From an uncultured Gammaproteobacteria bacterium (lineage in GTDB: Bacteria; Pseudomonadota; Gammaproteobacteria; Arenicellales; JAANXG01), in assembly GCA_947259955.1 (NCBI GenBank), contig CAMYOI010000003.1, positions 1-39,807 on the forward strand: 39,807 bases of DNA. The letters run 5' to 3'. How positions within the stretch are numbered: the stretch's first letter is position 1; each line of letters begins with the position of its first letter. Positions 1 through 39,807 of this stretch are shown piece after piece. The translations under genes were made by a program, and so were the position numbers. The notes below the pieces were generated by a model that ran no database searches, was not told where the DNA came from, and saw nothing but the letters and a program-made list of their open reading frames with translations.

Positions 1-299
1 GGCACCTCGGTAACGGGTCCGGTCCGGATCAATCCGGCGTCGATGGGCCGAAACCGACCCTGTACTACCGAGGGACGAATGCGGTACATCCAGGTGCGGC
101 GGTTGGCGTGACGCGGTGCGGTAAATGCAGTGCCCGATAGCTTTTCAGCATACAATCCGTAGGCAACTTGCTGGGGAGAAAAACGTCCGACGGGGAGTGC
201 GCCGGCAAGAGCTTCCGATGCATGTTCATTGCCGAAGCCTGAGAGGTAACGCAGTTTCGTCGCGGGCTCGGCCCGGGATGAATGAGCTGTCTGTGTCAT
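1..299 (-). CDS. hmgA: Homogentisate 1,2-dioxygenase, N-terminal part (runs off the left edge)
   Basis: Reverse strand from ATG at 299 reads [78 protein letters not shown], the characteristic HmgA N-terminus. Missing from the ORF track because it is open at the edge. Confidence 0.93.
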
Positions 300-409
300 C
301 GTCGTTGAATTTTCGTCCAGTACTTGACCGACCGGGAGAGTATAGTTACATTTGAAACTAAAAACAACACGACCTCGGGCGCAGGAAATCGCCACCACGG
401 AGCACCACT

Positions 410-1399
410 ATGAAGCTTGCGAGTCTCAAACAAGGCGGCCGCGACGGCACGCTGATCGTTGTCGACAGGAACATGGAAAAAGCGGTCGCGGTACCGGATA
501 TTGCGGCGACGATGCAGGCTGCCCTGGACAACTGGTCGGAGTCCAGCGGTGCTCTCAAGGCGGTCTATACCGAACTCCAGTCCGGACGCGGGGAGGATGC
601 CTTCCGGTTCGATCCGGCAAACGCGGCGGCACCGCTTCCCCGCGCCTACCATTGGGCAGACGGCAGCGCCTACGTCACCCACGTCGAACTGGTGCGCAGG
701 GCGCGGGGCGCGGAATTGCCTGAATCATTCTGGCAGGAACCGCTGATGTACATGGGTGCATCCGACGCGTTCATTGGCGCACGAGACGACATCGAGGTCG
801 AGGACGAGTCGTGGGGCATCGATTTCGAGGCGGAGGTCGCGGTGATCACCGACGACGTGCCGGCGGGGACCGGTGTCGAACGGGCAGGCGAACACATCAA
901 GCTGATTGCGCTGGTCAACGATGTGTCGCTGCGTAACCTGATCCCGGCGGAGCTGGCAAAGCAGTTTGGCTTTTATCAGTCAAAGCCGCAAACGGCGTTC
1001 TCACCGGTCGCGGTGACCCCCGATGAACTGGGCGACGCCTGGGACGGTGACCGGGTCCACCTGCCGCTGATCGCCACCTGGAACGGCCGCCGCGTGGGGG
1101 CTCCCAATGCCGGGCGCGACATGACCTTCGACTTTCCACAGTTGATTGCCCACGCGGCGAAATCCCGAGGCCTCATGGCCGGAACGGTAATCGGTTCGGG
1201 TACGGTCTCGAATGTCGGCAGTGAGGACGGTTCCTGCTGCATTGCCGAGGTGCGGTGCCTGGAGACCATCGCCAATGGCAAACCCAAAACCCCATTCATG
1301 TCGTTTGGGGATCGAGTCGAGATCGACATGCTCGACGCCGGCGGCAGCAGTATCTTCGGCAGGATTGATCAGCGCGTAACGCAGTACAATAGGCCATGA
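410..1399 (+). CDS. Fumarylacetoacetate hydrolase family protein (likely fumarylacetoacetase)
   Basis: FAH-type sequence (EDESWGIDFEAEVAVITDDVP, LVNDVSLRNLIPAEL, GTVIGSGTVSN); divergent from hmgA. Confidence 0.9.
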   Translation: MKLASLKQGGRDGTLIVVDRNMEKAVAVPDIAATMQAALDNWSESSGALKAVYTELQSGRGEDAFRFDPANAAAPLPRAYHWADGSAYVTHVELVRRARGAELPESFWQEPLMYMGASDAFIGARDDIEVEDESWGIDFEAEVAVITDDVPAGTGVERAGEHIKLIALVNDVSLRNLIPAELAKQFGFYQSKPQTAFSPVAVTPDELGDAWDGDRVHLPLIATWNGRRVGAPNAGRDMTFDFPQLIAHAAKSRGLMAGTVIGSGTVSNVGSEDGSCCIAEVRCLETIANGKPKTPFMSFGDRVEIDMLDAGGSSIFGRIDQRVTQYNRP

Positions 1400-1424
1400 C
1401 AGCACAACAACCCGGGGAGGGTTA

Positions 1425-2522
1425 GTGGACTACGATATTGCCGTGATCGGTGGTGGTCTGGTCGGGTCGAGTATTGCCTATGGTTTGTCGAAAAAGGGGC
1501 ACGGGGTTGCGCTTCTGGACGAAGGCGACCGGGCCTTCAGGGCCTCCCGCGGAAACTTCGGTCTGATCTGGGTACAGGGCAAGGGATGGGATTTCCCCGC
1601 GTACGCCAAATGGACCGATGAAGCGGCCGGCCTCTGGCCAGCTTTCGATGCCGAATTACAGGAATCGACCGGCGTGGATCTGGGCTACACACGGCCCGGC
1701 GGCATGGAATTTTGTTTCGACGAACGGGGCTGGAACGATCTGAACGACTGTATGGCCAGGGTGAGGACCAATAGCGATGGTGCCTTCGAATACGAAATGC
1801 TTGAACATGCCGAACTCAAGAAACGCATACCCGAGGTTTCGGCAGCGGTGATCGGCGCCAGCTATTCGCCCCGGGACGGCCACGTCAATCCACTTTACTT
1901 GTTGCGTGCTCTGCACCAGCGCCTGGATGCAGGCCGGGTCGATTACCTGCCCAACCGGCATGTCGACTCAATCGAATGCTTGCACGGTGGATTCGAGCTG
2001 CGAACAAACGATGAACGGCTTGCAGCCGGCAGGGTTGTGCTGTGCGCTGGGATTGACAACGTGCGCCTCGGTAAACTGCTCGGGCTGAACATCCCGGTGC
2101 GTCCAAACCGGGGACAGTTGCTCATCACAGAAAGGGTGCGGCATTTCTTGAACTATCCGACGTTGCAGGTCAGGCAAACGCGGGAAGGCAGCCTTCAGAT
2201 CGGGGATTCCCAGGAGGATGCGGGACGGGACGACGGCACGACCACCGAAGTAATGAACCGTCTGGCATCCAGGGCTGTATCGATTTTTCCCATGCTGAAA
2301 ACCGTACGCGTCGTCCGCGCGTGGGCGGCGCTGCGCGTAATGACTCCGGATGGCAAGCCGGTGTATCAGCAATCCTCCGACTGCCAAGGTGCATTTGGCA
2401 TCGCGTGCCACAGCGGGGTGACGTTGGCTGCCATTCATGCCGGACCGGTGGCGGACTGGGTGGCCGGCGGCAATCCTCATCCGCTGATTGCTCGATTCCA
2501 TCCGGACCGATTCGATGTTTAA
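1425..2522 (+). CDS. FAD-dependent oxidoreductase, DAO family (beta-type subunit of a heterotrimeric amine/imino-acid dehydrogenase)
   Basis: N-terminal Rossmann DYDIAVIGGGLVGSSIAYGLS; DAO-family C-terminus; gtg start; followed directly by 2Fe-2S and pyridine-nucleotide-disulfide oxidoreductase subunits. Confidence 0.85.
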   Translation: MDYDIAVIGGGLVGSSIAYGLSKKGHGVALLDEGDRAFRASRGNFGLIWVQGKGWDFPAYAKWTDEAAGLWPAFDAELQESTGVDLGYTRPGGMEFCFDERGWNDLNDCMARVRTNSDGAFEYEMLEHAELKKRIPEVSAAVIGASYSPRDGHVNPLYLLRALHQRLDAGRVDYLPNRHVDSIECLHGGFELRTNDERLAAGRVVLCAGIDNVRLGKLLGLNIPVRPNRGQLLITERVRHFLNYPTLQVRQTREGSLQIGDSQEDAGRDDGTTTEVMNRLASRAVSIFPMLKTVRVVRAWAALRVMTPDGKPVYQQSSDCQGAFGIACHSGVTLAAIHAGPVADWVAGGNPHPLIARFHPDRFDV

Positions 2523-2829
2523 AACTCTGACAACGGTCCGCCGGAATTTGATCCGTTTCACGCTCGATGGGCAATTCCACCAGGCGCCGGCGGGAATCAG
2601 CGTTGCCGCGGCGCTGTTGACCGTTATCCGGGTTAGCCGACGCAGCGTCGTCTCCGGCCGCGCGCGCGGCCCGTATTGCATGATGGGCACGTGCTTTGAT
2701 TGTCTGGTATGCATCGACGGCGAACCCAATCAGCAGGCATGCATGGTGACGCTGCGGGAGGGCATGAAGATCGCAACACAGCCCGGCATCAGGGATCTCG
2801 ATACAGGAACCACAGCGGAAATGGATTAA
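2515..2829 (+). CDS. (2Fe-2S)-binding small subunit (HcnA/OoxA-N/LhpE-like)
   Basis: GPYCMMGTCFDCLVCIDGEPNQQAC cysteine pattern; overlaps the upstream stop; ATG at 2515 chosen over 2488. Confidence 0.8.
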   Translation: MFKTLTTVRRNLIRFTLDGQFHQAPAGISVAAALLTVIRVSRRSVVSGRARGPYCMMGTCFDCLVCIDGEPNQQACMVTLREGMKIATQPGIRDLDTGTTAEMD

Positions 2830-4200
2830 ATGAAAGCTCGATATTCACTCGTCGTCGTGGGAGCTGGACCGGCGGGAATGGCCGCGGCCCGGTGCGCGGC
2901 GGCGCACGGGGTCGATGTTGCGCTGCTGGATGAGCAGGAGCGGCCGGGAGGGCAGATATATCGAAGCGTCGATGATTCGCCGCTGCCTGATCCCACTCTG
3001 CTGGGAAGCGACTACCTTGACGGTCGGCAGCAAGTATCAGACTTCCGCAATGCGGATATCGACTACTATTCAGGGGCAACGGTGTGGAATCTTAGCCGGA
3101 ATCGTGAAGTCAGCGTGTTGGTTGACGGCAAGAGCCGGTGCCTTGGCGCCGACCGTATCGTTATTGCCACCGGTGCCCAGGAGCGGCCCATGCCGTTGCC
3201 TGGCTGGCAGTTGCCCGGCGTCATGACGGCCGGCGCCGGGCAGATCCTGCTCAAGTCCGCCGCCATCATCCCTCCCGACGATGTCGTGCTGGCGGGCAGC
3301 GGACCTCTTCTTTTGTTATTGGCATCGCAGTACCTCAAAGCCGGCGTCGGTATCCAGGCAATCCTTGACACCACGCCGCGAAGCAACCGGCCCAGGGCAG
3401 TCCGCCACCTGATCGGGGCATTGGAATCTGCGTCGTACCTGGCCAAGGGTATGGGCCTGATCGCGTCGATACGGCGGAGCAGGGTCCCCGTCTACAAAGA
3501 GGTCTCCGCGCTAAACGCCCACGGTGATGAAGTGCTGGAGGCGGTGAGATTCAATAGCCGTGGTCAAGACCATGAATTGCCCACTGGAACCCTGATGTTA
3601 CATATCGGCGTCATTCCCCAACTGCAGCTGGCGATGGCCGCTGATTGTGAAATCCGCTGGGACGAAGCGCAGTTGTGTTGGCGGCCCGGCCTGGATCAAT
3701 GGCTCTGCAGTACGGTCCCAGGAATTGGCATCGCCGGTGATTGTGCGGGGATCGTGGGCGCACAGGCATCGCAGCTGCAGGGCCAGCTTTCCGGGCTCCA
3801 ATGCGTATACGAACACGGTGCCTTGAACCGTGATCAACGCGACCTGAAGGCCGTTGCCATCAGAAAGTCCCTCGACAAACATCTCGCCATTCGTCCGTTT
3901 CTGGATTCGATGTACCGGCCGTCGCCGGAATTCCTGACCCCGGTTGACGATACCATGGTGTGTCGATGTGAGGAGGTCAGCGCCGGCGAGATTCGGGAGA
4001 TTGCCAGGCTGGGTTGCCAGGGCCCGAATCAGGCCAAGGCATTCAGCCGCTGCGGCATGGGGCCGTGTCAGGGCCGCCAATGCGGCAGCACCGTCGCCGC
4101 GCTCATCGCCGAGGTGCAGGGGCGCAAAATATCAGACGTGGGGTATTATCGTGTGCGGCCGCCGGTCAAGCCGATTACTCTGGGTCAAATGGAGGAATAG
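2830..4200 (+). CDS. FAD/NAD(P)-dependent oxidoreductase with BFD-like 2Fe-2S domain (HcnB/OoxA-like subunit)
   Basis: SLVVVGAGPAGMAAARCAAAHGVDVALLDEQERPGGQIY; C-terminal CRCEEVSAGEI...CRCGMGPCQGRQC. Confidence 0.87.
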   Translation: MKARYSLVVVGAGPAGMAAARCAAAHGVDVALLDEQERPGGQIYRSVDDSPLPDPTLLGSDYLDGRQQVSDFRNADIDYYSGATVWNLSRNREVSVLVDGKSRCLGADRIVIATGAQERPMPLPGWQLPGVMTAGAGQILLKSAAIIPPDDVVLAGSGPLLLLLASQYLKAGVGIQAILDTTPRSNRPRAVRHLIGALESASYLAKGMGLIASIRRSRVPVYKEVSALNAHGDEVLEAVRFNSRGQDHELPTGTLMLHIGVIPQLQLAMAADCEIRWDEAQLCWRPGLDQWLCSTVPGIGIAGDCAGIVGAQASQLQGQLSGLQCVYEHGALNRDQRDLKAVAIRKSLDKHLAIRPFLDSMYRPSPEFLTPVDDTMVCRCEEVSAGEIREIARLGCQGPNQAKAFSRCGMGPCQGRQCGSTVAALIAEVQGRKISDVGYYRVRPPVKPITLGQMEE

Positions 4201-4251
4201 GGGACAGACCCCGTTTTTTCTTCAAAGAAAAAACGGGGTCTGTCCCCTATT
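4196..4251. repeat. Perfect long palindrome (27-nt arms, 2-nt spacer), REP-like and/or terminator hairpin
   Basis: AATAGGGGACAGACCCCGTTTTTTCTT-CA-AAGAAAAAACGGGGTCTGTCCCCTATT; overlaps the TAG stop of the upstream CDS. Confidence 0.93.
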
Positions 4252-4280
4252 TCAATTTCTAAAAACTGAGGAGCCAACCT

Positions 4281-5102
4281 ATGGCTGAGGGACTCGTAAC
4301 TGAAAAGGATATCGAAGACTTCGAAAGACAAGGCGTTGTTTGCCTGCGCGGCGTGTTCGAGGCCGCATGGCTGGAAAAACTGGCGGCGGGGCTTGACAAG
4401 AACTTTGCCGATCCGGGTCCGGACGGCACGATGTATACAGAAAAGGGCGGGCCGGGGGGCTTCTATGACGACTACTGCAACTGGCGGCGTATACCGGAGT
4501 ACCGCGCGTTCGTGTTGAACTCTCCCGCGGGCGAGGTCGCCGGGCGCCTGACCCGTTCCCGAACCGCGCGAATCTATCACGAGCACGTGCTGGTCAAGGA
4601 GCCCGGGACCCAGGAGGTCACCCCCTGGCACCATGATTTGACCTACTACGGCGTCGACGGCGAGCAACTCTGTTCCATCTGGCTGCCGCTGGACCCGGTA
4701 CCGCAGTCGGCGTGCCCTGAGTTCGTCGCCGGGTCCCATCTCGGCGGAAAGCTGTATTACCCGCGCCTGTTCATCGATCACCGCAATTACGCCGACGGCG
4801 CCGATGGTTACGAGACCGTGCCCGACATCGAAAGCAATCGTAACGATCATACCATCCTGTCGTGGCAACTCGAGCCGGGCGATTGCATCGTGTTCCACAT
4901 GCGCACCTTGCACGGCGCGCCGGGGACGAGCGGTCTGAAGACGCGCCGACGGGGATTTTCCACCCGCTGGCTGGGGGATGACGCCCGCTTCGCCGTCCGT
5001 CCCTGGAAAACATCGCCGCCCTACCCGGAGGTCAGCCTCACCGCGGGCGAGCGCATGGAACACGCCTCATTTCCGGTGGTGTGGACGGCTCAGGACGGGT
5101 AA
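4281..5102 (+). CDS. Phytanoyl-CoA dioxygenase (PhyH) family protein
   Basis: Fe(II)-binding HxD (TPWHHDLTYYGVDG), CPEFVAGSHLGG, distal FHMRTLHGAPGTSG. Confidence 0.87.
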   Translation: MAEGLVTEKDIEDFERQGVVCLRGVFEAAWLEKLAAGLDKNFADPGPDGTMYTEKGGPGGFYDDYCNWRRIPEYRAFVLNSPAGEVAGRLTRSRTARIYHEHVLVKEPGTQEVTPWHHDLTYYGVDGEQLCSIWLPLDPVPQSACPEFVAGSHLGGKLYYPRLFIDHRNYADGADGYETVPDIESNRNDHTILSWQLEPGDCIVFHMRTLHGAPGTSGLKTRRRGFSTRWLGDDARFAVRPWKTSPPYPEVSLTAGERMEHASFPVVWTAQDG

Positions 5103-6695
5103 CTCGGGGAAAGAGAATGTCCGGTCGCGCTGCAGTATTTGCAGGAGTTCTCCCTGCCAATCGAGCATTCTCCGCTGGGCCGCCCTCACCGTAATGGGAT
5201 CGTCACCCTCGCGCACCACGAATTCGGCCGCGGCGTCGTCCACGTCACCAAGTGTTCTGGTCAACCCCGTGGCCAGGCTGCGACCGGAAACGCGCCACGC
5301 TTCGGTGCCGCCGGTGAGCACGGCCACGGGCCGATGCGCCAAATCGGCAAGATCCCGTGCGGCCAGCGACGCCAATCGGCTGTCCGGGCAGGTGGCAACC
5401 AGCATGTCCGAGGCGGGCATATTGTCCACGAGCTCAGGCAGGCGTGAACGCAGTGTCCACCACGCGCCCGGAATGTGTCCCCGCATATACGTCGAGCTGT
5501 CGGCGAAATCCAGCACGAGTATGTTTTCCGACTGGATCCGCCGCGACAGGTCTTCAGGGTTCATGGCCGCGGCATCGACACGGCTCAATTCGGCAATGTG
5601 CTCGATCCGCGGCCCGGCGGTCAGCTCATGTCCGTGGATGCCGCCGTCCAGCACCGCGACATCCGGCCAGCCCATCCGGCCAAGCCAGCTTGCAACGAGC
5701 GTCGCCCGGGCACCGTTGTCATCGACCAGGCAGATTCGGGCATTCATGGTTCCGATATGATCTTCGTACAGGCCGATCAACTCGCCGCCGGGGATCCATA
5801 TGGCGTCGGGCAGATGGCCTGCTTCGTATTCTTCGCGTGTCCTGACGTCCACGATGTAGAGGGTCCTGTCCTGATCGGCCCGCCATCGATCTAGCACGGC
5901 GGGTGTGATGCTGTGAACGCCGGTATCCACGGCCAGGCTCCGGGCAGCCTCCGCCGCCAGGGTGGCTGCCTCAGCTGACGGCGTCTGCCCAACTAATTTC
6001 GAACCGGCTTCGCTCGGATGGCCCGCCAGTTCCCAGCCGCGGACGCCGTTGGTCAGAACCAACACCGGGTTGTCCAAACCGGCTTCGATCAGGGACTCGC
6101 CGCCGAGCACGCCCCGCGTCACCGCACCACAGCCGACCACCACCGGTGTTGCGGGATCGGAAACCAGATCATGTATCCGGTACGGGAGTTCACCCAGCGG
6201 CACGTTGATCGCACCCGGAATGCTGCCGCCGCGGAATTCATCCTCCGTGCGGCTGTCGATAACGACCAGCTTTTCGCCCGAGTCCATTCTGGTGCTGAGT
6301 TCATCCGGTGATATGCGCGGAGGATGGTAGTGCTGATCCACATAGAGCCCAAAGGCGTAGGTGGTCACGTAGTGCCCCCTGAACAACTCGAACCCGGATC
6401 CGGTGCAGTTGTAGACGCCCCCTTCAATAGTGGAGACATCGGTGTAGCCGGCCGCTTCCATGGTTCCCGCGGCCCTTGCCGCGAGCCCGCTGTCGTCATC
6501 ACACAGCAACACCCGGGTGGTGTACCTTGGTACGTACCGCCTCATTCGCAGTTCGAGATGGCTCAACGGCAGGTTGATTGCCAGGAACAGGTGCGCGCGG
6601 GCGAATCGGCCGCGTTCGCGCACATCGAGCAGCGCGTACTCCCGGCCGTCATCGAGGATCTTTCTGAGTCTGTCGGGGTGTATCGATGTTGCCAT
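5067..6695 (-). CDS. Multi-domain rhodanese-like protein (four tandem rhodanese domains)
   Basis: Four repeats of (I)LDVR...RGHIPGA...C(x)n...GG(x)W type; e.g. VVIDSRTEDEFRGGSIPGAINVP and LYIVDVRTREEYEAGHLPDAIWIP. Confidence 0.88.
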   Translation of the reverse strand: MATSIHPDRLRKILDDGREYALLDVRERGRFARAHLFLAINLPLSHLELRMRRYVPRYTTRVLLCDDDSGLAARAAGTMEAAGYTDVSTIEGGVYNCTGSGFELFRGHYVTTYAFGLYVDQHYHPPRISPDELSTRMDSGEKLVVIDSRTEDEFRGGSIPGAINVPLGELPYRIHDLVSDPATPVVVGCGAVTRGVLGGESLIEAGLDNPVLVLTNGVRGWELAGHPSEAGSKLVGQTPSAEAATLAAEAARSLAVDTGVHSITPAVLDRWRADQDRTLYIVDVRTREEYEAGHLPDAIWIPGGELIGLYEDHIGTMNARICLVDDNGARATLVASWLGRMGWPDVAVLDGGIHGHELTAGPRIEHIAELSRVDAAAMNPEDLSRRIQSENILVLDFADSSTYMRGHIPGAWWTLRSRLPELVDNMPASDMLVATCPDSRLASLAARDLADLAHRPVAVLTGGTEAWRVSGRSLATGLTRTLGDVDDAAAEFVVREGDDPITVRAAQRRMLDWQGELLQILQRDRTFSFPELPVLSRPHHRK

Positions 6696-6777
6696 CAGAG
6701 CGGCATGTTAAAATGACTCGGCCCGACCATCTGCGGGCAGCTTACGGCAGCCCGCTTGTGCCCGTGCAATGCGCGGA

Positions 6778-7554
6778 TCATCGTATCCTTCGCCAGTTAC
6801 TTGTCGGCGATTGCTTCTGGTGCCATCCGTAGTACGGGTGTTGGCTGACCATGGCGGGTACCTTGAATAACCAGATCAGTATGGCGCCCGCGGCGAACCC
6901 GCCGATGTGGGCCCAGAATGCGGTGCCGCCGCCGCTCGCACCAATGGATGCAAATCCACCGATGACCTGCAGCAGCAGCCAGTACCCCAGCATGAATATA
7001 GCGGGCACCGCGACCGTGTTCACTATGAAGCCGAGAATAATCAACATATGCACGTGCACGCGCGGATACAGAACGATGTAGGCGCCCATGACCCCTCCGA
7101 TGGCACCCGAGGCGCCGACCATGGGAATAGCGGACTGCGGATCGGAGAGGATCTGGCCGGCCGCGGCGGCCAGTCCGCAGAGAAGGTAGAACACGGCGAA
7201 TCGTACGTGCCCCATGGAATCCTCGACATTATTGCCGAAGATCCACAGGAACCACATATTACCCAGGATATGCATCCATCCGCCGTGCATGAACATGGAG
7301 GTCAACAAGGTGTAGGCGCTGGTGGAGTCGGACAATACGCAGTATGTCCCCGGCCCCACCTGGAAGGCGGTCCCTGGGGGCAGGGTATTGAGGAGTTCAC
7401 CGGGAGTCAGACCCAGAGTGCAGACCGATCTGGACAATGATGGCTCACTGCCCAACCCCTGGGCCAAAACCCAGGCGGCGGCATTCAGGGCGATGATGCC
7501 GTAGGTGACGTAGGGCGTTATGAAGTGGGGATTGTCATCTCGGATTGGAAACAT
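6778..7554 (-). CDS. Rhomboid family intramembrane serine protease
   Basis: MFPIRDDNPHFITPYVTYGIIALNAAAWV; catalytic GASGAIGGVMGAY; multiple TM segments. Confidence 0.92.
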   Translation of the reverse strand: MFPIRDDNPHFITPYVTYGIIALNAAAWVLAQGLGSEPSLSRSVCTLGLTPGELLNTLPPGTAFQVGPGTYCVLSDSTSAYTLLTSMFMHGGWMHILGNMWFLWIFGNNVEDSMGHVRFAVFYLLCGLAAAAGQILSDPQSAIPMVGASGAIGGVMGAYIVLYPRVHVHMLIILGFIVNTVAVPAIFMLGYWLLLQVIGGFASIGASGGGTAFWAHIGGFAAGAILIWLFKVPAMVSQHPYYGWHQKQSPTSNWRRIR

Positions 7555-7593
7555 GGGCGGATACCGGACAGAACGGGCTAGCTCGGATTTGCG

Positions 7594-7869
7594 TCAGCGT
7601 ACACGGCCTGGTTCTGGGCCGAAAGTATTCTCGAATGCCAGGCCGATCCTGCGTTCCCCGGAATGGTTGCAACCCGAGGCATGCAGCAGCTTACCGTGGT
7701 GTAGTGACATCTGCCCCGGTGCGAGCTGTGCAAGAACGGCTTTGTTTTCGTCGATTTCCATGTCGGCCTCATCGGCACTCAAAACATCGACGGGTAAATA
7801 ATAGCCGTCGCTGTCGAATCTTTCGGAGATGTCTGGGTAATCGTGGGCTGCCTTGAAGGATTCGCTCAT
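7594..7869 (-). pseudogene. Internally deleted phytanoyl-CoA dioxygenase remnant
   Basis: N-terminal MSESFKAAHDYPDISERFDSDGYYLPVDVLSADEAD joined directly to the PhyH C-terminal DMEIDENKAVLAQLAPGQMSLHHGKLLHASGCNHSGERRIGLAF; the central HxD-bearing section is missing. Confidence 0.65.
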
Positions 7870-8039
7870 TCCAATATCCTCACTTGAAGCGATTTCGCTC
7901 TGTCGGGGTAGGGTGACTTTATCCACACCCGCACCCCAGGCGCAAGGCGCCTGGACCGGCTTTATGACGACTGGGCAAAGACCTGTGATGCCGACCTTTG
8001 GGCACCGGTGGAGAAGTCGCAAATCTTTATACGGGCTGC

Positions 8040-8924
8040 TTATTTGTCCTGGCCGTCAGTTGCGGCCGGGCATTCGCCGGTATCGCTCTCCCCGGCGGCC
8101 GTAGCCGGCAGTTCGAAAGTTGTGGAGGCCCAGAGGCTTTCCCAAACCGCGTTGATGTCTTCCAGTGTTCGAGGGGTTGGTTCGATCACGTGAACGGCAT
8201 TGAGCAGAAATCGGCCGCCGTCGCTGCGGGGCACCAGGGCCCGACCGTTATCGTCCGTGGCTACCGTCGATCGCGTGGCGTCACAACCGCCGTACTTTCT
8301 GAATACGGATATCTGCGCGGAAGCAAGCCCCTTGCCCTGCCACAACAGCGTCACCGCAACATCTTCGCCGGTTGAATCGGCATACGGATTGGTTTCCAGC
8401 ACAAGTTCCAACGGCATTCCCATGATCCTGTCTGCTCCAGCGGCGTCTCCGACCTGAACGAGCGCTTTTGCGTACCGTGTGTAGGCCTCGGTGACATTTC
8501 TGCGGGAGAGTCCCCGGCGCTTGTGTTCGTCGAGAACCCAGGCATTTCCCTCCTTGGTTGCGAAGCGTTCGAACTTGGCAAAATCTTCGTATACCGCGGA
8601 CTGCGGCCTGGATTGGTAGGTGAGAATATGAAGACCTGCCCGCTGAACCGGGACGTTGACGGCAGGTAACTCTCCGAGCCTTCCGCTGACGGCTCTATTC
8701 CCCCTAGAATCGGTTATGCTGAGTTCCACGAACTTATCCGGAATAAACGACTGCGGGTTACCTTTGAAGTGTTGACCCACATTCAAATTCGCAACGAGCT
8801 TTTCCGTGGTCGAAATTTCAAAATGTGTCGGTTCGATCCAGAATTCATGTGCACTGGTGTAAGCGGGGAACAGGAATGATAAACACAACAAGTGGGTGTG
8901 GCGGTATGCGCGGCGTACCTTCAT
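8040..8924 (-). CDS. DUF4198 domain-containing protein (putative metal-uptake associated periplasmic protein)
   Basis: Signal peptide then AHEFWIEPTHFEIS..., DUF4198-like pattern; divergent from HupE/UreJ-like gene. Confidence 0.78.
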   Translation of the reverse strand: MKVRRAYRHTHLLCLSFLFPAYTSAHEFWIEPTHFEISTTEKLVANLNVGQHFKGNPQSFIPDKFVELSITDSRGNRAVSGRLGELPAVNVPVQRAGLHILTYQSRPQSAVYEDFAKFERFATKEGNAWVLDEHKRRGLSRRNVTEAYTRYAKALVQVGDAAGADRIMGMPLELVLETNPYADSTGEDVAVTLLWQGKGLASAQISVFRKYGGCDATRSTVATDDNGRALVPRSDGGRFLLNAVHVIEPTPRTLEDINAVWESLWASTTFELPATAAGESDTGECPAATDGQDK

Positions 8925-8953
8925 TTCTTGAATAATTCCCCAAGGTTGACCTC

Positions 8954-10120
8954 ATGATGTTCCGTTGTCGGCGCTTTCGTCAAGCCGGGGTGAATCGCAA
9001 GTCGTTCGCGTTTTGTTTCCTGGTTCTGCTCATGAGCGCCGTCCCTTGCGTTGCCCACGAAATCAATCCGGCCCTCGTTGATCTGTCTTTCCGGGAAGAC
9101 GGACGATATGACCTCACCGTGAAACTCAATCTAGAAGCGCTGATGGCGGAAATCGGGCCGGAGCATTCCGACACCGCGGAGTCCGCCAACAGCGCGAAGT
9201 ACGAGGCGTTGAGGGCGCGGCCGCCGGAGGAATTGCGCGATGAATTCGAGCGCTTCCGGAGTAGGTTCCTCAACGGCATCAGAGTGCGAGGGCAGAACGG
9301 TCAGATGCTGCAGCACGAAGTCAGTTCGGTCCTCTCCCCGGAGGTGGGCGACACCGACCTGGCGCGTATTTCGACAATCGTTCTTGAATCCACGGCACGG
9401 GTTAACGGTGACCGTATCGTCTGGTCGTGGGACGGACTATTCGGCGCGAACATCATTCGCGTCGTCGGGCCGGAAGGGCAAGACAGCTATTCGGCGTACC
9501 TGACGGACGGTGCGCCGAGTGATCCGATCCCCGTCACCGGCGGGCCGCAACAGGGCATGGCGGCGGTAATCGCCAATTATCTCAAAATCGGGTTTACTCA
9601 TATCCTGCCCCTGGGTCTGGATCACATCCTGTTCGTCGTCGGTCTGTTTTTGTTGAGCACCGCCCTGCGTCCCCTGATCCTGCAGGTTACGAGCTTCACC
9701 GTAGCCCACACCATCACGCTCGCTTTGGGTTTCCTGGATATTGTTCAAATCCCGGCATCGATCGTCGAACCGCTGATTGCCGCGTCGATCGTATACGTGT
9801 GCATTGAAAACATCATGACCGACGAACTCCACAAATGGCGCACGGTGGTGGTGTTCTGCTTCGGCCTGTTGCACGGGCTGGGCTTTGCCGGCGTGCTTTC
9901 GGATGTCGGGGTGTCGTCCACATACTTCATAACGGCGCTGCTGGCGTTCAATATCGGGGTGGAGTTGGGACAGCTCGCGGTGATTGCCGGCTGTTTCGTT
10001 GTTTTCGGCTGGTTTCGCCACCAGCCCTGGTACCGGGCCGTGGTTACAATCCCGGCTTCGGCGGTGATTGGCCTGATTGGCGCGTACTGGTTCGTTCAGA
10101 GAATCTCACTGGCGCTGTAA
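8954..10120 (+). CDS. HupE/UreJ family membrane protein
   Basis: C-terminal GFTHILPLGLDHILFVVGLFLLST...TSFTVAHTITLALGF and HGLGFAGVL motifs. Confidence 0.85.
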   Translation: MMFRCRRFRQAGVNRKSFAFCFLVLLMSAVPCVAHEINPALVDLSFREDGRYDLTVKLNLEALMAEIGPEHSDTAESANSAKYEALRARPPEELRDEFERFRSRFLNGIRVRGQNGQMLQHEVSSVLSPEVGDTDLARISTIVLESTARVNGDRIVWSWDGLFGANIIRVVGPEGQDSYSAYLTDGAPSDPIPVTGGPQQGMAAVIANYLKIGFTHILPLGLDHILFVVGLFLLSTALRPLILQVTSFTVAHTITLALGFLDIVQIPASIVEPLIAASIVYVCIENIMTDELHKWRTVVVFCFGLLHGLGFAGVLSDVGVSSTYFITALLAFNIGVELGQLAVIAGCFVVFGWFRHQPWYRAVVTIPASAVIGLIGAYWFVQRISLAL

Positions 10121-10405
10121 GGTGATCAACCCGCATTTCTCAACACCAAAACAACCGTGCAATGGCACCAGGGTATGATCATCCGGGGCCGTGAAGCGCA
10201 TCTGATCCGGAGTTCGTTCTGCCAAGTTGAAGTGCCGGAGATCCCCCGCGGCGCCTCGTTCTTCGTGCAACAAGCCGGCCCGGAGCGCTTGGTTGGCGCC
10301 CAAAGCTTGCATGAAAATATGCAGGGGAGGGGTTACGCCCGGCGTGACCGGCAGTGTAAGCTCAGCACCGCTTAACAATCATATCTAAAAGAGAGAGAAC
10401 CAGTC

Positions 10406-11038
10406 ATGATGCTGATCGATTTTCTGTTCCGCTGGGGACACGTGCTGTTTGGGATTACCTGGATCGGATTGCTCTACTATTTCAATTTCGTCCAGGGAGA
10501 ATACTTCAAAGAGGCGACCGCGGATGCGAAGGCGGACGCCACCAAAAAACTCGCACCGCGAGCGCTGTGGTGGTTTCGATGGGGCGCCATGTTCACATTC
10601 CTGACGGGCCTTTATCTGTACGGAATGTTGGGCGGCGGGTTCAACCAGTACATCACCCTGGGCGCGCTCATGGGAACTTTTATGTTTCTTAACGTCTGGT
10701 TGATCATCTGGCCAAACCAGAAAATCGTGTGCGGACTGGTGGAGGGCGACGCGGCGGCCGCGGGTCCCAAGGCGCTACTGGCCTCTCGAACCAACACGCT
10801 GTTTTCCGCCCCCATGTTGTTTGGTATGCTGGGCTCCAAACACGGCACCTATTCGATGTCCGGTCTTGAGGGTGTCAGTCTCGGCGATGCTGGATTCATG
10901 ATCGCGTTACTTGCTATCCTGGCCCTGGAGGCAAATGCCATATTTGGCAAGCTGGGTCCGATCGCGACCGTAAAGGGGGTCATCCATTCCAGTCTGGTGC
11001 TGACCATCGTGTTGTTCGGGATCGTTCACTTTCTCTAG
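10406..11038 (+). CDS. PuuD-like (urate hydroxylase N-terminal/DUF989-type) membrane protein, without a cytochrome c domain
   Basis: MMLIDFLFRWGHVLFGITWIGLLYYFNFVQ...LAPRALWWFRWGAMFTFLTGLYL; 210 aa. Confidence 0.75.
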   Translation: MMLIDFLFRWGHVLFGITWIGLLYYFNFVQGEYFKEATADAKADATKKLAPRALWWFRWGAMFTFLTGLYLYGMLGGGFNQYITLGALMGTFMFLNVWLIIWPNQKIVCGLVEGDAAAAGPKALLASRTNTLFSAPMLFGMLGSKHGTYSMSGLEGVSLGDAGFMIALLAILALEANAIFGKLGPIATVKGVIHSSLVLTIVLFGIVHFL

Positions 11039-11118
11039 CAGGCTAGCCTGCATATAACGGGCTGGACGTGTTCAAAGCCGACCGCGTGGCATTCGGGAAA
11101 GAACCCGATCTAATACTG

Positions 11119-12198
11119 TTACTCGGTGGTACGCGTCTGAGGCGTGGATCTCTGCGCCCGCCGATAGCGCTGGGGACTCATCCCGGTCCAGTTGCGGAAT
11201 GCGCGAGAAAACGCCGACAACTCGGAGTATCCGAGAAGCAGCGCAACCTCGGTCAGCGGCATGTCCGAGTCCTTGATGTAGTGCAGCGACAGCTCCTGTC
11301 TGGCGGCGCGGACCAGGTCTTGAAACGACAGCCCGTGTGCGTTCAGTTCGTTTTGAAACCGGCATTCGGAAATGCCAAACAGACGGGCGATCTGTGACAG
11401 GCTGGGCGGGGTAGTGCTGAGGTTCAATTTGATCTGATTGCGAACGATGGAAGCGAAGGTCTCAGGGTTGTCGTGAAGCTCGCAGCGAGACCTCAGAAAC
11501 GGTTCGATGATGGAAAAAAGGTATGGGTCCTGGTCGGGCATTCGAGCGTCCAGATCGCTGCGCCTGAAAGCCATGGCATTGGTGCGCCGGCCGAACAGCA
11601 CGGGTGCGCCGAAAACGTTCTCGTGTTCCGAATCGAATTGCGGCGCAGGGTGCTCGAAACGGATCTCGAGTGGTGACCAGTCCTTGCCAAGAGCGCTGCG
11701 GAACACATTCAAAAACATCCCCATCGACAGCTCGGCATCCTGTCTGCGGTCGCTGATGCGCGGATCATAGATCCTGTAGCTGAGCCAGAGAATGTCGCCG
11801 TCCTGGATGAGACTGAAGCTAGACTGTTCCTGGTGCGCCGGAAAATAAGTCTCCATGTTGCGCAGCGCGGCGGACAGCGTCGGGGAGCTGATTGCGGCGT
11901 AGCCGATGGCACCCAGCTTTTTGGGTTCGAACTGTGCGCCGAAGTGAAGACCGAAATTGTCATTGCCGGTTTGCCGGGCAGCCTCGGTGAACAGCTGGCA
12001 GAACTGTTGCAGGCTGATCTCCCGTATTGGACTGCCGAGATCCTCGACACTGAGCGCGGTAGAGCCGAAGATCGAATCGACATCACCATGATTTAGCTCG
12101 ATCATATCGGCCACACCCGTTGCGGCTGACGCAAGTACTTTCGACGGCTCTGCAATAGTGTTCATATCGCCGCTGCTTGGCAGTTGCTTTCGATTCAA
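11119..12198 (-). CDS. AraC family transcriptional regulator
   Basis: C-terminal HTH: ISECRFQNELNAHGLSFQDLVRAARQELSLHYIKDSDMPLTEVALLLGYSELSAFSRAFRNWTGMSPQRYRR; divergent from the ABC/BMC gene cluster. Confidence 0.93.
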   Translation of the reverse strand: MNRKQLPSSGDMNTIAEPSKVLASAATGVADMIELNHGDVDSIFGSTALSVEDLGSPIREISLQQFCQLFTEAARQTGNDNFGLHFGAQFEPKKLGAIGYAAISSPTLSAALRNMETYFPAHQEQSSFSLIQDGDILWLSYRIYDPRISDRRQDAELSMGMFLNVFRSALGKDWSPLEIRFEHPAPQFDSEHENVFGAPVLFGRRTNAMAFRRSDLDARMPDQDPYLFSIIEPFLRSRCELHDNPETFASIVRNQIKLNLSTTPPSLSQIARLFGISECRFQNELNAHGLSFQDLVRAARQELSLHYIKDSDMPLTEVALLLGYSELSAFSRAFRNWTGMSPQRYRRAQRSTPQTRTTE

Positions 12199-12312
12199 CC
12201 TGCTCCGAGCGGCATAGCGCCGCCCACGTCACAGGCTTGAAGCGGTCAGAATGTCTTAATATTCACCCGAAATCAACCGGCGCGGCGGCGATAACCCGGG
12301 ACTTGGACGGGC

Positions 12313-12345
12313 AAATGCTGTCAAATTCGACAGAAAAGCTGTCAA
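12313..12345. promoter_or_regulatory. Putative AraC-type operator: direct repeat AAA(T/A)GCTGTCAA at 21-bp spacing, plus CTGTC-N6-GACAG
   Basis: aaatgctgtcaa (12313-12324) and aaaagctgtcaa (12334-12345); overlapping inverted repeat ctgtcaaattcgacag (12318-12333), in the regulator/transporter intergenic region. Confidence 0.55.
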
Positions 12346-12432
12346 GCGGGGTTGCAATAAAGCGGGCAAACTCAATAATGGGCCGGTAAAAGAAGATAAA
12401 TCTTAACAGCCATACCAAACAGGAGGATACAG

Positions 12433-13566
12433 ATGAAGCTTACCCGGAGACAATTCAATAAGACCGCAGCCGCCACCGTTGGCGTGGCCGCAATGAGCCC
12501 GCTTCACCGGGCCCTGGCAGATCGCAATGATCAGATGAACATACTGTGTTGGGAAGGGTACAACTCGGACGAAGTGCTGGGTCCTTTCCGCGATGCGAAC
12601 TCCGGTGCCACGGTGCGGGCGGAGAGTGGAACGTCTGATCCGGACATGATCAACAAGCTCCGTGCAGGTGAAGTCAACGTATGGGACCTGATCAATGTGA
12701 ACCAGCCCTGGGCAAGTGCACAGCTGTATCCCGAAAAATTGATTAAGCCGCTCAACAAGGACCGGTTCATGCCTTATTTCGAAAGGATGCTGCCGGAATT
12801 TTCGGGTCCATATCCCCTGGCCTTCGCCGACGATGGTGAACTCATCGGCATGCCGCAGCGGTATGGTCCGTTCAGCTTCGTGGTCAATACGGACAAGATA
12901 AGCCGGGGCATGGCGGAAGATCAGGGTTGGAAACTGTTTCTGGATCCCGGCCTGAACCAGCGTTACGGTATCCTCACTTATGACAACTGGAACATCATGC
13001 ACATGTGCCTGACCGGCGACCAGAATCCTTTCGACCCGATGGACGACGCCGGACTGGAGACATTCAAGGGCACGGCGGAAGCCGTTTTTGCGGGCGCCAA
13101 GCTGCTGACGGACGACCTGGTGGCCATGAACACCGCGCTGATCAACGGGGAAATCGACGCTTATTTCACTGGGGGCACCTATACCGCTTCTCCCGCCCGC
13201 CTGGATGGCGCGACCAATATCCGGGGAATTACGCCGAATTCCGGTCCGGTCGACGGCAAGGGCGGCGTAGTCTGGATCGAACTCACATCGGCCGTAAACA
13301 ATCCCGACCCGTCGATACTGGCGGAGGATTTCCTCGAATTCGTGCAGGACCCCGAAATCTGCAAGGCGGTGAGCTTTGCGGAGGGTACTTACAACCCCGT
13401 GAGCCAGATGGGCGATTCGAAGGTGTTTGCCCAGTACGACGAAGATGAACTCGATGCAATACAGTGGGACAGCCTCGGCGAAGAGATGGCGCGATCGCTG
13501 GATTATCAGGTCGTTGCCTCCTACGACAAGCTGAACGAGATCTACAACGCTGCCAAGCGGGGTTGA
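12433..13566 (+). CDS. ABC transporter substrate-binding protein, PotD-like, with twin-arginine signal
   Basis: MKLTRRQFNKTAAATVGVAAMSPLHRALA; NILCWEGYNSDEVLGPF typical of polyamine-type SBPs. Confidence 0.9.
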   Translation: MKLTRRQFNKTAAATVGVAAMSPLHRALADRNDQMNILCWEGYNSDEVLGPFRDANSGATVRAESGTSDPDMINKLRAGEVNVWDLINVNQPWASAQLYPEKLIKPLNKDRFMPYFERMLPEFSGPYPLAFADDGELIGMPQRYGPFSFVVNTDKISRGMAEDQGWKLFLDPGLNQRYGILTYDNWNIMHMCLTGDQNPFDPMDDAGLETFKGTAEAVFAGAKLLTDDLVAMNTALINGEIDAYFTGGTYTASPARLDGATNIRGITPNSGPVDGKGGVVWIELTSAVNNPDPSILAEDFLEFVQDPEICKAVSFAEGTYNPVSQMGDSKVFAQYDEDELDAIQWDSLGEEMARSLDYQVVASYDKLNEIYNAAKRG

Positions 13567-13645
13567 TACGCTCCCAGGCTCTCCCGGCCGGGCAGCACGA
13601 TGCCCGGTCGGGGACGCCTAAAGCCTGCTCAATAATCTTTCTCCC

Positions 13646-14731
13646 ATGCCGCCGGAACCGATCCTTCGCCTTGAAAATATCGTCAAGCGCTTCGGCGCCT
13701 TTACGGCGCTACACCATATTGATCTGGAAATCGATGAAGGCGAGTTTCTGACCATAGTCGGGCCGTCCGGTTGCGGTAAAACCACCCTGATCCGGCTGCT
13801 GGTTGGAATCGATGAACCGACAGAAGGCCGCATCTGGTTGCGCGACAAGCGCATAGAAAAAGTGCCTGCAAATCTGCGACCGACCTGCATGGTGTTTCAG
13901 TCGTTGGCGCTGTTTCCGCACCGTTCCGTGGGAGAAAACATAGAATTTCCATTGAAGATTCGCGGTGAGACTGCGTCTCGGCGCAAGGAACGGGCGCTAG
14001 AGCTGCTCGACCTGCTTCATTTGCCCCACGATTTCTATGACAAAAGGATCAACCAGTGCTCGGGCGGAGAGCGCCAGCGGATTGCGCTGGCACGGGCGTT
14101 GGCGTTCGATCCGGAAATCCTGTTCTTCGACGAACCGCTTTCAGCACTGGATTTCCGCTTGCGCAAAAAACTGGAAAAGGAACTCAAGGATCTTCACGAG
14201 CGCACGGGCAAAACCTTCGTGTACATTACCCACAGCCTGGAAGAGGCGATGGTCATGTCAGACCGAATCGCCATCATGAGACAGGGGCGCTTCGAGCAGA
14301 TCGCCGTGACGGACGAGATTTATGCGCGTCCGATCACCCGGTTCGTGGCCGAGTTCATGGGAGAGGTGAATCTGTTCGACGTGGAGGGAACGGCTTCGGG
14401 CGGCCTGCGCGGGCATGGTGTGGAAATACACATCGACGCCGCGGGTGAAACTGTGGATCTTACTTTAGCGCAGGGGACGCAGGGCGCCCTGATGGTGCGT
14501 CCGGAGTCGGTGCGATTTCTCGACCCGGGCCAAACCGCGGATTTTGTCGTGCGAGGGATCCTGCGCGCGTACTACGCGCTTGGTTCCCGCACGCAGTACA
14601 AGGTCGAATCCTCCGAGGGAATCGAACTCGCGGTGGAAAAGCTCAGGCAGGACCGGTTTATGGGAAACGTGGGGGACGAGGTCGTGCTGGGTTTCGATAT
14701 GCAGAACACGCATATGATCAGGGAGCGCTAG
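13646..14731 (+). CDS. ABC transporter ATP-binding protein, PotA-like
   Basis: Walker A GPSGCGKTT; signature CSGGERQRIALARAL; Walker B EILFFDEPLSALD; TOBE-like C-terminus. Confidence 0.95.
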   Translation: MPPEPILRLENIVKRFGAFTALHHIDLEIDEGEFLTIVGPSGCGKTTLIRLLVGIDEPTEGRIWLRDKRIEKVPANLRPTCMVFQSLALFPHRSVGENIEFPLKIRGETASRRKERALELLDLLHLPHDFYDKRINQCSGGERQRIALARALAFDPEILFFDEPLSALDFRLRKKLEKELKDLHERTGKTFVYITHSLEEAMVMSDRIAIMRQGRFEQIAVTDEIYARPITRFVAEFMGEVNLFDVEGTASGGLRGHGVEIHIDAAGETVDLTLAQGTQGALMVRPESVRFLDPGQTADFVVRGILRAYYALGSRTQYKVESSEGIELAVEKLRQDRFMGNVGDEVVLGFDMQNTHMIRER

Positions 14732-14735
14732 CGGT

Positions 14736-15590
14736 TTGGAACGATCAGACCGCAAAATCGGCTTTCTGAGCGCCGTTCCGATCACCGTGATCCTGATGCT
14801 CAGCTTCACGGCGCCCCTGCTGGTGGTGCTGCTGTTTTCCGTGATGCCTCAGAAGGTGTTTACCCTTGCTCATGTGCCGGACTTTTCGTCCTACGGCGTG
14901 CTCTTCAGCCAGGGCTACTACCGGTCCCTGCTCTGGTCCCTTGGCACGGCGCTGGCGGCAACGGTCCTGTTGTTTCTGATTTGCTGGCCGCTGGCTTTTG
15001 CCATGGCCAAGGTGTTCAAGGGATTCACTCTGTTCATTACCGTCGCCGTGGTAATCACCCTTTTCGTGTCCGAGAATATCAGGTTGTTCGGTTGGGTTCT
15101 TACCCTGATGAAGGGGGGGCTGATCGAAGGGTATCTCCGGGCGTGGGTGGGTTGGAGTTTCGAAGGCGCGCTCTACAACGTTCCCGTGATCATCTTCGGA
15201 CTGGTTTACGTCTATTTTCCCTTCATGCTGTTTCCTCTGGTCCAGGGGATTTCAATGGTCCCGGATGACGCGCGCCAGGCGGCGGCGGACCTGGGCGCAA
15301 CGAGGCGGCAGATATTCTGGGAAGTCGATCTGCCGCTGTCGGCGCCGGGTATCGTCATCGGATCGCTGCTGACATTCGTGTTGGGTGCGGGGGCACTGGC
15401 CGAATCCAAGCTGCTCGGCGGTCAGGCGGTTATCGTCATCGCCGATGAGATCGAAACGGCTTTCACCTACGGTCAGAACTGGCCTTTGGGATCGGCGTTA
15501 TCGATCATACTTATCTTTATTATCGGGTCTTTGGCGGTGTTCGGGGTCAGCCGGGTGGATCTGGACAAGATTATGGGCAGGCGGCGCTGA
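14736..15590 (+). CDS. ABC transporter permease, PotB-like
   Basis: EAA-like loop DDARQAAADLGATRRQIFWEVDLPLSAPGI; 6 TM. Confidence 0.92.
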   Translation: MERSDRKIGFLSAVPITVILMLSFTAPLLVVLLFSVMPQKVFTLAHVPDFSSYGVLFSQGYYRSLLWSLGTALAATVLLFLICWPLAFAMAKVFKGFTLFITVAVVITLFVSENIRLFGWVLTLMKGGLIEGYLRAWVGWSFEGALYNVPVIIFGLVYVYFPFMLFPLVQGISMVPDDARQAAADLGATRRQIFWEVDLPLSAPGIVIGSLLTFVLGAGALAESKLLGGQAVIVIADEIETAFTYGQNWPLGSALSIILIFIIGSLAVFGVSRVDLDKIMGRRR

Positions 15591-16402
15591 TGCGGATCGG
15601 CCGAGCGACACGGATTGCACTCTATCTCTATGGCATTCTTGTCATAGCGTTTCTGTATCTTCCTCTCCTGTCAGTGGGGTTTGCTTCGGTGTCCAAGGCG
15701 CGGTACCTGACATTTCCCATAAAACGCTACGCTTTTCAGTGGTACGGCAAGGCGCTGGAGAGCCACACCGTCCAGGATCTGCTGTGGACGTCGTTGAGCA
15801 TTGCCGGCATCGTGACCGTGATCAGCATGATCGTCGGTTTTTTCGGTGCTTTGGCGTTTGCCAGGTATCAGTGGCGTTTTCGCGGCGTGTTCCAGAAGCT
15901 CATCCTGTTGCCCATTTTTTTTCCCCAGGCCGTCCTTGGGCTGGCCTTGTTGATGTGGTTCAACTCGATTGGCATCATTCCGGACTGGAAGACGGCGGTG
16001 GTGGCTCATCTCGTCTGGATATCGCCGATTGCGACGCTGGTCATCGCAATTCGTGCGTACAGTTTTGATCCCGCGCTTGAAGAGGCCGCCCGCGACATGG
16101 GAGCCTCGACCTGGGTGGTATTGAAGGAGGTAACCGGACCGTTGCTGATGCCGGGTGTGGTTTCGGCGGGATTGTTTTCATTCCTGTTGAGCTGGGGAAA
16201 CTTCCCTTTGTCATTGTTCACAACCGGGGCCGATTCAACATTGCCGGAATGGCTTTATGCCAAGATGGTGTCGGGTTATTCCCCGCTGGTGCCCACCGTG
16301 GGCATACTTTCCATCGCGACGTCGATGATACTTCTGATCGTCGCGTTTACTATTTACTGGTTCGTCCGCTCGGCGCGCGAAAGGCGTGCGCGGACCATTT
16401 GA
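15590..16402 (+). CDS. ABC transporter permease, PotC-like
   Basis: EAA-like loop DPALEEAARDMGASTWVVLKEVTGPLLMPGV; start overlaps the stop of the preceding permease by 1 nt. Confidence 0.92.
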   Translation: MRIGRATRIALYLYGILVIAFLYLPLLSVGFASVSKARYLTFPIKRYAFQWYGKALESHTVQDLLWTSLSIAGIVTVISMIVGFFGALAFARYQWRFRGVFQKLILLPIFFPQAVLGLALLMWFNSIGIIPDWKTAVVAHLVWISPIATLVIAIRAYSFDPALEEAARDMGASTWVVLKEVTGPLLMPGVVSAGLFSFLLSWGNFPLSLFTTGADSTLPEWLYAKMVSGYSPLVPTVGILSIATSMILLIVAFTIYWFVRSARERRARTI

Positions 16403-16424
16403 CTACAATTCCGGAGGTGCTGAT

Positions 16425-17204
16425 ATGTTGACATCCATCAAGGATCGTTCGGTCATCGTTACCGGCGGTTCCAAAGGTATAGGTAAGGGCATCGCCCAGG
16501 TGTTTGCCGCGCAGGGGGCGAAGGTCATGATCGCCGCGCGGGGCGAAGTGGCCGGCGCCGCCGCCGCCGCCGAATTACGGGCGGCCGGTGGAACGGCGGA
16601 TTTCTGCCGGTGCGACGTCTCCGACTGGGACTCGGTGCAGCACCTTGTGGACAGGACGGTTGACGCTTTCGGCGGACTCAACGTCATGTGTGCGAACGCC
16701 GGGGCCTTTCCCCAGACCAAAATGATCGATATGGATCCCGAGGAGTGGGACGAGGTCATGGCCACTAATCTCAAGAGCGCTTTTCTGTGCGTCAAGGCCT
16801 GTATCCCGCAGTTCGAGAAAGCGGGCGGAGGCCGAGTAGTCTTGACGTCTTCCATTACCGGTCCGGTTACGGGTTATCCCGGTTGGTCGCACTACGGTGC
16901 ATCGAAATCCGGACAGCTGGGTTTTTTGAAAACCGCGTGCATGGAACTGTCCAAATACAACGTAACCATCAACGCGGTGATGCCGGGCAACATCTACACC
17001 GAGGGGCTGAAGGATCTGGGCCAGGATTATCTGGACAGCATGGCGGCCTCAATTCCGCTCAAGCGGCTCGGCGACGTCAAGGATATTGGCAACGCCGCAC
17101 TGTTCTTCGCCTCTGACGAAGCGGGGTACATCACCGGCCAGACCATTGTTGTCGATGGCGGCCAGATCATACCCGAGTCACTGGAAGCCATCGAGGAAAT
17201 CTGA
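16425..17204 (+). CDS. SDR-family dehydrogenase (candidate 1-amino-2-propanol dehydrogenase-like)
   Basis: VTGGSKGIGKGIA cofactor motif, catalytic S/YxxxK (HYGASKSGQLGF), VVDGGQIIPES; ATG at 16425 with ggagg SD. Substrate is an inference from context. Confidence 0.88.
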   Translation: MLTSIKDRSVIVTGGSKGIGKGIAQVFAAQGAKVMIAARGEVAGAAAAAELRAAGGTADFCRCDVSDWDSVQHLVDRTVDAFGGLNVMCANAGAFPQTKMIDMDPEEWDEVMATNLKSAFLCVKACIPQFEKAGGGRVVLTSSITGPVTGYPGWSHYGASKSGQLGFLKTACMELSKYNVTINAVMPGNIYTEGLKDLGQDYLDSMAASIPLKRLGDVKDIGNAALFFASDEAGYITGQTIVVDGGQIIPESLEAIEEI

Positions 17205-17236
17205 CTTGATCCCGAATCGTTAGCCAGGATACGACA

Positions 17237-18244
17237 ATGCCAGACAGTGCCACGCCCTACGATGTCTTGATAGAGCGCCTGGGCGTTCTCGCCAATCAGT
17301 CCCTCGGGCTATGGGACTTGCCGGAGGGCGCAACGGCGCGCCTGATCAACGTATCGGAAAATGCCACCTACCTCGTCGAGGCTCCGAACGGGTTCAAATC
17401 GATTCTTCGAGTGCACCGTGAGGACTATCACACACGCAACGCAATCAGTTGCGAGCACGCCTGGTCCAAAGCGCTCGACGAAGAGGGCGGGGTCCACACT
17501 CCGGATATTCTTCCGGGCCGTGACGGCAGCGGCATCCAGACCGCTTCAGTGGATGGTTTAGCCGGCGAACGCCATATGGCCATGTTCGAGTTCCTCGAAG
17601 GCGAACATCCCGAAGAGGACGCGGACCACCTGGTGGAGTCGTTCGAGGAATTGGGCGAGATAGCGGCACGGACGCACAATCATTCCGTGGCATGGATGCG
17701 CCCGGCCAATTTCGAACGGCTCGTTTGGGACCTTGACACCGTATTCGGTCCGCGGGCGTACTGGGGTGACTGGCGAGATGCGCCCGGGGTAACGGAGCAG
17801 ACAAAAACGCTGCTCGAGCGGCTTCAATCCATCGTCGTACGGCGCTTGACCGAATTTGGCAAAGGGGCTGAGCGATTCGGCCTGATCCACGCCGACATGC
17901 GGCTGGCCAACCTGATCATCAGTGACGGAACAACCAGGCTCATCGACTTCGATGATTGCGGGCTGGGTTGGTTCATGTATGACTTCGCTGCCGGGATCAG
18001 CTTCATGGAAGACCATCCACAGATACCCAATCTCAAGGGCGCGTGGGTCCGCGGTTACAGAAAAGTTCGCGGGCTGAGCGCCGCAGACGAAGATGAGATC
18101 GATACCTTCGTCATGCTGCGCCGCCTGGCCCTGCTGGCCTGGATAGGCTCCCATATCGAGGTCGATACGGCAAAGGAGCTTGCGCCCGCATTCGCACCCG
18201 TAACGGCGGCGTTGGCGGAAATCTATCTTTCACATCAGGAATGA
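17237..18244 (+). CDS. APH-family phosphotransferase (candidate amino-alcohol kinase)
   Basis: Catalytic loop LIHADMRLANLI and metal-binding RLIDFDDCGLGW. Confidence 0.88.
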   Translation: MPDSATPYDVLIERLGVLANQSLGLWDLPEGATARLINVSENATYLVEAPNGFKSILRVHREDYHTRNAISCEHAWSKALDEEGGVHTPDILPGRDGSGIQTASVDGLAGERHMAMFEFLEGEHPEEDADHLVESFEELGEIAARTHNHSVAWMRPANFERLVWDLDTVFGPRAYWGDWRDAPGVTEQTKTLLERLQSIVVRRLTEFGKGAERFGLIHADMRLANLIISDGTTRLIDFDDCGLGWFMYDFAAGISFMEDHPQIPNLKGAWVRGYRKVRGLSAADEDEIDTFVMLRRLALLAWIGSHIEVDTAKELAPAFAPVTAALAEIYLSHQE

Positions 18245-18486
18245 GCGAGCGCTGGCGAGCGCTTCGACTACCGATGTCAATTCGCCGCAGTTAGTGTCAA
18301 GTTTTAGAGCCGCGCCTGTGCCACGCTAGATCTCGGAATGCATCGAGGCGGCGCCGTTCGCGGTCACGTCACTTCATCCTTTGTCAAGCCGTGACCATGC
18401 AGCGGCACCTGCCGCAAAGTGCCTTTGACGTTGTCAGGCCGCATCGATGCCGCCGCGTACTGGGTAATGAACCGGGAGGCAACACC

Positions 18487-19758
18487 ATGAGCGAAGCAAA
18501 ACTCGAATTCCTCGATCGATCGAGGGCATTCTGGAATCCCGGAAAGACACAGGATTGGCAGGACATGGGCGTCGATCTCGTGATTGACCGGCGGGAGGGA
18601 TACTACCTGTTCGATATGGATGGACGGCGCCTTATCGACCTGCATTTGAACGGAGGCACGTACAATCTGGGCCACCGGAATCCTGAACTGGTGGAGGCGC
18701 TGAAGGCCGGCAGTGCCCGCTTCGATATGGGTAATCACCATTTCCCCGCACTTGCCCGCACCGCGCTGGCCGAAGCGCTCGCGGCCTGCGCACCGGCACC
18801 GAATATGGTGTATACCGCGTACGGCTCGGGTGGTGGTGAAGCCATCGATATTGCCATCAAGACCGCTCGCCACGCCAAGCAAAGACGCAAGATCGTGTCC
18901 ATCGTCAAGGCCTACCACGGGCACACGGGTCTGGCGCTAAAAACCGGCGACGACCGGTTTTCCAAACTGTTTCTCTCAGAGGATACGCTGGGTGAGTTCG
19001 TGCAGGTCCCGTTCAACGACCTCAATGCCATGGAAGATGCCCTGCGCGGGCGGGATGTCGCAGCCGTAATCATGGAAACCATCCCCGCAACCTACGGTTT
19101 TCCGATGCCGCAGGAGGGTTATCTGCCCAATGTGAAGATGCTCTGCGAAAAGTACGATGCCCTGTACATTGCCGACGAGGTTCAGACCGGCCTGATGCGA
19201 TGCGGTGAGCTCTGGGCATGCACGAAATACGGCATCGAGCCGGACATCATGGTGACGGGCAAGGGCATCGGCGGCGGCATGTATCCGATCGCCTGCACCT
19301 GTATCGGTGAGCATTGCGGCGGCTGGCTGACGGAAGATGGATTCGGCCACATCTCCACCGGCGGCGGCGCCGAACTCGGTTGCATCGTGGCGATGAAAGT
19401 CCTCGAGATCGTGCAGCGCCCGGAAGTTAGGACCATGGTTCGATACGTTTCCGACTACATGCGCGCGGGGCTGGACCGGATCATGACCGAGTACCCCGAC
19501 TTCTTCATCGGGATCCGTCAGCACGGCGTAGTGATGGGCCTCGAGTTCAATCACGAGCAGGGAGCAAAACCGGTGATGAAACACCTTTACGACAACGGCG
19601 TCTGGGCTATTTTTTCGACCCTCGATCCACGCGTGCTGCAGTTCAAGCCCGGTCTGCTCATGACCCAGGCCGATTGTGAGGAAGTATTGCGGCGGGTCGA
19701 AATCGGCATCGGTCTCGCCCGGGATGAAGTCATGGGCTCCCACAGGAGGAGCGCCTGA
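18487..19758 (+). CDS. Class-III aminotransferase-fold PLP enzyme (candidate amino-alcohol-phosphate phospho-lyase)
   Basis: IADEVQTGLMRCG and PLP-lysine VTGKGIGGGMYP; ATG at 18487 preceded by gggagg. Confidence 0.88.
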   Translation: MSEAKLEFLDRSRAFWNPGKTQDWQDMGVDLVIDRREGYYLFDMDGRRLIDLHLNGGTYNLGHRNPELVEALKAGSARFDMGNHHFPALARTALAEALAACAPAPNMVYTAYGSGGGEAIDIAIKTARHAKQRRKIVSIVKAYHGHTGLALKTGDDRFSKLFLSEDTLGEFVQVPFNDLNAMEDALRGRDVAAVIMETIPATYGFPMPQEGYLPNVKMLCEKYDALYIADEVQTGLMRCGELWACTKYGIEPDIMVTGKGIGGGMYPIACTCIGEHCGGWLTEDGFGHISTGGGAELGCIVAMKVLEIVQRPEVRTMVRYVSDYMRAGLDRIMTEYPDFFIGIRQHGVVMGLEFNHEQGAKPVMKHLYDNGVWAIFSTLDPRVLQFKPGLLMTQADCEEVLRRVEIGIGLARDEVMGSHRRSA

Positions 19759-21329
19759 TGGAACCCCAAGCGAGGACCCTGGTCGACATATCGGGCAGCC
19801 ACGCCGCGCTGGCGGGACACGCCGACATGGTGCTGGAAAGGGCGCGCTGGGCGGCGGAAGTTTTCCAGCGTTATGATCGTGAGTTGACCATGGCGATAGC
19901 CGATGCCGTTGCCGCGGCGGCACACGAGAACGCCGAAAGATTCGCCGACTGGGCGGTGCGGGAAACGGGATTCGGCGTTGCCGCACACAAGAAACTGAAG
20001 AACGAGTTGACGTCCCGGCCGCTGGTGGATTTTTATCGAAACGACGATTACGTCAATCCGCGCATCGACGAGGCGCGAAAGATCGTCGAGATCCCCCGGC
20101 CCGCCGGCGTGATCCTGGCGCTTACTCCTTCGACCAACCCCATAGCCACGCTCAACTACAAGGTCTTGATCTCGCTGATGACGCGCAACGCGATCGTTAT
20201 CAGCCCGCATCCGGCGGCGCGCGAATGCAGCGTCGATGCGGCCCACGCACTCGGCGAGGCCGCGACGGATGCGGGCGCCCCCGACGGCGCCGTCCAGATC
20301 ATAGAGAATCCCGGCATTCCTCTAGTCGAAGAACTCATGGTGTCGCCCAAGACCTCGGTGATCCTCGCCACCGGCGGCACGGCGATGGTGCGTTCCGCCT
20401 ACTCCTCGTCGAATCCGGCAATTGGCGTCGGACCCGGCAACGCACCGGTGTTCGTTGATTCGACCGCGGACGTCGACAAGGCGGCAAAGCGTATCGTGGA
20501 GTCGAAATCTTTCGACAACTCGGCGTTGTGTACGAACGAGAGCGTCCTGATTACCCTGGAAGATGTCGATGCGCGCTTGCGCCGTTCGTTCAAGCAGGCA
20601 AAGGCTTACATTTGCGACGCCGACGACGTCGACCGCTTGCGACGGTATCTGTTTCACGATCGTGGATTCAATATCGAATGCATTGGTCGGGATGCCGCGT
20701 GGATTGCACAGGAATGCGGTATCCGTGTACCCGACGGCACGCTGGTTCTGCTGGCGCCGATTTCGCAGATTGGCGTTGAGGAGCCGCTTTCGAGGGAGAA
20801 ACTGTGTCCGGTGCTTGCCTATCATGTGGTCAAGCGCCGCAACCAGGCGATCACGCAGGCTCGCGCGGTGCTGCGCCTTGCCGGCGCCGGCCACTCTGCC
20901 GCCGTGCACGCCATGGACGAGCAGGTGGCGATGGCATTTGCGTCCGCGGTGGAGGCTTATCGGGTCGTCGTGAATGCCCCCTGTACCCAGGGCGCCGCCG
21001 GTTTTCAGACCGCGCTGGCGCCTACTTTCACCGTGGGCACCGGATTTTACGGCCGCAGTTCAATTGGCGAGAATATCGGGCCAGGACACCTCGTGCACTG
21101 GACTCGCCTGGCCTATAACTCGGATGCGTCTGAATCTTTCGGCAACTACCGCGGCTTGAGCCCGGGTTTCAGCGGCCCGCTGCCCGAAGCGCCCTCCGAC
21201 GGTGTGCCGGGATCCAACGGATACCGGGCGAGACGCGCCGAAGCCGATGCCAGTGTTTTTTCCGGCGTAACGCGTGAGGAGTTGCGGCGCATGATTGCCG
21301 AAGAACTTCGCGCGGTGCTGAGGAAGTAG
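19758..21329 (+). CDS. CoA-acylating aldehyde dehydrogenase (PduP/EutE class) with C-terminal encapsulation-peptide-like helix
   Basis: Catalytic Cys region SFDNSALCTNESVL; PAGVILALTPSTNPIATLNYK; C-terminal linker plus VTREELRRMIAEELRAVLRK. Confidence 0.92.
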   Translation: MEPQARTLVDISGSHAALAGHADMVLERARWAAEVFQRYDRELTMAIADAVAAAAHENAERFADWAVRETGFGVAAHKKLKNELTSRPLVDFYRNDDYVNPRIDEARKIVEIPRPAGVILALTPSTNPIATLNYKVLISLMTRNAIVISPHPAARECSVDAAHALGEAATDAGAPDGAVQIIENPGIPLVEELMVSPKTSVILATGGTAMVRSAYSSSNPAIGVGPGNAPVFVDSTADVDKAAKRIVESKSFDNSALCTNESVLITLEDVDARLRRSFKQAKAYICDADDVDRLRRYLFHDRGFNIECIGRDAAWIAQECGIRVPDGTLVLLAPISQIGVEEPLSREKLCPVLAYHVVKRRNQAITQARAVLRLAGAGHSAAVHAMDEQVAMAFASAVEAYRVVVNAPCTQGAAGFQTALAPTFTVGTGFYGRSSIGENIGPGHLVHWTRLAYNSDASESFGNYRGLSPGFSGPLPEAPSDGVPGSNGYRARRAEADASVFSGVTREELRRMIAEELRAVLRK

Positions 21330-21338
21330 GCGGACAGC

Positions 21339-21950
21339 ATGGCGGAACTCCGTTCGTTCATTTTTATAGATCAGTTGCAGCCGCAGACGCTGGCTTATAT
21401 CGCGACCTGGATGCGGGGTTCATTGCCGCGTCGAAACATGGCCGCACAAATTATCGAGGTATCGCCCGGACTGGATATCGAGGCGCTGACCGATGTTGCA
21501 CTCAAGGGCGCCAACATCAAAGTCGGACTGCTCGTAGTCGAGCGCCAGTATGGGTACCTGGAGTTCCACTCCCGATCTACCGCCGAGGTCAAGGCCGGCG
21601 CGCAGGCCCTGCTGGATGCGCTGGGCGCGAGCGTCGAGGATGCCACGCCACCACAGATCCTCGGGTCCAAGGTCGTCACTCGCGTCGACCACCAGCATGC
21701 CTTTCTGATCAATCGCAACAAGCTTGGTTCCATGGTGCTTGGCAACGAGTCACTGTACCTGCTGGAGTGTCGTCCCGCGTCGTACGCCATCTTGGCCTGC
21801 AACGAGGCGGAGAAAGAAGCCAACATCAAAGTCATCGACTACCGAATGATCGGCGCCAACGGGCGGCTCTATCTCTCCGGTGACGAGGCTGAGATCCGAA
21901 ATGCGCGAGGCGTGGCCGAGGCTGTACTTCACAAAGGCGGGGTGGCCTAG
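21339..21950 (+). CDS. BMC-T shell protein (tandem BMC domain), paralogue 1
   Basis: Two BMC-like halves: AAQIIEVSPGLDIEALTDVALKGANIKVGLLVVERQYGYLEF and LLECRPASYAILACNEAEKEANIKVIDYRMIGANGRLYLSGDEAEIRNA. Confidence 0.9.
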   Translation: MAELRSFIFIDQLQPQTLAYIATWMRGSLPRRNMAAQIIEVSPGLDIEALTDVALKGANIKVGLLVVERQYGYLEFHSRSTAEVKAGAQALLDALGASVEDATPPQILGSKVVTRVDHQHAFLINRNKLGSMVLGNESLYLLECRPASYAILACNEAEKEANIKVIDYRMIGANGRLYLSGDEAEIRNARGVAEAVLHKGGVA

Positions 21951-21953
21951 CAA

Positions 21954-22403
21954 ATGGTCGACGAACTGCGCCAGGCGATCCGAAGCATTCTGCTCGAGGA
22001 GCTTGCGGTACATGGAGTCGGGCTGCCCCCGAAGTCGGCGCCGGGGATTCACGTCGAGGAAGTCGAGATCAATTCCGATGGAGACCTTGCACAATTCGTC
22101 CGACGCTTGCTGCAGCTCGCCCGCGACGGCGGCGCACTCTCGGCGATTGAATCGGGGCGCCACGTATTCAGGTTGCGCACAGTCAGTGCTCCGCAGCGGT
22201 CGATGCAACCGCCGGCGGAATCCAGTCGAACGCCGGCTGGCGGCACGATGACATTCGACGCGGGCCTCATCACTGAAAAACAGGTTCGCAATCTTCCTGA
22301 AAATATCTCAGTGGTAAAGGTGGGCGGCAGCGTGCGGCTCACGCCGCTGGCCAGCGATGCCATGCGGCGCGCGGGGATTAAAATAGAAAAGGTGACATCA
22401 TGA
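21954..22403 (+). CDS. Uncharacterised BMC-locus protein with N-terminal amphipathic helix and PduM-like C-terminal motif
   Basis: N-terminus MVDELRQAIRSILLEEL; Pro/Ser-rich linker; C-terminal ITEKQVRNLPENISVVKVGGSVRLTPLASDAMRRAGIKIEKV; ATGA overlap with the BMC-P gene. Confidence 0.65.
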   Translation: MVDELRQAIRSILLEELAVHGVGLPPKSAPGIHVEEVEINSDGDLAQFVRRLLQLARDGGALSAIESGRHVFRLRTVSAPQRSMQPPAESSRTPAGGTMTFDAGLITEKQVRNLPENISVVKVGGSVRLTPLASDAMRRAGIKIEKVTS

Positions 22404-22642
22404 TTCGTGGACGCATAACGGGCCGAATCTGGTCCAGCAAACACATCGAAACCCTGCCCAACGGGGCGCTTCTTGAAGTGACTCTCGATACCGGCGGCAG
22501 TCTGATCGCGCTGGATCCGCTCGGATGCGCCGAAGGTGAAGCCGTTCTCGTGACTCAGGGCTCGGTTGCCGCGGGCTACTTTACCAAGTCCAAAGCACCG
22601 ATAGATGCGCTGATTATCGGGTCTATCGATGAACAGGGCTGA
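22400..22642 (+). CDS. BMC-P pentameric vertex protein (EutN/CcmL family)
   Basis: 80 aa, MIRGRITGRIWSSKHIETLPNGALLEVTL...ALDPLGCAEGEAVLVTQGSVAAGYF. Confidence 0.93.
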   Translation: MIRGRITGRIWSSKHIETLPNGALLEVTLDTGGSLIALDPLGCAEGEAVLVTQGSVAAGYFTKSKAPIDALIIGSIDEQG

Positions 22643-22699
22643 GCCAGGCGCAGCTACATTGTCAACGGCCAACAGGCCACAACTTTAGGAGAACACAAC

Positions 22700-22984
22700 A
22701 TGTCGAATCAGGCTATCGGAATGATCGAGACCCGCGGCTACGTTCCGGCGCTGGCCAGCGCCGACGCGATGGTCAAAGCAGCCAATGTCGAAATCGTATC
22801 ACGCAATGAAGTCGGAGGCGGACTGGTATCCGTAGTGATCAAGGGCGACGTCGGAGCCGTCAAGGCGGCGACGGAAGCCGGCTCCGAGGCAGCCAATCAG
22901 GTTGGCGAAGTGGTCGCAGTACACGTTATTCCCAGGCCCCACCAGGACCTGAACCAGCATTTCAGTCTGGCGGCCGGCAAGTGA
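22700..22984 (+). CDS. BMC-H hexameric shell protein
   Basis: 94 aa, QAIGMIETRGYVPALASADAMVKAANVEIVSRNEVGGGLVSVVIKGDVGAVKAATEAG...VIPRPH; classic BMC fold signature. Confidence 0.97.
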   Translation: MSNQAIGMIETRGYVPALASADAMVKAANVEIVSRNEVGGGLVSVVIKGDVGAVKAATEAGSEAANQVGEVVAVHVIPRPHQDLNQHFSLAAGK

Positions 22985-23017
22985 CGCCGGGTTGGGTCGG
23001 GAGAGGCGGGTGCTGAC

Positions 23018-23647
23018 ATGACCGAGTTGAGGGTCTATCTGCCAATCCACGATCTGCAACCCCAGTTCTCCGCTTATCTGAGCACGCCGATGCGGGCCCG
23101 GGGATATCCGCCTTTCGAAGGACAGCACAGTCTGATCATCGAGGTGTCTCCAGCACTCGCCATACACCGAATATCAGACCTCGCCCTGAAGGCGGCGCCC
23201 GATATGGAACCGGGCATTCTGTTCACTGAAAGACAGTACGGATTGCTGGAACTGCATTCTTCGGATCGGGATGAGCTGGATGCGGCGGGCAAGGCGATCC
23301 TCAAGGGTATAGGCGCAAGTCCGGGAGACCAGCTCGCTCCCGCCATCCTGTTCGAAGACATCATCGAGAATTTGTCGGACCAGCACGCAATCATTTTGAA
23401 CCGCTCCCGCTCTGCCTCCATGCTGGTCCCGGGCTCGTCGCTGCTTCTTTACGAAATGAGCCCCGCGCTGTTCGCCTGTGTCGCTGCCAACGAGGCGGAA
23501 CGCGCTGCGCCCGCGGCGATCCTCAATGACGTTCAGATGATGGGGGTGTCAGGCCGCATCTTCATGTCCGGCGACACCGGTGACCTGACCAGGGCGCGGG
23601 ATGCCATAATGCGGACGCTGAAAGCGGTTAAGGGACGCAAACAATGA
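23018..23647 (+). CDS. BMC-T shell protein (tandem BMC domain), paralogue 2
   Basis: Co-linear with paralogue 1: LIIEVSPALAIHRISDLALKAAPDMEPGILFTERQYGLLELH and LLYEMSPALFACVAANEAERAAPAAILNDVQMMGVSGRIFMSGD. Confidence 0.87.
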   Translation: MTELRVYLPIHDLQPQFSAYLSTPMRARGYPPFEGQHSLIIEVSPALAIHRISDLALKAAPDMEPGILFTERQYGLLELHSSDRDELDAAGKAILKGIGASPGDQLAPAILFEDIIENLSDQHAIILNRSRSASMLVPGSSLLLYEMSPALFACVAANEAERAAPAAILNDVQMMGVSGRIFMSGDTGDLTRARDAIMRTLKAVKGRKQ

Positions 23648-24318
23648 GCAACTGGAAAAACGCTTACAGGTCATTTTATTACGCGAACGCCGACGAGCCG
23701 GAAGACCCGGTACTGGCGCCGCGCGCGACCGCGCTGCTGGTGATCGATATTCAGAATACCTACATGGAGGTGCCCGATGATGCCGCCGAGGCGGCACGAT
23801 GGGCCCCGTTTTTTTCCAGGATGAATGACACGGTCATTCCCAATACGGCTGCGTTGATCGAATTATGCAGAGCAAGGAAAATCGAGGTCATCTTCGCGCG
23901 CATCGCTTGCCTTACGGAAGACGGCCGGGATCGGTCCCTGAGCCAGAAGAAACCCGGCTTCAATTACCTGTTGCTGCCCAAGGACCGGGAGGACAGCCAG
24001 CTTGTGCCCCAATTACAGCCCAGAGGCGACGAGATAGTCATTCTGAAGACCACGGACAGCGCTTTGACTGGTTCGAACCTGCGGTTGATCCTGAACAACA
24101 TGGGCATTCGAAACATCGTCTTGGCTGGTATTTTTACGGATCAATGCGTCAGCAGCACAGTGCGTAGTCTCGCTGACGAAAGCTTCAACGTGCTGGTGGT
24201 CGACGACTGCTGCGCCGCGGCCACGATGGAACTGCACGACCACGAACTGGAAATCATAAATATGATCTACTGTCACGTGGTTCAGTCCGAGGATATCCGG
24301 TCTTTCATCCGTAATTGA
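23644..24318 (+). CDS. Isochorismatase-fold cysteine hydrolase (amidohydrolase-like)
   Basis: Catalytic triad context: LLVIDIQNTYMEV (Asp), VILKTTDSAL (Lys), FTDQCVSSTVRSL (Cys); start overlaps the BMC-T stop (ATGA). Confidence 0.92.
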   Translation: MSNWKNAYRSFYYANADEPEDPVLAPRATALLVIDIQNTYMEVPDDAAEAARWAPFFSRMNDTVIPNTAALIELCRARKIEVIFARIACLTEDGRDRSLSQKKPGFNYLLLPKDREDSQLVPQLQPRGDEIVILKTTDSALTGSNLRLILNNMGIRNIVLAGIFTDQCVSSTVRSLADESFNVLVVDDCCAAATMELHDHELEIINMIYCHVVQSEDIRSFIRN

Positions 24319-24356
24319 TGGCAAAAGGGGAAAAGATCCGTTAAAACCATGCCGGC

Positions 24357-25556
24357 ATGCCACGCGCGGAAGCAAAAATCATCGGCCTTGTCAGCACAGG
24401 ACATTTTTTCAGCCATTTCTACCTGCTGCTGCTGCCGCCGCTGTTCCCTATTTTGCGCGACTATTATGGCGTCGGTTTTACCGAACTCGGTTTCGCACTG
24501 ACCGCCTACAGTATCGCGACGGCCTGTACCCAGGTCCCTGCAGGATATATCGTAGACCGCCATGGTGCACGAAGGCTGTTGATCGCCGGACTGCTGCTCG
24601 AATCTTTCGCCATCGCCGGCATCGGTTTGTTCAATACGTTCAACGCATTCATCGTGATGCTGGTGGTCGCCGGGGTAGCCAATTCCGTGTACCACCCCGC
24701 CGACTATTCGATACTGAACCGGGCGGTGGATAAATCGCGCATGGGCCGCGCATTTTCAATACATACGTTCGCCGGGTATCTTGGTGAAGCCGTCGCTCCA
24801 GTTACGATCCTTGCCCTCATGGTTTGGGTGGACTGGCACACGGCTCTGATCGTGTGCGGCATCGGAGGTGGTATCGCCACCGTATTCCTGGCGTTCAATT
24901 CCCCTTTGCTGGACGCCGCGCCGAATGCCGATGAATGTCCTCAGGCCGGCGCGAGCGGCGGCGGTCTGCGCTTGCTGATATCCCTGCCCATCGTCATGGG
25001 GCTGCTTTTTTTTATAGGCATATCCATCACCGGGCGCGGCATCACCGGTTTTGGCGTCAGCGCATTGACCGAACTCCACTCGATCTCCCTGGCCAGTGCG
25101 GGTGCCCTGTTGTCCTGCTATCTGTTCGCCATGCCCGTGGGTGTGTTGGTGGGAGGCTGGGTCGCGGACAGTACATCGCAGCACGGCCGCATGGCGGCCG
25201 TGTGCTTCATCGTGGTTTGTTTTGTCATGTTTGCCGTTGCCGCATTGCCGCTGCCGCCGGTAGTCATAGGGGTGCTGTTCGGAATCGCCGGTTTGTTTTC
25301 CGGAATGGTGGCGCCGTCGCGTGACATGCTGATACGTTCCATTACGCCGCCCAAAGAAACCGGTAAGGTGTTTGCATTTGTCTCCACCGGGTATAACATC
25401 GGCGGCATTCTGGGGCCTCCGTTGTTCGGGTATTTGCTCGATCACTACTCGCCCCGGTCACTGTTCTGGGTGGTCGGTGTGGCGGCCCTGATGACGATGC
25501 TGACCGTGATGTTTGCCGCCGGGCGGCACATACGTCCCGCGGCGGCGAATGGATGA
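24357..25556 (+). CDS. MFS transporter (fosmidomycin-resistance/Fsr-like)
   Basis: 12-TM type; STGHFFSHFYLLLLPPLFPILRDYYGVGFTELGF; AGYIVDRHGARR. Confidence 0.88.
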   Translation: MPRAEAKIIGLVSTGHFFSHFYLLLLPPLFPILRDYYGVGFTELGFALTAYSIATACTQVPAGYIVDRHGARRLLIAGLLLESFAIAGIGLFNTFNAFIVMLVVAGVANSVYHPADYSILNRAVDKSRMGRAFSIHTFAGYLGEAVAPVTILALMVWVDWHTALIVCGIGGGIATVFLAFNSPLLDAAPNADECPQAGASGGGLRLLISLPIVMGLLFFIGISITGRGITGFGVSALTELHSISLASAGALLSCYLFAMPVGVLVGGWVADSTSQHGRMAAVCFIVVCFVMFAVAALPLPPVVIGVLFGIAGLFSGMVAPSRDMLIRSITPPKETGKVFAFVSTGYNIGGILGPPLFGYLLDHYSPRSLFWVVGVAALMTMLTVMFAAGRHIRPAAANG

Positions 25557-27003
25557 AAAACGAATGAGATTGGGAAGAACAGGCCGAATCGTACTGCTGA
25601 GTGTATTCATTGCCCTGGTGCTTGGGGGCTGTGCAACGAATCCGGTGACCGGAAAGCAGAATTTCGTCCTCATGAGTGAGGATCAGGAGATCGATCTGGG
25701 TAAGCAGTATCACGGGCAGGTCATGAAGCAGTACAAGGAGTACCGCGACCCGGAGCTGACCGCGCTGGTGAACAAGTTGGGGGGGGAGCTTGCCGCTAAC
25801 GGCCATCGCGGTGATCTGAATTTTCATTTCACTGTGCTGGACAGCCCCGAGGTCAACGCGTTTGCGCTCCCCGGCGGATATATCTATATCACGCGTGGCA
25901 TCGTTGCCTACATGAACAGCGAGGAAGAGCTGGCCGGAGTGCTCGGCCATGAGATCGGGCATGTAACGGCCCGGCACAGCGTTCGGCAGCACGCCGCTTC
26001 CACAACCGCCGGGCTGCTCGGTGCGGTTGCCACTATCGCCACCGGCAGCCAGGGAGTCGGGCAGTTGTCCGGCCAGCTGGGCGGCGCGCTGGTGAGCGGG
26101 TACGGTCGCGGCCACGAGCTGGAGGCGGACCGTCTCGGCGCCGAGTATCTGGCCCGCACCGGATATGATCCCGATATGATGCTGGAGGTCGTGGGCATAC
26201 TAAAAGACCAGGAAGAATTCGAGATCCAGCGGGCAAAGGAGGAGGGGCGCCAGCCCCGTATCTATCACGGCGTGTTTGCCAGCCACCCCCGGAATGACCA
26301 GCGGCTCCAGGAAGTGGTCAAGGCGGCTGAAAAATACAGTAACCCGCAGGCCAAACGAACGGATCCCGATACGTTCATCACCATGCTCGAAGGCGTTACC
26401 TTCGGTGACAGCGAAGAGCAGGGCATCGTTCGAGGGAATCGCTTCTATCACCTTCCCCTGGATTTCCGTATCGAGTTTCCGTCCGGTTGGCGAATAGAGA
26501 ACACTCAGGATCAACTCCTTGCGGTCAAACCGGATGAGAGCGCCGTATTCCTGGTAAAACTCGACAGCCGGGCCGGTCGCGAATCAGCCGGGGCGTATCT
26601 GCGGCGAAATTTCGACAACCTGAGACAGGGAAAGGTGCTCGATGCGGACAGTTATGCGGGCCTGATACAGGGCAAGAATCCTTTCGGTTCCGGTACCATC
26701 AGTGTGGCTGCCCGTCTGCACGATGCCAACGTGTTCGTGGTATACGGTGCAGCGAGGGGGAGTATCCCGGAAGATGCGTTCTTCGATACGGTGAGGAGCA
26801 TCCGCCGCCTCGATTCGTCGGAACGCGCGCTCGCAGTGGAAAAGCGTATCAAGGTGATTCGGGCCCGGGCCGGAGACACATTTGCATCGCTGGCAAGGCG
26901 AAGCGACCTTGGGGCATACGCTGAAGCGCAGCTTCGCCTGATGAACGGCATGTATCCTGACGGTCAACCGCGGGCGGGGCAACTTATCAAGATTGTGCAG
27001 TAG
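25549..27003 (+). CDS. M48 family metalloprotease lipoprotein (BepA/LoiP-like) with C-terminal extension
   Basis: Lipobox VLGGCATNPVTGKQNF; zinc motif GVLGHEIGHVTARH; ELEADRLGAEYL; C-terminus resembling LysM (IRARAGDTFASLARRS...). Confidence 0.9.
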   Translation: MDEKRMRLGRTGRIVLLSVFIALVLGGCATNPVTGKQNFVLMSEDQEIDLGKQYHGQVMKQYKEYRDPELTALVNKLGGELAANGHRGDLNFHFTVLDSPEVNAFALPGGYIYITRGIVAYMNSEEELAGVLGHEIGHVTARHSVRQHAASTTAGLLGAVATIATGSQGVGQLSGQLGGALVSGYGRGHELEADRLGAEYLARTGYDPDMMLEVVGILKDQEEFEIQRAKEEGRQPRIYHGVFASHPRNDQRLQEVVKAAEKYSNPQAKRTDPDTFITMLEGVTFGDSEEQGIVRGNRFYHLPLDFRIEFPSGWRIENTQDQLLAVKPDESAVFLVKLDSRAGRESAGAYLRRNFDNLRQGKVLDADSYAGLIQGKNPFGSGTISVAARLHDANVFVVYGAARGSIPEDAFFDTVRSIRRLDSSERALAVEKRIKVIRARAGDTFASLARRSDLGAYAEAQLRLMNGMYPDGQPRAGQLIKIVQ

Positions 27004-27178
27004 GAATCGCGCCTAACCCCTTCAAACAAAAGGCAGATTATACATCCAAGTGTGCTATTATTCTTGTATATACCGGCAACTTGGGGTATACCTGAGATAG
27101 TGAGAATCTGGAAAGACAACTCAAAAATTAAAAAATTCTATTCCAGGTACCTGTTGAACCTTGTGGGGTGAATACGAT

Positions 27179-30099
27179 ATGACAACCCGGGCGTGGGGTT
27201 GTTTTGGCTTGATCAAGTGCGGCTCGCGCCTCGTGGGCCTTTTGGCCTTGGTGTCTACGGTCCCTGCGTTCGGCCTGGGTCTGGGCGAAATGCGCGTGCA
27301 ATCGGGCCTCGGTGAGCCCCTTGTTGCGGAAATCGAGTTATCGTCGACTTCAGCCATTGAGCTTTCGACACTCGAAGTGACTCTGGGAGCGGAGGATGTG
27401 TTCAATAACGCCGGTGTGATCCGTCACCAGTTCCTGACACAACTCGAATTCGAAGTGATCGAATCTACGCCACCCGTGATCAGGATCACGTCGGTTCAGC
27501 CCATAAGCGAACCGTTCCTTCATATCATCATTCGAACCCGTTGGGAATTCGGCATGCTGCTGAGTGAGTACACTGCGCTGCTGGACCCGCCGTTGTATGC
27601 GCAGCAGCAGCCGGGCTCGGTAAGCACGCCCGTTGTTCTCGAAGAAGCGGACCAACCCGTCGTTACTTCGATTCCCGAAGAACCGGATACCGGTCAGGCC
27701 GGCGAGCCGGCTTCGATCCCGCAAGCGGAGGTGTCGGGGATGCCGGCTGGCAGTTTTCAGTACGGCCCAGTGGCTCCCGGCGACAATCTATGGGGTATCG
27801 CATCGCTGGTCGACACCGCTGGCCTCGATGCCAACATATTCCAGGTAATGATCGCACTGTTGAGACAAAACCCGGATGCTTTCATAGGCAATAACATCAA
27901 CCAGCTCAAAACCGGCGAAACGCTGACGCTGGAAGACTACCAATCGATCCTGTTGATCTCTAAGGCGGAGGCTGGCAGGTCTTACAAAGCCCAGATCGAA
28001 AATTGGCAAGCGGGCCGGCCGAGCACCGTGATCGCTGAGCGGCCTGACGCGGCGCCACCGCGGTCTGGACTGGTTAAGGCGCAAGCAGAAGCCCCGGCCG
28101 AGACCGCGACACCGGAGGTGGTGGAAGTCGAGCCGTCGATGGAACAAGGCGCGGCAGAGGCCGCGGACCAGGACGCCGCGGATATGCAAGCCAAAGCGCA
28201 ACCGACTGACGACCCGGATAAATACGTATTCAAGATCGCACCTCCGGCATCCGACGCGGCGGGCGATGCATCCGAGGTACCGGCCGAAGTGGATATGGAG
28301 GTCGCAGCCATGAGGGCGGCAATTGACAGGGAGATCGCCGCTTTGCGGCAGCAGGTCGTGAAGCTCGAAAACGAGCAGAGGGTATCGAAAGCCCTTTCCA
28401 CTAAAGAAGGTGACATAGAATCGATAAAAGCGGAGGCTGAAAAGGAAATAACCACGCTCAGGGAACAGATTGGCTTCCTCAAACAGGCTGGGGCTGACCA
28501 GGAAATACTGGCGTTGCGCGGACAGCTCGCCGCCCTCAGGCGGCAGGAAACGATGACGAAAGAGGCTTCCAGCGCTACCGCTGCGTTGGCGGAAGCTGAG
28601 CAGGAAATCCGCAGATTGCGGGCGCAGGTTGCGGCTCTGGCAAAAAGCGACTCTACTGAGGCAGCGCCGGCCCGACCGGACTTCAGCGACCTGAGCGATC
28701 AGGTGGATGTTTCGCAATCACCCGCGGTTGCGGCAACTGCGGCGTCTAATGTCAAAGTTGAAGGCGACTCGATCAGAGCGGGAGCGAACCAGCAGATTAC
28801 CGCCATGCGTGAACAGATGGAGGCCATGCGCGCGGAAATGGGACAGCTTCTGGCCGCCCAGAAGCTTCGCGACGCGCAAAACACGGAACTCCGCCCAGAC
28901 GAAATCGCGCGTAGCGGCAGGTTCAGACAGTGACGGTAAATCCGTTTGGCAAAAGTGGTTCGACAAACTGCCTGAAGACGACGAGTCCCGTATCGCGATC
29001 GCCGCCGGGATTCTGCTGATCTTGCTGTTGCTCTGGCTGCTCATTCGTCGGCATAGGGCCTTGATGAGAATGGAACAGAGCATTTTGATGGCTAGCGGAA
29101 ACATGGATGAGGCAGCCAGCCAGTTATCGGAGTTCAAATCGAAAAAGCCCCGTTATCTGAGCGATCTGAGCATCGCCGGAATGGGAAGGATGGAAGCGGC
29201 CGAGGTCGACCCGCTGGCCGAAGCCGAGGTGTATCTGGCGTATGGCCGGGCCAGGCAAGCGTTACAGGTGCTAAAGGAAGCGTCCAGCCGGAATCCGGAT
29301 CGCAAGGAGCTGAAGCTGAAGCTTCTGGAGGTCTACCAACAGGAGGACGACGTCAACTCCTTCGACGATCTCGTAGCGGAGATGGATCTAAGCGAGGAAG
29401 ACATGGACCAGGCGGCATGGAGCAAGGTTGTCGAGTTGAAGCTCAAAATGCAGGAGAAAAGCCCCTTGCAAACGCCTGAACTGGATGAGCAAAACGACTC
29501 GCAGGAAAGCGAATCCTCACCAGGCGGATCCGCGGACGGGGAACTGCCGCTCGACGAAAGTATTGAAAAGCAGAATTCGCGAGAAAAAATACCGGCATCC
29601 GAATTACCTCGAGACGTACTCGCGAAAGCGTCCGTTCCCGTCGATCCAGCGCTGCGACCGTTTCCCGAGCCGGATGAGAATGCGCGTGTCGGTGAGGAAG
29701 TTTTGGGTACGCTCGGGCGGGCCGATGAGTCCGGCAGCGGTTCGCGGTCCGAAACCATACCTCCGGGCGCAAGCTCGGACGATTCGGACATGATGAACTT
29801 CGCTACCTCGAAATCCTCGGAGTTGGATTTCGATCTGGAGGCGGATCTGGAAAAGCCACTCGACCCCGAGTCCGATTCCACGGCTCCGGCCGAAGCCGAT
29901 GAATCGGTGAAAACATTCACTCTGGAATCCAGCGACACGGAGGAAGAGGGCGGCAATTTGAACGACCGAACTCGCCGAGGCCTATATGAACATGGGCGAC
30001 AGGGATGAGGCGCTTCGAATACTTAGAGAGATTGTCGAAGTCGCAAGCCCGGATGAGAAAATGCAGATTAACGAGTTGATGAAGCGCGCTAATCAATAA
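27179..30099 (+). pseudogene. fimV: FimV-like polar/pilus assembly protein, split across three frames by two apparent frameshifts
   Basis: N-terminal FGLGLGEMRVQSGLGEPLVAEIELSS and LysM-like VAPGDNLWGIAS (frame of ORF 27161-28933); TM AIAAGILLILLLLWLLIRRHR plus acidic cytoplasmic part (frame of ORF 28707-30008); C-terminal LAEAYMNMGDRDEALRILREIVEVASPDEKMQINELMKRANQ in a third frame, ending at TAA 30097-30099. Confidence 0.85.
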
Positions 30100-30129
30100 G
30101 ACTTACCCGTTCGCGGCAACCTGGGTTTA

Positions 30130-30849
30130 TTATTGCCGGTGCACCCGAAAAAATTCTGCAGCCCAGTCCGCAATCAGTTTGCTGTCGGCCGGCTGCGCCA
30201 GGGATCTGCGTGCGGCCTCGGTGCGATCCACGGGAAATATGACGCCGCCACGCAGATCGAGCAAATCGATCATGTACTCCTCGCTGAACTCGGGGTGAAA
30301 CTGAACGGTCAGCACGGTGTCGTCGTAACGCACGGCACCAATCGGGCAAAACTCGTTGCCACCGATGATTTCCGCGGTGTCCGGCACGGCAATCACCTGG
30401 TCCTGGTGCATGACCATGACGGGGACCTGTCTGCTGGTGTCGTTGGTGCCGAGTCGCATGTGGTAGGTGTGCACCCCTATCCCCCATCCCTGATCTGATT
30501 TCAACGCTTTTCCTCCCAAAGCCTCGGCGGCGATCTGGTGGCCGAAACAGATGCCGAACTGGGGCTTGCCGGCAGCGGTGGCGCGACGAATGAAATCCTC
30601 GAGAGGCTCGATCCAGTGCAGCTCATCGTATACACCATGCCGCGATCCCGAGTAGATGTAGCCGTCGAATGCTTGGACGGGGGGCAACACCTCGCCCGTG
30701 ACGGGCGATACGCCGGTGAATACGGCCTCCGGCATGGAAGGCGACAGCCACTGCGCAATCATTTTGGGGTAGTAGGGATATTTTTCATTGAGCTCCTCGG
30801 GTATTTCACCAAGTTCGAAGACCGCGATGTTCATTGGCTGGTTGTTCAT
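30130..30849 (-). CDS. Class-I glutamine amidotransferase domain protein
   Basis: Nucleophile FGICFGHQIAAEALGG; LTVQFHPEFSEEYM. Confidence 0.88.
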   Translation of the reverse strand: MNNQPMNIAVFELGEIPEELNEKYPYYPKMIAQWLSPSMPEAVFTGVSPVTGEVLPPVQAFDGYIYSGSRHGVYDELHWIEPLEDFIRRATAAGKPQFGICFGHQIAAEALGGKALKSDQGWGIGVHTYHMRLGTNDTSRQVPVMVMHQDQVIAVPDTAEIIGGNEFCPIGAVRYDDTVLTVQFHPEFSEEYMIDLLDLRGGVIFPVDRTEAARRSLAQPADSKLIADWAAEFFRVHRQ

Positions 30850-30893
30850 TCTTGCCTGACTAGAATTTCGCTGCTTGATCTTATTATGGGGTG

Positions 30894-31078
30894 AGTCAAG
30901 GTGCTTTGACGATCAGATCATTCAGCTCCCGGAATGTGAACGATGCCGCCGCGTTCACGAGCGCGAGCTTGTCGGGCATCGATCGGACGGAATCGTCGAT
31001 CAATGCGCTGAGAGTGGTGCCTTGGGGCCAGGTCTCTGGGGACGACGACACGAATCGGTTGTTTCTATCCGTAAGGTT
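30894..31078 (-). pseudogene. NRPS-like (condensation/adenylation junction) remnant
   Basis: Reverse strand reads NLTDRNNRFVSSSPETWPQGTTLSALIDDSVRSMPDKLALVNAAASFTFRELNDLIVKAP*, like the start of an NRPS adenylation domain. Confidence 0.55.
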
Positions 31079-31080
31079 CT

Positions 31081-32445
31081 TCAGGACGCCACCGCGGGCA
31101 GCCCGGCCAGCGCCATGGCCAACTCTGATTCGTCGTAGAGCTGATCATCGAGCTGTCCGGCCGCATAATCCATGTAAGCCTGCATGTCGAAATGACCGTG
31201 CCCACACAGGTTGAACAGAATGGTTCTGCTTCTGCCTTCCTCCCGGCAACGAATGGCCTCGTCCAGGGTCGCCTTTATCGCGTGATTGGCTTCCGGGGCG
31301 GGAATGATGCCTTCGGCTCTGGCGAACTGCAGGCCGGCTTCGAAGCATTCCATCTGCTGGTAGGCACGGGGTTCAATCTCCCCAAGCTGGGTCAGGTGGC
31401 TCACCATCGGGGCCATGCCGTGATAGCGCAGACCGCCCGCATGGAACCCCGGCGGGACGAACGACGCGCCAAGGGTATGCATTTTGACCAGTGGGGTAAG
31501 TTGCGCGGTATCGCCGAAGTCATAGGCGTACTTGCCGCGGGTAAGGGTGGGGCAGTTTGCCGGCTCGACCGCGATGATCTCCACCTCGCGGCCGTTGCGC
31601 AGTTTCTCACCGATGAACGGGAACGCGATACCCGCGAAATTGCTGCCGCCACCGGTACAGCCGATGACGATGTCCGGGTAGGTATCCGCTTTTTCGAGCT
31701 GCAGCCAGGCCTCCTGTCCGATAACGGTCTGATGCATGAGGACGTGATTGAGCACGCTGCCCAGCGCGTATTTGGTGTCGTCGGCCTGGGCGGCGCACTC
31801 CACCGCCTCGCTTATCGCGATGCCGAGGCTGCCCGTGCTGTCCGGGTGCTCCGCCAGTATTGCCCGTCCCGCAGCGGTCAACTCGCTCGGGCTGGCTATG
31901 CACTTTGCACCGAACGTCTCCATGAACGCACGTCGGTAGGGTTTCTGGTCGAAGCTGACGCGCACCATGAAGACCTCGATGTCGAGACCGAACATGCATC
32001 CCGCCAGTGCCATTGACGAGCCCCATTGCCCCGCGCCGGTTTCGGTGACGATGCGTTTGACACCTTCTTCCTTGCAGTAGAACGCTTGCGCAACGGCGGT
32101 GTTGGGTTTGTGGCTACCGGCCGGGCTGACACCCTCGTACTTGTAGAATATCTTAGCCGGGGTATTCAGCTCCCTTTCGAGCCTGCGCGCACGGTACAGT
32201 GGCGTGGGCCGCCACTGTTTGAGTACGTCGCGAACCGGTTGGGGAATTTCTATGTTTCGCTCGGTGCTGACCTCCTGCTCGATCACCGACATCGGAAACA
32301 GCGGCGCCAGGTCGTCAGGCCCGATCGGTTCCCCGGTCCCCGGGTGCAGTACCGGCGGTGGCGGAACCGGCAAATCCGCGGCTATGTTGTACCAGAAGCG
32401 GGGGATCTCATTTTCTTCCAGTGTATATTTTATTTGTTCCTGCAT
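31081..32445 (-). CDS. TrpB-like PLP-dependent enzyme (TrpB2 type)
   Basis: [68 protein letters not shown]; start ATG at 32445 ([21 protein letters not shown]). Confidence 0.92.
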
Positions 32446-32575
32446 GGCGGAATAATTGACGCGTATTTTTTTGGTTTCTTCGGTACCGGCTCTCAAGTAA
32501 GAACCCGACCCATTGTAACCCCGCTTGGGGAATAGGCGTAGTCTATACGATACTATATTACGGGTATTACGGGAT

Positions 32576-33068
32576 ATTACGGGGACACGATACTTAACTT
32601 GTAATTCGATACAAAATCGTATGGAATCAGCAAACTTTAAAGCTGCTAAATTCAACTTAAATTTCTAGGATCGGTATGGCAAGAATGGCCAGAGTGGTGG
32701 TACCCGGAATTCCATTACATATTACGCAGCGAGGTAACCGTCGTCAGAAGACGTTTTTTCGTGACGAGGACTACCTTTTATATGTTGATCTCATGCGTCA
32801 TTGGTGCAGCCGGTCCGGGGTAGCAATATAGGCCTACTGTCTGATGCCCAATCATATTCACCTGATTGCGTGTCCCAGCGATGCGAAAGGTTTGAGCAAA
32901 GCAATCGGTGAAGCACACCGTCGCTACACGTGTGCAATCAATGTACGAGAAAATTGGCGTGGCTATTTGTGGCAAGGGCGATTCGCTTCCTTTCCCATGG
33001 ACGCAATCTAAAAAAACAGAAACCAGGACCGAAAGTTAACGCGAGTTAAGTATTGTGTCCCCATAATT
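32576..33068 (+). mobile_element. Decayed Y1/REP-associated (IS200-like) transposase unit with terminal inverted repeats
   Basis: Left end attacggggacacgatacttaact (32576-32599) versus reverse complement of the right end (33044-33068) aattatggggacacaatacttaact. Confidence 0.75.
32676..33011 (+). pseudogene. Y1_Tnp/REP-associated tyrosine transposase, nonsense-mutated and truncated
   Basis: MARMARVVVPGIPLHITQRGNRRQKTFFRDEDYLLYVDLMRHWCSRSGVAI*AYCLMPNHIHLIACPSDAKGLSKAIGEAHRRYTCAINVRENWRGYLWQGRFASFPMDAI*; TAG in place of the expected Trp codon; HUH motif HIHLI retained. Confidence 0.85.
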
Positions 33069-33315
33069 GCGGTAGCTTTGTCGATGTGGACCCTGTATAG
33101 TCGCGCCACCTCCCGAGTGGGGGCTATACGTTCTGACCTTTCACGTGTTTTTTCATCACCCGTCATCTGGTTAGCAGCGTCACGTGGATACCGGGGAAAA
33201 AGCTGGTTCTACGATCCGAGTGAGCCAGATCCGGTGATGCCGCAGCGCATCCCGCTGAAGTTCGTTTTAATTACCTTTCAATGAATCCGCCGATCCGGCG
33301 GCCAGGGGTGCTACT

Positions 33316-34659
33316 GTGTTATTCGAAGATTTTAATCTAGACGCGAGTCTGCTGAAGGCCGTCCGGTCGATCGGGTTTTCCGAGCCTACCGATATACAAA
33401 TAAAGGCTATTCCAGCGGTGATGTCCGAGCGCGACCTGATGGCGTCTGCCCAGACGGGCACGGGAAAAACCGCGGCGTTCGTTCTTCCTTCGCTGCACCG
33501 GCTGCTCAATGTGGGTAGAGGTGCCGGCAGGGGACCTCGTGTCCTCGTGCTGACGCCGACTCGTGAGTTGGCGCTGCAGGTCAACGGTGACATTGGCCAG
33601 CTCGGCAGGTTCGCCAGGCTCTCCGCCGGTACGGTTGTCGGGGGTATGCCCTATCCGCCACAGATCAGAATGCTGTCTCGTACCCTGGATCTGCTGGTGG
33701 CGACCCCGGGTCGTCTGATGGACCATATGGATCAGGGGCGGGTTGACCTTTCCCGCGTAGAGATACTTGTGCTCGACGAGGCCGACCGCATGCTGGACAT
33801 GGGTTTTGTCGATGCCGTCAGAACAATCGCTGCCGCCACACCGGCGAACCGCCAAACACTGTTGTTCTCCGCCACGCTCGAGGGGGCCGTGCTGAAAATC
33901 GCAAAGCAACTACTGAATGAACCCGTGCGCGTCGCGTTGAGTACCAACAGTGATCGCCACACGTCCATTCAACAGCACATCCATCATGCAGACAGTGTGT
34001 CGCATAAGCATCAACTGCTGAATCACCACCTGGACAACGTGGACGTAACCCGGGCACTCATCTTTACGGCCACCAAACGCGCCGCCGAAAAGCTGGCAAA
34101 GAACCTGAGAGCGCAGAAGCACAAAAGTGCCGCACTACATGGAGATATGAACCAGAGCAAGCGTAAACGGACGGTAGAAAACATGCGCCAGGGAAAGTTT
34201 CGATTGCTGGTGGCAACCGACGTTGCTGCCCGCGGCCTCGATATCAAAGGCATCAGTCATGTGATCAACTTCGATATGCCCATGGTGGCCGAAGACTATA
34301 TTCATCGCATCGGGCGAACCGGCCGCGCAGGCGCCAAGGGCAATGCGATCTCTCTGGTGGGACCGGGAGACTGGGACAAACTCGCCAGGGTCGAGCGCCT
34401 TACCGGGCAAAAGCTCAAACGAAGTGTTGTGGAGGGCCTGGAACCCGACACCTCGGAGCCGCGACCCAAACGTAGCGGGAGCGCGGGTCCTAAATCCGGA
34501 AACCGGGGGAAAAGCGTGCCGCGGTCCCGTGGAAAGCGGAGTAGCAAGGGTAGGGGGTTCGCGTCCGGGCATGAAGCGCGGCCTGCTCAACGCGTCAGTC
34601 GAAGATCTCAGTCTGCGAGGAAAAATTCGAGCCGAACCGGGGGCGCGCTTCACAGATAG
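33316..34659 (+). CDS. DEAD-box ATP-dependent RNA helicase (RhlE-like)
   Basis: AQTGTGKTAAF, PTRELALQ, VLDEADRMLDMGF, SATLE, HRIGRTGRAG; basic C-terminal tail. Confidence 0.95.
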   Translation: MLFEDFNLDASLLKAVRSIGFSEPTDIQIKAIPAVMSERDLMASAQTGTGKTAAFVLPSLHRLLNVGRGAGRGPRVLVLTPTRELALQVNGDIGQLGRFARLSAGTVVGGMPYPPQIRMLSRTLDLLVATPGRLMDHMDQGRVDLSRVEILVLDEADRMLDMGFVDAVRTIAAATPANRQTLLFSATLEGAVLKIAKQLLNEPVRVALSTNSDRHTSIQQHIHHADSVSHKHQLLNHHLDNVDVTRALIFTATKRAAEKLAKNLRAQKHKSAALHGDMNQSKRKRTVENMRQGKFRLLVATDVAARGLDIKGISHVINFDMPMVAEDYIHRIGRTGRAGAKGNAISLVGPGDWDKLARVERLTGQKLKRSVVEGLEPDTSEPRPKRSGSAGPKSGNRGKSVPRSRGKRSSKGRGFASGHEARPAQRVSRRSQSARKNSSRTGGALHR

Positions 34660-34840
34660 TCGATGTTCGAAACGGTGGGCGCCCAGGGCGCCTGTCGATC
34701 GATACAAGACCGTTGCCATGAGTGCCGGACGGCGCCGGGCCGTGGGTGACCGGGCGATCGATTTCACGGATAATCCTGGCTAATCTCGGACTAACGCAGC
34801 TGCATATTGCCGTTGCGGAGAGCGAATTGAGACCGTTCGA

Positions 34841-36720
34841 TTGATCGATAAGATTTTCAATTGGCTGGAAAACCTAAGCGATCCATTTCCGGTTGAACCG
34901 CCGGAAAAGCCGCCGGATACGCTCCTGGGCTTCCTGGTTCACTACTCGTGGCCGTTCTGGCCCCTGCTGCTCATGGTGTCAGTGTTTGCAACGATCGTTG
35001 CTATCGTTGAGGTCGGCCTGTTTGCATTCGTCGGCAACCTGGTGGACTGGCTGGTAGCGTCTGATCGGGAGTCCTTCTGGTCGGAGCACAAATATTATCT
35101 CATCGGCATGAGTGTGCTGGTACTGATCGTACTTCCGATATTGAAATTCGGCTACGAGTCCGTCGTTCACCAGGGACTGCTGGGCAACTTTGCCATGCGC
35201 ACGCGGTGGCAGGCGCACCGTTACCTGCTGAGGCAAAGCGTGGAGTTCTTTCAGGACGATTTTGCCGGCCGGGTGGCCACCAAGATGATGCAGACCGCGC
35301 TGGCGGTGCGGGAAGTCGTCATGAAACTGACCGAGGTGCTGGTTTATATCGGCGTGTACTTCACGGCCGCGCTGGTGTTGTTTGCATCGAGCGACCTCAG
35401 GCTTTCCGCGCCGATGATCCTCTGGCTGGCAGGCTATTTGATTGCCCTGCGGTACTTCATACCTCGCCTGCGCGCCGTCTCGATGGAGCAGGCGGAGGCG
35501 CGCTCGGCCGTAACCGGCCGTGTGGTCGACAGCTACACCAATATCGGTACGGTAAAGATGTTTGCCCACGCCGCTCACGAGGACGACTACGCCCGCGCGA
35601 GCATGGGTGCTTTTCTCGACAACGTCTATCTGCAGATGCGTTTGTCCACGCTGTTGACCGCGACATTGAACTGGCTCAACGCCGCGCTGCTCTTTTCGGT
35701 TGCCGCGATGTCTATCTGGCTGTGGCACCTCGGCACGATCACGACCGGGGCCATCGCGTTTGCCGTGGGACTGGTGTTGAGGCTGCAGGGGATGTCACAG
35801 TGGATACTGTGGGAGATCTATGCGCTTTTCGAGAATATCGGAGTGGTGCAGGACGGCATCCAAACCCTATCCCGTGACAGAAAGATCGTGGACGTTCCGA
35901 ATGCCCCGCTGCTGCATGTGCGCGAGGGAACTATCCGCTACGATGCAATCCATTTCAACTACGGCAAGGTCAGGACGGATATCGCCTCCGGCGTGATCGA
36001 CGATTTCTCGCTCACGATTCAAGCCGGGGAGAAGATCGGGTTGGTGGGGCGATCCGGTTCGGGCAAGTCCACGCTGGTCAGCCTGCTGCTTCGCTTCTAC
36101 GACCTGGAGGCAGGCAGAATTCTCATCGACGATCAGGATATCTCAAAGGTGCAGCAGGACAGCCTCCGTTCCGAGATCGGCATGGTTACCCAGGACACCT
36201 CCCTGATGCATCGCTCGGTCATCGACAACATTCGCTATGGCCGGTGGTCGCCGCCGCGAAAAAGGCCCATGCCCACGAATTCATCTTCGGCCTGGAGGAT
36301 GCCATGGGGAGAACCGGCTATGCGGCCCACGTCGGCGAGCGCGGTGTGAAGCTGTCGGGCGGGCAGCGGCAGCGCATCGCCATAGCGCGCGTACTTTTGA
36401 AAAACGCACCCATCCTGGTTCTGGACGAGGCGACCAGCGCCCTTGATTCGGAGGTCGAGGCTGCCATTCAGGAGAATCTCTATAGCCTGATGCAGAACAA
36501 GACCGTCATCGCCATCGCCCACAGGTTGTCGACCATCGCGGCCATGGACCGCCTGGTGGTCATGGACTCCGGAAAGATCGTGGAGCAAGGGTCGCACGAG
36601 GAACTGCTCAGGCACCGCGGCCACTACGCCAATCTGTGGGCGCATCAGTCCGGCGGTTTTCTCACGGAGGAGGCGCTTGATGGACCAATTGCGAACCATA
36701 TCGATGTACCCGCGACCTGA
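34841..36720 (+). pseudogene. ABC exporter (fused TMD-NBD), interrupted by a frameshift/short deletion near 36240
   Basis: ORF 34841-36349 has TMDs, Walker [10 protein letters not shown] and [21 protein letters not shown], then leaves frame; ORF 36244-36720 continues [52 protein letters not shown]...[13 protein letters not shown]. Confidence 0.85.
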
Positions 36721-36868
36721 AGGCGATGTACTCCAACCAAAGTATGGGTCTTCGTGTTGTTACCGGCTGATTTATGTTGAATAATCCGTCACTAAACAAG
36801 GACCCGTGGACTGCCGGTCCAATTAGATTAACAATCGTTCGGGGAAGATCCTGATCAACGCGAGGCCG

Positions 36869-36956
36869 AGTCATTGCGAACGAAGTGAAGCAATCCAGTG
36901 TCGCTGGATTTCCATCGCCCATGGAGTGGGACGTCGCTCCGCTCCTCGCAATGACC
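36869..36956. repeat. Palindromic REP/MITE-like intergenic repeat
   Basis: agtcattgcgaacgaagtgaagcaatcca ... gctcctcgcaatgacc: outer inverted repeat GTCATTGCGA/TCGCAATGAC with inner hairpin AATCCAG-tgtcg-CTGGATT. Confidence 0.75.
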
Positions 36957-36997
36957 ATCCATATCAGAACAAACCAGAGTTTTCGTAGACAAGTTAA

Positions 36998-38248
36998 GTG
37001 CAGTACTCCGCTTTTTCCATTTTTTGGCAGGGCCTCAAGGGCCACACGGGCTGGAAACCCATGTGGCGCGATCCCGAACCCCGACAGGAATACGACATCA
37101 TTATTATCGGAGGGGGCGGCCACGGCCTTTCCACGGCGTACTATCTCGCCCGCGAGCACGGACTGACCAACATCGCCGTGCTGGAGAAGGGCTGGATAGG
37201 CAGCGGCAATGTCGGACGCAACACCACCATCATCCGTTCGAACTACATGCTGCCGCCGAATACCCACTTCTACGAGAAGTCGATGCAGCTGTGGGAGGGT
37301 CTTGAGCAGGACTTCAACTTCAACGCCATGGTCAGCCAGCGCGGCGTGATCAATCTGTTTCATTCTGATCCCCAGCGCGATGCGTTCGCACGCCGGGGCA
37401 ATGCAATGCGGCTGGCCGGGATCGACGCCGAACTGCTGGATCCGGATCAGCTGCGCGAGCTGGTGCCCATACTGGATTTCGAAAACGCACGCTTTCCGAT
37501 TCAGGGCGGACTGATGCAGCGGCGCGGCGGCACCGTTCGCCATGACGCGGTGGCGTGGGGTTACGCCAGAGGTGCGGACAGCCGGGGCGTCGATATCATC
37601 CAGAACTGCGAGGTCTTGGACATCCGCGTGGAGGGCGGCAGGGCGGTGGGAGTTCAAACATCCCGCGGATACTTCAAGGCGAGGAAGATCGGCATCGCGG
37701 TCGCCGGCCACACTTCCCGCCTCGCTCAAATGGCCGGTATCGAGCTTCCCGTGGAAAGTCATGTATTGCAGGCCTTCGTCAGCGAGGGGATCAAGCCCCT
37801 CATCGACACCGTGGTCACCTTCGGCGCCGGGCATTTCTATATTTCGCAATCCGATAAGGGCGGGCTCGTTTTCGGCGGTGATCTCGACGGCTACAATTCC
37901 TACGCCCAGCGCGGCAACCTGCCCATGATGGAACACGTGATGGCGGGCGGCATGGCCGTCATGCCCGCTATCGGACGGTTGCGGATGCTGCGCCACTGGG
38001 GCGGCATCATGGACATGAGTTTCGACGGCAGCCCGTTCATCTGCAAGACCGGCATAGAAGGGCTTTATCTCAACGGCGGGTGGTGCTACGGCGGATTCAA
38101 GGCGACGCCGGCATCCGGCTGGTGCTTCGCCCACACCATCGCCCGGGACGAACCCCACCCTCTCAACGCCGCCTTCACCATCGACCGCTTCGAAAAGGGT
38201 CGCATGCTCGACGAGAAGGGCGTCGGGCCGAATCCCTGGATCCAGTAG
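36998..38248 (+). CDS. soxB: Sarcosine oxidase subunit beta
   Basis: FWQGLKGHTGWKPMWRDPEPRQEYDIIIIGGGGHGLSTAYYLAREHG; GWIGSGNVGRNTTIIRSNY. Confidence 0.93.
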   Translation: MQYSAFSIFWQGLKGHTGWKPMWRDPEPRQEYDIIIIGGGGHGLSTAYYLAREHGLTNIAVLEKGWIGSGNVGRNTTIIRSNYMLPPNTHFYEKSMQLWEGLEQDFNFNAMVSQRGVINLFHSDPQRDAFARRGNAMRLAGIDAELLDPDQLRELVPILDFENARFPIQGGLMQRRGGTVRHDAVAWGYARGADSRGVDIIQNCEVLDIRVEGGRAVGVQTSRGYFKARKIGIAVAGHTSRLAQMAGIELPVESHVLQAFVSEGIKPLIDTVVTFGAGHFYISQSDKGGLVFGGDLDGYNSYAQRGNLPMMEHVMAGGMAVMPAIGRLRMLRHWGGIMDMSFDGSPFICKTGIEGLYLNGGWCYGGFKATPASGWCFAHTIARDEPHPLNAAFTIDRFEKGRMLDEKGVGPNPWIQ

Positions 38249-38257
38249 GAGTCGATC

Positions 38258-38542
38258 GTGCACAGGATCAACTGCCCCTGGTGCGGCACGCGGGACGAAG
38301 CCGAGTTTCAATACCAGGGCGATGCCACGGTGATGCGACCCGATGCGGACGCGCCGGAGCAGGACTTTTTTCGCTACGTGTATATCCGTGACAATCCCAA
38401 AGGCTGGCACACGGAGTGGTGGCATCACATTGGCGGCTGCCGGCAATGGGTCAAAGTCGTGCGCAACACGCTGACCCACGAGATCGCCGCCTGCGGCGGA
38501 CCTCAAGACGATCTCGAGGTCCCGGGCGGGGAGAGCGGATGA
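38258..38542 (+). CDS. soxD: Sarcosine oxidase subunit delta
   Basis: INCPWCGTRDEAEFQYQGDA...YIRDNPKGWHTEWWHHIGGCRQWVKVVRNTLTHEI; gtg start. Confidence 0.92.
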   Translation: MHRINCPWCGTRDEAEFQYQGDATVMRPDADAPEQDFFRYVYIRDNPKGWHTEWWHHIGGCRQWVKVVRNTLTHEIAACGGPQDDLEVPGGESG

Positions 38543-39807
38543 GCACGCAGATCAATCGACTCGCTGCGGGCGGCCTCATCGAAAGAGGCAAGCCTGTCGG
38601 GTTCAGTTTCGACGGCAAAACCTATTCCGGATATGCCGGCGACACGCTCGCCTCGGCGCTACTCGCCAACGGCATCGCGCTCCTGGGGCGGAGCTTCAAA
38701 TATCACCGTCCCCGCGGCGTGCTTTGCGCCGGCTCCGAAGAACCGAACGCGCTGGTCGAGCTGAGGACGGGCCCGCGCCGGGAGCCGAACACCCGCGCCA
38801 CCATGGTGGAGATCTTCGAAGGGCTGGAGGCGCGGAGCCAGAACCGATATCCATCACTCAAAGTCGATCTGGCGTCCGCCAATCAGCTGTTCGGAAGATT
38901 TTTCACCGCGGGGTTCTACTACAAGACCTTTATGTGGCCCGCGTCGTTCTGGGAGTCGGTGTACGAGAAGCTGATCCGCCGCTCCGCCGGATTGGGCAGG
39001 GCGGCCGTCGATCCGGACCCCGACCACTACGAGCACGGGCACGCGCATTGCGACGTGCTCGTCGTCGGCGGCGGCCCCGCCGGTCTGGCGGCGGCCCTGG
39101 CGGCGGCGGAGACGGGCGCGCGCGTGCTGGTTGCCGAGGAAATGCCGCACTTGGGCGGCAACCTGTTACTGCACAGCGAGGTGATAAACGGTGTTCTGGC
39201 TTCGGACTGGGTGCGGCAGGCCGTGGGGACCTTGTCGGCCATGGCGGACGTCACGCTCATGCGGCGCACTACCGTGACGGGTTACTACGACCACAATGTG
39301 CTGGTCGCCCTGGAACGTGCGAACGATCACGTGGCCGTGCCGCCGGCGCACCAGCCGCGCCAGCGGCTATGGACGATCCGCGCCGGTGAAGTGGTGCTGG
39401 CAACGGGCGCGCACGAACGTCCGATGGTGTTCGACGACAACGACAAACCGGGCATCATGCTGTCTTCCGCGGTACGACGCTACGTCGATCGATATGCCGT
39501 CGCACCGGGCCGGCGCTTTGCGGTCTGCACCAACAACGACGACGCCTACAAAACCGCCATGCTGCTGAAGAAGCACGGTTTGCGCGTCCCGGTCATCGCG
39601 GACGTTCGACTCGATCCGGGCCCGGTAGCGGAGGCGGCCCGCGCGGAGGGTATCCGGGTCGAGACCGGCATGCTGCCGATGAAGGCGCATGGACATCATC
39701 GTGTCGCCGCACTGTCTCTCCAGCGGCCGAGCGGATTGTTCGCTGAAAAAGTCGAATGCGACTGCGTGGCGGTGTCCGGCGGTTACTCGCCTAACGTACA
39801 CCTGGCC
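38539..39807 (+). CDS. soxA: Sarcosine oxidase subunit alpha, N-terminal part (runs off the right edge)
   Basis: ATG overlapping the soxD stop; INRLAAGGLIERGKPVGFSFDGKTYSGYAGDTLASALLANGIALLGRSFKYHRPRGVLCAGSEEPNALVEL; CDVLVVGGGPAGLAAAL. Open to the edge, so missing from the ORF track. Confidence 0.93.
   Translation, partial: MSTQINRLAAGGLIERGKPVGFSFDGKTYSGYAGDTLASALLANGIALLGRSFKYHRPRGVLCAGSEEPNALVELRTGPRREPNTRATMVEIFEGLEARSQNRYPSLKVDLASANQLFGRFFTAGFYYKTFMWPASFWESVYEKLIRRSAGLGRAAVDPDPDHYEHGHAHCDVLVVGGGPAGLAAALAAAETGARVLVAEEMPHLGGNLLLHSEVINGVLASDWVRQAVGTLSAMADVTLMRRTTVTGYYDHNVLVALERANDHVAVPPAHQPRQRLWTIRAGEVVLATGAHERPMVFDDNDKPGIMLSSAVRRYVDRYAVAPGRRFAVCTNNDDAYKTAMLLKKHGLRVPVIADVRLDPGPVAEAARAEGIRVETGMLPMKAHGHHRVAALSLQRPSGLFAEKVECDCVAVSGGYSPNVHLA

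Follow-up and report, generated by a model that had tools for sequence, protein, structure and literature searches.

A locus for a probable amino-alcohol-degrading microcompartment of the RMM type in an uncultured gammaproteobacterium

The analyzed window, a stretch of 39,807 nucleotides from an uncultured gammaproteobacterium (contig CAMYOI010000003.1), contains a colinear locus at positions 11119–24318 that runs from an AraC regulator and an ABC importer through an SDR, an APH kinase, a class-III PLP enzyme and an acylating aldehyde dehydrogenase (AldDH) to BMC-T, a gene for a 149-aa protein, BMC-P, BMC-H, a further BMC-T and a cysteine hydrolase. The features, including the adjoining transporter gene, are as follows.

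11119..12198, minus strand: divergent AraC-family regulator (Pfam Arabinose_bd 2.5e-48, HTH_18)
12433..13566, plus strand: predicted periplasmic amine-type solute-binding protein, PotD/PotF/YdcS fold (SBP_bac_8; AlphaFold model)
13646..14731, plus strand: ABC importer ATPase (ABC_tran 1.9e-32, TOBE_2)
14736..15590, plus strand: ABC importer permease 1 (BPD_transp_1)
15590..16402, plus strand: ABC importer permease 2 (BPD_transp_1 2.2e-11)
16425..17204, plus strand: SDR, probable 1-amino-2-propanol/aminoacetone dehydrogenase (best PDB match 6ci8/6ci9)
17237..18244, plus strand: predicted APH-fold amino-alcohol kinase (PDB 6ef6; conserved catalytic motifs)
18484..19758, plus strand: class-III PLP enzyme, probable amino-alcohol-phosphate phospho-lyase (Aminotran_3 7.6e-71; kinase neighbors; shell-less contexts; Gln in VLQFKPG)
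19758..21329, plus strand: acylating AldDH with C-terminal encapsulation peptide (match to RHA1 RMM1 AldDH; tree)
21339..21950, plus strand: BMC-T(dp) shell trimer 1 (PDB 5l39, MSM0275)
21954..22403, plus strand: RMM core protein, 149 aa, with N-terminal encapsulation-peptide-like helix (kept in 50 of 50 long relatives)
22400..22642, plus strand: BMC-P vertex pentamer (EutN_CcmL 9.3e-18; PDB 5l37, MSM0273)
22700..22984, plus strand: BMC-H hexamer (BMC 4.2e-27; PDB 5l38, MSM0272)
23018..23647, plus strand: BMC-T(dp) shell trimer 2 (PDB 5suh, MSM0271)
23644..24318, plus strand: isochorismatase-fold cysteine hydrolase, amidohydrolase (Isochorismatase 1e-34)
24357..25556, plus strand: MFS transporter, probably outside the conserved locus (MFS_1; otherwise only in the near-identical locus L003)

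Pfam detected the AraC N-terminal domain with HTH_18, SBP_bac_8, ABC_tran with TOBE_2 and two BPD_transp_1 domains, as well as SDR, APH, Aminotran_3, Aldedh, BMC, EutN_CcmL, BMC, Isochorismatase and MFS_1. Together with NCBIfam and PDB profile and sequence matches, this bore out all genes that an earlier note on this DNA had named, including their order and strands. That note had overlooked the 149-aa core gene, however, and had drawn the locus to 25556; the MFS gene is shared only with L003, and the conserved locus therefore stops at about 24318. Homologues place the start of the SDR gene at 16425 and that of the PLP enzyme gene at 18484, not 18391. Catalytic residues and motifs are preserved in the enzymes (AldDH Cys258, kinase HADMRLAN and DFDDCG, PLP enzyme Lys260, hydrolase TDQCVSST). 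A related BMC-T is encoded at 224 places in the 85,462 species genomes searched, and the genes of relatives were called by codon usage. Because the gene order is kept across dozens of genomes, the arrangement is not due to chance; 41 of the 50 long loci share the ABC importer, SDR and kinase with the window.

For every shell protein, the best natural solved relative was a Mycobacterium smegmatis RMM shell protein. BMC-T 1 matched MSM0275 with 281 bits (runner-up 161), BMC-T 2 matched MSM0271 with 276 bits (1.9e-81; runner-up 143), and BMC-P matched MSM0273 with 79 bits (runner-up 25), while MSM0272 was the best natural single-domain PDB relative of BMC-H, in which the KAAN and PRPH motifs are present. 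BMC-T 2 had no Pfam match, yet is clearly a BMC-T (NCBIfam CcmP model, 3.2e-53). An affinity to carboxysomes was rejected, as the NCBIfam CcmP matches stayed under the cut-off and the RMM shell proteins scored far higher. The M. smegmatis locus numbers 0275, 0273, 0272 and 0271 follow the order of the window, and the RMM loci of M. smegmatis and Rhodococcus also have an uncharacterized gene between BMC-T and BMC-P. The 149-aa protein encoded at this position gave no PDB match at E ≤ 0.001 in a fold search, and PF15953 (PDU_like) was weakly matched by 21 of its 51 homologues. Among the locus proteins, only this protein and the AldDH have encapsulation-peptide-like ends. In two other genomes, one of them that of locus L103, an RMM-like shell adjoins a taurine-dioxygenase-like enzyme.

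The best plasmid match of the AldDH was the RHA1 RMM1 AldDH (406 bits versus 285), and the encapsulation peptide was found in 80 of 81 AldDHs. In the phylogeny, a check that the earlier note had proposed, RHA1 RMM1 was nested among the relatives of the window (clade support 98/97; RHA1 and L103 on long branches), and this RMM clade was separate from the BMC AldDHs of L084, L119, L122 and L123. The tree places the AldDH in the RMM branch, together with Rhodococcus RMM1. A characterized EUT or PDU metabolosome would have an AldDH and shell folds in common with this locus, but such an assignment is improbable in the extreme. EutB was not found in this genome (E. coli control positive), diol dehydratase was not found with a protein query in this genome or two congeners (G000, G399 and G401; control G274 positive), and the shell is nearest to RMM; both types were rejected.

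The kinase matched PDB 6ef6, which we take to be the M. smegmatis (S)-1-amino-2-propanol kinase, with 284 bits (runner-up 51), and the SDR matched 6ci8/6ci9, presumably the M. smegmatis RMM dehydrogenase, with 305 bits, a modest margin over the next SDR (3rih, 290 bits). By these matches, the two proteins are predicted to be an aminopropanol kinase and an aminopropanol dehydrogenase of the RMM kind. An APH- or choline-kinase-type kinase stands alongside the PLP enzyme in 48 of the 50 long loci, and the same pairing exists in the PRK06148/PRK06149 kinase-PLP fusion families, whose kinase domain is related to that of the window. The same chemistry could act on ethanolamine as the physiological substrate, with acetaldehyde converted to acetyl-CoA by the AldDH. 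Acetaldehyde dehydrogenases were the top scores of the AldDH, three relatives have choline/ethanolamine-kinase-like genes, and an annotated ethanolamine permease gene lies near R. jostii RMM1; however, the M. smegmatis kinase is nearest to the window kinase, the SDR is conserved beside the kinase, and the diol dehydratase of 13 relatives suggests propanal. We consider ethanolamine a distinctly unlikely substrate.

The earlier note had likened all core enzymes to the RMM set. A class-III PLP enzyme is present, but it is not of the Rhodococcus RMM1 family. It shares only 24% identity with its counterpart in R. jostii RMM1, belongs to a different class-III family and falls outside PRK06148/PRK06149, whereas the R. 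jostii and Agrobacterium fabrum PLP enzymes match these families. Its highest scores were obtained against putrescine and ornithine transaminases, which, like the low identity to the RMM1 enzyme, counts against a phospho-lyase. As these are the closest characterized families, the enzyme could be a true transaminase that forms lactaldehyde from 1-amino-2-propanol, with lactyl-CoA produced by the AldDH and the kinase acting later, a scenario published for Aut (Ravcheev 2019, PMC6620236). This appears unlikely given the near-constant presence of the kinase and its homology to the presumed (S)-1-amino-2-propanol kinase. Moreover, the VLQFKPG motif carries Gln in all PLP relatives where it was found, in contrast to Arg in putrescine aminotransferase. 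Outside BMC loci, the same PLP family adjoins a kinase (L093, L102) or a type I phosphodiesterase (L091) and therefore fits a phosphorylated substrate. No encapsulation peptide was detected in the PLP enzyme, which may lie inside or outside the shell; this counts against the pathway proposed below, in which the aldehyde would be formed at the shell or within it.

The solute-binding protein has a mean column identity of 79% across 29 relatives. A phmmer search against the PDB found no match for it, and its AlphaFold model best matched YdcS and PotD, which suggests an amine-type fold (PotD/PotF/YdcS). The AraC regulator is kept in 29 of the 50 long relatives, and 18 have a DeoR gene. The cysteine hydrolase goes with the catabolic module with or without a shell: the A. 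fabrum C58 plasmid At (L090) encodes an importer, SDR, kinase and cysteine hydrolase that are 47–62% identical to those of the window, together with a PLP enzyme of the PRK06148/9 type and an additional S58 peptidase but no shell. The hydrolase is 60% identical in this module and 65% in L102, and the locus of Fodinicurvata fenggangensis has it as well. As a refinement of the pathway proposed below, the imported compound may be an N-acyl, carbamoyl or glutamyl amide that is first opened by the hydrolase, or by the amidase found in the alternative modules L046, L049 and L068. The company of the hydrolase, the amidase and the added peptidase are in favor of such an amide, whereas the hydrolase is present in 28 but missing from 22 of the 50 long relatives, and its scores against related NCBIfam families, biuret amidohydrolase and RutB among them, lie far under the cut-off. 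We give the amide a somewhat less than even chance.

We infer that the locus probably encodes an RMM-type catabolic metabolosome that converts an amino alcohol taken up from outside to propionyl-CoA, with 1-amino-2-propanol as the likeliest substrate. The PotD-like importer would take up a compound with an amine group; the likeliest candidates are 1-amino-2-propanol itself and an amide that would release it upon cleavage by the cysteine hydrolase. The SDR would interconvert aminoacetone and 1-amino-2-propanol, the kinase would form the O-phosphate, the PLP enzyme would eliminate phosphate and ammonia to yield propanal, and the encapsulated AldDH would produce propionyl-CoA within the BMC-H/P/T shell. 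In line with the RMM-like amino-alcohol metabolosome envisaged in the earlier note, the shell, kinase, SDR and AldDH are each nearest to RMM proteins; the frequency of the kinase, the amine-type fold and methylmalonyl-CoA mutase homologues in the genome also favor this pathway. Methylmalonyl-CoA mutase belongs to a B12 enzyme family. The B12 independence claimed earlier may therefore cover the entry step only, for which neither EutB nor diol dehydratase was found. The 13 of 80 relatives with diol dehydratase would form propanal from 1,2-propanediol, consistent with the pathway, although glycerol or ethylene glycol are also possible substrates of diol dehydratases. Growth on 1,2-propanediol has been described for P. 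yeei TT13, which was called RMM2 (PMC8156839). A more specific version, in which the PLP enzyme is an independently recruited phospho-lyase from a class-III family not orthologous to the Rhodococcus RMM1 enzyme, an amide-linked amino alcohol enters via importer and hydrolase, and only the AldDH and the 149-aa protein are tagged for encapsulation, is doubtful.

Judged by sequence, the locus is of the RMM type and well preserved, and the family to which it belongs is common among proteobacteria of marine and soil habitats. It has the shell set, AldDH, kinase and SDR in common with the RMM, AAUM or Aut systems of M. smegmatis and Rhodococcus (RMM1, RMM2). The RMM locus encodes no PTAC or AlcDH (PMC4207490), and both are likewise absent from the Pfam annotation of the locus genes in the window. 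A GntR regulator and an amino-acid permease are ancillary genes of RMM1/RMM2 (Axen); R. jostii RMM1 has GntR and the annotated ethanolamine permease, whereas the window has AraC and the ABC importer instead. Diol dehydratase genes are a feature of RMM2 (Axen 2014) but were not found in the genus of the window. The importer, second BMC-T and cysteine hydrolase had been put forward as possible marks of a distinct subtype, which was not upheld, since RMM loci ordinarily have a pair of BMC-T genes (MSM0275 and MSM0271) and the importer and hydrolase recur in dozens of relatives. In the 2021 BMC catalogue, RMM2 has Epsilonproteobacterial and Marinimicrobial phylum outliers (Sutter et al. 2021, PMC8217296). 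Two relatives from Marinimicrobia and Sulfurimonas MAGs (L018 and L020), which have an integrase gene in common (PF13356/PF00589 were confirmed on L019), appear to be these outliers, and we infer from this the subtype identity: the class of the window has probably already been catalogued as RMM2.

RMM was named from Actinobacteria; a B12-independent entry has been proposed for it, as for only a few other metabolosome types. The comparison reveals a mobile two-module system that consists of an invariant core of shell, AldDH and PLP enzyme and a movable module of importer, SDR, kinase and hydrolase, which also occurs without a shell. In this system, the routes from 1-amino-2-propanol and 1,2-propanediol would converge on one aldehyde, propanal, and its members in Dongia, Stappia, Fodinicurvata and Roseovarius offer cultured hosts for testing RMM function.

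All genes named in the earlier note were recovered in the order stated by open reading frame and profile searches, and the catalytic motifs of the enzymes are intact. Comparison with homologues moved the starts of the class-III PLP enzyme and the SDR inward, to 18484 and 16425, respectively. One core gene of the Rhodococcus/Mycobacterium microcompartment (RMM) had been absent from that list:

21954-22403, gene of a 149-aa protein, between BMC-T1 (21339-21950) and BMC-P

The genome bin holding the window (6.08 Mb, 831 contigs) is 91% complete and 7.5% contaminated. A binning accident is an unlikely source of the locus, since another bin carries the same locus (L003) at 96.7% DNA identity and, of the three congeners inspected, two have its BMC-T as well. 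Upstream, 8954-11038 encodes a membrane protein resembling HupE/UreJ and another with a urate-oxidase N domain, with no evident link to the locus.

When the four shell proteins were searched against all solved structures, they singled out those of the Mycobacterium smegmatis RMM. The best matches were MSM0275 for BMC-T1 (281 bits; next 161), MSM0271 for BMC-T2 (23018-23647; 276 bits; next 143), MSM0273 for BMC-P (79 bits; next 25) and, among natural single-domain proteins, MSM0272 for BMC-H (128 bits; a tandem-fusion construct scored higher). The numbers 0275, 0273, 0272 and 0271 parallel the gene order in the window, and their single gap falls at the 149-aa gene. The order is also the same in RMM1 of Rhodococcus jostii RHA1 (BMC-T, a ~145-aa unknown, BMC-P, BMC-H, BMC-T). 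Because the M. smegmatis and RHA1 loci share this arrangement, two BMC-T genes are ordinary for RMM and do not mark the distinct subtype that had been raised as a possibility.

The kinase matched PDB 6ef6 with 284 bits (next 51) and the SDR matched 6ci8/6ci9 with 305 bits; we take these structures to be the (S)-1-amino-2-propanol kinase and dehydrogenase of M. smegmatis, the papers on which are referenced in PMC8262871 and PMC6620236. The acylating aldehyde dehydrogenase (AldDH), whose catalytic cysteine aligns with that of acetaldehyde dehydrogenases, had RHA1 RMM1 AldDH as its best plasmid match (406 bits vs 285). In an AldDH phylogeny, RHA1 fell, on a long branch, inside the clade of window AldDH relatives and apart from the AldDHs of other BMC loci. 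We class the window locus as an RMM member and not as a new type.

RMM1 and RMM2 were defined by Axen 2014 (PMC4207490), RMM2 with a diol dehydratase and neither with PTAC or AlcDH. Ravcheev 2019 (PMC6620236) described Aut BMC from Actinobacteria and Firmicutes and, with no kinase in the gene cluster, from Proteobacteria. Paracoccus yeei TT13, for which 1,2-propanediol is a growth substrate, is listed with RMM2 (PMC8156839). Sutter 2021 (PMC8217296) reported RMM2 outliers with PF13356/PF00589 integrases in Epsilonproteobacteria and Marinimicrobia. Since our related loci L020 (Sulfurimonas) and L018 (Marinimicrobia) fit these outliers, the window locus probably falls within the RMM2 of that catalogue, although it lacks the dehydratase. 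The integrase domains were confirmed on L019, which has the same gene cluster. L018, L019 and L020, binned as Marinimicrobia, Gammaproteobacteria and Sulfurimonas, respectively, share 97.3-99.9% DNA identity over most of their length and 88.7% in one segment. Phage-borne transfer is the catalogue's explanation for such cross-phylum cases (PMC8217296); mis-binning would explain this near-identity, too.

A BMC-T1 scan of 85,462 species genomes yielded 224 related places, the best 80 of which were almost all in Alpha- and Gammaproteobacteria; in a phylum sample, 3 of 399 genomes were positive, including that of the window. All 50 long relatives (at least 18 kb) contained AldDH, PLP enzyme, BMC-H and 149-aa protein, 41 the complete importer with SDR and kinase, 28 the cysteine hydrolase and 13 a diol dehydratase. 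The core order PLP-AldDH-BMCT-149aa-BMCP-BMCH-BMCT was constant, and the importer-SDR-kinase(-hydrolase)(-dehydratase) module lay upstream, downstream or inverted relative to it. The module occurs without a shell on plasmid At of Agrobacterium fabrum C58 (47-62% identity) and in L102, where the ABC importer is replaced by an apparent APC-type permease, as we read the ORF. In L046, L049 and L068, a sugar-type ABC importer, an amidase and two choline-kinase-like proteins adjoin the RMM core, a set that forms a putative alternative substrate module. A further RMM-like shell lies in one genus (two genomes):

G338:C44:105500-125400, 7246-12133, RMM-like shell with acylating AldDH (L103)

Here and in L121 (G581), a TauD-family taurine-dioxygenase-like enzyme with a C-terminal extension directly precedes shell and AldDH, an aliphatic-sulfonate-type importer is near, and PLP enzyme, kinase and SDR are absent; this is possibly a sulfonate metabolosome.

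The PLP enzymes form two families. Those of RHA1 RMM1, A. fabrum and Acinetobacter/Chimaeribacter belong together (RHA1 46-49% to the others); the RHA1 and A. fabrum enzymes also match PRK06148/9 kinase-PLP fusions. At 24-25% identity to this family, the window enzyme belongs to the second one, with relatives in Phyllobacterium (57%) and Mesorhizobium (56%), both adjoined by an alkaline-phosphatase-family gene (in Phyllobacterium, a type I phosphodiesterase), and in Pseudomonas MPC6 (50%) and L102 (59%), both adjoining a kinase. Wherever the motif VLQFKPG was found in this family it has Gln at the column that is Arg in putrescine aminotransferase; in ornithine aminotransferase, Arg at this column contacts the substrate carboxylate. 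Because the carboxylate-binding Arg is lost and kinases or phosphodiesterases are neighbours, we favour a predicted phospho-lyase activity. L091 and L092 are shell-less clusters of a peptide ABC importer, a phosphodiesterase and a window-type PLP enzyme, whose substrate is perhaps a phosphodiester such as glycerophosphoethanolamine.

An encapsulation motif derived from the AldDH C-terminus scored high in 80 of 81 AldDHs, as its construction entails, and gave moderate scores for the N-termini of the 149-aa proteins; no such signal came from either end of the dehydratase, hydrolase, PLP enzyme, kinase or SDR. The RHA1 locus carries an exact duplication of 1,686 bp (11912-13597 and 15805-17490 of L083), through which the PLP gene ends with the AldDH tail, so this enzyme would be tagged for encapsulation unless the duplication is an assembly artefact and not a natural event. 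AlphaFold models the 149-aa protein as an N-terminal helix followed by two small domains, and this model had no match in the PDB; 21 of 51 homologues matched PF15953 (PDU_like) weakly.

The solute-binding protein of the importer stands out for its conservation (mean column identity of 79%), and a sequence search of the PDB found no close solved relative. Since its model resembles YdcS/PotD, the ligand is likely an amine. An imported amino alcohol compound might undergo amide hydrolysis by the cysteine hydrolase and interconversion by the SDR; phosphorylation by the kinase and elimination would then yield propanal, which AldDH would convert to propionyl-CoA. Propanal is favoured over acetaldehyde because sister loci carry a diol dehydratase. 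The B12-independence proposed earlier might be limited to the entry step. The whole route need not be B12-free given the methylmalonyl-CoA mutase homologues in the window genome: the path from propionyl-CoA may be B12-dependent.
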